From Powellomyces hirtus (Eukaryota > Chytridiomycota > Chytridiomycetes > Spizellomycetales > Powellomycetaceae): 64,000 nucleotides of DNA. Where the stretch lies: contig JAHLKG010000030.1 of NCBI GenBank assembly GCA_025526995.1, positions 258,501-322,500 on the forward strand, read 5' to 3'. A model generated the notes under the pieces. That model was not told the DNA's origin, did not search any database, and worked only from the letters and a program-made list of their open reading frames with translations. Shown one piece after another: positions 1-64,000 of the stretch. A program made the position numbers and the translations under genes. Numbering within the stretch: the first letter of the stretch is position 1; each line of letters starts with the position of its first letter.

Positions 1-650
1 CCCCACCGGCAGCGAGATCCAGGAGGTTGAGTGCGTCGTCGAGTCCCGAGGCGGCGAACTCCGGGATGTCGGCTCGGGCGTCGAGTGCGAATTGTTCGTG
101 CTTTGCGGTGCGTTGTTCGGCTTTCTTGGCGCTGCCCTTGATGGGCGCCACGGGCTTTGTGGCGGCGAGTTCGCGTTCTTCGGCGGCGAGGAGGGCTTCA
201 CTGAAGGTGATGTGTTGATGTTAGTTCAGCGGGGTGAAAGGATTGGACGAAATGTGAGCATGGCATTACCGTTCTTTCTTCTTTTGCAGTGCCTCTTGCT
301 GCAAATTCACACAAGTGTTGAGCCTCGGTTCACCAGCGAGTAAGTTGTCGTCCACTGCGTCCTCTACCTTTTTCTGCTCTTCTAGTTGTTTCTTATCAAC
401 CTTTGCCCCCGTCTCCCATTTCTTCCCCTCGCGCGCTTCTTTCTTCAACAAAAGTCAATAATCGGAGTCTTCACCTACTGCACTCTGCTGATTTCCTAAT
501 TACCAGTTCAACGACCTGCGTAGATACCGTAGACGTACTGCGTCAATCCTGTGTGACATGTGACGTGCGAACATTTTACAGTACCTGTGCCTCCTTGTCT
601 TTCTGAGCGGCAAGTTTTTGGCCTACTCGCTTTTCCTTGTTCCCTCCCAT
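1..650 (-). CDS. CCDC124/Lso2-like ribosome-associated protein, C-terminus cut by window edge
   Basis: Small coiled-coil protein of the CCDC124/Lso2 family, which binds the decoding and GTPase centre of idle 80S ribosomes and helps translation recover after starvation. Exons (minus strand): 585-650, 368-442, 270-298, 1-200 (continues past the edge). Introns are GT-AG and the joins keep frame. The joined product starts MGGNKEKRVGQK. It then has the charged helix with EGKKWETGAKVDKKQ and EREALLAAEEREL, which is close to yeast Lso2 (KWEQGS...KKERDALLTAEEEQL). The longer tail with SGLDDALNLLDL is the hallmark of CCDC124-type proteins in fungi and animals; the conserved HPERR C-terminal block would lie outside the window. 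The start is the first ATG in the open frame, in the short basic exon typical of the family. Family assignment is strong; function is by homology. Confidence 0.85.
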
Positions 651-1375
651 TTTCGATATGCAACTGCTCTGAACGTCGTGAGAATAGTGTCAAAAACCCT
701 GCTGTCATTGTGACCCGACTTCGGAGCGAGTGGCTTAGCTGTACCCCGTCATTTTGCCTTATAAAAGGTCGGACGGATGCCATTGGCGCTTTTCTTCCAT
801 TGCTTTGCCTCCACGGCTGAAATCTCTTTCCATTTCGCATTTATCCTGCGAACTTGGCGAAAAACGACATGCAATTGCTGGTAGATACGTGGCTGCACTC
901 TGCGATACATCCACAGCCCTCGCAGACTCCACCCACCTCCAACACAATGCATCGTATCCCCACCACATGTCTTCAACACGCAAACAAAACGGGCACAGCC
1001 AGAGTGTTTGACCACCTCCCTTCCGGGTCGTATCTCTACAGTCAATCTCCGGTGATGACGCTGGCGTTTTGCCAGCGTTCCCGGTTGCTCTGCCGTGCTG
1101 CTGTGCCGGGGCCGTCTGTTTCACAACAGATGGTCTCGCGAGGGCTTCCCTTGCCAAAAATTGTTGTTTGCTAAATTGCATATAAACCGGTATCATAGTA
1201 CGTCGAGATCCTCAAATTACACTTTGGTCTCGGCGCCTCCAATCACCTTGACATTTCCGTATGTATTAAGTATTAAGTTGTGGATCGGAAAGATAGATGC
1301 GTTGGGAGCGGGCGACAACTCGGCCTTTGCTGAGGATGCGGAGCGTACACGCACCGTACTGTCAACGACGGCAAC
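651..1375. other. Intergenic, no supported gene
   Basis: Upstream of the CCDC124-like gene. There is a TATAAA-like sequence near 1180-1186 and an imperfect hairpin at about 1066-1082 (GCTGGCG/CGCCAGC-like), but no continuous coding frame. Part of 1200-1375 reads open on the plus strand and might belong to the small tentative gene that follows. Confidence 0.4.
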
Positions 1376-1787
1376 ATGGCGGGATCAGATACGTATCTCT
1401 GTTGTCTGCATTCAGAGATCATCTTACTTTCATTTTCCAATGTTGGCGACGTACAAGGAAAGTCTCTGGTTCTTGTTCTCGGCAACGCTACTTGATATTA
1501 TTAAAGCAACCCGCCACTCAGTCCCTTCCCGTCAACGAGTATGTGACGCCGCAAATGTAGGGCATGATGTTGGGCCCATTCACCCATCACCTTCTGTCAG
1601 TGCTATGATATTGCGGACAGTCGAGATTTACTCATAAAATCCAGTCACTGCAAATTTCCTCAATCGCAGGTATAGCGGTGGATCTGACAACTTGGATGAT
1701 GAGTTCATTATTGTTGAGAACACATCTCGCGACATCAAGTGGAACTCGTTTTGCCAGAGTGCTAGGCAGGACGCACACAGACCATGA
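1376..1787 (+). CDS. Tentative small three-exon gene, unknown function
   Basis: A weak model: exons 1376-1392, 1458-1556, 1670-1787, all with GT-AG junctions, give a closed 77-residue frame starting MAGSDT and ending RQDAHRP. The last exon looks coding (acidic SDNLDDEFIIVENTSRD) and is preceded by a good acceptor (CAATCGCAG). The 5' part is uncertain: the first exon is only 17 bp and the reading frame upstream of 1376 is also open. I recognise no family. It could be the 3' end of a gene whose first exons I mis-joined, or a pseudogene. Confidence 0.3.
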
Positions 1788-1872
1788 TTCTTGAGCAGAG
1801 CAACTATGTACACACCAAGTCTCATATATTTCGAGACACAAAACCCATATGTTTACATTCACATACACGTCC

Positions 1873-2562
1873 CTATGCAGATTTCGATGCATCCCCCGCA
1901 CATCTCACCACATTCATTTCCCTCGCCTTGGCACAACAATCCGCCAACACCGCCAACCCACAATGCTCATCATGCACTCTCCTACTATCACTACAATGCT
2001 GCACCACCATCCTCGGATGGGTATTGTTACTATTTTCTCGATCATCCATAACGCGCCGAGTCGCCTCTTTCGCCAACCGCGAAAAATCGGGTGGGCACGG
2101 GCAGGTGGATATGGGGGGGATCATAGAGGTGGTGCGAGTGGTTGATTTTTTATTCTTCGTGTTCGTGTTATTGTTAGTGTTGCGGTTGTCGTGGTCGCAG
2201 GCGCGGCAGGGGCCCGAAAAGTAGTGGAAGACATGTTTGGATTTGGGTTTGCGGATGGACGGCGCTCGCGGGGTATTTTTTGGGCGGGTTGGTTTGGTGC
2301 CGTGCATTTTTGAGTGCCGTTGGAGGGCATCGAAGCGGTTGAATCTACAGATGCGCAATTAGATAAATATACAGCCAAATCCAAGTTCCGGACGCAAATT
2401 CTATTCCCACACTCACCCTCGCTTGCAGACACTGCATTCAAAAGGTTTAGCGCCCGAATGCACCAATACATGGCGTTGCAGATGTTCCAAGCGTCTGAAC
2501 CACAGCCCGCATTCGGAGCACTGATGCGGCCGCTCAGGGGATTCACAGGTAGAAAAGGACAT
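1873..2562 (-). CDS. Two-finger C2H2 zinc-finger protein
   Basis: Probable nuclear DNA-binding regulator. Exons 2417-2562 and 1873-2344 join in phase 2, giving about 205 residues from MSFSTCESPERPHQ. The intron falls inside the second finger, and its removal restores exact spacing: finger 1 HQCSECGLWFRRLEHLQRH (C-x2-C-x12-H-x3-H), finger 2 FECSVCKRGFNRFDALQRH. The linker VHSGAKPFEC matches the classic TGEKP-type linker, as in Mig1/CreA/Msn2-like factors. The rest is basic then Asn/Thr-rich (NTNNNTNTKNKK) and has no recognised domain. The fingers make the class certain; targets are unknown. It is divergent from RIB3, 478 bp away. Confidence 0.8.
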
Positions 2563-3039
2563 GGTTATGATATTGAAATGCGATGAGCAAGATGATTGAA
2601 CGTTGTTAGATGAGCATGAATGAATGGGAAGGATAGAAATGGAGTGAAAAAAAAAGGATAGGGGAGAAGGGAGCGGGTTGGGGGAGTGTGCCTCCTCGGT
2701 TATTGCGCAACCGCGAAGGGCCTCTCTGCTGATCCACGTGTGTCGCACAACTAACTAAATGTGGCATGAACGAAGAGAGCGCATTGCACAGCCACGCAAT
2801 GCAAGCTGACAACTATAGTACAGAGCTTTCACGAGGCCATTGTTAATACTCGGCGGGTTTTTCACTTTTGTAAGAAATCAGTCGGCTTTTCAGAAGACAA
2901 CACCCTAGTGTACATTGATATCTATATCCATACCTCTCTCACAACTCACGGAACGGCAGCTTGCAAACACGTCCTTGATAACCAGTAAATCCACAACTCA
3001 GGAAGCATTCAAAGACGAGAAGATCCGCGACTTCCTACA
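2563..3039. other. Divergent promoter region between zinc-finger gene and RIB3
   Basis: No coding frame of note. It holds the 5' flanks of two divergent genes. A purine-rich run (AAAAAAAAGGATAGGGGAGAAGGGAG-like) lies at about 2646-2672. No tRNA or repeat was seen. Confidence 0.5.
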
Positions 3040-4011
3040 ATGTCCACTACCACCGAAACAAATACTCCCACCACAACGAGCGAATTCGACTCGATCGAGG
3101 ATGCGATAGAAGCTTTCCGTAAGTAGCTGGCGACAGGGGCGGATGGTGGATTTGGGAGGATGATGCTGTCGAGGGGAGGGCGAGCAAGTTAGGCGGAGGA
3201 AGTCGGGCGGGGAAGGGAAGGAAGTCGGGCGGGGAAGGGAAGGAAGTCGGGCGGGGAAGGGAAGGATAGCTGTGCCTTTTCTAGCCGATGGGTGCGACGA
3301 GGGAAGAGTGGTGACCGTGGTGACGTTTGCTCTTGCTGTTGGGGACGATGAACAGTCGATTTGCCGCTACTTTGCCAACGCACCGGCTAACTAAACCATG
3401 CGTCTCCTCTCTTTCTCTCCCCAGGCAAAGGCGAGTTCCTCGTCGTCGTCGACAACGAAGACCGCGAAAACGAGGGTGACCTCATCATCGCCGGCGAGGA
3501 CATGACCGCCGCCAAAGCTGCCTTCATGATCCGCTACACGTCCGGTCTCATCTGCGTCACTGTCGCCCAAGAGCGGCTCGACTCTCTGCAACTTCCCCTC
3601 ATGGTCGCAGCCAACACAGAGTCCATGCGCACCGCCTACACCATCAGCGTGGACTACAAGCACGGCACCACTACGGGCATCTCGGCCGCAGACCGCAGCG
3701 CGACTGTGAGGGCTTTGGCGGATTACTCGAAAACAGCCGAGGATTTCAATCGCCCGGGACATGTGTTCCCGCTGCGACCCGTGAAAGGAGGCTCGTTGAA
3801 ACGCGTCGGACATACCGAGGCGGCATTGGATTTTGCGAAATTGGCGGGCAAGGCACCCGTCGCGGCTATATGTGAGGTCGTCATGGATGATGGACGCATG
3901 GCACGTCGTGATGACCTGAAGGTGTTTGCGAAACAGTGGGGCCTGAAGATGGTTACGATCAACGATCTGGTGAAGCATCGTTTGGCGCATAACCTGGGTG
4001 AGGACTGGTAA
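3040..4011 (+). CDS. RIB3: 3,4-dihydroxy-2-butanone-4-phosphate synthase
   Basis: Converts ribulose 5-phosphate to L-3,4-dihydroxy-2-butanone 4-phosphate and formate, supplying the four-carbon unit of riboflavin. Exons 3040-3118 and 3425-4011 join in phase 1 to give 221 residues, the usual length of the stand-alone fungal enzyme. Diagnostic blocks: VVDNEDRENEGDLI near residue 40 (the acidic Mg2+/substrate loop), SGLICV, HGTTTGISAADR, FNRPGHVFPL, and RVGHTEAALD with the conserved His/Glu. There is no GTP cyclohydrolase II domain, so it is the monofunctional fungal form. Start: the first ATG in a Thr-rich leader (MSTTTETNTPTTTSEF), consistent with exon 1 phase. Intron 1 is unusually long (306 bp) and carries a 22-bp tandem repeat. 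Convergent with SGT1. Confidence 0.95.
3197..3264. repeat. 22-bp tandem repeat (about 3 copies) in RIB3 intron
   Basis: Three near-perfect units of period 22, containing GGAAGTCGGGCGGGGAAGGG, lie within the RIB3 intron. G-rich on the plus strand. The expansion explains part of the intron's unusual length. No function is evident. Confidence 0.85.
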
Positions 4012-4447
4012 AAATACTCGCCAAGATCTACTTCAGGTTAGCAATGTCACATTGCACACCGGAAAGGGTACTTGAACATTCATCCGGCGATTTGGAGGAT
4101 GCGCTTGTCTGAGTACAAAATCCTCCCCCCTCCCCGCCCGGCGCCGCCACAAACCCCATTGGCGCCAGCATTCCACGCGCCTTCTGACACACAGTTAGCA
4201 TAGTGGGAAAGCCGAAATTTCCGTTTATTTGCATAGAAGATAGACGCTGCGCGCCCACCATAATTTTTTAATATCAACATGTTCTTTCCATTCCGCAAAT
4301 CCTACTACCTGCAAGGCAGTTTTTCCTGGATCTTTCCGTGACAAACAACTCCTGATGTTCACTGAATCCAGCCGCAGGTAAAGGTGGCTATAGAAAACTA
4401 ACGAAGAATTTTTCATTCTTCTGTGCGGTATCTCCTCCATTTTAAAT
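4012..4447. other. 3' flanks of convergent RIB3 and SGT1
   Basis: No gene seen. It contains the two 3' UTRs; short open frames here lack any recognisable motif. Confidence 0.5.
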
Positions 4448-5687
4448 TTACATTTCAAATTTTTTTGCCACCATGCCTTCCGGCGGAGTGACTTCGACCT
4501 GTTTCTTGCCCACCTCGTCCCAGTTGGTGCTGAGGCAGGTTCCATTGCTTTCGACATATGATTTCATCATGGCGCGTTTGACGTCCGGGTTGGCGTCCTT
4601 GTAGATTTGCTGGAACAGGGCGTTGAGGGCCTGTTCGCCTTCGGGTTTGTCGTCCTTGCCTTCTTCTTTGAGGACGGCGTCCCAGTTAGGTTTCTATATG
4701 AGATATGAAGTTAGATTTGGTTCTTTCCGATAAGGTTCACACAGGTGGGTTGTGCTGATTACCTTTTTCGATGATGACGGGTAGCTCTTGACATCGTCCT
4801 TTGCCCCCACACCCTCAATTCTACTCACTGGCCCATCCGTTTCCTCACCCTCCAGATCCGCCCACCTAGCACCAATGACCGTTTTCTTCAACTTGATCTC
4901 AATCTTTGTCTTCATGACCGCGTATTTCGATTCATCTGGCGAAATCTCATGGAGCAAAGGGTCGAGTTCCAGCGAGTAGTCGGTGTTACCCGGCAGTTTG
5001 ACGGTGACGGACATGGTGCGGTCGGTGAAGGTGATGGCGACATTGTCGTCGTTGATGTTTTTAACAAAGATAGAGACGATGACGAATGCGTCGGTTTGGA
5101 ACCACTCGTGCCGGATTTTGGAGGGCGGGAGGAAGGAGGCGGCCGAGGGGATGGGGGTTGCGGTGGTGGATGGGGTGGTGGGAGTGGTGGAAGATGAGGG
5201 GGTTGCTGCTGGTGCTGGTGCTGGTGCTGAAACTGAACAGAAAGTGGGGCGCATATATCAGAGCTCACTTTCTCGGAATGCACGATCGGAATGCGTCCGT
5301 TCTTTACACACCTTTCCCTCCAAGCTTCACACATTTTTCAATCCACGGTCCCGCCGCCAATCCCTCCCCATCCGCAGCCACAAACGCATCAATCGCGTCC
5401 TGAATCCTATTCAATTCCAAGTACGCCATCCCGACGCGCATGTGGGCCTTCGCACTAGTCTTCGTATCGGCCCCAGCCAGCTTCAGAGCCTCTTCGGCAT
5501 CCGTAACGGCAGAGTCGAAGGCGGCGAGGTTGTGGTTGCATGTGGCTCGCTTGAGCAGGATTTCGGCGGAGGGGGCGGTGGAAGTGAGGAGTTGGGAGTA
5601 GAGATCGCGGGCGGTTGTGTAAGTTTCGTCGAGGAATGCGGCGTTGGCGGCTGCGAGGAGGGAGGAAGGGTCCTGATCCTGGGTCAT
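4448..5687 (-). CDS. SGT1: SGT1 co-chaperone (TPR-CS-SGS)
   Basis: Hsp90 co-chaperone that links Skp1/SCF and kinetochore assembly. Exons 5312-5687, 4763-5232, 4448-4693 give 363 residues. N-terminal TPR block (about residues 8-120: SLLAAANAAFLDETYTTA, LLKRATCNHNLAAFDSA, KAHMRVGMAYLELNR). Low-complexity Pro/Thr/Ala linker. CS domain (about 155-245: RHEWFQTDAFVIVSIFVKN, TFTDRTMSVTVKLPG, KTKIEIKLKKTVIGARWADL). C-terminal SGS domain (KPNWDAVL, ALFQQIYKDANPDVKRAMMK, STNWDEVGKKQVEVTPPEG). This order is unique to SGT1. The ATG at 5687 was chosen because the extra upstream residues from 5720 are encoded by a (GT)n microsatellite. The intron-1 acceptor is ambiguous between two CAGs 6 bp apart, both in frame. 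Confidence 0.95.
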
Positions 5688-5944
5688 TGTGTCGTTGTGT
5701 GTGTGTGTGTGTGGGGACAAGTCAATAGTAGTGTTGCGGTTGGTGTCCGTTAATGAATGTAAGAGTGCTTTGCAGATTTCGCTTTGAGAATCCGTCTGTA
5801 AAAAAACACTCAGTGGAGAGGTGTGATATCGATACGGTAAAATGACACTGCCTTGTTTGAGCGCGTAACGCTACGGTGGAGCTTCCCGCCCATTTTCTCT
5901 AAAAATCCCGTCTCTCTGCCCCGTTGCGTTCTTCCTTCCACGCA

Positions 5945-6785
5945 ATGCCAACTCCGGCTCCCCATGACTTTATCCTGCCCGCATGCTACTACCCCGCTGC
6001 CAAGCCCTACAGCAGCTTCACTACCCTGCTGCACCGTTTCGGACGCTACGAACGTGAACGCATGCGGTCCCTCATAGACCTCCACAACAGCATCGCTGCC
6101 GCTGAAGCGGGCTCTCCGACCAGTGCCAACTTTTCCTTCTTGGACAAGGATGGCCGCCCACCACCTGGGAAGGATCCTGCGGGCATGTCCACTCCGTCGC
6201 TGCAGAGGAATAGATCGATGGATGCGTTGGGAAAACAGCTTATGCAGGCGGCTGCGGGGGAGTTGAATGACCAGGTGGGAATCTTTTTACACTTGAGGTC
6301 TTTCGCCCTGCGTGAACCGCACAGTGGCTAGAATCTGGTCCCATTGCTATCGTCACATGTTCTATCCGCACCGTTGTGCTCACCTTCGGGCGTTTTACTT
6401 CAGCGGGTAGCATTGACACCAAAACAAGAGATCAAGATGGAGCTAGCTCGAATAAAAGCCGCGGTCGAAAAGCTGTCAAAAGAGAGCAATGCCGCAGCAA
6501 ACTTTTCGGGCAAACAGGTACGCTTCTAGCGTTGGGCCATATAAAGGTGTACCAAACCACCGCCGACGCCTTCTTTACTTTTCCCTGGGTTCCCAGAACG
6601 TCTATCCCGTCACCACCAACGCGGCCCAACAACCATCATCTCAGGGAAAGGATTCGCGAAAGGGCAGGCCCTCGTCACCACCGATCCCACCGCTACAAAA
6701 CCCAAACAGTCTGACGGCAGCCGAAAAACAGAAATTCATGTTTGTGGGACAACTCATGCAACGACTGGATCAGAGAAAAGGATGA
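5945..6785 (+). CDS. Conserved-looking protein of unknown function
   Basis: Exons 5945-6274, 6404-6517, 6597-6785, all phase 0, give 210 residues from MPTPAPHDFILPACYYPAAK. I do not recognise the family. The N-terminal part (FTTLLHRFGRYERERMRSL) looks like an amphipathic helix; the middle has LTPKQEIKMELARIKAAVEK, a likely coiled coil; the C-terminal end is Pro/Ser-rich, then LTAAEKQKFMFVGQLMQRLD. Net basic, no signal peptide or membrane segment. The consistent splicing and helical heptad character support a real gene. It is divergent from SGT1 with only 257 bp between starts, so the two may share a promoter region. Confidence 0.65.
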
Positions 6786-7482
6786 GGGATGATGCAAACA
6801 CTAGCTACCCCCAGACTGCACCCCACCAGTCTCGCCATCCTTCACCTCCATCCCATGGACCCGCCATACCGTGCCAAGTTTGACCTCTTTTGATTTGACG
6901 TTATTCTGGTACTGTTCACGTGTACCTATTTTAGTAATTTCCCCCCTTTTTTCCTTTTAATATATACCCGTAATATCCCTCCACTTCACATCCCCCCCCC
7001 CCTTCTCCCTTCTCCCTCCCTCCCTTCTCCCTCCCTCCCTCCTCCTTCCCCTCCCCTCGCTCTTCGTTTTTCACTCTCCGCGGCTGTTCCTTTCATGTGC
7101 ATATTTTCACCCCTGTAATTTCTGTGTAATTTTGTGTTGGGTTATGTTTTCGGCGCTGATGTGTTCCCAAAACGTCCTGTCAAATAGAGTATAGTTTATT
7201 GTTATTTGTTTGGGTACTTGTGGAGCATCTGTCTTGCACAGCTGCGAATAAAATAAGAATGTTTCGACTGACGGACGTCGTTTGCGAATGTTCGATTGCT
7301 GACTTTCTTGTGTTCTTTGATGGTACTGGATGTAGTATCTATCTATCTGCCGTTTTCTCACTTTCTTTTCACACTTCCGTTTTTTTATCCCTCGCCGTTT
7401 TTTTTTTCTGGAGCTGAGCTGAAGTGTCACTACTATAATCAAAGAGATACCGTCACTGCCATTCGCCGAGCATCCCGCAGCC
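6786..7482. other. Intergenic with a long polypyrimidine tract
   Basis: About 6991-7058 is almost pure C/T on the plus strand (a C10 run then CTCCCT-type repeats). No coding frame or RNA gene is recognised. It precedes GPI12, so it may be promoter DNA; homopurine/homopyrimidine tracts can form triplex (H-DNA). Confidence 0.5.
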
Positions 7483-8556
7483 ATGCCGAGCGACATCCGC
7501 TACTCACCCCTCCTCCAGAAACCCACGTCGCGCCTCCCCGTGGTCCTCCGCCCGCTCCTGCGTCTCATCGTAACCTTCCTCAAACTGTACTACCGCCATC
7601 GCATCCTCCTCACCGTTCTCACCTTCCTGCCCCCGCTCCTCTTCCTCCCCATCCTCCACATCTCCTCGCGCTCCAAAACCCTCGTACCCTCTCCATTTCA
7701 CGTTACCCGTCGGCCATTGTTGGTGGTGGCCCACCCAGACGATGAGTGCTTGTTCTTTTCTCCCGCGGTCCTGGGCGCAGCGAGAACGCCCCTGCATGAT
7801 GTGGACCCCGCCGTGTTGGTGCTGAGTAATGGGAATAATTATGGGATCGGGGACGTGAGAGTGGGGGAGTTGAGGGGCAGTTGTGAGGAGTTGGGCGTGA
7901 GGGAGGAACTGTGTACGGTTATGAATGTTCCGTAAGTTATTTAGGGAGGAGGGGTTTTGTTCGATACGCTGGCTGTTGTGGTGTGTGATATGAACTGACT
8001 TGGATCTGTTCTGCTTTCCTTGCAAAAGTGAACTGCAAGACAACCCAAAAGAATGGTGGCCCGCCGAAAAAATTGCCGAAATCGTCAAAAAGCACGCCGA
8101 AGAGATTGGCGCCGACCTAGTAAGTCTCCACCGCCCCTTCCTTCCCCTCCCCCAACTCCATCTCCCTTACTCCATCTCTCCCCTCAGATCATCACCTTCG
8201 ACTCGGGCGGCATCTCGGGGCACATCAACCACAAATCCGTCTTTCTCGGTCTCCAGCACCTCGTGCGCACCCACCCGACCACCACACCGCCCACCTACGC
8301 CTCCACGACCGTCTCCCTCCCGCGCAAATACTCGTCACTCCTCGACCTCACCTTCACCGCGCTCCCTTTCCTCCCGCGCCTCCTCCTCACGGGCTCGGAA
8401 AATACCGACCGAGCCTTGTTTGTCGCCGACTGGAGCATGTATAAAGCCGCGAGACGAGCGTTTGGACGGCATGCGAGTCAGCTTTCGTGGGATCGGTATT
8501 TTTATATGGTCTTGTCGCGGTATATGATGATGAATGATTTGGAGAGGGTTAGGTAG
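7483..8556 (+). CDS. GPI12: N-acetylglucosaminyl-phosphatidylinositol de-N-acetylase
   Basis: PIG-L/GPI12: removes the acetyl group from GlcNAc-PI, the second step of GPI-anchor synthesis, on the cytosolic face of the ER. Exons 7483-7931, 8029-8119, 8188-8556 join to 302 residues. One membrane segment lies near residues 43-62 (RILLTVLTFLPPLLFLPILH). Next comes the zinc/catalytic motif VVAHPDDE near residue 84. SGGISGHINH near residue 190 carries the second metal-binding His pair. Both motifs are intact, so the enzyme should be active. Length and order match the LmbE/PIG-L family. The start is the only ATG before the membrane segment. Confidence 0.95.
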
Positions 8557-8870
8557 AGAGAGTGGGTGAGTGTAGATGGAGGGTTTCTTTTACTTATATA
8601 TTTACCAACGAGAGAACACACCAGGGCGTGGAAATGCGGAATGCCAACGTCCTTGTCGCTTTTTGGAATGAACAAGCACGACCATTTGATATGCTCTTTG
8701 TTTGAGCAGGTCATCTACATTTCATATATTCATATGGGAAAAAACCAGGGTAAGAAAGTTGGCACATGACACGGAAGAATGGAAACTGAGAATGGACATA
8801 TCATGAGACACGGTCACTGCCGTTGCATGGTAGGGAACGTAGGGTTGGGATTTTGGTGTGGGGTGTGTTT
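8557..8870. other. 3' flanks of convergent genes
   Basis: AT-richer stretch between the GPI12 stop and the 3' end of the HutD-aspartoacylase gene. No gene seen. Confidence 0.5.
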
Positions 8871-11520
8871 TTAGTAGTTTTCTTTTGCTTCGCGGGCCAA
8901 TACCTCGCCCTCTCGCTTGATGACACCCATATGGAGCACGCGATCGCCGGCCATGGCGACGGGATTGGAGCTTCGTCCGATCGTCTACAAAAGGTTGATT
9001 CGCACAAAGTTTAAGAACATGAGTATTCGGGGGCGCAACAAGAAAAACCCAAAAACCGCCCATCACGTCCAACCTACCACTCCGCTCCCCGGCGCATAGA
9101 CCTCATCCACAATATTTCCAAAGATATTCTTAATCCTCGCAATCAAGTCGCCCTTTCTCACCACCGTATTCACCGACGGGTAGACCTCCAGCACCCCGCC
9201 CGTTTTTGTATATATCCAATACCCTTTACTGCAGAGGATGGTGGAAGAGGGGGGTCCGGCTGTTGGGGCGAGGTCGGCCGGGTCGAGCTGGAACATGTTG
9301 AGCCACGAGAGGATGCGCATGACGCCCTGGTAGGACCATTGCACATATTGGTTTTGCAGTTGTTGCGGGTTGCCAATTTCGACCGTGATGGCTTTGATGT
9401 TGCGCGTCATGGCGGCGGAGCGGAGGGCCCCTTCAAAAACAAAAAGAAATAAGCAATGGGGAGGGGGGGGGGGGGGGGGGGAAGCAATAGGCTTTTGCGG
9501 TCCTAGGAAAGAAACCACTCACCGTCCTGCCCACTGTTATGCAAGATCACCTGAGGCTGCTGCAACTTTGCCATTGCCGCACTAGCGGCATCATTCATAT
9601 CGCTTCTCACATAATACGAATTGACGCGTCCAAAGGATGCCGTATGCAAGTCAATCAAGTAATTGAAATGGCCCACCACCTTCTCCATGATATTGTATGC
9701 GTAGATCTGGGACGCCGTTCCCGTGGGTGAACCAGGGAACATACGGTTCAGGTCTTTGCCGTCACTGAATTCTCGAGTGTAGCGGAGATAGCCGGGAACG
9801 TTGATGCAGGGGACGGCAACGACCGTTCCCTTCAATGTGGAGACGTCAATGTCGGAGATGACGCGGTGGATACAGGGCACGCCGTTGAGTTCGTTGCCGT
9901 GGACGACGGCTGTGATACCGACGACGGGGCCTTCTTCTTTGCCGCGCGCGACAATAACGGGGATACGAAGCCACTCGCTCAGCCCTTGTTTGACCATATT
10001 GATCCACACAGTGCTAATGGCTCCGACGGGAAACTCGTCAATAATCAACTGATCTCGAACAACTGCAGGTGGCACCTCGCTCTCATTTTTGAATCGCGAC
10101 GAGAAGACGGGGGGTTTATAGTGCCGGGCCGAGTCCCAGCTTCGCATGGGGATAGTGGAGGTGGGTGAGCTGGGTCCGGCTACCGCGCGGGCTGCGGAGG
10201 AAGCGGCGGTGTCCCCGTCGATGCCTGGGAGAGGCGGGAGGGGTTGGTCGTCGTAGACAATGATGGAGCCGCTGCGACCCCGGGGCCGGGCTTGCGAGAA
10301 GGAGGAAACGTCGGAGAGAGAGGAATGGCGACGGCGTTCGGGGCGGAGGATGTTGACTTGGATGATTAGCACGGTGGCGTCTTGGTGTTCTGCAGGAGGA
10401 AATACACAAATGTGATCAGTTCATGCTGGCTGTTATTGCGAATGCTGCTGCATGTCGAAACTTTGCATCCCTTACCACTTTCTTTCTCAAACGCCCGCCC
10501 GTCCTTGCGCAATGGTGTCATGGCCAGATCAGTCGGGCTTGCATCATCATCACGCTCACACACCAGGGTCTGGCCCGCCAGGACCGTATGAGGCTCGAGT
10601 GTCCCTTCAATAGTGACTCTGACCGCGCCCGAGACCACATACACGATTGAGTAATTCCCAATCAGGAGTTTATTCACATTGCCGTTCATCGGGTTCTTGC
10701 ATTCGTCACCGAGCGGGAGCGCTGTTCCGTTGCCATTGCCTGTTGCGTCTTTTTTGGTGCCGTTGACTTCCCCGGGTGCTTTGTGCACAGCTTCATCCGA
10801 GTCGGAACACTCGCCATCATCATGCAACCCATGCAGACAAATCGTCTCCAAAGTCGCCGTCACCCGCGTCAACTCCCGATTCGCAATAAACGTCAAATGC
10901 CGCATCGGGCCCGTCCGAATCTTGCAAGACGTCGGCCACTCCCCGCTATACGTGTACGGCGTCAAGGGTTGTAGGGGTACCGCCGTTGCTTGATCATTGT
11001 GATGCAGAGCAACGGGAGACGTGAGTGATCCTCTTCGGAGATGCACCGTGTTTTTGACACTAGCAGAACCGTCCCGCTCGTCTTCGGGGAGAAGCAGCAA
11101 GGCAATGTCGTAGCCCGGGAAGACGGAGAAGGAACATGAGTCCCGGACTTCAGAAAGAGCGAGCCGCCATATGAACTCTTCGGTTTCGAAATCGGCAGTG
11201 TGCGGGTGAATTGCAATCTGCTTTGTTCCACCCAACCCGTTTTTCCAGGGCATGTTGATGTAGTCTTCTTCTTTGAACACCTAATAAAATCCATGCCCCC
11301 CACACACGCACATTGTCGTCACTACATACTCTCAAACAGCCAAAGAAGACACGCATATTTGAAAGTATGTTTTTACCTTGGTCTTAATAATACCCGGCAA
11401 CGGTTCACCGGGCGGGTCAGCTGGTTTCATGACGGGGGAGAGAGACAGCGGGCCGAGGTCGGTCATGCCGCGCATTGCGTCAGGTGCGAGTCGGGGGGAG
11501 GTGACGGTCTTGTTGGGCAT
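8871..11520 (-). CDS. HutD/Ves-family domain fused to succinylglutamate desuccinylase/aspartoacylase-family domain
   Basis: Exons 11377-11520, 10476-11280, 10389-9523, 9430-9078, 8984-8871 (minus strand) give one frame of 760 residues. Residues 1 to about 328 are a HutD/Ves cupin-like domain (INMPWKNGLGGTKQIAI, FIWRLALSEV, FPGYDIALLLL, LLIGNYSIVYVVSGAVRV). HutD is found in bacterial histidine-utilisation operons. Residues from about 425 onward are an AstE/AspA-type zinc hydrolase: VVHGNE near 480 (metal His and Glu), LIDLHT near 565 (third metal ligand), and the C-terminal barrel ending IGRSSNPVAMAGDRVLHMG. A Ser/Arg/Pro-rich linker joins them. The fusion rests on an 86-bp intron (10390-10475, GTAAGG...CTGCAG). 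If that intron is retained, translation stops at 10366 after the HutD part, and the hydrolase would then need an internal start (first ATG at MRSWDSARHYK). Two adjacent genes remain possible. Intron 9431-9522 contains a G19 run (plus strand). Confidence 0.8.
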
Positions 11521-12172
11521 TCCAAGGAGAGTTGAGATGGTTTTCTGAGCAGTATACTGCTGGTGTGGATGTGGGAATCGGAAGGGATTGTAGGAGGATT
11601 GGGATGATAGTTATATGCGCTTGGTTGTGTGGAAAAAAGAAGTTGGCGCACAAGCTTCACGTACGCGTCAAAAAACAAACGCGTGTGTCACTCATTTCAC
11701 ACTTATCCTTGGGGTAACTCCCAACAAAACCTTCCACACCTACTACATCTGACCACAACCCACTGAGAAGCTGCCTTGGCGCTGAGGTTTTTCCTGCTTG
11801 GTTGCACACTGTTCATGCACGAGCAGAAAAAACTTCTTCCAGATGCATGGGTGTTTGGTGAGTTCGAAACAAGGGTGGGGTTTACACTCAATCACGGTCT
11901 AACACAAGCTTTCTTCCCCTCTCAGCGGGTTCACCAAATCCTAAACATCAAGCAAGCCGTGGCTATGGAGGAGGGAGGGGATACGAGCTCCTGAGCACGT
12001 TTGGCGCGAGGCGGAAACGCTACGAACTTGCTAGCCTGAGCGATTCCCTTTTTCTGCTGTTTTTGTTTTTTTCTTTCTCCGAGGCAGTTGACGCTGCTTG
12101 ATGCCCCCCTTACGTTAACGGTGCAGGGGTGGTAATGCCACCCTTTCATTCTTGTTACACTACTTTTACATA
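11521..12172. other. Promoter of HutD-hydrolase gene and 3' flank of FAD gene
   Basis: No supported gene. The longest plus frame (11776-11994) lacks any motif and has no good start context. Confidence 0.45.
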
Positions 12173-14059
12173 TCACACTCCCGCCCGATACGCCTTCCTC
12201 AAGCGTTCTCTCAAGCTCGGCACAATGCGTTTCGCCGCCTTACATCCACCCATCAGATTATGTGCACAGCTTCCGATCTGGGCTGCTGCGAGGGGGCCCA
12301 TCACGTAGAGTCCGGGACAGTGGGGCGCCCACGAGAGGTCGGGTTGGAGAAGGGGGAGATGGTTGGCGGTTTTGATTGGGTGCTGGAATGAAGTGGTTTT
12401 GATTTAGTTGGGTGCGACAAGATTGTGTATGGTGGTTTTTATCTTAACTTGTTGCCGAATCTGGCTCAGCAACGCCTCACCCCGCACATCGGGACACCCT
12501 CCCGTCGCCAACCAGACAGCATCACACACAATCCACGACCCATCCGTCAAATATAATTCCCATCTCCCCTTATCACTGTCATCACCCGTCCACTCCCCAC
12601 CCGTGATTTCCACCTCCTCCAACACCGTCATCCGGCCATCACGTAGACCGGGCTGGATGAGTGCCATGGCGGCGCGCGTGCAGGTTGCGTTGACGGTAGG
12701 GTCTTTGGTTGGGGGGCTGACACCCGTTCCCATTTTGCAGGTGGGGAAAGGATGCTGATGGGTGTTACGGGTTCGCGAGCGTTGTTGCTTTTGGAGGGTG
12801 GTCGTGGCTGTACTTTCGAAAGGTGGGATGGAGAGTGCGGACCGACTGAGGAGAATGACGTGGTCGCAGCCAATATCGAGTGCTTTGCGGGATAAATGAA
12901 TACTAACAACAAAAACCATCAGCCAAAACACCCCTACCACACCTCAACTCGCACACACACACACGTACCTCGCAAGCCCCCCACCCACAACCACCACCGT
13001 CTTCCCCTTGGACCCACTGTTTGCCCTCAACGGCTTCAAATACACCTCCTGCTCCACCGCCATATCCCAACAATGCGCCAAACAATACCGTGGATACATG
13101 CGGTTTTCCAATTTCTGTACCCAGTCTGGTATCTGTTTCGCTGCACTGCACCCGGTGGCCAGCACGACATTCCTCGCTTGGAGGACTCTCCCATCCCGTA
13201 GCGTGATTTCCAAATGGTCGCAAAATTTACTGGCCCGGCCCAGTCCGGGGTACAGGCCTCCCAACCCCTCGTCATCACTGTCGGCGTCTTTGCAGGGACA
13301 TGCGACGGGCGTAATAGCCGTCACGTCCCCCGCTTGCAAAACGTCAGTACCGAGATGGAGGTTTTCGACTATCACGTTATCGGTGAAATCCAGCAACAGT
13401 GCAGTTGAGGGACGGACCCAGGGGCCCATGTTGGTAGGGTGCCAGGGATGCGGGCAAGCGATGATGGCATTGTGACCGTGGTGCCGGCGACAGGTGGTCG
13501 CGTGCTGCCAGAGGTGGGAGGTGTGGGCGGGCGAGGGGTGGTGGGAGATGGGGCTTTGGAGGTACTTGATGTCCTGAGATAGAAAGAAGACATTGAGTCA
13601 TACATAGCTTTGTAGGACTCATTGAAGGGAGGATGGGGGATTGTAGTAGAAAGATAGTACGATACATACAAGAAAGCTCAGCTGTTTCCTCCACAACGGC
13701 ATCCAAGGTCCACTGCCATGACAGGCACGCTTATCAATCACCACCATGCGGTCTCGAATCCAATCCGCCGGCAGATCCACCCCTGCCGCTTGTTTCTCAA
13801 CAGAGTCCGTCACAGCAGCCGTCCGACTCTCTATTTCCTTTACAGCGCCATGTCCATCGTCACTGCTATCTGTCCACCAAGCCGCATCATCAAAGCGACA
13901 CTCAATGCCGATGCTACTCTCCCCACCCTGCTCGTGCAAAGCATCCTTCTCGGCGGAGGGGGCGAGAGCACGGGAGGGGGGACAGGGTTTGGCGGGTAAG
14001 AGTTCGGAGAGCAGGGAGAGTGCGTGTGGGCCGGCGCCTATGACAAGGAGCTCGTACAT
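12173..14059 (-). CDS. FAD/NAD(P)-dependent monooxygenase-like protein
   Basis: Exons 13670-14059, 12969-13573, 12449-12902, 12173-12382 give 552 residues. The N-terminus has the FAD Rossmann motif LLVIGAGPHALSLLSELL. KYLQSPISHHPSP follows (compare the YLxSP..HPDP block of SidA/OSGIN-type flavoproteins). Then come a second nucleotide-binding motif KTVVVVGGGLAS near residue 325, VVLATGCSAAKQIPDWV (ATG motif) and the C-terminal VWLATGGCPDV plus GLYVMGPLAAAQIGSCAHNL. This resembles L-ornithine N5-monooxygenase-like and OSGIN-like families; the substrate cannot be told. The last intron uses GTTAAG as donor, and the last exon is clearly coding (LYVMGPLAA). It lies in tandem with the HutD fusion gene. 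Confidence 0.85.
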
Positions 14060-14807
14060 GGTCTGGCTGAGAGATTGGTTCTAGCAGCGTTGGGTAGGCG
14101 TCTACAGGATTGTTTTTTCACACTGAGGTGGATCCGTGATAACCGGGGAGGGACACAATTTGGGGGCGAAGCGGTCTCACGTGACTGCATTGCGCCACTG
14201 TGAATTTGCACACCTTTCTCACAATACCATCAACCGAACACAATTGAAGTGTTCAGCGCCTATGGAAAAACCGCCGACTTTATCCAAGGGCACGGACCCA
14301 CCAAACAAAAGAAAACAAAACACTTATACTATGAAAAAAAGCCTTTGCCTCGACCCCACAAATTAATATCATTATAATGAGAATCCCCACCACCATGTCC
14401 CATTCTGAGGCGCCGAGGTCCTCTGCGCTATTTACCACCTATTTATTTCCTACCACCCCATATCCGGGAGCCAAGCCATCGATCGCGATAACACATACAC
14501 ATGCACGCTAAAACGACCATTAAATGTGACAAACCAGAATCGTTATTCGCTATATAATTTGAGATGGGACCACTGAGCTGTAGATATTGTCTTTTTTATT
14601 TTTATCTTGTATTCCATCCCAGCTCGCATTTTGGAGAACTGGTACAACCTCTCTTCCCCCTGCTGCGTTTTGACGCGTTTAAAGCCGCGCGTCAGCTGTA
14701 GCTCCGAACCGCGTATTCGCGTACGTCCATACTTTTTGCCCATCCTGTCAATTTCCAAACACCATCCAAATAAAAAAGGGGGACCTCAATCGTCAATCTC
14801 AAAAAAC
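14060..14807. other. Divergent promoter region, FAD gene and roadblock gene
   Basis: No gene seen. Contains a CACGTGAC E-box-like site at about 14178-14185 and AT-rich runs at 14300-14380. The roadblock gene start lies at 14808. Confidence 0.45.
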
Positions 14808-15328
14808 ATGGTACATCTCCCCTCTTCCCCCTTCTCAGGCATCAAACTAACACCCCCCTTTTTCCCCCAAAGTCTCTCCCAAAAGACAGCATCACCAAAG
14901 ACTACACCGACGTCGAAGCGACACTGTCCCGCATCACATCCCACACGGGTGTACAAGGCATCGTGATCGCGACGCACGAAGGCAGCGTGATCCGGTCCAC
15001 GCTCGACAATATCCAAACCCAGCAGATCTCGACCCTCGTCACCCAGCTCGCGGCCAGAGGAAAGAGTGTGGTGCGGGATCTGGACCCCGAGGATGATTTG
15101 ACGTTTTTGAGGATTAGGAGCCGGAAGAATGAGATTATGGTTGCGGAGAGTAAGTGGGAAAGTAACAAAACGGAAAAGAATTGAGGAAGGGCGTGGGAGG
15201 CCACGCGTAACTAACTGATTTGATTTTTTTATTTTCATTTTTATTTTTATTTCTTTCCCCCCTCAGCCAAGCAATACCTCCTTATCACGATCCAGAACCC
15301 GAACGAGCTGCAGAAAGGGTGGATCTAG
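14808..15328 (+). CDS. DYNLRB: Dynein light chain roadblock/LC7 type
   Basis: Light chain bound to dynein intermediate chain; used in cytoplasmic and, in flagellated organisms, axonemal dynein. Exons 14808-14810 (the start codon alone), 14873-15149, 15267-15328 give 113 residues. Matches the family throughout: DYTDVEATLSRITSHTGVQG, IVIATHEGSVIRSTLD, FLRIRSRKNEIMVA, and YLLITIQNP at the C-terminus. The first exon is just ATG followed by GTACAT. Without this splice no in-frame ATG precedes the conserved helix, and the 62-bp intron has a good CTAAC branch site. Length is typical (about 100 residues). Start assignment is therefore a splice inference; family identity is secure. Confidence 0.92.
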
Positions 15329-16044
15329 CGGTACATAGCATATGCACATAGAAAAACGTAACAAAAGAAACCTTTCTCTGTTTCATCTTTTTCCCATTTG
15401 GTGCACATCATCACATTTACAAAATGCCTCACAGCCCGGCTGGACCAAATGACACTGACCACCCCTCATTTTGCACCCGACTGCTGTTTTATCGTCAACA
15501 GTGACCCAACAGGCCACAAGCGAAGGGAGGATGGCCCCATGGAAAGGAGAAAGAGGGCAGATGTCGCACGTCACATGTGCTATGATGTGTATAATACCAC
15601 TCTTACTACACACAACCGGGAAAAAGAAGCGGGGCATATCGCAAAATCGTTGGATCTCTCATGTACTTGATGATCTGCACGCGCCCTGACATCGCTGTCG
15701 CCGTCAGTATTCTTTCTGGACCAAACAAGAAATCATTCTTATTTTCTTTTGTGGCCACACACGGGGGGCCGCGGCAGGGAACCAGTTCAACCGAAGAAAA
15801 AATAGGGGGTGATTCACTATACAGAAAAAAGGTGGTGTATGTGTGCTGTATGTATCCTGCATGAAGATGTGTGAAGCGTGCAGCCAGATAAGTCTCTATG
15901 CGACAAAAAGGTGGAAGCAACGCGACGTAGGAATAGGTCCATAGACAGGAGGGGCTACAGTACCAGTGCGGGGGGGGGGGGGGGTGTTCGAGTTCAGAGG
16001 TGCGGGGAATGGGTTGTTGTCGCCACCCCATCCCCTCTACAGTC
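15329..16044. other. Intergenic, with G15 run and a copia fragment
   Basis: Between the roadblock gene and the 3' end of the peptidase gene. It holds an 80-bp copia RT/RNase H fragment (listed separately) and a G15 homopolymer at 15970-15984. No host gene is seen. Confidence 0.5.
15640..15719 (+). mobile_element. 80-bp fragment of Copia-2/3 family pol
   Basis: Aligns over its whole length to Copia-2 at about 52425-52504 with few substitutions. It encodes the conserved LMYLMICTRPDIAVAVS block between RT and RNase H. No LTR, no flanking copia sequence, and no target duplication evident on either side. It is about 37 kb from the nearest copy in this window. Confidence 0.9.
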
Positions 16045-19000
16045 TCAGACTGCCTTAACCATGTACTCTGTTACGGGTTTAACGGGCACGGCGGCCTTAC
16101 TGAGGCACCACGAAGCCTTGAGGTCCGCGACGGCATTCTCGTCGTCTTGAACGACATGAGCAGTCTTGAGGACCGCCTCGACTTTATCTTTCACGTCCTG
16201 TTCGAGCGGTACTTTCGGTTCCGGGCATTTCTTTGATTTAACGTGCACGCTGAGTTTACATCGGGTCGTGGACGCCGGGTCGATAAACTTATCAAAGAAC
16301 GCCAGCAGAGTGTCCTGGGTGACGCGTTTCACTTTTTCCGCGTCCAGGACATGCTGGTCGAAATGGTAGTAGCGGGACGAGACGTGAGTCCAGAGGCGTT
16401 GGGATTCCTGGGCGAGATTCTTGTCCTTCTCTAGCATGCGGGCCGCGAGGGCAGTTTGGTGTTTCGCAAATTCCTCGGGGGTTAGGTCCGCAATCACTTT
16501 TTTTAGTCCCGCGAGGAACGCGTCGATGCGGGTTTCGAGGAACGTTGGTTCGCGTTCACTCTGAATGATGACGCGGAATCCCATCGCGCCCGTGGATTTG
16601 CGCAGGCCGCTAAACACCATGTAGCCGAGCTGTTCCTTTGTGCGCAACTGATCGAATGCGGGTTCATGGGCAATCTGGCTGAACAGGTTGAGCTGCGCGC
16701 GAAGCTCAGCGTCAGTGAAATCGCCGACTTGGATGTAGTACTCGATAGCCGAGTTGAGATTGTCGGCATTGGGCACGGTGCGGGTATGCACGTACGAGAT
16801 GCCCGGCGTCAGCAGCTGCGTGCGCATTGTCTCGGCGCGCTGGTAGGCAGGCAGGGCTTTTGGATGGAACGCGTCCTCGACAATCTGCACCAGCTTCAGG
16901 GCAGTGGCGTTTTCAATGTTGCCGTGGGCGAGACCTTCGATGTGCATGTGCTGCAGCATCTGCGGGTAGAAGCGTTGAATGTCGTCCGGGGTGATGCCGT
17001 CCAGTTCCGCGAGCTTTTCCTCGTGTGTCCACAGCTTTTCCTGCGTGAGGTAGCTGACGTGGTAGATGGCGTGCTGGTGCGGCGACTCCATGGCCCAGTT
17101 CTTGTACGACCGAGCAACCTGTTCGCTGATGAATTTGAAGCGCTTCTGATCTACAATAAGGTTCTTCATCTTGTCCACAATCTTGGTGAGCAACGTCGCC
17201 AGCTTATCGTTGTATCCGGCCAGAATCAGCACCATTCCATCCGTATTGTTCTCCAACGCGTACGAAAGTCCGGCAACTTCGGCGTAGTAAGAAAATTCGT
17301 TCAGGGCATCTTTCAGCAGATCAGTGTAGATGCGGGCCAAAGTGCAGGCTAAGGGGGAGACGTAGGACATTGGAGACTTGAGCTGGAACCACACATTGGC
17401 TTTGGGGACCAAGAAGGTGTCGTCCTTCTTATACCACATGCGAACAATGTTGTCATCTCTAATGATCGCGGCGCGGGCATCACCGTCGACTTTGCGCACA
17501 TCAAAGTTCTCGGGGATGAACTCGTTGGGACTCGGCAGGTAGAGTTCCGGATCGTGCTCCTTGGTGTTGACCAACGCCTTCTTCAAAACATCAGGGAAGT
17601 CTCGAAGAACATACTCCGTGCCATACCAAGCGGCCTTCTCAAAGTCAGTGGTGATTCCCTCATGCGTGGGGGAGACAAGTGTCAATCGGAAATTGTCTGG
17701 ACGCAGGTAGCTCAAACACAGGGCAATCTTGTCCGCCTCGTAGTCGTACATCAAATATGGACCAGACAGGATATCTTCAGGTTCGTATTGATGCATGTTG
17801 CCTGCTACTCGCGAAGTGTACGATGAGGGGGGGGACTTTTCCTTGAAGCGGAAAGACATGGCCGCCAGCTGCTTGCACTCCTGGAAGATCCACTCTTTAA
17901 TTCCGTCGGCGGTGACCATGCTGATGTACTGGAATATAATGGGTACAATCTCTTCGTAGTGCTCGACACCCGCCAGAGTAAGATCGATCGAGACCTTGAA
18001 GAAATCAAAGTTGATTCCTCCATGGGTAATGCCGGCAGACAGCGCAATCGCCCATCCCTTTGTTTTCAGTAGAGAGAGGATGGAACCAGCGCCTTCGTGT
18101 CCGATGAGATGCGCAAGGTATTTGCTGGGCTGAGATTTGTACATCTTCTGCGTGTCGGGGAAAGGGAACGTCAACTCGAGGTGTCGCAGCTCCTTCACAG
18201 GCTTGATGAGCAATTCTTTGCCCAGTTCAGCTTTGGTGAGCGGATGGCCTTCAAACGAAGGGACTTTGATGTCCTTGTTTTTGACCGCCGAGAACATGGA
18301 CACGGCCCAAGATTCCAACTGATCCAACGACTCCTTTCCTAGCAGGACCAGCTTCATGATGTTCGCACTGTAGTATTTGTCATGGAACTCCAACAATATC
18401 TTCCGGATGTCCAGACCCTTCTGAGCCGGAATATCGCGAAGCGTCTCGAGATTGCCGGTTCCGAACTTCCGATATGGGTGGTTTGGATTGGACAAATCCT
18501 TTTCGAGCTGGTACACCCGCCAGTTGTCAGATTGCAGATTCTTCTTATGCTCCGAGTCGACAGCATTCATTTCTCGTTCTGTACACGACTCTGAAAACAG
18601 CGGTGTGATGAAGAATTGGGCAAAGCGATCCAGAGCGCCCTCAAAGTGACCTGAGGTCACTTCGAAATAATAGTTTGTGTTTTCGACCGACGTGAACGCA
18701 TTGGAGTGTCCACCGTGCTCCGACAGGTACTGGTTGTAGTCGTTTTCCACGGGATATTTCTCCGTGCCCATGAAGAGCAAATGCTCACAAAAGTGGGCGA
18801 GTCCAGCCACGTCCTCCGGGTCACACAGATGGCCAACGTGGACGTCGAGAGCGGCGGACGCTTTATCGGTCGCTGCATCCGATATCAGCAGGACCTGCAG
18901 GCTATTGGCGAGGGTAAGGAGGCGGTATGATCGATCGTCCTGATCGGGTTTGGTGATTGCGTTAAAGACTGCTGGGTGACCGGGGCCCGCCGTCACCGGG

Positions 19001-19143
19001 ACAGCATCCGCATTCTCTTGCGATGTCATATCTTGAGTTTGGATTGGACAGGTGCTGGCGCAGTGTATACAGTGTTGAGCAGTATTGGAACGAAGTGTAC
19101 AAAAAAGGAGGAATGCAGTTGAAACTGCTGAAAGGCGTCTCAT
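16045..19143 (-). CDS. STE23: Insulin-degrading enzyme / STE23-type M16 metallopeptidase
   Basis: Intronless 1032-residue zinc peptidase of family M16A, which degrades small peptides such as pheromone and signal fragments. Inverted zinc motif HFCEH at residues 117-121, with the downstream Glu in the following helix (ENTNYYFEVTSG region). The four-domain length is complete: FRLTLVSPTHEG mid-region, C-terminal domain with EQLGYMVFSGLRKSTGAMG and the terminal KSKKCPEPK. Two starts are possible. Met1 at 19143 adds a 38-residue leader (MRRLSAVSTAFLLFCTL) with no acidic residue and a hydrophobic core, resembling a signal or mitochondrial presequence. Met39 (MTSQENADAV) gives the usual cytosolic form. 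The longer frame is annotated. Confidence 0.95.
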   Translation of the reverse strand: MRRLSAVSTAFLLFCTLRSNTAQHCIHCASTCPIQTQDMTSQENADAVPVTAGPGHPAVFNAITKPDQDDRSYRLLTLANSLQVLLISDAATDKASAALDVHVGHLCDPEDVAGLAHFCEHLLFMGTEKYPVENDYNQYLSEHGGHSNAFTSVENTNYYFEVTSGHFEGALDRFAQFFITPLFSESCTEREMNAVDSEHKKNLQSDNWRVYQLEKDLSNPNHPYRKFGTGNLETLRDIPAQKGLDIRKILLEFHDKYYSANIMKLVLLGKESLDQLESWAVSMFSAVKNKDIKVPSFEGHPLTKAELGKELLIKPVKELRHLELTFPFPDTQKMYKSQPSKYLAHLIGHEGAGSILSLLKTKGWAIALSAGITHGGINFDFFKVSIDLTLAGVEHYEEIVPIIFQYISMVTADGIKEWIFQECKQLAAMSFRFKEKSPPSSYTSRVAGNMHQYEPEDILSGPYLMYDYEADKIALCLSYLRPDNFRLTLVSPTHEGITTDFEKAAWYGTEYVLRDFPDVLKKALVNTKEHDPELYLPSPNEFIPENFDVRKVDGDARAAIIRDDNIVRMWYKKDDTFLVPKANVWFQLKSPMSYVSPLACTLARIYTDLLKDALNEFSYYAEVAGLSYALENNTDGMVLILAGYNDKLATLLTKIVDKMKNLIVDQKRFKFISEQVARSYKNWAMESPHQHAIYHVSYLTQEKLWTHEEKLAELDGITPDDIQRFYPQMLQHMHIEGLAHGNIENATALKLVQIVEDAFHPKALPAYQRAETMRTQLLTPGISYVHTRTVPNADNLNSAIEYYIQVGDFTDAELRAQLNLFSQIAHEPAFDQLRTKEQLGYMVFSGLRKSTGAMGFRVIIQSEREPTFLETRIDAFLAGLKKVIADLTPEEFAKHQTALAARMLEKDKNLAQESQRLWTHVSSRYYHFDQHVLDAEKVKRVTQDTLLAFFDKFIDPASTTRCKLSVHVKSKKCPEPKVPLEQDVKDKVEAVLKTAHVVQDDENAVADLKASWCLSKAAVPVKPVTEYMVKAV

Positions 19144-19471
19144 GGAATTATTCGACGAAATAGTCGCGGACGCGAACGAACACGCTCGACGGTTGAACGG
19201 GGAACATTTCCTTTTTTGTGTCTAACTCTGAATATAAAGAACGCAGGACAGAAGAACTCAATAGGGTAGCACTCCCTTTCAACTAGTCAGACTGCGAGGG
19301 GATTGAAAGGTGTACTCGTCGCCCGCGAGTCAAGTCGACAAAGAGCTTTGGGCTCTTTCCACAATAGGCGCACCACAACAATTCCGTTGCACCGGCTGTT
19401 CGTCAACCTCACGCATCTGAGCCGCTCGAGGGTCCCGCGGTCTTTGAGAAAGAACGAAGGGTGTTCTCGCA
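19144..19471. other. Divergent promoter region, peptidase and AFI1-like gene
   Basis: 328 bp shared by the two divergent starts. No other gene is supported. Confidence 0.5.
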
Positions 19472-22400
19472 ATGACAGTACCGTCATTGTTCGGAGCTGT
19501 AGATGCCGTACTTGTTGCAGAGTTTGACATTGACAAGGGCTCAGCGCTGAGCTTCCAGTATCCGGTCCCAACCGGAACGGACGTCCATGTATTATCGGAA
19601 CTGATGCTGCCGGATGGCGCGCATCTGAGAGAGGAGGACTGGACAATGTTTTTACTGAATCAATCGGACGCCGCGAAGGAAAAGGCCGCGATAGCTGAAC
19701 GGCGGGAGGAGTTTTCGCGCAGAAATCCAGCGACCGTGGCGGTTTCCGCGATTGCTTTCCATTACAGCTTGGACACCAACACTTGGAGTGCGTTCGGCCA
19801 AGCTTCTTCTAAGGTTCTGCTGCAACTCAATCCCACCTTCTGCTTAATGTGGGACGATCAGCTTACGACCCATGTGGAGTTCCCTCTGGACCGCGTGGAA
19901 TATTGTCGCGCGGCACCGATGTGTGCTTACCTCTTTGCCCCGCGCGTAACCTGGGGTATGTATATCGTATACATCGCGACAGAGATATACTTAATCCCTG
20001 ACGCTGACACTCTACGACATCAGCGATACGATTTGAAACCGAGGAGGATGAAGTATATTGGCTCGACTACATAGATCGTGGTGGAGGCGTGTGCAATCAT
20101 GGACGAGGTTTGTTTTGTACGTGTGGGGGGTTTGTCACTGCGATCCCACATCGCCAAACTCAAAGTGAATCGTAACTGAACCATTTTCTGGTTTTGACTT
20201 GAACAGAAAGACCGCAAACAAAGCCACCTCTGCACGAAGAAGGTGACCTCAATCCCCCGAGACCGTCAACCTACGTCCTCAACCTTGTGCGCACAAAACA
20301 CATTTCGAACGTCAGACGTGGCGCCCGCGTCAAGGCCATGGCCGTTGCGTCCAGGTATCAGGTAGATGAGGCTGCGTTCCCGACTCCCAAGTAGCCCTTC
20401 CAAGATTCATGCATTCTTACATGTTCTATTCATTTCTAGTGGGTCCACGTGTTCAAGGTGAGGAATCGGCCGCGTCTCTTGACCCATGGTGTATACCTTT
20501 GTTTCAGTAAGCACAACATGTTGAGATTAATGCCTTTTGATGCTCTTCTTCCCAGCCACTCCTGGTTCTGGCGCTCGACAAATTCTTCAACGATCCCACC
20601 ATCGGCATTCTGGAGGATCTGTATAATGCAATCAATTGCATGGACATGACCCGTATGCCGCGCTTATCCCTGCGACAAAGGAACATCTTTCGCGATTCGG
20701 AAGACAACAGCGTCCTGGACGACAAGTTCAAAGATGACGAAGCTAAGGTTGGCCTCGATCCGCATACACGCATGAGTATTGCTGCGAGTGCTGCCGGCGC
20801 TGATTCTGTGCCGGCATCACCAGTTGGAGCGACTGGCGCCGCGAAATCGCTTGGAAATAAGGATCGTCACTTTTTCGAAACAACTGTTCGCTATGGTACC
20901 ATTCGGATGCCTGTTCGCATACCGCTGGTCCTTTTCCCAGAAGAAATCGGTGACGTATGTGCTGGTGATTGCTGAACAACATGCCTTTATATGATGCTGA
21001 ATGTGTCGTCCAAAGTTCAGCATCGCGCAACTGCTCCTAAAATTCGGACACGCCTCTGCCATGATGCCCCCATCCTCGGGAAGCAAAGAGAGCGGAAGCG
21101 GCGACAACACTGCCTTGAAGTGGCGCAACGGTGTCCCATATAGCTGGCACCCCCATCTCGACATCGGACCGCAGACACATCCCATCATCGTCCTCTTGAA
21201 CGCCATTCTGACAGAGAAAAGAGTTCTTTTCCTAGGCGACAAACGCCCAAGCGGAGAGGTCGCTGACTATGTTCTTGCAACTTGTGCCCTTGCAGGCGGC
21301 GGTGGCCTGCTCAGAGGCTTTGCTGAACGCTGTTTTCCGTACGTCAGTCTCGCTGGCGTGGATGGATTGCTGGCGGTACCTGGATATATTGCGGGTGTTA
21401 CCAACCCGGTTTTTGAGGAACAACAAAGTTGGTGGGATGTGCTGTGCAATGTTGGAACCGGAAAGATCAGTGTCAGTCAAAAGCTCGTTACCAGTCAGGC
21501 TTCGGCGGACCGGGAGAGCTCAAAGGACAAGGAAAAGGAGTGGTTCCGAACCAGTGGCTACGAATTGGATCATGATTTCATCTCAGATGTAAGAGAACTC
21601 ATTCGTATCCCCAATGATTGAGGACGCCACTGTTTAATGCGACTGGTGACTTGGTCAGGCCATGACAGCTGCACAGACCCATGCTGGCGAGTTCCACATC
21701 CGTCAAAAGTTTCTGCACTATGTGCAGAGGTTTGTCGACGTGACAGCGGCGTTCGAACAGGTCACATATAAGCGATCAGAGCTGGCCGTACAGCCTACCC
21801 ACGTGGATCAGGTCGACCTGGGGCACGGTCCGTTCTTTCTGCACGAACGTGCGCGCACTAGGGAAATGCAGATCATGCGAAACCGGATCAGTGGATGGAG
21901 GACCACGCGGAGCTACCAGTATTTTACTCAGGTCCGATCTGAGCAGTCACGGTTTCTTCATTGTGTCAAGTTACTAATGGATCTGCTCGCACCAGGACTT
22001 TCCTACTTTCCTCCAACGACGTGCGACACGAAGCCTTGATCCGCGCCACATCGTGAATTTGCTGCGAAATGGCAGCATCACTCACGGTCCGTCGGTTGTT
22101 AAGCTGTTTCTTTCCCTACAGGACGTGTACGGGATTGCGGATGAAAACATGATCGAGGAGCTGTTGAGTCTGTTGCCACAAACCCAGGGCGGGCTGTTTC
22201 CGATCGCCACTGGCTTGTTCTTTGGACGCTGGGAAGCTCGCAGGGCTACGGTGCGGCTGTTGAGAAGAGTTGGATGGGATAAGGTTGGGAAGAAGTTTAT
22301 AGCGCATCTAAATCCCATGATACGGTTAGCGTACTTGCGAGCGCATCGTGAGTTTTATGGGGACGAGCCAGTTCCCGGAGTAGTCGTGCGGGCGCTACAG

Positions 22401-23624
22401 GGTGACAAAACGCGGGGCCCCGCTGGCGGCGGTCCCAGTATGCATGCTTCATTGAAGGTACCGACGAGCACGACGGACGGTGAGTCCAAATCAGCAGCTT
22501 CCTCAACGGGACCTTCTCCGAACTCGTCACCGGCGCCGGTGCGTTCGACGCTGGGTGTTGCGCCGACGACATCGTCATCGCAGACCTCGCTGTCGGCACA
22601 GTCCCAGTCGAATACCACTACCCCGCCTTCGACCGTGCCCGTCAGTCCCCTCGTTAAGCGCATGCTGCTTCAGCAGCAGCAGCGCCAGGAGCTTCTGAAA
22701 GCAAAGTTGACTGCGTTGGGCAACGAGACTCCGGCGCTGATGTTTCAGGATACGCTCAACCCAGACTTTGGACGGCGGGATGTATCGCCACCTGAAGATG
22801 GGAGGACCGGCATTGAACAGCAGCAACAGCCACAAGAACAACAGCAGCTACATCCCATTGTCACAAACGGCCTGCAGCAGCAACCCATACCTGCAGCCTC
22901 TGCAGCGTCCCATGCTGGGAAAGCCCCTGTCAATCCGCCGCCCTCTGGACCCACTCCGCTGGCCCCGAAACGGTTTCAGAGCATGCCGACAAGTACAAAC
23001 TCGAGCCCTTATTCGTCTCCCCCCCGACAGCAGCAACCGCCCGAAACTGCCGCCGTCGGCGCTGCCAAAACGCCACTGTTGCCGCCACTGGTAACATCGG
23101 TTTCAGCGAAAACGTCTCCCCATCGACATCCGGCTCCACAACTACCTCATGCGTCCCCACATCAGCTGAATCCACAGCAGCAACAACCATCACAACCCTC
23201 CCCAGCGTCGCCCTATTATCCTCCAAAATCCCCGTATTCCTCTCCCGGAACACCGGCAGCGTGCATACCCCACCACGACCAAAGCTCCGCCGCATCCTCC
23301 TTCTCCATCACGGAACATACAGTTAGAATAGGCAACATCACCCCCACGTCAGCCCGGCTTTCCGCGGCTCCGACCATATCTGCCTCGTTTGTGGTGCCGC
23401 CGCCCATCAACACCACTACCACCACCACTCTCCGTATCCTCAGCGGCTATAATGACAACAGTATTGGAAATAGCCTGGAAACTCTCGGTTCGTTACCGGA
23501 TGAGCAGCGCTCAGATGACGATGGGCATGGACAACGTGCTAGTTACATTGAGGATGATCCGGACGATTCGTATGGGAACTTCATGCAGTTTTATGGACAG
23601 GATGAGGATTCGCCGTCGCCATAG
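19472..23624 (+). CDS. Afi1/SPA-domain (DENN-like) polarity protein
   Basis: Fungal Afi1-type protein: an Arf3-docking N-terminal domain and a stabilisation-of-polarity-axis (DENN-related) region, acting in polarised membrane traffic. Exons 19472-19955, 20024-20107, 20207-20361, 20440-20457, 20556-20954, 21016-21588, 21659-21931, 21996-23624 give 1204 residues. Start: [39 protein letters not shown] is the family signature; further blocks are [74 protein letters not shown] and [14 protein letters not shown]. Exon 4 is an 18-bp microexon (WVHVFK) needed to reach the conserved FKPLL-like block. From about residue 790 it is low-complexity, rich in Gln, Pro and Ser, and ends with an acidic tail. 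Confidence 0.85.
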
Positions 23625-24072
23625 GCGCGCGATACGGCATGCTGCCACCGTTCACCCCCACGGATTCTGGTTCCTACCTGCCAACCCGTCACACGTCGCA
23701 CAACCCACAGCTTGATGCCCTTTACACGCCATTTTTTTTCTTTTGGCCGGTAATTATGTTGTAATACATAATATCTTCAGATTCGATCATAACATTTGTT
23801 GAACGGTCTCTCTTCCTTTTACACACACACACACACGTACACACGTCTCCTTTGCACATAAACACACACGTAGACAGACATACTAAGCACATCAACCGCA
23901 GGGGGTTCCACAACAGTCATTTGTCTATACACACGACCAAATCGAAGGGTTCATCGCGTATCCAACCATTATCAGCAAATCGCGGAAGTATTTTGGCTCT
24001 TGGTCTCTGGGCGGTGACACGTCCTTGTTGGGTTTTTTTTTTTCTTGATTTTGCCCTTTTTGTTTCATTTGT
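23625..24072. other. 3' flanks of convergent genes with CA microsatellite
   Basis: Contains a short (AC)n run at about 23821-23835 and no recognisable gene. Confidence 0.5.
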
Positions 24073-26076
24073 TCACCACTGGTCTTTTGGAATCACCGCC
24101 GAATGCAACGAATCTCCGCTCCGAATCCGGCCAATCAGGCCCTGCCGTCTCGGACCCGGCCGTCCGGCCATCCCGCCAGCTGCCGAACCCGTACCCCCAT
24201 AACCGCCCCCACTCGTATGCGTGTTATACATATGCTGGAACATATCGCTGTTGGTACTACTATGCGCATTAGCACGGATGTTGTTGTTGTTGTTGTTGTT
24301 GTTGTTGTAATGACTATTCGCAAATGCGCGTTGCTGGTGGTGGGTCGGTGGGAGAGCCGCGACCACGCGGCTAAGTTCGGCGGCCCAGGCGCGGCGGTCC
24401 GGTTGCGGGAGGAGCCCGGATGCGAGAGCTCGGATGTAGAAGTCGCGTTTGGCGGTGAGGTGGGTGAGGGCGGTAGGGGTGGTGGTGGTGGAGGTTGAGT
24501 TTGAGGAGGTGGTTGAGGAGGTGGAGGTGCGAGGAGTGGTGGGAAGGGTGGCCATGTGGGACGGATGGGCGAGGAAGATGGAACGGGATTGAGGACGTTT
24601 GGGTGGGGGGTTGTGGAGAGAGGCTGTTGGGATGAGACCTGCTTGTGGTGCTTCTGAAAAGAAAATCAGAAGAGGAAGGGTGAGCAAGTCGGGAGGTGCG
24701 AAGATAAACAGGAAACTTTGTATGGGTACCTTCATCACTCCCTTTCCACAATACCACACTCCACCCGTCCGCCAACACTGCCCACACATCGACTCTCATG
24801 TTGGGATCGACATTGATTTCCGGCCAACTGGTTGCATCCCACGCCTGTCGAATCGCATGGGTTGGTTGATGTGACGTCCTTTCCGTGTGCTTCTGCTTCT
24901 GATTTTCTTTCGGCGGCAGTGATGGTGCTGGTACACTACTTATGGTACTATACGTTTTCGTCGTGCTGTGGCTGTTGGTTTGCGTGCGAGGGTTGGAGTT
25001 GTTGGGGTTATTTTTATTGTTGGTGCGCACGACGAGGTCGCGGTAAGGTTCTGACCCGGCGGAGATGAGGGAGTCGCGCCAGGATGAGCTGGAGGTAGAG
25101 GAGGAGGAGGATGTGGAGGCGGAGGGGATGGGGAGGCCGGTTCCGGTCCCTCCGCGAGCGAGCCAGGTTTGAACAGCGGGGTTAGTTCTCGCGAAGGCTT
25201 TTTGGGGGCGTTGTGGTGGTTGTTGGTATTGTTGAGTTGCTTGTTGCTGTTGTTGTTGTTGGGTAGGGATTGGTGTAAGCGCGATATCAGCACTGTTACT
25301 GTTATTCTTGTTACTGCCGTTTTTGGTGTCGGGTGGTATGACTTGCGGCGGATGCACCAAATGCGACTTTCTCCTCCGTCGTCTGCGGAGACAGAGCCCA
25401 AACAGCAAGCACGCCACTACCAGGAGTCCGACGCCGATGCCGATGCCTGTTACGGCGAGGACGGTTGGGCGGTGGGAGGTGGTGGATGTGTCGGCGAGGG
25501 AGGTGGCGTCGGGGCGGAGTGCTGTTTCTGTTGGTGTTGGTAGTGGATCTGAGACGGAGAGGGGGGTGCTGGTGGGCGCGGTTGTGGAAGAGGGAGGGGA
25601 TGTTGAGGTTGGAGACGTCGTGGGAGCGGATGGCAGGGGTGGGAGGATGTCCGAGACGACACCGGCGCAGCCTCGCAAAAACTCCACCTAAACCAAAGGA
25701 AAAAGAAAATGCATCCACTATCAGTACATTGCTCATTTTTCATTCCCCCTTCTTTTTCTGGACTTACCCTTGGTCCAGAAGCGACACTCTCCAACACATT
25801 CCTACATTCTGGTCCACTCCACGCCAGACACTGTTCATAAAACCCCTGTCCGGACGCATCCGAGCACGGCGGAGCCGCTGCCGCATTCCCCGCTGCTGCA
25901 GCGACCACTTTCCCCACAGCATAGCTCATACAGGCCCCCGTGCAGTCGGCCGCAGGGGTGGGTGCGCCCGTCGGGTTGGCAATGAGGGGTGGTGGAGCAG
26001 GGGGAGGAGGCATGAGGCGGATGGATATGATGGGTTGTTGTTGTGGTGCTGGTGGTGGTGGAGGTTGTTGTTGCAT
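24073..26076 (-). CDS. Single-pass membrane protein, unknown function
   Basis: Exons 25768-26076, 24730-25687, 24073-24653 give 615 residues. The N-terminal part has a Pro-rich start (MQQQPPPPPAPQQQ), then a Cys-containing region (ADCTGACMSY, PPCSDASGQGFYEQCLAWSG, ECRNVLE, FLRGCAGVV). A Ser/Thr/Pro-rich stalk follows. One membrane helix is TVLAVTGIGIGVGLLVVACL (about residues 178-200), followed at once by LRRRRRRK, which predicts a cytosolic C-terminal part. That tail is low-complexity: poly-Gln, poly-Ser, Asn9 near HYNNN (a (TTG)n microsatellite at 24281-24307). This is the layout of fungal Wsc/Mid2-like wall sensors, but no WSC domain is seen and no signal peptide precedes the Cys region, so a first exon may be missing. 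Not assigned to a family. Confidence 0.6.
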
Positions 26077-27052
26077 GCCGTGGACCCCAGAAAAGTTTGG
26101 AAATGTGGTGGGTCGCTATCGAAGCGCAGTCGCGATTTCTGGTGCGGAGAGACCTACGAGGCTGTTTTTTTTTGGCGTGCCGACAGCTATGCGCCCGACG
26201 CAGTACGTACACAGGCAACAATGGCTTGGAAGCCTTGCTATAACCGTGATGGAGGATAACGGTCTCGGAGCCTCGGGGTGTGTAAGGCGCAATTCCAACT
26301 CTGTGCGTTCGCTGGGGTTCTGTCTCGCGCGATATGTCCTACAATTGTACAAGGGAATTTCGTTTTCCTGCAGCTATGACGAAATAGTTGTCACGAAACA
26401 ACAACAGAGGGGAAACCACAGATACGTCAAAACAAAAATATTGCTATAAAAGTACACACCTGTTTGTAAATTAATATTTATTTTTCTATTGCAATGGGTG
26501 GGAAATCAACGAAGAGTGAGGTGTGAGGGATGGGAATTACCAGTGGATTTTGCTGCGCGCGCGCGTCTTTTGGAACACTTTTGAACCAAGCCACATTTGC
26601 AGTTCACGCGTCTTGCAGTTTTGAGTAAGCGGACGCGTCAGGGTTCTTTGTGGAAGTGAATTGGACTGCAGCAATGACCTGATGTGAGCGGCTGATGTTT
26701 TCAACAAACAAAGAATGGAACATCCACTGCTATATAGCCGTCTCGTTTGCATGTGCAGACTTACAGCCCCCCGCGTCCGACTCAAAAATGAGAAGAATAT
26801 ATGCGCACTCCTGAATTTTCTTTCAATTTTTTTTTTTTTAGATCATTCTCTATTCATGGTTTCTACGAAAACGACAGCACCCGTGTAATTCCCAACACTT
26901 GGGCCATTGTTCTCGCGAACAAGATCCGGCTCTCATCTACCGCACTTGCGTCATCGGGGGCAACGGATGTGAGCAGGTGGTATGGTGTCGCATGTAACTG
27001 TGTCCGAGCCAAAAAAAAAAAAAGAAAAGGAAAAGCAAGGAAGACAACCTCG
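26077..27052. other. Intergenic, no supported gene
   Basis: About 1 kb between two minus-strand genes. Frames are short and lack motifs. It may contain an undetected 5' exon of the membrane-protein gene (26077-26400). AT-rich run near 26460-26500. Confidence 0.4.
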
Positions 27053-29668
27053 TTAGTTATCGAAATGGCGGACTTGGACATTTTCTTGTTCTACCTTCTC
27101 GGTTGTCTCTGCAGCTGATGCAGCGTCGTACGTGGTGGATTCGTTGATCTCTGTGCCGGGTTTCACGACAAACCCGGCTGGTTGTGGGGTTTCGCCGATT
27201 TTCCAAGCACTGTCGAAAAAGACACTTTGCCATTCCGCCTAGAGGAACACATGGAAAGTTTTACTCTACCTTTCGAAAAGAACAGAAAAGGGGGCCGAGT
27301 GTGCATGTTGTCTTTCCCTTACCTCTTCAGGCAACGGCCATGACTCTGTCTCGTGCGAATAAGCGCGGAATTGAAAAACGCATTTGGAGCTTGCGAGGTT
27401 GTGGTTGGCAGGACTTCGTCGGAATGCGATGGATCGTGCTGTCAGTGAGATTGCGGACATGCACAGTTCTTCCACTGCCGGATTCTGTACGAAAGAGTTG
27501 CAAAAAGATTTCAATAAAACTCAGATGAAAACAAATGCACCAACTGCAATCATCTCCCATACCTTCAATATCAAATCATCAATCTCCACGCCCCTCAAAC
27601 TGGTTGGGGCTCTAAAATTCGCACCCATCCTCGATAACCTCCTGAACAGGATTGCAGGTGACGTCCAGCGGGTGCCCAGATGTTCGTCAGTGAACTCCGT
27701 GCGTGGTGAAATGAGGCGGCATTGTCCTTCGCCAATGTCAATTTGAATGTCGTTTAGCACGCCCCGGATATGGAGGGTCGCGCGGTTGGGGGATGTGGGG
27801 CGAATGGACCAGTCGGCGTAGGGGAGCTCGGCGTAGGTGTATTGCACCATGGCGGTTGGGGCAAAGTGTATGGTGCGGAATTTCACGATGCTGGTTTCTG
27901 ATATGGAAAATACATACATCAACGCACATCGACAGGAGATCGTCGGCTTTTTGTATCTTTTGCTGAGAACACCTCAACCTTTTCACTAACCTTTATCAAT
28001 TTCGATATCACTGATCCCCTCTTCATCCCACACATTGGTTGCCTCATTCCACCATCTGATAGTCGCAGATTCTTGATGCAAGAGACACCCGGCATCGACC
28101 TGAAAACTGACTAGCATGGGCCAGATGTCAGAAGCTGCGGCTGTTGTCGGGGTCGACGGTTCTTCAGCGTCTTCTTCAGCTGCTTTGGCGTCTTCGTCGT
28201 CTTCGGTGGTTTCTTTTTTAAACGGGTATGGGAGTGTGGTGATTTTGCCTTCTTTGGCCAACACTAAGGTACAAATAAAATTGATCAGCAGATGGACGAT
28301 GCATGGGATTTAGCAAAGGGCAGTACTTGGCCGAATCGTCCACGTATCCACCGTTTTGGGCGGATCTGGCATCTCAATCAAGTCAAAATTCAGGATCGGT
28401 CCAATGACGGACATCGGTGGACCAGCAGTGGACTGCTGTTCGTATGGCGCGATGGCGGTGAAACCGGATTCAAGCAGCATGCGGATGGACACGTTGGCGA
28501 GTACGAGAGGTTTGGGAAGAGTTGTGGACATTTTGAGGTCGGCAAAGTCAATCACTTTGTGCCTGAATGAATGAGGTACCAACGTGAGTGATGAGTTGAA
28601 AAATGCGCTTGCACTCGTTCCTTACCGTGGATTTTTGGTCAAGTTGCCCCAGATGCCAAACACGTAATTGTGAGTGCGCGAAGCAAGCTGAAAGTTTTCG
28701 TTTGGCTCGCGGGCGAATTGATCGATATGCTGGAGTATCTGCGACGTGGCTGCGTCCCACTTTGCATGTATGAGCTCCCGTACCCGCAACAGATGGGCTG
28801 TCAGGCTTTTGAAAGTTGACTCTTTTTGCGCGTCCAGGCCTCCGTAGAGCTGCTGCTCGATTTCCGAGCATAGCTAATGGTGGAAGTCGGTGTAAGTCAT
28901 AGTGTGGTGGAGCCTGTGGGATTGTGTGGGTTGCACACACCTGTTCTGCTGGTGGTAGCTCTATGAAAAGTGGGAGAAGTGATGGAACGGCCTCTTCTTC
29001 GGGTGTTTCCTTGGCCCACTGGTTTAAGTAGGTGTTGAGGTCACGCTCGTTTTTGGGGTTGGGCATTTTGCGACATTCCAGATATGACTGCCACTGCAAT
29101 CTGGATTCAGCATTCAGGATGCGATTACAGCAAAGACACGCCATTAACAAAACCCACCTCAAGCTCCCTCTCCTTTGCTTCAATAATGGACATCAAGCGT
29201 GCTGACCGGGTTTCCATGATTCTGCCAAGTTCGGCGGTTTCCGCTTCAAAGCGATCATGTTCCTGTAATGACAAAGATGTTTGTCGTCATTTTTGGCGGG
29301 CAATATACACAGCAGTAGAGGAATGAAGGTCTTTTTTTGGCGAGCACAGCGAGAATGTGAATGCTGAAGTCGGGGGTGGTTTGTCAATGTTGTTGGGTGT
29401 GCTTTACCTGAGCGAACAAGGCTTCTAAGGCTTCGCGCTGAAGACGTTGTTTCAGTTCCAGCTCTTTGCGTAACTGCTCAGCAATTCGCGCCTCTGTATG
29501 GAATTCATGGTATTAGATTCAGGTTCCAGAGAGATAGTTGGAGTACAGGTGACGATAACGGGAGAGCTGGTACAGACCCTCCTCGGCCTGCAACCGTTCC
29601 TCCTCTAAGAGTCTCTCCTTTTCAAGCTCCTTTTTGCTTTTCTTTTTCTCTTTCTTCTTAGGGCCCAT
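27053..29668 (-). CDS. DNAI7: DNAI7/CASC1 (CFAP94) axonemal dynein-associated protein
   Basis: Ciliary protein that associates with axonemal dynein intermediate chains; its presence implies a motile flagellum. Ten exons: 29578-29668, 29408-29493, 29158-29262, 28941-29093, 28626-28873, 28327-28562, 27991-28263, 27563-27897, 27323-27484, 27053-27238. Every junction is GT-AG and the sum is 625 codons with no internal stop. Landmarks: Lys/Glu-rich start MGPKKKEKKKSKKELEKERL, long coiled coil, WQSYLECRKMPNPKNERDLN (compare WxxYIxCDGSPDPSVxxEIN in animal CASC1), VFGIWGNLTKNPR with the next exon HKVIDF, acidic insert, then the C-terminal CASC1 domain. An upstream in-frame ATG at 29749 would add 27 residues; 29668 is preferred because the KKKEKKK start matches the family. 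Confidence 0.92.
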
Positions 29669-30303
29669 GGTTGAGTGAGACGATTGTTGCTCTAGGAAAC
29701 ACGCCGGACGTGTTGGGGCGCAGCGGACGCGAACTGCTTGCTGACTCATTGGGCGGGGGTCAGTCAGGGATGGCTGGAATGTGAGTGGATGTAGTAGTTC
29801 GCATACAGCAGTGCACGTTCATGGTTAAGATCTACGACGGGTATCTGATCGTCGTGGACACCCTAAGTTTCGTTCTTGATTAATGAAGACAGCAGTCACT
29901 CAGTCCATTCATGAACTCATGGACTCCAGAAACAGGGCAGGCAGGCGTTTATATGCAGTCAGTCAATCACTAATCAAATCGACGTACTTGGAGACCCCAC
30001 AAGAAACAAACGCAACGTTGGAGAACTTGTCATCGAGGATATGATGCACGCGCAATAGTATAATATAAAATGAATCTGCCTTAGTCGCTCACTTGTTTAA
30101 CCTGTGCGTATATCGATAGTTGATGACAAGCACCGAGTCAGTCAGTCAGTGCCTACATACAGGATGCACGCGCCTCTCATCACACACACCATGTCCTGTA
30201 GCCTAACGCCCCGCCCAACCCCCCACCTCTTTCGCTCTGGGTGCTGCTGAACTTTCCAATCCCAATCCTCCTTTCATCTTTCTACCCCTACACTCCCGCA
30301 GAC
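29669..30303. other. Divergent promoter region between DNAI7 and SLT2
   Basis: 635 bp with short CAGT repeats (for example about 30136-30150) and no gene. Both flanking genes start outward from here. Confidence 0.5.
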
Positions 30304-32443
<2,140 letters not shown>

Positions 32444-33838
32444 TAGTTGGGCGCGTTCCTCCCCAGCCCAGCTAAGCTAAGCATCCCACACCGCATTCTT
32501 TGGAGAACGGAAAACCCAAAAAAAAAGAAAAAAACCAATATTGGGAACGATATGCCACCCCTTGAAAACAGCCCCTCGCCATTTTCGCCCCTTCCCGTTC
32601 CCCGCGACCTTTCCTTCTGTTCTTCTCTTTTTCGCTCAGGCGATATAGAATATACTGACCAGGAACATTTGCGTATCATTCATCGGGATATCCTTTTATA
32701 AACTCAAGAGAAAACATACGCTATATAATTTGATCCTTTGCACCTCTTTATTTAGATATGACCGTTCATGGACTATTTTATCCTGGTACTACTTAGTGAA
32801 TTAAAATTTTTTAGTGTATAACTCTTTACCCAGGTGTGTGACTAGGTGGAAAACAGTTAAAGACACCTTAAAGGTGTGCAACAATTGACTGAATTGTAAG
32901 AAAACCCTCCTTACATTATTTTTTATAAATATACCAAATTTGGGCATTTTCACCAATTTAGCCAATAACCTCTACATACTCTTGCAATTTATTCACCTGG
33001 ACAACAGTAACAGTTACAAACCGACGTCTATGTCTTTAGTCTTAGAACTCAACCCCCCTCTTTACTAATTACATAAATTTATTCATTGTCAGGGGTAAAA
33101 GAATTACCCTATTATTAAAAGTGGGATCAGTCGCAAATTTTAACCTTATAATATTTTTAGTCTTCAGTCTTATGAATTCTCCTTAAATTATTACTTTGTG
33201 TAACTTATCCCTTTTTGACTTTAGTACTACCACTTTATCATTTCCGCTCATTTCTAGCTTATTTCAATGTAAATAGAGATCGGGACTAAATTAGCTAACC
33301 TAGGATGTAAGCAGTACTCAAGAATTCTACCACCTAATAAGATATATTTTCTTTGCCAGTACCAAGAAAAGCAAGTAATATTACACTTCAAGAATTGCAC
33401 AAATACCCAACGACTTTCCTCTGATTTGATGAGCTGTAAACTAAACCACATAACCCACTACATGATGTCATATGCCCCATGTCCAAAAAATACCGCCATA
33501 GTAGCAATGTGGACTATCTCTCTAAGCCATTGGTTTGATTTCCAAGAAACGCGGATCAAAGTTAGCTAAGCAGTGGCTGAAACAAGTTTTATTATAGGCT
33601 CATAACACATGTTTCCTGAAACCTGGATAAGACGTGTTTTTGTACTCGGTGGACTCACCACTGTATCCACAATATGAAAAGTGGCGTAATAGTTGTCGTG
33701 ATAAGCAGAAATGGGTGCAAAGTATTAATAGTAGAGTACTTCCTGCTCCTGTTTAAAGAAATATATGGTCTTTTGAATCCAGACTTAGTTCATACTGCTC
33801 ATCTTCTATATCAATTGCTCTCAAGCTAAGCGTATCAC
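32444..33838. other. AT-rich spacer leading into degraded LTR element
   Basis: Strongly AT-rich from about 32700. No coding frame. The last part, ending CGTATCACA at 33838 directly before a TGGTAGCACCACC primer site, is probably the 5' LTR of the oldest element in the nest. It includes a TATA-like AAATATATGG near 33760. The left end of that LTR cannot be fixed because no second copy is present. Confidence 0.45.
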
Positions 33839-33907
33839 ATGGTAGCACCACCCAATTGATCTCGGGCATCCTCACTATCATCACTATCATTCCTACACCA
33901 TGTCAAG
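33839..33907 (+). mobile_element. Oldest LTR element (Element-0), primer site, leader and first Gag codons
   Basis: TGGTAGCACCACC at 33839-33851 matches the primer-binding site of Gypsy-1. An ATG at 33900 begins a frame (ATG TCA AG) that is cut by Gypsy-1 and resumes at 47266. Removing Gypsy-1 and one TCAAG copy rejoins the frame exactly. The right part is listed separately. Confidence 0.75.
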
Positions 33908-34182
33908 TGTAATGAGGCGTGGCTCGCCAGCCTAAGTCTAGACACGCGTCGGGAAGGGCCCCGCGTGAGATGGATGCTAGCGTCAGCATCCCAAAGGGTA
34001 CTAGACCTCAGGGATGGCCACGGATGGCCATCACGTGACCAGGACTGCCTCGCGGTCCAGAAGAAAAGTAGGAATACTCCGACGAGGGCATATTCAAGAC
34101 TTAGAAATCTTACTGTAGAATTAGACATAGGGAATTCCCGAATAGAAGACTAGACTCTGGCAACGGACTTAGCATTATTACA
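33908..34182 (+). repeat. Gypsy-1 5' LTR (275 bp)
   Basis: Same sequence family as the LTRs at 46986, 57171 and 60722. Starts TGTAATGAGGCGTGGCTCGC. Contains a CACGTGAC motif about midway. Left flank TCAAG matches the right flank of the 3' LTR. Confidence 0.97.
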
Positions 34183-34195
34183 TGGTAGCACCACC
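34183..34195 (+). promoter_or_regulatory. Gypsy-1 primer-binding site
   Basis: TGGTAGCACCACC directly follows the 5' LTR. Its complement ends GCTACCA, as does the 3' end of initiator tRNA-Met (yeast Ty1 uses TGGTAGCGCC). So first-strand synthesis is probably primed by the 3' end of an initiator tRNA; the exact tRNA is inferred. Confidence 0.75.
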
Positions 34196-34210
34196 CCGTA
34201 GACGACAACA

Positions 34211-35358
34211 ATGGCACGTAGCACCAGGAACAGCCCAATGGCAGGGGAAAGCCCGGCAGTAGGAGAACCCGAAGTTGACACACCGATCGGCAACCCGTCG
34301 CAATGTTGGCTGCACAATTGGCGGAGACCCAACGCCTACTGCAGGAACAGATCGCAATGGGAGAGGCCCGCTTCGAAGCCCTTCTCTCAAGGATTCCAAC
34401 TCCAGTCCAACCAGCGGTTGCAACACCGCACGTCGACATCATCCTGGCGGAAGAAAACCGCACACGAATGCAAGCCAAGAAGGAACGCCGCGAGAACCTT
34501 CGCAAGCAGCTGACACACTTCGACGGAAAAGGGAACAGTGAAGAAATGGTGTCGAAGGTCGATGAGTTCTTGAAGGTCCACACGCGCTACCTTGAGGCAA
34601 CCGACTTCAGGACGGACCACCGGGACGTCGACCACATCTCGGGGTACCTCAAGGAGACCGCCGACGAGTGGTGGCAAATGCTCAGAGATGCCGGCGACCT
34701 GCCCACGACATTGGAAGAGTTCACAAGGACACTCCGCACCCGCTTCTATCCCGCCAACTTACGAAACACCGCGGAGGCACAGATGAAGCGGCTGGTTTTC
34801 ACTAATAACATATCGGAGTACATTGCCAAGTTCAATACCCTTCGGGCCCAGATCGCAACGCTCGACAATAAGGAGCGACTTACCCCAAGGCAAGAGCCCG
34901 ACTACTTCTTGACCGGATTCTTGACCAACCACGTCGGCCAGCGCATTTGAGACCACTGCTATGCCGCGATCATGAGGAACAACGGCGCCGAGATCCCAAT
35001 CACCGAGCTACAGAACGAAGCCCTGTTATGCTACAAGATTCGAGGCTATGCGGACGACCTTGCGTGGGTGACCCCCGACGGGAGAAGACGTCAGTACGCC
35101 GCAGTCCAGCCAGCCCAGGTCCACCGAGGGAACTATCAAACACGAGAACGGGGGTGCCACACACCCTACGGCTCAGGCTGTCCCACATGCGGTATGGACA
35201 ACTACCAAGGGACTTCACACCGTGAGCGCACCATCTACAATGAACGCCAGGAGCGCAACGAATGCTTCAATTGCGGGGGAAGAGGCACTACGCCCGTGGG
35301 TGCCCAGCAAGTAAAGGCAAAGCCGGTGAGTATAGGACGTTCACCGCCCCTGTAGAGA
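34211..35358 (+). pseudogene. gag: Gypsy-1 gag (frameshifted, internal stop)
   Basis: Begins MARSTRNSPMAGES, shifts frame near 34303, then a long frame with the retrotransposon Gag core (YLKETADEWWQMLRDAG, FTRTLRTRFYPANLRNTAEA). An in-frame TGA at 34948-34950 lies where the frame continues unbroken (RI-stop-DHCYAAIM). The zinc knuckle CFNCGGRGHYARGC is present only after a single-base frame change near 35290. The gene is therefore broken at three points. Confidence 0.85.
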
Positions 35359-35464
35359 TCACCGAAGGGTCCAGAGATGAGGCGATCAGCGACGGGGGCT
35401 CAGTCAACAGCTTGGATTTTTGCCCCGGGTGCTGAACGCTTGCACCGTCTCAGTACCCCAACCC

Positions 35465-35721
35465 TGTTGAGATTGGACTTTTGAGATAAACCTGTCAAAT
35501 CGACAGCGCTCCAAGACTCCACGTGACCCCCGCTGCACAATGGTGCTTCATCTGACCGCAAATGCTTAGATAGCTTGCACAGCCACCTTTCTTCTTTGTA
35601 GTGTAGCTCTCCTTCACCCATCGTTTACACTTAACAATAACACAATCATTCCATTGTCATCGAGAGTGTCGAGCTAGCTTTTCTCTGGTGCACTACCCTT
35701 TAACCGGACCTACGCACAACA
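35465..35721 (+). repeat. Copia-1 5' LTR (257 bp)
   Basis: Ends CGCACAACA. Immediately followed by the primer site. Identical in length to the 3' LTR. Confidence 0.97.
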
Positions 35722-35733
35722 GGTTATGAGCCC
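35722..35733 (+). promoter_or_regulatory. Copia-1 primer site for half initiator tRNA-Met
   Basis: GGTTATGAGCCC abuts the LTR. Its complement GGGCTCATAACC is the anticodon stem-loop of initiator tRNA-Met (CAT anticodon), not the tRNA 3' end. Drosophila copia is known to be primed this way by a cleaved half tRNA. Confidence 0.85.
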
Positions 35734-35802
35734 TGTCAGCCCGCTCAACGCTTAAAACGACAAACATCCTGCATCCTTCTTCACGTTGTTCAATACTCAA
35801 TC

Positions 35803-36930
35803 ATGCCATTGTCCCGTAGCCCCATTCGGACCAGGTCCGGAACAAACACTGCCCCTGCGCCGATGCAGGATTCTGCAGATGAGGGTCCTCACAGTGAGGA
35901 CAACAAGAGTCGAGCCGCTCGACCTGACGACGAGATCGTCACCAAGGAGTATTTGAAGAAGGCGCTGTTGGAATCCCAACACATTATCGCCAAAATGCAG
36001 GAACGCATGCTGCTGGAATCGCAGCGCCTCGCCGCCGAGTCACAAAGGGAGTCTCAGCACCTTGCGGCTGAATCCCAACGAGAGATGATGGAAAAGATGA
36101 TTTCTACCTTCGCACAAATGCAAATGCAGACGGCCGCCGCTGCAAACCCTCACGTCTTCCCGGAGGACCGCCCACACTCTCGCTCATCAGAGAATTCTTC
36201 TCCCACGTCGTCCTCAATGAATTCCGTCGCAAAGGAGCTCCTTAAACAAGTTCCCAACTTCGGTGGCGATATGAGTAGCCCGCAATTACTTCTCGAATTC
36301 ATTGCAAAACTGGACGACTTTTTCGAGGTTGCATACCGTCCGCCACTTCTCGAAGCAAAAATGGCGGTAAGCAAACTCACATCTACCGCTCACATCTGGT
36401 GGTGGACCCAGGAAAGCCAGGGGACCGCCCCTCGAACATGGAATCATCTCAAAACAACGCTACGCCTGAGATTCACACCACCAGCGTTCAGCTCGATGAT
36501 CCGCGATAAACTGGATGATCTTTCGCAGACCATGTCGGTTATTGCATACAACAATGCGTTCGACAAACTCGTCATGCAGATTCCCGACATGAACAAAGGA
36601 GAAATCGAGCATTGCTATCTCAAGGGACTCAAGCGTCCTATCTACTCAGCCATCATCTCAAAGGATCTCTTGGATCTGGACACCATGCAGGAAGCCGCAA
36701 TCCGACAGGAACAGCTTACCTCAGAACGGGGCGTTTGTGTGCCCAAAACCGAGTCTCACATTGAAGCCCATGTGATGCATGGCAATTCGGACGCCAACAC
36801 CAATGAACACGCGCCCCGAAAATCGTGGAAAAAACAACGCCGCCGCTCAGTTCCAGGATCTCCCTGCCTCCTCTGCGAACAAACCGGTCATTGGATGAAG
36901 GACTGCCCGAAAATGAAGGATGCGCGCTAG
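35803..36930 (+). CDS. gag: Copia-1 Gag
   Basis: 375 residues, intact. Starts MPLSRSPIRTRSG. Central repeats of ESQR..LAAESQRE form a coiled coil (residues 50-90). Gag core KLTSTAHIWWWTQESQG and LRLRFTPPAFSSMIRDKLDD. The C-terminal zinc knuckle CLLCEQTGHWMKDC fits C-x2-C-x4-H-x4-C. Ends with TAG at 36928-36930, in the same frame as pol. Confidence 0.9.
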   Translation: MPLSRSPIRTRSGTNTAPAPMQDSADEGPHSEDNKSRAARPDDEIVTKEYLKKALLESQHIIAKMQERMLLESQRLAAESQRESQHLAAESQREMMEKMISTFAQMQMQTAAAANPHVFPEDRPHSRSSENSSPTSSSMNSVAKELLKQVPNFGGDMSSPQLLLEFIAKLDDFFEVAYRPPLLEAKMAVSKLTSTAHIWWWTQESQGTAPRTWNHLKTTLRLRFTPPAFSSMIRDKLDDLSQTMSVIAYNNAFDKLVMQIPDMNKGEIEHCYLKGLKRPIYSAIISKDLLDLDTMQEAAIRQEQLTSERGVCVPKTESHIEAHVMHGNSDANTNEHAPRKSWKKQRRRSVPGSPCLLCEQTGHWMKDCPKMKDAR

Positions 36931-39900
36931 CTCCTTAAACAACATCAGCAAGAACCTGCTGCCGAAGCAAACCTCGTTTTGGCAACTAACCACAGGTCCT
37001 CGCACTCAATCGCCCCACATTATCAAGGACGCTATTCTCCTTACTGACCTGTGACCCATCCCGGCAGTCCAAATCAGCGTCGCAAACGGCGAAAACCTTA
37101 CCGCTCGCGAAGCAGGCACACTCACCATCAGCAATAACGACACGGACGAAGCCATTGTCTGCGTTGACGTGCTCTACGTACCTGAAGCGAGCCGCAACTT
37201 GGTTTCCACATCGCCACTGAACCGGGACGGTTACAAAATCACATTCTCAACTAACGGTTCCTCCATTTTAAAGAACGGCCGCGTTATCCTACCGCTCCGC
37301 CACAACGGAAACCTGCCATTTATTGATGGGTATGTTGAAACCACCGCCGCTGCTTTTGCGACCGAAGCTGCAAAACAAAGGACCGCAATGTCTATAAACT
37401 ATGGCATCAACGCTTTGGGCACATTGGACAACGAGCGCTTCAAGCTGCGAATCTGATCTACTCTCTCGATCTGCCAAACAACGTTGAACCGGAACACGCG
37501 CTGTGCTCCGGCTGCTCCCTCGGTAAATCCACTCGGCTGCCCTTCAATGGGCAAAACTCTCGACCTGCAACCAAACCACTTGATCGCATACACTCGGACA
37601 TTCTTGACATGGGCGCCAATCTTCTCTCCCTCTCTGGCGCCCGCTACATCCTCACGTTCATTGACGAATACACACGGTATTCCGTCATCTACCTCCTCAA
37701 GACCAAAGATCAAACCAACGATTATTGGCAAAACTAGCGCGCGTACGCTGAACGCCATCTCGACTCCAAGATCAAGGAGCTGCGCTGCGATAACGGCGGT
37801 GAATACTATCCCCTACAGGCTGAGCTGCTCGCCGATGGGATCACGTTAAACCCTACTCACCCGTACTCCTCTCAGCAAAATGGCATTGCTGAACGGTTCA
37901 ACCGTATGCTCATGGACCAGGTCCGGGCGATTCTTCATGACAGCCGCGCTCCTTTCAAACTTTGGGGAGAACTCGCTATGGCCGTCAACTACCTGCGTCA
38001 ACGGACGCCATCAACGTCTCTCAATGGAGAGACCCCATACCAACGTTGGTTTGGGACCCCTGCCGATGTATCGAACTTCCGCACCATCTGGAGCGTGGCC
38101 TATATGCATCAACCTGTGCGCCGTCGCACACACCGCAAGCTCGGAGCTCGCGCTGTCGGACCGTTCCGACTAGTGGGATATCACCCCACTAAACAAGGCA
38201 ACTATCGCCTTTACGATGCATTGACGGATTCGATCATTGACGCACGAGACGTCACAATTAACGAGGCTGATTACGTCAGCCCTGTCGCTCAGAGCGACAC
38301 CACTCCTGAATATGTGGTTGAGCGCATCTTACCCTCTCGCAACGGCGAAGGGGGAGAGGAATTCCTGGTCAAGTGGCTTGGCTACGACGAACCAACATGG
38401 GAACCCCTCGACAACGTCAAGGATTCAGAGGCCCTGACGCGATTCACCGGAATCGAAGATGACGGCACACCCGTAATCGCCGAACTGCATGCCGCATGCA
38501 GCACTGACATTGACGAGCCCGCCACTTACCAGGCGGCAATCAACTCGCCGTACGCGAAAGAGTGGAAACAAGCGATCGACGCTGAACTCTCGTCTCACCG
38601 CACTAACAAGACGTGGGACACGGACACCACGCAAACACCGTCTGGCACTCACCTTGTTGATTCCAAATGAGTCTTCAAAGTCAAACGCAACGCCGATGGT
38701 TCCATCAAGAAGTTCAAAGCCCGCCTTGTCGCCCGAGGCTTCACGCAGCGTGAAGGCATTGACTTCAACAAAACATATGCGCCCGTCGTCAAGTTTAACA
38801 CCTTGCGGGCGCTACTCGTGCTTGCCGCTAAGCTCAACCTTCACGTCCATCAGATGGATGTCATCACCGCATTTCTCAACGGAGATCTCGATGCAGAAAT
38901 CTGGATGCGGCTCCCAGCCGGCGTCGCTGATGACGTCGTCAAACTACGCCATTCCCTTTACGGCCTTAAACAATCGCCGCACCTATGGAACAAGGTTCTC
39001 GACTCCTTTCTTCAACAGCTCGGGTTCTCAGTATCAGAACTCGACACCGCGCTCTACATTAAGCGGACTGACAACACAAGGATCCTGATTGTTGCCATCT
39101 ACGTGGATGATCTCACGATTTTGGCATCAAACCTCGATGACCTGCTCGCTGTCAAATCCGCGCTTGCCGAACGCTTCAAGATGGAGGACATGGGGGAGAT
39201 CTCTTTCCTTCTCGGTCTTCAGATTACGCGCGACCGGTCAAAGCAATGCATTACCATCGGCCAACAGAAGTACATCAAAGACATGATCGACAAGTTTAAC
39301 CTTAACGGCATGCGGCCGCATCACATCCCGATGGACCCGACCTTACATCTAAACGCGCACGATGGAGCCGACGCCCTCGATGTATCAGGAATCAAGGAAT
39401 ATCAGTCGATCATTAGAACACTAATGTATCTGATGTTAGGGACTCGCCCTGACCTGGCCTACTCAGTTTCCCGTTTATCTCAGTTTCTGGCAGCACCGAC
39501 GGCCGCACACATGACGGCCGCAAAGAAAGTTTGCGTGTACGCAAACACAACCAGTGATCTCTCTCTTGTCTTCCAAGATGGGGGAGATATTGTCGGATAT
39601 TCGGATGCCGACTACGCACGCTGTACGGACACGCGTCGCTCAACCTCCGGCTATGTATTCATGCTCAACGGAGCTGCTATTTCATGGAAATCTCAACGTC
39701 AAAAATCAACGGCGCTATCCACAGCAGAAGCAGAATACATTGCACTCGCGGAATGTGCAAAGGAAGCACTCTGGATCCAGGGTCTCCTATCCGAACTGTC
39801 AGCAACGGAGCAGACAGCAGTTCTCATCTATGAGGACAATCAGGCCGCTATCAAGCTTGCCGCCAATCCAACGCATCACCAACGAACCAAACACATCGAT

Positions 39901-40077
39901 GTCCGTTATCACTTCCTGCGAGACCTCATCAGTAACGAGCGCATTCACCTACAGTACATTGAATCCAAGCTCATGCTGGCTGACGCCCTGACGAAACCGC
40001 TACCTCGCCCATTACTTGATGATCTGCGACATCGAACTGGATTCCGAACGAAATCAGATTACGCCAAATCTCACTGA
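36931..40077 (+). pseudogene. pol: Copia-1 pol: protease remnant, integrase, chromodomain, RT, RNase H
   Basis: The protease region is degraded and shifts frame near 37450 (VLYVPEASRNLVS is the conserved post-protease block). GAG-pre-integrase SGCSLGKSTRLPF, then integrase with DNGGEYYP and PYSSQQNGIAERFNR. In-frame TAG at 37735-37737 and TGA at 38668-38670 sit where Trp is expected (YWQN-stop-RAY, SK-stop-VFKVKR), consistent with TGG changed to TAG or TGA. The chromodomain lies at about 38311-38448 (YVVERILPS, EEFLVKWLGYDEPTWEPLDN). RT has YVDDLTILA; RNase H has DADYA and ALSTAEAEYIAL; the end is ADALTKPLPR. Confidence 0.92.
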
Positions 40078-40095
40078 TATACACCCGTTATAAGT

Positions 40096-40536
40096 CTAGT
40101 TGAAATACACCCGCCGCAACCACCATCTCAATCGACGGTCCGACTTGTTGCATTTCGGGCAACGTATTTCTCCACTTCAATGCACCAGACCCCGTGAACA
40201 GCTCTCACACAGAAAACAGGGGTTTCTTTCTCCACAGGCATGCGGCGTCCGACAGTCTTTTCTTTCGTAACACCTGTCACACCGCCTTCTCGTTACTTCC
40301 CCTTCAAAGAGGTTAATCCACTCTTTTCTGTGCAATGCGAGATATCAGTACCCTGAAACCAGCACAACGGGGCTCCTTCCTCACCTGCAGATAACACATC
40401 TGCGTGCGGCGTCGTCAGGTGTCACCCAAATGTACTTCAAACACCGGAAGCACAGCAGGTGCCCGCAGTCCCCACAGAATTCGGCATCTCGAAAAAGACA
40501 AACGGGACACTTCGGAGCTCGACCGTTTTGTGGCAT
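40096..40536 (-). CDS. Copia-1 antisense spliced RING-finger gene
   Basis: Opposite strand to pol, between the pol stop and the 3' LTR. Exon 1, 40385-40536, starts MPQNGRAPKCPVCLF. Intron 40328-40384 is GTGAGG...GCACAG. Exon 2 is 40096-40327. Exon 1 encodes a perfect C3HC4 RING: C10-x2-C13-x10-C24-x-H26-x2-C29-x2-C32-x14-C47-x2-C50 (blocks CPVC, CGHLLCFRC, CVIC). Exon 2 encodes a second Cys-rich unit (CDRC, CGERNPCFLCESC, CPKC). An in-frame TGA at 40177-40179 precedes the last CPKC pair. The frame stays open on both sides up to TAG at 40096-40098, so this stop is probably a recent mutation. RING domains usually act as E3 ubiquitin ligases; function here is inference. The purine tract and LTR lie just upstream of its start. 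Confidence 0.8.
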
Positions 40537-40560
40537 GTTTGGTCTCCAAAGTCGGGGGAG

Positions 40561-40817
40561 TGTTGAGATTGGACTTTTGAGATAAACCTGTCAAATCGAC
40601 AGCGCTCCAAGACTCCACGTGACCCCCGCTGCGCAATGGTGCTTCATCTGACCGCGAATGCTTAGATAGCTTGCACAGCCACCTTTCTTCTTCGTAGTGT
40701 AGCTCTCCTTCACCCATCGTTTACACTTAAAAATAACACAATCATTCCATTGTCATCGAGAGTGTCGAGCTAGCTTTTCTCTGTTGCACTACCCCTTAAC
40801 CGGACCTACGCACAACA
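40561..40817 (+). repeat. Copia-1 3' LTR (257 bp)
   Basis: Preceded by the purine tract GTCGGGGGAG and followed by target duplication AACCC. Confidence 0.97.
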
Positions 40818-40822
40818 AACCC

Positions 40823-41284
40823 CGGATGCAAGACAAGATCCCCACGGACAGACCGGGACCCCGCATTCACAGGAAGACATTTGTGGTCCACGGGAAGGTA
40901 CAAGGGCACTTTGCCTGCATCCTAATCGATACCAGATGTAACACCCTGATCATCAGCGACACTTGGGCCGCCAAACACGGCCTCCGGACCTACACCTCTC
41001 CAACTCCGCTGGAGGTCCGGTGGGGCAACAGAGAGGGAAACTACGGGGCAACAAAGATGACCTGTGGGGACCTCTCGGTGTTCACCGAGGAGAAGATCAC
41101 CTCCCGGGAGGATACCATACCGTTCATGGTCGCGCCGATCAGGGTCGATGCCATACTGGGCTTGCCATTCATATTGGGGCTGGACGTCCGAGGGCTCTTC
41201 GACCAAAGGGGCTTTCCAACGATGACGTTCTACCACGATGGCCAGACCCTCAGCCTTCAAGCCAAATCGACCAACCGCCATTGA
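40823..41284 (+). pseudogene. Gypsy-1 retroviral-type protease with mutated active site
   Basis: Frame resumes after Copia-1. FACILIDTRCNTLIISDTWA is the aspartic-protease active-site block, but the catalytic D-T-G reads D-T-R (AGA at 40934-40936, expected GGA). The flap and C-terminal hydrophobic block VDAILGLPFILGLDV are present. Ends TGA at 41282-41284. Confidence 0.85.
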
Positions 41285-44200
41285 GAAGCACCGTCCGCGT
41301 GCGCCCCCTGCCTACTCTCCCCACAAGAGGTACGGCCCCGCAGATTCCAGCCGGCGAAGCCAGCACTCAATGCAGAGGGAATCTACACGGCCAAGCAATG
41401 GAAACGCTTGATGAAGAAGGGCGAGATCACTGGAGTTTTCGAGGTACACATCATAGATGCGATTCCAGTCGCAGAGGCTCAATTCGTACGGACTATCGAC
41501 GCCAAGAAAAGGGCAATCTTGGAGGAACGACACCACACCAACACTGAAGCCAAGGCGGCAGATCAAGAGGACCCGCTAGAGGCGCTGGCAGCCGACCATC
41601 CACTCCGACCGACCCTAGAGAAATACGTCACGACGCTATTCACCGAGCAGTCAGGCATGCCTCCGGACCGAGGTGAGAACAATTTCACCATTCGGCTCAA
41701 ACCCGGCTCAAAGCCCGTGATGCAGCCACTCCGGCATTTGAGCCCTGAAGAACTGGACGAGCTCGGCCAGCAGATGCAGCGTTTAATGGACAAGGGTTGG
41801 ATCTCACACTCTCGCAGTCCATGGAGCGCGCCCGTCCTATTTGCCCCAAAGAAGGACGGCGACCTACGCTGCTGCATTGACTACCGGGCACTGAACAAGA
41901 TGACTCACAAGGATGCCACGCCACTTCTGAACCTCTCGGAGCTGCGCAACAGGCTTGTCAACATGCGGGTATTACCGCGATCGACATTAGCAACGCGTAC
42001 CACTGCATCATGATCCGACTGGAAGATAGGGAGAAAACAGCGTTCCGAACACGTTTTGGACATTTCGAATACAATGTTCTACCTTTCGGCTTAACTAATG
42101 CACCTGCTACATTCCAGCGACTAACCAACAAACTCTTGGGCGACAAGTACGACGCCTACGTGATCTCATACCTCGATGATATTCTCATATTCAGCACCGA
42201 CATGAGTCCGCACACTCAGCACGTCGACGAGGTCCTCAAGACCTTGGCGGAACATCGCCTCCACATCAAACCCAGCAAATGTCAATGGGCGGTTGACAAA
42301 GTCGAGTTCTGCGGCCACCGAGTCAGCAAGGATGGCCTGAGTATCGCCCCCTCCAAGGTGACTGCGGTCCGGGAACGACCTCGCCCGACCAACTCCCTGG
42401 AACTCCTTAGTTTTATGGGCCTTGTCAACTACGTCAAAGAATACATCCCCGAGTATGCACAGATCGCCCTACCGTTAACGAACCTACAATCCGGCAATCG
42501 CCCATGGCAATGGGGCGACGAGGAGGACAAGGCGTTCAATCGCTTAAAAGAATTATGCTCGTTGGCACCTACCCTAGCGTATTTCGACCCGGCGCTCGAC
42601 ACCTACTTGTTTACCGACGCATCGGGCTACGCCTATGGTGGACGGCTGGCACAGCCGGCCGCAGGGGATTTCCCATACCCTCATCCACTACCTACCACCA
42701 AATCAGGCTTGGCTAACATTCCACAACTTCGCCCGGTGACATACTACTCCCGCAAGATGCAACAAGCCGAGACCCAATACCCCGTACATGAACAGGAACT
42801 GCTGGGGCTGGTCAAATCCATACGCGCCAACCACCATTACCTCATCAGCCGCCCCTTCCGTGCTTTTGTCGACCACAAATCCCTGATCTACCTTCAGGAA
42901 CAACCCCACCTGTCACGTCGCCAAGCGGGCTGGGTCGAGTTCCTCCAACAGTTCGATTTCTCAGTGGAATACCTCCCCGGCACATGGAACTTGATCGCCA
43001 ACTTCCTAAGTCGCGACCCGACTTACACCCCCAAGTGTGCGACCTGCCAGGCCAAGATTGACGTGGTCACCGCCATTGTGCAAACGGAGATAACCGCAAC
43101 GACGCACATGCCGACCGATGCGGACTGGACCCGAGCGCTCGCATCCGATGATTTTGGCCAAAACATCCTACTAACCCTTGACGGCCCACAGGAGAACCTG
43201 TCCGGCCATGCGCGCCGATTCCGGGCAGTGGACTCCCCTCCGGACCGATTCTTGATGTACCACGACCGTCGGTACGTCCCCGACAGTCTACGGGGGCCAC
43301 TTCTTCAGACCCATCACGACTCCCTCGCGAACGGCGGCCACTCCGGTGTACAACGGACGCTCGCCAAACTTCTGGAGTCGTACTATTGGCCTCACATGGA
43401 GCGTGATGTGTACCAATATGTCCGCACTTGCCCTACATGCCAACGTCACAAGCGTGCCGCACCGATCGGCTTCCTCCGCAGCTTACCGATCCCCGACGCT
43501 TGTTGGCAACAAATCGGCATGGATATATTCTTCCCCACGTCAGGCTCTAAGGGGGGGGAACCTAGGGTAGAGCCCGAGGTGACGAAGAACCCTTCGCACC
43601 ACACCGGCAAGAGACCGACCAAGACGGCGGACGCCGTACTCCTCATCGTTGACTACCTTTCATGCCGCATGATACTTCTACCTACTAACACACACGCTAC
43701 AGCTCAGGAGACGGCTCAACTCTTTCTGGAACAGGCATTCCGCCACACGGGGTTACCCCACACCATCGTGAGCGATCGGGTCCCCAAGTGGCTATCAGAA
43801 TTCTGGCGGTACCTGATGCGGGCACTCGACGTCAAGCAGGAACTCTTGTCGGCACGACACCAACAGACCGACGGCAAGGCGGAGAACGCCATCAAGACGA
43901 TCAAGGGAATCATGGGCCCCTATCTTGACTATGCCAGCTCCAACTGGAAGAGTTTACTCCCCACCCTTGAGTACAACTACAACCGAACGCCGCAGACGTC
44001 GACGGGACTATCCCCTTTCGAGATTGACCTAGGCCGCGTTCCCCGGGTACCGAACCAATGGGTAGCACCTAACCCCGGGGAGATGATAAGGCAATCGGCA
44101 CGAACCGCCGTGGAGAGACGGATTAAGGAATTCGCCGACGTGAGTCGCATCGTGCAGCAACGGCTCCGAGACGCACAGGACCAGCAGGCAAAGTACTACG

Positions 44201-44715
44201 ACCGCAAGAAGCACACGGAAGCATACCGAGAGGGTGACAAGGTCTTACTTCATCGTGAGGGTATCGCTATTACCAGCGTCACCACAAGGAACAAAAAGCT
44301 GGCTGAACAATGGATTGGGCCATTCACAGTACGCGGCAAAGGCCCGCATCCTGACACCTACGAGCTCGAACTACCCAAGGAGTTCACCGGGTTGCACCCA
44401 GTCTTTCATGTCAGCATTCTGAGACGTTACCATGACCCGGGCGGTACCCCGTACAGACAGGTCACCGCCCCGCCTGAGCCCGAGAAGGACGAAGACGGTC
44501 AGGAGACCTACCAAGTGGACAAGATCCTAAATGCCAGATGGCACAGGAACACCGAGCAGTTCTTAGTCAAGTGGACAGGTTACGACAACACCCGGAACAC
44601 GTGGGAACCGTATGCACACGTGAAGGGAACGACTGCACTGGAAGAATGGCTCCGGGAGCACCCCGGAGAGGACCGCGGCCAAAGGCTAGCGGCCAGGCGA
44701 CATAAGAGAACCTAG
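41285..44715 (+). pseudogene. pol: Gypsy-1 pol: RT, RNase H, integrase, GPY/F, chromodomain (one frameshift)
   Basis: RT starts in one frame (WISHSRSPWSAPVLFAPKKDG, CIDYRALNKMT), shifts near 41967, and continues to 44715 in a 901-codon frame: LPFGLTNAPATFQRLTN, catalytic YLDDILIF, then RNase H (YLFTDASGYAYGG). The integrase has the zinc-binding HH..CC (HHDSLANGGHSG, CPTCQRHK), the first Asp in GMDIFFP, the second in VSDRVPKW (the usual DRDPK second Asp is Val) and Glu in TDGKAENAIK. GPY/F module: AEQWIGPFTVRGKGPHPD. The C-terminal chromodomain at about 44507-44655 (YQVDKILNAR, QFLVKWTGYDNTRNTWEP) makes it a chromovirus. Confidence 0.95.
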
Positions 44716-44784
44716 ATAGCGAGCTGTACCGTAAATTAACAAGAGAGATGCTACTTGAGGTAGAGGACATTATAGTGCGAGATT

Positions 44785-45545
44785 CCGGCATCGTTGGACG
44801 ATGGCCGGAGGCTGCTGGGCAGCATACCTCGCTGGGCGAGATGCCGGCATCGTTGGACGATGGCCAAAGGCTGCTGGGCAGCATACCTCACTGGGTGAGA
44901 TGCCGGGATCGCTGGGCGATGAGCCAACGGTTTGCCGATGCAAGGTGACCGGCACCAGATTTGCATGGCGGCGTACCTCGAGACCCGCGGGGACCATGGC
45001 CGTGGTACATACCTACGCGAAGGGGAAGAGAAGGGCTTTGGCCAAGATACCGGCATCGTTTGACAATGGGCCGAAGGCCGCTGGGCGGCATACCTCACTG
45101 GGTGAGAAGGGTGATGCTGGGCACCGACTGGCTGTCGATGCAAGGTGACCAGCACCAGATTTGCATGGCAGCGTACCTCGAGACCCGCGGGGACCATGGC
45201 CGTAGTACATACCCACGCAAAGGGGAAGAGAAGGGCTTCCGCCAAGATACCGGCATCGTTTGACGATGGGCCGAAGGTCGCTGGGCGACATACCTTGCTG
45301 GGCGAGATGCCGGGATTGCTGGGCGATGAGCCAAAGACTGCGAGGCAGTAGACCTCACGAGGTGAGATGCCGGCATCGTTGGACGATGGCCGAAGGCTGC
45401 TGGGCAGCATATCTCGCTGGGCAAGATGCCGGGATCGCTGGGTGATGAGCCGAAGACTGCAAGGCAGTAGACCTCACTAGGTGAGATACCGGCATCGTTG
45501 GACGATGGCCGGGGAACCGCTGGGCGGTCTTCCCAACGGGTAAGT
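44785..45545. repeat. Gypsy-1 mini-hairpin array
   Basis: Chain of short perfect inverted repeats with 3-nt loops between pol and the antisense gene. Examples on the plus strand: CATCGT-TGG-ACGATG, CTCGC-TGG-GCGAG, CTGC-TGG-GCAG, CTCAC-TGG-GTGAG. Linkers are short and constant (ATGCCGGC-like, GCATAC). Reverse complement of the arrays at 58.9-59.7 and 62.4-63.2 kb. It occupies the shared 3' end of two convergent transcription units. Confidence 0.9.
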
Positions 45546-45775
45546 GTGATGCAGGGCATCTACTATGAGCACCATAGCTGGGAGGAAGCCGAGTGACATT
45601 GGACACAGCGGACGCATACAAAATGCTACAAGGCTCAAGGGAGCACAGCGATGAAAAGGCAAGTACAGCGATGAGATTTTGGTACTGAATTTGATTACGG
45701 CCCAAGGGCCAGGCCCCAAGGGAGCAACGGACAACAATCGAAAGTATATACAAGAAAGAGGGGGGGGAGAACTAA

Positions 45776-46525
45776 TCAACCAATCTTGGTGAAGGAGAAT
45801 TGGGACCGATTGCCGTGGCACCGGTCGCCCAACCCGCACCGGAGGGGGGTGTAATTTGCCATGTTCATCTCGCTGCGAAGAGAGCTGAGTTAGTCAGGTA
45901 AGACAGTGGCAGCCCAAAGAGTACTACTTACGTGCGGACGTGGCCCATGCAGTGGAGATGGTTGCATGGGAACATGCGGAGGTCCGCCCCGACATGGTTG
46001 CAGCCAGCAAACTGGCACCCGGCGGGGATGGCCGCAAAGAAGAGGACCCGACCGCAGTGGGGGGCGCCGCACATCAACTGGCCCTGAGGGCCGTTGTTCT
46101 GGAAAGCAAAGGAACAAAGGAACCACACCGTTAGGGAGACATCAGGCCGCCTCTCAGCAAAGGGGGAACATACCGTGTCGTCGGCCGCCGCCACGCTGCA
46201 GGGCCGGCACACCAGATGGTGGCATTCTGACGTGAACATCTTGCCCTTGCGGAAAAGATGGCACTTCCAGCAAGCGGGCAAGCCGGCCGACCCCTCGGGG
46301 GTGGACTTTTCATGGACCGAGGGGTCCTGTAGGTAACAAAGGAAGACGGGCAACATGAGACGAGTTGCCACACCCGAGGATGAGCCCCGACCCCTACTTA
46401 CCCGGGCGGGCTGGGCCCGCTTGGTTGCGCCTTTCCCAAGTTGTTGAGCAGGCCGGCGCTTGCCCATGGTGGTGGTGTCGGGGGGGGGGGGGGGGGGGAG
46501 GAGAGTTGTTGGGGGTGTCAGCCAT
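45776..46525 (-). pseudogene. Gypsy-1 copy of antisense RING-like gene (frameshift in poly-Pro run)
   Basis: Exons 46402-46525, 46174-46326, 45932-46098, 45776-45872 on the minus strand. The last three have the same lengths (153, 167, 97) as in the other two copies. Encodes DPSVHEKSTPEGSAGLPACW, CHHLVCRPC, CGAPHC, CNHLHCMGH and CGLGDRCHGN. The G19 run at 46480-46498 (C19 on the coding strand) is one base past a codon multiple, so the MADTPNN start is out of frame. An internal ATG (MGKRRPAQQL, about 46467) restores the frame. The homopolymer may also be a length or assembly error. One late Cys is Ser in this copy. All splice sites are intact. Confidence 0.8.
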
Positions 46526-46985
46526 GGTGTATGTGTGTGTGCGTGTGTGTGCGTATGTGTGTGTGTGTGGTGTGAGTTCGTCAAGCTACAAAGAAAAAAA
46601 GAGCGAGAGGGGGAGATTCAACGGGCGGTACCTTTTTGAAGGCTCGACCTGCCTGGGAACGCTCGGAAATTCAGGTGTTAGTGTTTCATCCCCTACGGAG
46701 CGCAGCAGATGTTACTTATCGAAATCCGCATGGGGGAAGCTACTCGTGATTCATCTAGGGCCCCTGCGAAGAGAAAAATAGACTTTCCGAGGACTTCGCA
46801 CACCATGAAGGGCGGAGACTACCCGCCGGAGACTACCGCGATGTGACCCGCACCAGGGCCGCCTCCCCAGCCTCATCTTCCCACAACCACGTCAGCATCC
46901 GTTAACCCGCCGCCGCCCGGCTTAGGCAAGCTTTGCCTCGCTGAAGAGATTCGAGCCTAAGAGATAGTCGCGAATCTAAGGGGGG

Positions 46986-47260
46986 TGTAATGAGGCGTGG
47001 CTCGCCAGCCTAAGCCTAGACACGCGTCGGGAAGGGCCCTGCGCGAGATGGATGCTAGCGTCAGCATCCCGAAGGGTACTAGACCTCAGGCATGGCCACG
47101 GATGGCCATCACGTGACCAGGACTGCCTCGCGGTCCAGAAGAAAAGTAGGAATACTCCGACGAGGGCGTATTCAAGACTTAGAGATCTTACAGTAGAATT
47201 AGACATAGGGAATTCCCGAATAGAAGACTAGACTCTGGCAACGGACCTAGTATTATTACA
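46986..47260 (+). repeat. Gypsy-1 3' LTR (275 bp)
   Basis: Preceded by the polypurine tract AAGGGGGG and followed by TCAAG. Ends CCTAGTATTATTACA. Confidence 0.97.
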
Positions 47261-47265
47261 TCAAG

Positions 47266-47625
47266 TGTACAGATTGAGGCGCCAATCACTGCACTTTTGG
47301 CAGCTGCGGCAGCCGCTGCGGCTGCTTTACCAGCCGGAGCGGTACCTCTGCCTCCACTGTGGCTTGCTCCAGTTCTTGCTCCAGCCAGTGGCTGACCTAT
47401 CCCAAACGAAACGCAGGCTGCTCATACTGCCATGGAGGCAGCTCGCAACAACACTGTACACTACAATGGCCAACAAGGCTTGGAAGTGATTGATCAGTTT
47501 ATCACCTACCACCAAAATACTTATCCAATTTAGAACTGACTACATGGTGGGATCGATGAACTCACCTACCTTGTCCGACAAGTGCCGCCTACCCTGTCAG
47601 CGGAAGTCGATACATGGCATACTCA
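47266..47625 (+). pseudogene. gag: Element-0 Gag fragment
   Basis: Continues the frame begun at 33900: VQIEAPITALLAAAAAA, then EVIDQFITYHQNTY and ELTYLVRQVPPTLSAEVDTW, a Gag-like helical region. It has several in-frame stops (TGA, TAG, TGA) and ends where the Copia-2 LTR begins, so the rest of Element-0 is missing or lies elsewhere. Confidence 0.6.
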
Positions 47626-47996
47626 ATTATTGGAACGTTGAGCCTAGCGTACTCAATGCTAGTCCTTACATTAGATTCTAACTTGGAATCTCTGTTTGTA
47701 ACGTGTGACCATTATACCAGTAACGCTAAGAGCTGAATTGGATCATGTGTAATCACGTGATTGCAGAAAAAAAGTAGATAAGACCGCTCGACAAGCGAGA
47801 CATTACTGATAAGAGTAAGACATTCAAAATACATTCACATACATACATTTCCGTAAATCTGACAACAATACACTGTCATCTGCATCACAGAAGAGCTCTG
47901 TAACCCCCCTACAAAGGCAATACAAGCAGAGTGCATCGAATTCGTCCAATCCTCTGCATTTCCGAAAAAGTACTGGAAACGCTGATATCTCCAATA
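47626..47996 (+). repeat. Copia-2 5' LTR
   Basis: Aligns to the LTRs at 53184 and 56203. The left two bases are altered, and the right end stops at CCAATA just before the primer site. Confidence 0.85.
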
Positions 47997-48012
47997 GGTT
48001 CCGAGCCCTGAG
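47997..48012 (+). promoter_or_regulatory. Copia-2 primer site, half-tRNA type
   Basis: GGTTCCGAGCCCTGAG differs at two positions from GGTTATGAGCCCTGAG, the complement of the initiator tRNA-Met anticodon arm. This is the same priming mode as Copia-1, probably decayed here. Confidence 0.65.
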
Positions 48013-48113
48013 AACACCGGTCGAATTAGAATCATTCTCCCTTCGTAAAACCTTGAAACTACCTGTCTTGCGTTGAATTCAAGTGCCAAGAAAGTACCCA
48101 GCACACTGTCAAG

Positions 48114-49516
48114 ATGCCCACCGTCAAGATGCCCACTGCAAGATCTCCCATTGCTGAAGTGCAGACCCGCCAACAAGCCCGCCAGGCCACATTACACGCC
48201 GAACGGGGTCCTAACGTCGAAGGAGACATTAACAATGAACCCTCAATCTATCACGATTCCCACGATGCAGATGCCGATGTGGATGAGATGGATCCTGGAG
48301 ATATACATGCAGAACCGGCAACAGAACTGTCTGGACCACAGACTGATATGGTCTTGCACATTTTGCAGAGGTTCAAGATGGAAATGGACAAAAAGTTCGA
48401 CCATCGGATGGAGAAGTTGGAGAGGACTTTATTGACTAGTTCAAACCCTCTCGCAACATCACCTTCCCATCAACACAAAAAGTTCAAAAATGGAAATACT
48501 CACATCAGCGGTTACAATCTACCCGTTTCACCAATGAGAAGCCCAAAAGCGGGCCATGAGTACCCTTTTGCACGAAATCTTGTTACTCACGGCGAAATTG
48601 AAGCCCCAGTTGCCCCTCACTTTCGTCCGCCTTCCCCAACGGAGAGCACTACAACTACAAGCAGCCGAAAAGCAAAGACCGTGAAGCCCAGCGCACATCG
48701 TTCAAATTCTTTGAATCAGCGATCAATGAAGTTATGAAATTTGACCGAATGGGAAATCTCTCAAAACGCGTCGATTTCGTTGATCAAGTCGATGTGGTCT
48801 TTTGTTTCAAATCTGTACCTGGAGAAGAACAACTCTCCTTCATATTCAGCAAGCTCACCGGCAATGCAAAGCAATGGTACCGGAACTACTGCAAGAAAGC
48901 TGTTGAGGGGAAATACCCCCCCATTACAAATTGGGCAACTTTCAAGCAACCTTTCCTCCAGCGTTTTCAACTGAACAATCACAAAGAGACCTTACTGTCT
49001 CAACTTGAAAGACTACGGCAAGGAACACACATCATTCTACAGTACAACACTTCGTTCGCAAAGATTACCAGCCAGTTCACTACGGAGATTCTGTTCATTG
49101 TATACAAGTGGTTCTACCTTCAAGGAATGAACAAACACAAGGCTGAACTCGTCAGAACCCAACACTTCAAAGATCTCGAAAGCCTACAAGCGGCAGCCAA
49201 ACGTTTGGATAACGGAAATAACAAGAGTAACCAGAACAACCATTTTGCCAAGAAGAGTGAAAACATCGTGCTTGAAGCCCAACCTTCAAAGAAAGACAAC
49301 TCAAGTCACAAGAAGACCGACACGAAGAAGACCAACAACATGAAGAATAAGAACTTTTCCTGTTGGTTGTGCAATTCGAACAAACATACCCTGTTCAAAT
49401 GCCTCCTCAAGACCAAGGCTGTTGAAGCCTTGAAGCCCAATGATAATGCCAACATTGCAGAAGCACACAATGCCGCTACACTGGCATCCTTGGATTCGTG
49501 TAAGATGCATGGATAA
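48114..49516 (+). pseudogene. gag: Copia-2 gag (two overlapping frames)
   Basis: First frame 48114-48737 (MPTVKMPTARSPIAE, ending NQRSMKL) overlaps a second, 48734-49516, that begins MKFDRMG and contains the Gag core (SFIFSKLTGNAKQWYRNYC) and zinc knuckle CWLCNSNKHTLFKC. The ATGA-type overlap of stop and start may be a frameshift mutation in a single Gag, which I think more likely. Confidence 0.8.
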
Positions 49517-49640
49517 AATATCCAGCGCCATGGCATTTTGGTTTGGGTTTGTCCCCCTTACCGTGAAGGTCCCGAGTTCAAACCTCGGTTCCAACACAAA
49601 CTTCTTTCTTTCTTCTGTACTGGCAGAACTGATCATGTCT
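49517..49640 (+). other. tRNA-like / SINE-like insert in Copia-2
   Basis: Between gag and protease. TGGCATTTTGGTT resembles a pol III A box, and GAGTTCAAACCTC a B box (T loop TTCAAAC closed by CCGAG/CTCGG). The spacing from A box to T loop equals that of a tRNA. The acceptor, D and anticodon stems do not pair, so this is not a working tRNA. It may be a tRNA-derived SINE remnant. Confidence 0.35.
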
Positions 49641-50218
49641 TAGGGCAAGAAATACCCTGAGGCGTGTGACAATTCGGGTTGCTCTCAGCAAATGACAAAT
49701 GATATTTCCATTCTCAAATTCTACAAAGAACACTCAACAAGCGTCAGATTTGGCAACAACGCATTTCTGGATGCCGAAGCAAAAGGGAATGCTATCTTGA
49801 AGCTTTCAGATGGAGATGTAGCCCTAACCAATGTTCTCTACGTTCCAAAACTCACCAAGACCCTCATCTCAGTCTCTGCACTTGCTAAAGATGGAAAGAG
49901 AGTTACCTTTGAAGATGAGAGCGACGTCATTCAAAACTGCAACGGCACTACGAATGACATCACCATACCTCTCGCTCAAGGAATGTTCCACATCTCACGA
50001 ACTCCCGATTGCCTTTGTTACCCACACTTGCTCAAAGACATGCGCATCGAGCTCACCGACACACGCGTCGGAAAATACATCTAACGAATTGAAGAAATGG
50101 ACAAACGCGTCCAATGTAGCGACAAACACGTCGGATACATCGATTCAAGCCACAGACACGGCCCTATCACACCCATCTGCTCCGGCCCCATCGGTGAACG
50201 CTGGCCCCAGCCACAACA
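49641..50218 (+). pseudogene. Copia-2 protease region (degraded)
   Basis: CDNSGCSQQMTNDIS corresponds to the copia protease block around D-S-G-C-S-x-H-M; the Asp is separated from Ser-Gly by Asn, and His is Gln. NVLYVPKLTKTLISVSALAK is the conserved segment that follows. Frame ends TAA near 50084. A GC-rich stretch leads to the next frame. Confidence 0.75.
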
Positions 50219-53146
50219 GTGGCTTTGGGGGAGAGGGGGCCACCCCGTTGCATTTACGGTCGTTCGGGCGGCCCCCCCCATTGCTCCCCTTCTGCTATGG
50301 AGGCCGGGCCCCAGGCTTTAGCGACAGTTTCCGTTGCGGCACCGTCTGGGAGTCTGGCTGCCCCTGGTGTGGTGGCCGGACCCCCCGCCGCTGTGGTTCC
50401 AGACCTGATGATGGCCTCTTCTGGGGCTGGTTCTGTTCCCTTTTCCTCTGTCAACGAAGGAACCCTCTGGCATCACCATTTGGGCCATCCAGGCGTGCAC
50501 ATCATGAGAAAAGTCAAGCTCCCAATGACCAACGAAGTCTGCAGAGGATGCAAATTTGGTAAGCACAACTGCTCACCATTAGGTACAATGACACGGTCCA
50601 AGACACCACTCGATTGCCTACATTTCGACCTTAACGGCCCGCACATTCCCACGGTCGGCGATGAGAAATACGCCCTAGTTGTGATCGATGACTATTCACG
50701 CTTCACATGGATCTTCTTCCTGAAGGTGAAGAGCAAATCTACTGCAAAGTTGATTGAATTGATCAACTTCATCGAAAATCCGACCAACGGACCGGTCAGA
50801 CGACTTCATTTTGATTGAGGGGGGGAGTTTGTAAATCACGATCTGAAAAAATTCATTTCAAAAAAGAGCATCCTGCACGAACTCACTGCTGCAGATTCCC
50901 CACAGTCCAACAGTGTAGCTGAAAGGTTCAACCTCACCCTGTTCGACACCATTCGTTCATTGGAACACTCATAAGGCATCCTGAAACAACTCTGGACTGA
51001 GTTAGCGGCTACATCAGTCTATTTACGGATTCGCCTACCCCACAAGTCCAATAACAACATCTCACCGTATGAACGGTTTTACGGCAGAGAGCCCTCTCTT
51101 ACCCACCTCTGTGTGATCTGGGCCGATGCCTTTGTGCATCTCGTCAAGAGAAAACAAGTCTCGAAGTTGGCACTGTGCGCCACACGTATCAAACTCATCG
51201 GTTATAAATTTGATGGCGCTTACCCCTGTTGGGATGACAACCGTCAAGAAATAGTCATTTCTCGCAATGTAACGTTCGACAAAACCTCAGCACTCGATCT
51301 CGCGAAAGACTACATCCCGCCCGAAGAACTCTACAAAGTCAAAGAGATTCTCGACTCACGTGATGACCTGGAAGGCCCCGAATTCCTCTGCAAATGGCTG
51401 GGATTCGAAGACAAAGATAATACATGGGAACTGATCAAAAATGTCAATCATTTGACGGTCTTTGCTGACTACATCAATGAGAAGACAGCGAGCGCTCTTT
51501 CGGCTGCAAGTACCGAAGAACCCCAAACCTACAAACAAGCGCTCTCATCGGATGACACGCCGAAGTGGACCGAGGCCATAAATGCCGAGTTGGAGTCCCT
51601 TCACACACATGACACTTGGGAAGTCATTAACCCCAAATCCTTACCGCACAATCAACGGCCCATCCGCACCAAATGGGTATTCAAGATCAAGCGAGATCTG
51701 GATGGTCAACCTCAACGTTACAAGGCTCAGCTTGTCGTGAAAGGCTTCGAACAACGTTACGGTATTGACTACAATGAGACCTACGCTCCGGTTGCCAAGA
51801 TAGCTACCCAACACGTTCTTCTTGCTCTCGCTGCCAGCCTAGGCCCAAAATGCCATCAAATGGATGTAGTAACTGCATTCCTGAATGGGATTGTTACCAA
51901 GACCATTCTAATCTATGCCCCTGAAGGCTCTGGCTTTCCGCCCGGGACCATCCTTCGACTCCGAAAGGCCCTCTACGGTCTGAAACAAGCCCCGCGCGAA
52001 TGGTACTCCCTACTTCACAAAGAACTGACTTCTTTGGGATTCAAACCCCTGGCAAATGACAATGCTGTCTACATCAGAACTCTACCTGAAAGTGACTCAT
52101 CGCAGTACATCTCCGTCTACGTCGACGATCTCCCCATTTTCGCAAAGACCGAATCGGAAATCTCGTCAATCAAGACATCCCTGCACAACGAGTTCAACAT
52201 GACAGACCTAGGCGAAGTCAACCACTACCTGGGAATGAGAGTTCGACGCGACTACTCAAGGCACGTCATCTACCTCGATCAAGAGTCATATGTAAATGAC
52301 ATCCTCGAGCGCTTTCGTATGCAAGATTGCAAGCCCGTCAACACTCCGATGGACCAGACCAAGCTCGAACCCTACGAAGTCGAAAATACAAAGACTTCAC
52401 CTAACCCGCAAGAAGGAGAATATTGCGAAATTGTTGGATCTCTCATGTACCTGATGATCTGCACGCGCCCTGACATTGCTGTAGCTGTCAGTATGCTTTC
52501 TCGCTTCGCAAGCAACCCCTCACCTCAACATCTGCAAGCTGCAAAGCGTGTTCTTCGCTACCTACGGGGGACTTCTACTTACAGCCTCCGCATCGGCGGC
52601 AACAACGGTACCCTTCACGGATACAGTGACGCCGACTGGGGAAATAACATCATCGATCGACGGTCAATCACTGGCTACCTTTTCTGCATTGGAAATGCGG
52701 GCCCCGTTACTTGGGCTTCGAAACGCCAACCCACCGTTGCTCTCTCATCTACCAAAGCTGAATACATGGCACTTTCTTTCGCCACTCAAGAAACAATCTG
52801 GCTTTGCTCACTCCTGAAAGAACTTCAGATCCCCTAATATCTCGACAAAAATGCTCGACCCACAACGATCTACAAAGATAATCAGTCATGCACTTCGCTG
52901 GCGATGAACCCCGTTCAGCATGCCCGTACCAAGCACCTTAACATCAGGCATCACTTCATCCGCGATCACGTTGACAAGGAGAAACATCTGGAGTATTTAC
53001 CCACCGCTGAAATGGTTGCTGACTCACTTACGAAGCCCTTACCGGCCCCGGCATTCAAATACCATTGCGAAAATATGTGCATCAAGCACTACGATAACAC
53101 CATCACACCAATGAAAGCGTCCATGATGGAGCTCCCGAATGAGTAA
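50219..53146 (+). pseudogene. pol: Copia-2 pol: integrase, chromodomain, RT, RNase H (3 stops)
   Basis: One frame with stops at 50816 (TGA), about 50972 (TAA) and 52835 (TAA). It starts in a Pro/Ala-rich linker, then the integrase zinc module (LWHHHLGHPG, CRGCKFGKH), catalytic LHFDLNG and DYSRFTW, and DSPQSNSVAERFN. The chromodomain at about 51332-51480 (YKVKEILDSR, EFLCKWLGFEDKDNTWELI) precedes RT. RT has YVDDLPIFA and LNGIVTKTILIYAPEG. RNase H has YSDADWGNNI and VALSSTKAEYMAL. End block MVADSLTKPLPAPAFK. Comparison with Copia-3 shows that the 52835 stop replaces Glu (GAA to TAA). Confidence 0.92.
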
Positions 53147-53183
53147 AATCCCTTCATCGCGGATCAATTGCTTGGACAGGGGG

Positions 53184-53552
53184 TGTATTGCAATGTTGAG
53201 CCTTGCGTACTCAACGCTAGTCCTTACATTAGATCCTAACTTGGAATCTCCGGCTAGAACGTGTGACCATTATATCGGTAACACTAAGAGCTGAATTGAA
53301 TCATGTGTAGTCACGTGATTGCAGAAAAAGTAGATTAGAATGCTCAAAGCAAAACATTACCAATAAGACTTAAGACATTCAGAATACATTCACATACATA
53401 CATCTCTGTGCATCTGACAACACTATGCCATCATCTGCATCACAGAAGAGCTCTGTAACCCCCTACGAAGGCAATACAAGAAGACTGCATTGAATTCGGC
53501 CAATCCTCTACATTTCCGATAAAGTACTGGAAACGCTGATATCTACAATATT
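53184..53552 (+). repeat. Copia-2 3' LTR
   Basis: Starts TGTATTGCAATGTTGAG after the purine tract. The right end runs directly into a copy of the 400-bp duplicated segment. Confidence 0.9.
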
Positions 53553-53954
53553 AGTTACTGAAACAACTAGTTTTAATTCCAACACAAGAGTTCTAACACT
53601 TCATTCAACTTTTACTAAAGCCTATATTTTTTATACTGAATGCATAGTAACTATACAAGAAATACTAATGAAAAAAGTATATAAATCAACTAAAAATAGC
53701 CACAATAACTGTAAAAATTCATATAAAAATAATATTTACTCATTTCTAATTATTATGGATGAAATACTTGATTTCAAATGCAATTCGATCAATCAAAAAA
53801 ATTTCTGATCAGTATTGTGATGATGCAACCGCAGTGCTGTGCCCAGAGGCAGCAGGTCCTCCTGTGTGGGACACAGTCCGCCGTAGCCGCCTCCACCTTT
53901 GATGTGCTGGAGTCCCAGCTCCAAGTGGTCCTGACCAGGAGAGGTAGCAAAATG
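53551..53954 (+). repeat. 400-bp direct repeat, copy 1
   Basis: AT-rich then GC-richer segment from TTAGTTACTGAA to GAGGTAGCAAAATG, repeated at 54338-54739 with small differences. It contains an open frame (GTQSAVAASTFDVLESQLQV) not recognised as any family. It starts exactly where the Copia-2 LTR stops. Confidence 0.9.
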
Positions 53955-54337
53955 CCTCGTGCTCTTATTAGTGACGCGCATGCATTAACAAGATTCCCAT
54001 AGCTCTTCCCGACTTCCGGCATATACGCCAAACCAGGAGCCAACGCTTTTTTGTGCACTTCCAGCGCAAGGAAGATGCAGAGCGGGTGAAGAACGCGAAA
54101 CTCAAATTCTACGTTGCCAAAGTAAGGGTGTACACCAAACGTAAGTACACGGCATGTACTGTACAGGTAGCTGATTATCTTAAATCAAAAATGTAAAAAA
54201 AAAATGTTTCTTTGTTTGGTAACTTATTCAATTATATTATTTTAATCCACATTAATATGCCTTGTAACAGAGTCAGGTTCACAAACCATCTAAAATAATA
54301 GCAATTTATGACATAACTGATCACTCAATAACAAATG
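53955..54337 (+). other. Unique spacer between direct repeats with a coding-like stretch
   Basis: A frame at about 54030-54140 reads RRFFVHFQRKEDAERVKN and KFYVAKVRVYTK, followed by GTAAGT, so it may be an exon of a decayed gene. The remainder is AT-rich and non-coding. Family not recognised. Confidence 0.3.
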
Positions 54338-54739
54338 TTAGTTACTGAACCAACTAATTTTAATTCCAACACAAGAGTTCTAACACTTCATTCAACTTTT
54401 ACTAAAACCAATATTTTTATACTGAATGCATAGTAACTACACAAGAAATACTAATGAAAAAGTATATAAATCAAATAAAAATAGCCACAATAACTGTAAG
54501 AATTCATATAAAAATAATATTCACTCATTTCTATTTATTATGGATGAAATACTTAATTCCAAATGCAATTTGATCAATTGGAAAAATTTCTGATCAGTAT
54601 TGTGATGATGCAAGCCCAGTGCTGTGCTCAGAGGCAGCAGGTCCTCCTGTGTGGGACACAGTCCGTCGTAACCGCCTCCACCTTCGATGTGCTGGAGTCC
54701 CAGCTCCAAGTGGTCCTGACCAGGAGAGGTAGCAGAATG
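54338..54739 (+). repeat. 400-bp direct repeat, copy 2
   Basis: Second copy of the segment at 53551. Ends a few bases before truncated Copia-3 starts. Confidence 0.9.
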
Positions 54740-54751
54740 TAGTGAAAAGGT

Positions 54752-56572
54752 AGTGAAAGGCTTCGAACAACGCTACGGTATCGACTACAACGAAACCTAC
54801 GCTCCGGTTGCCAAGATTGCTACCCAACGCGTCCTTCTCGCTCTCGCCGCCAGTCTAGGCTTGAAATGCCATCAAATGGATGTAGTAACCGCATTCCTGA
54901 ATGGGATTGTTACCGAGACCATCCTAATCTATGCCCCTGAAGGCTCTGGCTTTCCGCCTGGGACCATCCTTCGACTCCGAAAGGCCCTTTACGGTCTGAA
55001 ACAAGCCCCGCGCGAATGGTATTCCCTACTTCACAAAGAACTGACTTCTTTGGGATTCAAGCGCCTGGCAAATGACAATGCCGTTTACATCAGAACTCTA
55101 CCTGAAAGTGACTCATCGCAGTACATCTCCGTCTACGTCGACGATCTCCTCATCTTCGCAAAGACCGAATCGGAAATCTTGTCAATCAAGACATCCCTGC
55201 ACAACGAGTTCAACATGACAGACCTAGGCGAAGTCAACCACTACCTGGGAATGAGAGTTCGACGCGACTACTCAAGGCACGTCATCTACCTCGATCAAGA
55301 GTCATATGTAAATGACATCCTCGAGCGCTTTGGTATGCAAGATTGCAAGCCCGTCAACACTCCGATGGACCAGACCAAGCTCGAACCCTACGAAGTCGAA
55401 AATACAAAGACTTCACCTAACCCGCAAGAAGGAGAATACCGCGAAATCGTCGGTTCTCTCATGTACCTGATGATATGCATGCATCCTGACATCGCTGTTG
55501 CAGTCAGTATGCTTTCTCGCTTCGCAAGCAACCCTTCACCTCAACATCTGCAAGCTGCAAAGCGCGTTCTTCGCTACCTACGGGGAACATCAGATTACAG
55601 CCTCTGCATCGGCGGAAATCACGTCACCCTTCACGGCTACAGCGATGCCGATTGGGGAAACAATATCATTGATTGACGGTCAATCACTGGCTACCTTTTC
55701 TACATTGGAAATGCGGGCCCCGTTACTTGGGCTTCGAAACGCCAACCCACCGTTGCTCTCTCATCTACCGAAGCTGAATACATGGCACTTTCATTCGCCA
55801 CTCAAGAGACAATCTGGCTTCGCTCACTTCTGCAAGAACTCCAAATCCCCGAATATCTCGATGAGAATGCTCGACCCACAACGATCTACGAAGATAATCA
55901 GTCATGCATCTCGCTGGCAATGAATCCCGTGCATCACGCCCGTACCAAGCACATCGACATTCGACATCACTTCATTCGTGATCACGTCGACAAGGAGATT
56001 CATCTGGAGTACCTGCCTACCGCTGAGATGGTTGCTGACTCACTTACGAAGCCCTTACCGGCCCCGGCATTCAAGCACCATCGCGAAAACATGTGCATCA
56101 AGCACTACGATAACACCATCACACCAATGACGAAGGCGTCCATGACGGAGCTCCCGAATGAGTAAAATCCCATCATTGCGGATCGATTGCTCGGACAGGG
56201 GGTGTATTGGAATGTTGAGACTTGCGTACTCAACGTTTGGTCCTTACATTAGATCCTTACTTGGATTCTCCAACTAGAGCGCGTGACCGTGATACCGGTA
56301 ACGCTAAGAGCTGAATTGGATCACGTGTGATCACATGATTGGAGAAAAAGTAGATTAAAACGCTCGAAGCGAGACATTACCGATAAGACTTTAAGACATA
56401 AAATACATTCACATACATTACATCTCCGTGCATCTGACAATGCTACATCGTCAACTGCATCTCAGAAGAGCTCTGTAACCCCCCTTTACGAAGTATACTG
56501 GAGGCCACATCGAATTCGGCCAATCCTCTGCAATTCCGATAAAGTACTGGAAGTGCCGATATCTCCAATACA
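54752..56572 (+). mobile_element. Copia-3: 5'-truncated Copia-2 relative with 3' LTR
   Basis: Begins inside RT (VKGFEQRYGIDYNETYAPVA) and matches Copia-2 closely to the end of pol. The catalytic YVDDLLIFA is intact. A TGA at 55674-55676 (NNIID-stop-RSITG) replaces the CGA seen in Copia-2. Continues to TAA at about 56163-56165 and into the 3' LTR. No gag, integrase or 5' LTR. Confidence 0.93.
56203..56572 (+). repeat. Copia-3 3' LTR (370 bp)
   Basis: Best-preserved LTR of this family: begins TGTATTGGA and ends TCCAATACA, a perfect 9-bp terminal inverted repeat. Preceded by GGACAGGGGG. Confidence 0.95.
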
Positions 56573-57170
56573 AGGAACTGTCAAATATGCCGAGTCATTG
56601 CAGGTAGTGGCCAATTTCAAACGATTTCTGTTTTATCCGGAGAAATTCGCATGCTTTTGGCACTGAACATATGGCCACAAAACTCAACTTCCGGTTGGGC
56701 CCAATGGCATTTATCGACATTGATGTAAAGGTCATGTTCTTGTAACCGGGTAAAGACTTCCAAGAGGTGTTCTGCATGTTGTTCAGGAGTATCGGAGAAG
56801 ACAAGGATATCATCAAGATAACAGATGACCGTAATGTCGTATAGATCGCCAAGAACCTGATTCATTAGTCTTTGGAAGGCACCTGGCGCATTGCATAACC
56901 CAAAAGGCATGACTACATATTTGAAGAGGCCGAAACGGGTCCAAATAGCCGTCTTTTCACAATCTTCAGGTGCGATCAAGAGACGATTGTATGCATCTTT
57001 GAGATCGATAAGCAAAAAGACTCGTTTGCCCAGGATGCAATTGCGCATTTTCTGTAGTTTTGGTAAAGGAGTTCAATCACGTTTGGTGATCGAATTAAGG
57101 CCTCAATAGTCCCAACAAACTCAAAGACCTCCATTTTTCTTGACGACGAAGACGACTGAGGCACCCCAAG
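56573..57170 (-). pseudogene. Fragment of a different gypsy-family RT
   Basis: Minus-strand RT: VVFVVKKNGGLRVCWDY, KRVFLLIDLKDAYNRLLIAP, MPFGLCNAPGAFQRLMNQVL, CYLDDILVFSDTPEQHAEH, VEFCGHMFSAKSMRISPDKT. Two TGA stops sit where Arg is expected (Y-stop-GLN, KRD-stop-TPLP), fitting CGA to TGA. Both ends are cut by other elements: Copia-3 on one side, Gypsy-2 on the other. Distinct in sequence from the Gypsy-1 family. Confidence 0.9.
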
Positions 57171-57445
57171 TGTAATATTACTAGGTCCGTTGCCAGAGTC
57201 TAGTCTTCTATTTGGGAATTCCCTATGTCTAATTCTACTGTAAGATCTCTAAGTCTTGAATACGCCCTCATTGGAGTATTCCTACTTTTCTTCTGGACCG
57301 CGAGGTGGTCCCGGTCACGTGATGGCCATCCGTGGCCATCCCTGAGGTCTAGTACCCTTCGGGATGCTGACGCTAGCATCCATCTCACGCGGGGTCCTTC
57401 CTGACGCGTATCTAGGCTTAGGTTGGTGAGCCACGCCTCATTACA
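57171..57445 (-). repeat. Gypsy-2 3' LTR
   Basis: 275 bp, reverse orientation, followed by CCCCCCTTAGATTCGCGAC (complement of the polypurine tract). Confidence 0.96.
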
Positions 57446-57790
57446 CCCCCCTTAGATTCGCGACTATCTCTTAGGCTTGAATCTCTTCAACGAGGCGAAG
57501 CTTGCCTAAGCCGGGCGGCGGCGGGTTAACGGATGCTGACGTGGTTGTGGGAAGATGAGGCTGGGGAGGCGGCCCTGGTGCGGGTCACGTCGCGGTAGTC
57601 TCCGGCGGGTAGTCTCCGCCCTTCGTGGTGCGCGAAGTTGTCGGAAAGTCTATTTCTCTCTTCGTAGGGGCCCTAGATGAATCACGAGTAGCTTCCTCCA
57701 TGCGGATTTCGATAAGTAACATCTGCTGCGCTCCGTAGCGGATGAAACACTAACACCTGAATTTCCGAGCGTTCCCAGGCAGATCAAGCC

Positions 57791-57798
57791 TTTAAAAA
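57791..57798 (+). promoter_or_regulatory. TATA-like box of Gypsy-2 antisense gene
   Basis: TTTAAAAA about 110 bp before the ATG. The equivalent site is TTTAAAA in Gypsy-3 (61342-61348) and a weaker TTCAAAAA in Gypsy-1. A CT-rich stretch and TTTGTAG, a possible 5'-UTR acceptor, follow before the (AC)n leader. Confidence 0.4.
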
Positions 57799-57864
57799 GG
57801 TGCTGCCCGTTGATTCTCCCCCTCTCGCTCTTCTTTTCTTTGTAGCTCGACGAACTCACAGCAC

Positions 57865-57907
<43 letters not shown>

Positions 57908-58665
57908 ATGGCTGACACCCCCAACAACTCTCCTCCCCCCCCCCCCCCCCCCCCCCCCGACACCACCACCACCATGGGCAAGCGCCGGCCCGCCCAACAA
58001 CTTGCGAAAGGCGCAACCAAGCGGGCCCAGCCCGCCCGGGTAAGTAGGGGTCGGGGCTCATCCTCGGGTGTGGCAACTCATCTCATGTTGCCCGTCTTCC
58101 TTTGTTACCTACCGGACCCCTCGGTCCATGAAAAGTCCACCCCCGAGGGGTCGGCCGACTTGCCCGCTTGCTGCGAGTGCCATCTTTTCCACAAGGGCAA
58201 GATGTTCACGTCGGAATGCCACCATCTGGTGTGCCGGCCCTGCATCGTGGCGGCGGCCGACGACACGGTATGTTCTCCTTTCGCTGAGGGGCGGCCTGAT
58301 GCCTTCCTAACGGTGTGGTTCCTTTGTTCCTTTGCTTCCCAGAACGACGGCCCTCAGGGCCAGTTGACGTGCGGCGCCCCCCACTGCGGCCGGGTCCTCT
58401 TCTTTGCGGCCATCCCCGCCGGGTGCCATTTCGCTGGCTGCAACCATGTCGGGGCGGACCTTTGCATGTTCTCATGCAACCATCTCCACTGCATGGGCCA
58501 CATCCGCGCGTAAGTAGTACTCTTCGGCCTGCTGCTGTCTTACCTGACTAACTCAGCTCTCTTCGCAGCGAGATGAACGTGGCAAATTACACCCCCCTCC
58601 GGTGCGGGTTGGGCGACCGGTGCCACGGCAATCGGTGCCAATTCTCCTTCACCAAGATTGGTTGA
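57908..58665 (+). CDS. Gypsy-2 copy of antisense RING-like gene
   Basis: Exons 57908-58039, 58115-58267, 58343-58509, 58569-58665 give 182 residues with a closed frame. Start MADTPNNSPPPP (a C24 run codes poly-Pro), basic MGKRRPAQQLAKGATKRAQP, then a RING-like cluster: CECH, CHHLVCRPC, CGAPHC, and a second cluster AGCNHVG, CNHLHCMGH, RCGLGDRCHGNRCQF. The first four ligands fit C-x2-C-x13-C-x-H-x2-C-x2-C; the seventh and eighth (CGAPHC) are spaced x4 rather than x2, so it is RING-like rather than canonical. The intron-1 acceptor reads CCG here instead of CAG in the other copies, so this copy may mis-splice. A (CA)n microsatellite precedes the ATG. Confidence 0.8.
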
Positions 58666-58904
58666 TTAGTTCTCCCCCCCCCCCCTCTTTCTTGTATATA
58701 CTTTCGATTGTTGTCTGTTGCTCCCTTGGGGCCTGGCCTCCGGGCCGTAATCAAATTCAGTACCAAATTCTCATCGTTGTACTTGCCTTCTCATTGCTGT
58801 GCTCCCTTGAGCCTTGTAGCATTTCGTATGCATCCGCTGTGTCCAATGTCACTCGGCTTCTTCCCGGCTATGGTGCTCATGGTAGATGCCCTGCATCACA
58901 CTTC

Positions 58905-59735
58905 CCCGTTGGGAAGACCGCCCAGCGGTTCCCCGGCCATCGTCCAACGATGGCCGGTATGTCACCTAGTGAGGTCTACTGCCTCACAGTCTTCGGCTCA
59001 TCGCCCAGAGATCCCGGTATCTCGCCCAGCGAGATATACTGCCCAGCAGCCTTCAGCCATCGTCCAACGATGCTGGCATCTCACCTCGTGAGGTCTACTG
59101 CCTCGCAGTCTTCGGCCATCGTCCAACGATGCCGGCATCTCACCTCGTGAGGGCTACTGCCTCGCAGTCTTCGGCTCATCGCCCAGCGATCCCGGCATCT
59201 CGCCCAGCGAGGTATGTCGCCCAGCGACCTTCGGCCCATCGTCAAACAATGCTGGTATCTTGGCCGAAGCCCTTCTCTTCCCCTTTGCGTGGGTGTGTAC
59301 TACGGCCATGGTCCCCGCGGGTCTCGAGGTACGCTGCCATGCAAATCTGGTGCCGGTAACCTTGCATCGACAGCCGGTCGATGCCCAGCATCACCCTTCT
59401 CACCCAGTGAGGTATGCCGCCCAGCGGCCTTCGGCCCATCGTCAAACGATGCCGGTATCTTGGCCAAAGCCCTTCTCTTCCCCTTCGCGTAGGTATGTAC
59501 CACGGCCATGGTCCCCGCAGGTCTCGAGGTACGCTGCCATGCAAATCTGGTGCCGGTCACCTTGCATCGGCAAGCCGTTGGCTCATCGCCCAGCGATCCC
59601 GGCATCTCACCCAGTGAGGTATGCTGCCCAGCAGCCTTCGTCCATCGTCCAACGATGCCGGCATCTCGCCCAGCGAGGTATGCCGCCCAGCAGCCTTTGG
59701 CCATTGTCCAACGATGCCGGAATCTCGCACTATAA
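58905..59735. repeat. Gypsy-2 mini-hairpin array
   Basis: Same array as in Gypsy-1 (inverse orientation) and Gypsy-3. Plus-strand hairpins have CCA, CTC or CTA loops, for example CATCGT-CCA-ACGATG, CTCAC-CTC-GTGAG, CTGC-CCA-GCAG, GTCGC-CCA-GCGAC, ATCGC-CCA-GCGAT. A roughly 200-bp subunit containing CATGCAAATCTGG occurs twice within it. Confidence 0.9.
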
Positions 59736-59789
59736 TCTCCTCTACCTCACGTAGCATCTCTCTTGTTAATTTTCGGTACAGCTCGCTAT

Positions 59790-60721
59790 CTAGGATCTCT
59801 TACGTCGCCTGGCTGCTAGCCTTTGGCCGCGGCCCTCTCCGGGGTGCTCCCGGAGCCATTCTTCCAGTGCGGTCGTTCCCTTCACGTGTGCATACGGCTC
59901 CCACGTGTTCTGGGTGTTGTCGTAACCTGTCCACTTGACTAAGAAGTGCTCGGTGTTCCTGTGCCATCTGGCATTTAGGATCTTGTCCACTTGGTAGGTC
60001 TCCTGACCGTCTTCGTCCTTGTCGGGCTCAGGCAGGGCAGTGACCTGTCTGTACGGGGTACCGCCCGAGTCATGGTAACGTCTCAGAATGCTGACATGAA
60101 AGACTGGGTGCAACCCGGTGAACTCCTTGGGTAGTTCAAGCTCGTAGGTGTCAGGATGCGGGCCCTTGCCGCGTACTGTGAATGGCCCAATCCATTGCTC
60201 AGCCAGCTTTTTGTTCCTTGTTGTGACGCTGGTAATCGCGATACCCTCGCAATGAAGTAAGACCTTGTCACCCTCTCGGTATGCTTCCGCGTGCTTCTTG
60301 CGGTCATAGTACTTTGCCTGCTGGTCCTGTGCGTCTCGGAGCCGTTGCTGCACGATGTGACTCACGTCGGCGAATTCCTTAATCCGGCTCTCCACGGCGG
60401 TTCGTGCCGATTGCCTTATCATCTCCCCGGGGTTAGGTGCTACCCATTGGTTCGGTACCCGGGGAACGCGGCCTAGGTCAATCTCGAAAGGGGATAGTCC
60501 CGTCGACGTCTGCGGCGTTCGGTTGTAGTTGTACTCGAGGGTGGGGAGTAAACTCTTCCAGTTGGAGCTGGCATAGTCAAGATAGGGGCCCATGATTCCC
60601 TTGATCGTCTTGATGGCGTTCTCCGTCTTGCCGTTGGTCTGTTGGTGTTGTGCCGACGAGAGTTCCTGCTTGACGTCGAGTGCCCGCATCAGGTACCGCC
60701 AGAACTCTCATAGCCACTTGG
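59790..60721 (-). pseudogene. pol: Gypsy-2 pol, integrase C-terminal part and chromodomain
   Basis: Minus strand, same protein as Gypsy-1 pol from the integrase core (SSNWKSLLPTLEYNYNRTP) through GPY/F to the chromodomain (QFLVKW position reads HFLVKW). A stop occurs in PKWL-stop-EFWRYL near the break. Upstream integrase, RT and protease are missing from this side of Gypsy-3. Confidence 0.93.
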
Positions 60722-60996
60722 TGTAATAATACTAGGTCCGTTGCCAGAGTCTAGTCTTCTATTCGGGAATTCCCTATCTCTAATTCTACTGTAAGATCTC
60801 TAAGTCTTGAATACGCCCTCGTTGGAGTATTCCTACTTTTCTTCTGGACCGCGAGACGGTCCGGGTCACGTGATGGCCATCCGTGGCCATCCCTGAGGTC
60901 TAGTACCCTTTGGGATGCTGACGCTAGCATCCATCTCACGCGGCGCCCTTCCCGAAGCGTATCTAGGCTTAGGCTTGCGAGCCACGCCTCATTACA
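60722..60996 (-). repeat. Gypsy-3 3' LTR
   Basis: 275 bp, TGTAATAATACTAGG at the left end and CTCATTACA at the right. Confidence 0.97.
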
Positions 60997-61341
60997 CCCC
61001 CCTTAGATTCGCGACTATCTCTTAGGCTCGAATCTCTTCAGCGAGGCGAAGCTTGCCTAAGCCGGGCGGCGGCGGGTTAACGGATGCTGACATGGTTGTG
61101 GGAAGATGAGGCTGGGGAGGCGGCCCTGGTGCGGGTCGCGTCGCGGTAGTCTCCGACGGGTAGTCTCCGCCCTTCGTGGTGCGCGAAGTCGTCGGAAAGT
61201 CTATTTCTCTCTTCGCAGGGGCCCTAGATGAATCACGAGTAGCTTCCTCCATGCAGATTTCGATAAGTAACATCTGCTGCGCTCCGTAGGGGATGAAACA
61301 CTAACACCTGAATTTCCGAGCGTTCCCAAGCAGGTCGAGCC

Positions 61342-61348
61342 TTTAAAA
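61342..61348 (+). promoter_or_regulatory. TATA-like box of Gypsy-3 antisense gene
   Basis: TTTAAAA about 100 bp upstream of the ATG at 61448, at the same relative place as in Gypsy-2. Confidence 0.4.
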
Positions 61349-61447
61349 GGTACTGCCCGTTGAATCTCCCCCCCTCTCGCTCTTCTCTCCTTTGTAGCTC
61401 GACACACACACACGTCACACACGCACACATACATACATACATACAAC

Positions 61448-62185
61448 ATGGCCGACGTCGCCAACAACTCTCCTCTCCCTTCCGACACCACCACCGCGGG
61501 CAAGCGCCGTCCCGCCCAGCAACTCGCAAAAGGCGCGACCAAGCGGGCCCAGCCCGCCCGGGTAAGTAGGGGTCGGTGCTCATCCTTGGTTGTGGCAACT
61601 CGTCTCATGTTGCCCGTCTTCCTTTGTTACCTACAGGACCCTTCGGTCCATGAAAAGTCCACCCCCGAGGGGTCGGCCGACTTGCCCGCTTGCTGGAAGT
61701 GCCGTCTTTTCCGCAAGGGCAAGATGTTTACGCCGGAATGCCACCATCTGGTGTGCCGGCCCTGCATCGTGGCGGCGGCCGACGACACGGTATGTTCCCC
61801 TTCGTTGAGAGGCGGCCTGATGTCTCCCTAACGGCGTGGTTCCTTTGTTCCTTTGCTTTCCAGAATGACGGCCCTCAGGGCCAGTTGACGTGCGGCGCCC
61901 CCCACTGCAGCCGGGTTCCCTTCTTTGCGGCCATCCCCGCCGGGTGCCAGTTCGCTGGCTGCAACCATGTCGGGGCGGACCTCGCATGTTTCCATGCAAC
62001 CATCTCCACTGCATGGGCCACGTCCGCGCATAAGTAGTACTCTTCGACCTGCTGCTGTCTTACCTGACTAACTCAGCTCTTCTCGCAGCGAGATGAACGT
62101 GGCAAACTACACCCCCCTCCGGTGCGGGTTGGGCGACCGGTGCCACGGCAATCGGTGCCAATTCTCTTTCACCAAGATTGGTTGA
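61448..62185 (+). pseudogene. Gypsy-3 copy of antisense RING-like gene (1-bp deletion)
   Basis: Exons 61448-61561, 61637-61789, 61864-62029, 62089-62185. Start MADVANNSPLPSDTTTAGKR: the poly-Pro run is absent here, so the C tract is an expansion in the other copies. Clean acceptor CTACAG for exon 2, and CWKCRLF plus CHHLVCRPC intact. Exon 3 is 166 rather than 167 bp because one C is missing in GACCTCGCATG, which shifts the frame before CNHLHC. The exon-3 donor reads GC|ATAAGT instead of GC|GTAAGT. Otherwise it is the least expanded copy. Confidence 0.8.
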
Positions 62186-62427
62186 TTAGTTCTCCCCCCC
62201 CCTTTTTCTTGTACATACTTTCACTTGTTGTCTGTTGCTCCCTCGGGGCCTAGCCTTTGGGCCGTTTATTCAAATTCAGTACCAAAATCTCATCGCTGTA
62301 CTTGCCTTCTCATTGCTGCGCTGCTTTGAGCCTTGTAGCATTTCATATGCGTCCGCCTTGTCCAATGTCACTCGGCTTCCTCCAGGCTATGGTGCTCATG
62401 GTAGATGCCCTGCATCACACTTCCCCA

Positions 62428-63240
62428 TTGGGAAGACCGCCCAGCGGTTCCCCGGCCATCGTCCAACGATGTTGGTATCTCACCTAGTGAGGTCTACTGC
62501 CTCGCAGTCTTGGGCTCATCGCCCAGCGATCCCGGTATCTTGCCCAGCGAGATATACTGCCCAGCAGCCTTCAGCCATCGTCCAACGATGCTGGCATCTC
62601 ACCTCGTGAGGTCTACTGCCTCGCAGTCTTCGGCCATCGTCCAACGATGCCGGCATCTCATCTCGTGAGGGCTACTGCCTCGCAGTCTTCGGCTCATCGC
62701 CCAGCGATCCCGGCATCTCGCCCAGCGAGGTATGTTGCCCAGCGACCTTCGGCCCATCGTCAAACAATGCTGGTATCTTGGCCGAAGCCCTTCTCTTCCC
62801 CTTCGCGTGGGTATGTACTACGGCCATGGTCCCCGCGGGTCTCGAGGTACGCTGCCATGCAAATCTGGTGCCGGTCACCTTGCATCGACAGCCGGTCGAT
62901 GCCCAGCATCACCCTTCTCACCCAGTGAGGTATGCCGCCCAGCGGCCTTCAGCCCATCTTCAAACGATGCCGGTATCTTGGCCGAAGCCCTTCTCTTCCC
63001 CTTCGCGTAGGTATGTACCACGGCCATGGTCCCCGCGGGTCTCGAGGTACGCCGCCATGCAAATCTGGTGCTGGTCACCTTGCATCGGCAAGCCGTCAGC
63101 TCATCGCCCAGCGATCCCGGCATCTCACCCAGTGAGGTATGCTGCCCAGCAGCCTTCGGCCATCGTCCAACGATGCCGGCATCTCGCCCAGCGAGGTATG
63201 CCGCCCAGCAGCCTTTGGCCATTGTCCAACGATGCCGGAA
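62428..63240. repeat. Gypsy-3 mini-hairpin array
   Basis: About two dozen adjacent hairpins, including CTTCCC-CATT-GGGAAG, ACCGC-CCA-GCGGT, ACTGC-CTC-GCAGT, GCCGC-CCA-GCGGC and GCTGC-CCA-GCAGC. In several, a base change is matched by its partner or leaves a G-T pair (CTTGC-CCA-GCGAG, CTCAT-CTC-GTGAG). Hairpins come in triplets of about 57 bp. Confidence 0.92.
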
Positions 63241-63307
63241 TCTCGCACTATAATGTCCTCTACCTCAAGTAGCATCTCTCTTGTTAATTTACGGTACAGC
63301 TCGCTAT

Positions 63308-64000
63308 CTAGGTTCTCTTACGTCGCCTGGCTGCTAGCCTTTGGCCGCGGTCCTCTCCGGGGTGCTCCCGGAGCCATTCTTCCAGTGCGGTCGTTCCCTT
63401 CATGTGTGCATACGGTTCCCACATGTTCTGGGTGTTGTCGTAACCTGTCCACTTGACTAAGAACTGCTCGGTGTTCCTGTGCCATCTGGCATTTAGGATC
63501 TTGTCCACTTGGTAGGTCTCCTGACCGTCTTCGTCCTTCTCGGGCTCAGGCGGGGCGGTGACCTGTCTGTACGGGGTACCGCCCGAGTCATGGTAATGTC
63601 TCAGAATGCTGACATGAAAGACTGGGTGCAACCCGGTGAACTCCTTGGGTAGTTCAAGCTCGTAGGTGTCAGGATGCGGGCCCTTGCCGCGTACTGTGAA
63701 TGGCCCAATCCATTGCTCAGCCAGCTTTTTGTTCCTTGTGGTGACGCTGGTAATCGCGATACCCTCGCAATGAAGTAAGACCTTGTCACCCTCTCGGTAT
63801 GCTTCCGCGTGCTTCTTGCGGTCATAGTACTTTGCCTGCTGGTCCTGTGCGTCTCGGAGCCGTTGCTGCACGATGTGACTCACGTCGGCGAATTCCTTAA
63901 CCCGTCTCTCCACGGCGGTTCGTGCCGATTGCCTTATCATCTCTCCAGGGTTAGGTGCTACCCACTGGTTCGGTACCTGGGGAATGCGGCTTAGGTCAAT
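63308..64000 (-). CDS. pol: Gypsy-3 pol C-terminal part (integrase, GPY/F, chromodomain), runs off window
   Basis: Open frame through the window edge. IRQSARTAVERRVKEFADVS, AEQWIGPFTVRGKGPHPD, chromodomain YQVDKILNARWHRNTEQFLV. No defect seen in the visible part. Confidence 0.93.
   Translation of the reverse strand: MDLSRIPQVPNQWVAPNPGEMIRQSARTAVERRVKEFADVSHIVQQRLRDAQDQQAKYYDRKKHAEAYREGDKVLLHCEGIAITSVTTRNKKLAEQWIGPFTVRGKGPHPDTYELELPKEFTGLHPVFHVSILRHYHDSGGTPYRQVTAPPEPEKDEDGQETYQVDKILNARWHRNTEQFLVKWTGYDNTQNMWEPYAHMKGTTALEEWLREHPGEDRGQRLAARRRKRT

Follow-up and report, generated by a model that had tools for sequence, protein, structure and literature searches.

The chytrid Powellomyces hirtus harbours a Ty3/gypsy chromovirus that carries a gene on the strand opposite to gag-pol. 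This antisense gene has four exons, is under measurable purifying selection, occurs in dozens of copies and exists in two versions. Judged from sequence, it is probably a real accessory gene of the element, in all likelihood spliced and kept by selection on the replicating lineages. The case suggests a way for a retroelement to retain a gene with introns, and it offers a compact system for testing function.

We analysed a window of 64,000 nucleotides (Table 1), in which an earlier note had described three copies of the gene. As the note had said, all three were flanked by the chromodomain end of pol and by an LTR, and they were oriented opposite to the pol reading frames, which sit on the other strand. 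The pol ends of copy A and of element 1 matched the Pfam families Chromo and SH3_Tf2-1, while that of copy B was recognised by a DNA match of 98%. Element 1 has TCAAG on either side, and its LTRs agree at 265 of 275 positions. The described exon lengths were reproduced: exons 2, 3 and 4 measure 153, 167 and 97 nt save for an exon 3 of 166 nt in the copy at 61448-62185, and exon 1 varies mainly in its C tract. GT-AG boundaries, claimed for all introns, were found for most but not for intron 1 of copy A and intron 3 of copy B. Because of the CG acceptor in A, the AT donor in B and the frame-shifted exon 1 of 124 nt in C, none of the three window copies is intact.

Table 1. Features of the antisense gene and its carrier elements in the window.
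Feature	Position	Strand	Basis
Copy A exon 1	57908..58039	+	
Copy A exon 2 (preceding intron 1 ends CG, not AG)	58115..58267	+	
Copy A exon 3	58343..58509	+	
Copy A exon 4 with stop	58569..58665	+	
Copy B exon 1	61448..61561	+	
Copy B exon 2	61637..61789	+	
Copy B exon 3 (frame shift, 166 nt; AT at the start of intron 3)	61864..62029	+	
Copy B exon 4	62089..62185	+	
Copy C exon 1 (124 nt, frame shifted)	46402..46525	-	coordinates counted from lengths
Copy C exon 2	46174..46326	-	coordinates counted from lengths
Copy C exon 3	45932..46098	-	coordinates counted from lengths
Copy C exon 4	45776..45872	-	coordinates counted from lengths
Putative promoter and leader of the antisense gene (TTTAAA near 57791, C/T block, CA repeat)	57446..57907	+	
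3' LTR of copy A, TGTAAT...ATTACA	57171..57445	.	LTR matches
Other family LTRs	33908-34182, 46986-47260, 60722-60996		LTR matches
Tandem repeats between antisense gene and pol (copy A)	58934..59728	.	
Pol end of copy A (SH3_Tf2-1, chromodomain)	59790..60689	-	Pfam
Pol of element 1 (RT, RNase H, H2C2, rve, SH3_Tf2-1, chromodomain)	42010..44715	+	Pfam

Genome-wide the case for the antisense gene was stronger than within these 64 kb. The gene was read as sequence at no fewer than 69 places, some copies being partial; the genome scans scored the best 150 of 245 and the best 150 of 226 candidates. Two of the loci (L056 and L057) give nearly equal values and possibly represent a single locus that the assembly contains twice. 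The order was LTR, leader, gene, tail and pol end. On the side of the promoter, an LTR of the family was matched in 64 of 69 loci, and on the other side the pol end was matched in 63 of 69. One or the other adjoined the gene in 68 of the 69 loci read, the remaining one (L066) having the tail only, and no copy outside the element was seen among at least 69 loci from the candidates scored. Pol ends were scored for the best 40 of 98 candidates. A gene place lay beside 33 of them (hand count), the gene was absent beside two (cut in L080, deleted in L082), and the other five were not read. It was not found in the two other gypsy families that were sampled (four 2.6-kb pieces, L075-L078).

The alignment of the copies comprised 70 rows from 69 places, the surplus row, L074, being a cut-off end of copy L034. 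Exon 2 measured 153 nt in 69 of the 70 rows, exon 3 167 nt in 64 and exon 4 97 nt in 58. GT-AG boundaries were present in 64, 66 and 61 of 70 rows for introns 1, 2 and 3, respectively. The frame from ATG to stop was open in 45 rows, 35 of which also had GT-AG at all three introns. Such a regularity of exon lengths, splice sites and frame is far from chance. Introns 1 (75 nt in 66 of 70 rows) and 3 (59 nt in 67 of 70) were stable in length like the exons, and a branch-point-like CTRAY motif in intron 1 was found in 0 of 54 copies; both observations speak against a spliced gene. The length of intron 1 was divisible by three in 66 of 70 rows, and that of intron 2 was not in 33 of 70.

Selection was assessed by variant frequency and codon omega on 54 of the 70 rows. 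Rows that departed from 153/167/97 in exons 2-4 were dropped, as were L043, L074 and the duplicate L047; for the pol end, omega was obtained from 32 rows of the 63 loci with a pol-end match. We found an omega of 0.279 for the gene, 0.365 for the pol end and 0.937 for the introns. The antisense gene, present in most copies, is in other words conserved like the proteins of the element (0.28 vs 0.37). With increasing variant frequency the N:S ratio in the 54 rows fell from 100:31 for singletons via 40:20 for variants in 2-3 copies to 29:31 for those in four or more copies (Fisher test of the latter vs singletons, p=2e-4), and a like trend was seen in 69 unfiltered rows (232:70, 88:46, 26:22 and 17:21). 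For exons 2 and 3 of the outlying copy L071, compared with the 54 copies, dN/dS was 0.17. The earlier note had proposed dN/dS over many copies as a check, and both the low omega of the gene relative to its introns and the synonymous-rich substitutions among common variants came out in favour of a coding gene. Its statement that Cys and His residues are kept was borne out as well, none of the 24 common residue variants touching these sites. In one reverse frame the N:S ratio of the common variants was also 29:31, which is expected because third positions are shared. In the window copies, none of the sense-strand frames ran through the whole gene (at most 142 codons, with 5-9 stops in each frame). 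The antisense gene has apparently been kept functional by selection, and structure and selection together make a spliced antisense protein gene on the element a well supported reading.

Beyond the three copies of the earlier note we found a second version of the gene. Version II was read in a single sequence (L081), which 20 places match in the match tables; among the 33 pol ends with an adjoining gene place, 31 had version I and two had version II. Its protein is 54% identical to that of version I and its exons are about 64% alike, with diverged introns, on a backbone with 96% identity at the pol end and 94% in the LTR. In L081 the lengths of exons 2-4 (153/167/97), the GT-AG introns and 14 of 14 Cys are kept, with introns of 59, 76 and 62 nt. 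Such deep divergence of two versions on a single backbone suggests an exchange of modules, and perhaps a rivalry of element lineages. If the protein governed self-limitation or mutual exclusion among such lineages, two versions on backbones that are 94-96% alike would be expected. We tentatively raise the idea, which we consider rather unlikely, that the gene is a swappable specificity module kept in at least two ancient versions on near-alike backbones. If so, its diversity would be maintained by selection, like that of an immunity or incompatibility gene, within a retrotransposon.

The predicted protein, Cys-rich and resembling a zinc-finger protein, has about 178 residues, a basic N-terminus that by eye resembles an NLS, and two Cys/His modules with the ligands C-x2-C-x12-C-x-H-x2-C-x2-C-x17-C-x4-C and C-x4-C-x11-C-x-H-x2-C-x2-H-x14-C-x5-C. 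Both modules have a RING-like ligand order and an intron between ligands six and seven. The ligands of a C3HC4 RING are C-x2-C ... C-x-H-x2-C-x2-C ... C-x2-C. The first six fit in versions I and II, but the last pair is C-x4-C rather than C-x2-C. The Pfam zf-C3HC4 match was below the cut-off (E 0.0081-0.0088, 16 bits vs 21), and version II matched more weakly (best zf-RING_5, E 0.14). The best relative of solved structure was the RING of PCGF5 (E 0.0037), a match that covers profile positions 56-95 only and stops before ligands seven and eight. The RING-like character claimed in the earlier note is weakly supported. A profile search of protein databases (869 candidates scored) gave one relative, the TPA record P0001, a 197-aa 'oncoid' of Powellomyces chytrid fungus MELD virus 1. 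PHROGs gave no match, and the Pfam scan of the protein listed no bZIP family. An AlphaFold2 model with unspliced P0001 as query and a two-row alignment had a mean pLDDT of 31.

The leader was compared in 49 copies. A TTTAAA box was present in 40 of them, 93-117 nt upstream of the gene start (the end of the leader), and in 35 of these 40 no ATG lay between box and leader end. Within 57743-57775 no variant was common to four or more of the 49 copies. CACTAAC occurred in 48 of 49 leaders; CTAAC followed by CCCAG, a candidate 5' leader intron, occurred in only 18. The own promoter that the earlier note had deemed necessary is plausible from these features, and as an alternative the antisense transcript may start in the 3' LTR.

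The record P0001 is annotated without splicing: introns 1 and 2 are read through and the stop lies where intron 3 begins. It is 96% identical to the unspliced translation of one genomic copy (L009). It is the same gene as ours, assigned in the record to a DNA virus, and the public 'oncoid' is very probably retroelement DNA read unspliced. That the annotation is right and the introns are coding, as the length of intron 1 would also allow in most rows, we regard as extremely unlikely. We rejected this reading on the lengths of intron 2 in 33 of 70 rows, the intron omega and the version II introns; exon 4, moreover, lies beyond the unspliced stop and yet keeps its own Cys, His and length. The record could instead indicate a gene of an endogenous MELD virus (polinton- or adintovirus-like) that was copied into the retroelement or is common to both. 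Matches to the Pox_A32 ATPase, as found in such viruses, do occur at five places in the genome, one of them about 14 kb from copy L026. P0001, however, falls within the range of variation among the retroelement copies, in its introns as well, and the 9.9 kb read around the ATPase match near L026 contained no fragment of the gene, its leader or the LTR, which makes such an origin quite unlikely. PolB (PF03175) was not found in the genome, which says little since control genomes gave none either. Among viral contigs three pattern matches and no confirmed relative were obtained, in a search that records near this genome may fall outside of.

Noncoding antisense transcripts of LTR elements have been described (PMC7264820), and an antisense RNA might control the element through dsRNA or interference, with the reading frame being incidental. 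Given the constraint on codons in the spliced frame and not in the introns, the conserved Cys/His and the equal exon 2-4 lengths in two versions with 54% identity, this is very unlikely. The introns and cellular-type structure of the gene, as well as its absence from the two other gypsy families sampled, would also suit a captured host gene that travels as a passenger without service to the element. An ancient capture of a host gene is a likely origin. A mere passenger is nevertheless improbable in view of the family LTR or pol end beside 68 of 69 loci (among the best-scoring candidates), the lack of database relatives other than P0001, and the selection on common variants.

For an accessory gene of the chromovirus, the reading we favour, we infer the following mechanism. 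Transcription would begin at a promoter located just inside the 3' LTR, and splicing of the antisense transcript would follow. Genomic RNA would not be spliced at the antisense introns, which would survive retrotransposition because they face away from it. The protein would be nuclear and zinc-binding, would act in trans and would regulate the element or its chromatin or ubiquitin partners, a mode of action known from HBZ and suggested for Grande GENE23.

The earlier note knew of antisense reading frames in a few plant elements and of none like the present one. This was too strong: Grande, RIRE2, Retand, PvRetro13 and Boty (brtn) have antisense genes at a like place, and HBZ of HTLV and APH-2 are spliced antisense genes. 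Botrytis cinerea is an ascomycete. The brtn gene of its Boty-like retrotransposons was reportedly described by Zhao et al. in 2011 (Virology 417:248). Boty gag-pol ends in a CHROMO domain according to PMC4227169, and PMC7264820 lists brtn among the antisense genes between pol and 3' LTR. By description, brtn and the chytrid gene are alike in that both belong to fungal LTR elements with a chromodomain and lie antisense between pol and 3' LTR, one in an ascomycete and the other in a chytrid. Their proteins may be distantly related even though the profile search gave P0001 alone. The literature covered (titles and starts of abstracts, most subscription papers being outside its scope) showed no antisense gene of several exons in a Ty3/gypsy element of a fungus.

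Antisense accessory genes of LTR retrotransposons are, in the text of PMC7264820 and PMC11963269, mainly from plants and without known function. According to the same texts, Grande gene23, RIRE2, Retand and PvRetro13 have theirs in the stretch between pol and 3' LTR as here, an own promoter and a nuclear product are reported for gene23, and the gene of Retand often adjoins tandem repeats. Retand is described as a non-chromovirus lineage, unlike the chytrid carrier. In place of Cys/His modules, the plant frames described encode TRP28 or SMC domains, and the word 'intron' is absent from the main text of both papers, whereas the chytrid gene has three introns. HBZ of HTLV-1 and APH-2/3/4 are described in PMC10186651 as spliced antisense genes of LTR retroelements and mostly nuclear regulators; there they are bZIP or other proteins with a promoter in the 3' LTR, in contrast to the chytrid Cys/His protein with its three coding introns.

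The element opposite to which the antisense gene runs has the domains of a Ty3/gypsy chromovirus (Retrotrans_gag, RT, RNase H, integrase, SH3_Tf2-1 and chromodomain, according to Pfam), and its nearest pol protein comes from Powellomyces hirtus (87% identity with 90% of the query covered), which makes this chytrid or a close relative the host. The right end of the window is taken up by copies A and B of the element, and copy C of the gene lies in element 1. An earlier note had claimed exon lengths from the window sequence, which agreed with those obtained upon re-reading. None of the three window copies of the gene is intact: intron 1 of copy A lacks its AG, copy B has an exon 3 of 166 nt and an intron 3 that starts with AT, and exon 1 of copy C is frame-shifted.

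Coordinates of element 1, the window copies of the antisense gene and the virus-like ORFs
Feature	Sequence	Position	Strand	Remark
Element 1 LTRs	window	33908-34182 and 46986-47260		flanked on both sides by TCAAG; 265/275 LTR positions alike
Gene copy A	window	57908-58665	plus	
Gene copy B	window	61448-62185	plus	
Gene copy C	window	45776-46525	minus	
Pox_A32 ATPase	L079 (G000:C26:290000-299900)	5532-6203	minus	
Av_adeno_fibre-like ORF	L079 (G000:C26:290000-299900)	9213-9899	plus	

The window is one part of the 29.3 Mb genome that we searched for further copies. All of the 40 best of 76 candidates scored in the DNA search matched, and in the protein search the best 150 of 245 candidates gave at least 255 exon matches. 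Together with the three window copies, 66 loci from the genome formed a set of 69. The family LTR was found on the promoter side in 64 and the pol end on the other side in 63 of these; 68 loci had one or both beside the gene, such that the antisense gene belongs to the element, and one locus (L066) had the tail alone. Conversely, a hand count of the best 40 of 98 candidate pol ends placed the gene site next to 33, with 2 lacking the gene and 5 whose adjoining region was unread.

In the alignment (70 rows, one being a cut duplicate) exon 2 measured 153 nt in 69, exon 3 167 nt in 64 and exon 4 97 nt in 58 rows, and exon 1 was variable (114 nt in 30 rows, 120 nt in 19). Since introns 1 and 3 were length-stable too (75 nt in 66 and 59 nt in 67 rows), length by itself cannot tell exons from introns; intron 2 varied (75 nt in 33, 74 in 14 and 77 in 13 rows). 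GT-AG borders were present in 64, 66 and 61 rows for introns 1, 2 and 3. The frame was open in 45 rows, and in 35 it was open with all splice sites.

Nonsynonymous variants outnumbered synonymous ones by 100:31 among the singletons of 54 clean rows, but among variants of at least 4 copies the ratio had dropped to 29:31 (p=2e-4), as expected if dead copies drift and source copies are constrained. Intron variants showed no comparable shift with frequency, and their spectrum gave a neutral expectation for N/S of 2.79. Codon omega was 0.279 for the gene and 0.365 for the pol end, against 0.937 when intron cores were treated as codons. The outlying copy L071 differed from the 54 copies in exons 2 and 3 by a dN of 0.135 and a dS of 0.796. 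The 24 residue variants present in at least 4 copies all spared the 23 Cys/His codons (of 159), though these do take rarer variants (7 singletons, 3 in 2-3 copies). A counterpoint to selection is one reverse frame with an identical common-variant ratio; in the window copies, however, this frame does not stay open through the whole gene. We conclude that the antisense gene is real and under selection; its function is inferred.

The order of the ligands suggests two RING-like modules, in each of which an intron would separate ligand six from ligand seven. All RING matches in Pfam were sub-threshold. A search of solved structures returned the RING of PCGF5 with E 0.028 for a single sequence and E 0.0037 for a profile, the latter spanning the first six ligands. 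Judged by eye, the N-terminus appears basic and NLS-like.

Among the nine pol ends without a known gene, the gene-side region was read for three. L080 was cut, and L081 held a divergent gene, termed version II as opposed to the common version I. L082 (1104-1137) is a family copy that has lost the gene by a deletion reaching from exon 1 into the tail, with LTR, leader and pol end kept. Version II has exons of 120, 153, 167 and 97 nt, separated by GT-AG introns of 59, 76 and 62 nt. The proteins of the two versions share 54% identity; aligned to copy L026 as version I reference, that of version II retains 14/14 cysteines as well as His 76, 77, 138, 144 and 166. Exons 2-4 of both versions align gapless at 63-66%, with pN 0.308 and pS 0.568, i.e. 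silent sites diverged even further than replacement sites. The introns are only weakly alignable (of 500 shuffles each, 5, 0 and 1 scored as high as the real introns 1, 2 and 3) and are probably homologous but old. Version II matched 20 places in the genome, 15 at 91-100%, 2 at 85% and 3 more distant or partial; among the matches listed, at least 10 places had all four exons. The distant matches (C12:329665-330386, C22:419917-420392 and C41:6-262, with 72%, 82% and 75% DNA identity) are possibly a third version.

The backbone of L081 resembled that of version I elements (pol end 96%, LTR 94%, repeat stretch 93.5% over 806 nt, tail 86%), its pol-end and LTR values being inside the range of version I copies (90-98% and 89-96%). 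C4:642873, another place matching version II, is flanked in the same way by a 94% LTR (C4:642184) and a 96% pol end (C4:644667), and L071 is a milder case (gene 81%, LTR 92%, pol end 93%). Such a divergent gene on a similar backbone shows that the histories of gene and backbone differ, which could reflect either exchange between old lineages or the retention of old versions.

In 40 of 49 copies the gene is preceded by a TTTAAA box at a distance of 93-117 nt, and 35 of these 40 have no intervening ATG. The leader block at window 57743-57775 has no variant shared by at least 4 of the 49 copies and contains CACTAAC in 48; it is possibly a control element or part of a leader intron. Most of 54 copies had CTAAC-type motifs approximately 32 nt (intron 2) and 17 nt (intron 3) from the acceptor; none of the 54 had one in intron 1.

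Two protein-database searches turned up a single relative, P0001, the public 'oncoid' protein of Powellomyces chytrid fungus MELD virus 1. It corresponds to exons 1-3 and introns 1-2 translated unspliced and shares 96% identity with the equivalent reading of copy L009, which places P0001 inside the spread of the retroelement copies. P0001 reads as an unspliced version of this retrotransposon's antisense gene. According to a preprint on MELD viruses, short motifs are the sole basis of its Oncoid class (PMC11071296). The Pox_A32 ATPase and the fibre-like ORF on L079, probably from an endogenous MELD/polinton-like virus, are about 14 kb or further away from copy L026. Given this vicinity it is plausible that the MELD record holds both virus and retroelement DNA.

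HBZ and APH-2 are spliced antisense genes (PMC10186651). Judged by layout, the chytrid gene belongs to this known class of retroelement antisense genes, from which it is set apart by three coding introns, a Cys/His protein, a chytrid host and two deep versions; the antisense gene brtn of the fungal Boty element may share some of these features.

Element 1 also contains copia-type pol pieces (RVT_2). Copia-type pieces of the window lie at 37906-38670, 38803-40077 and 51113-52837. A chromodomain comes after the SH3_retrovirus domain, to our knowledge an unusual place, in the ORF at 37906-38670, where RVT_2 is in the next ORF, and at 51113-52837, where RVT_2, SH3_retrovirus and chromodomain share one ORF. 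Host genes near the elements comprise an M16 insulinase-like peptidase (16045-19143) and adjoining HutD and AstE/AspA-type ORFs (9503-11280).
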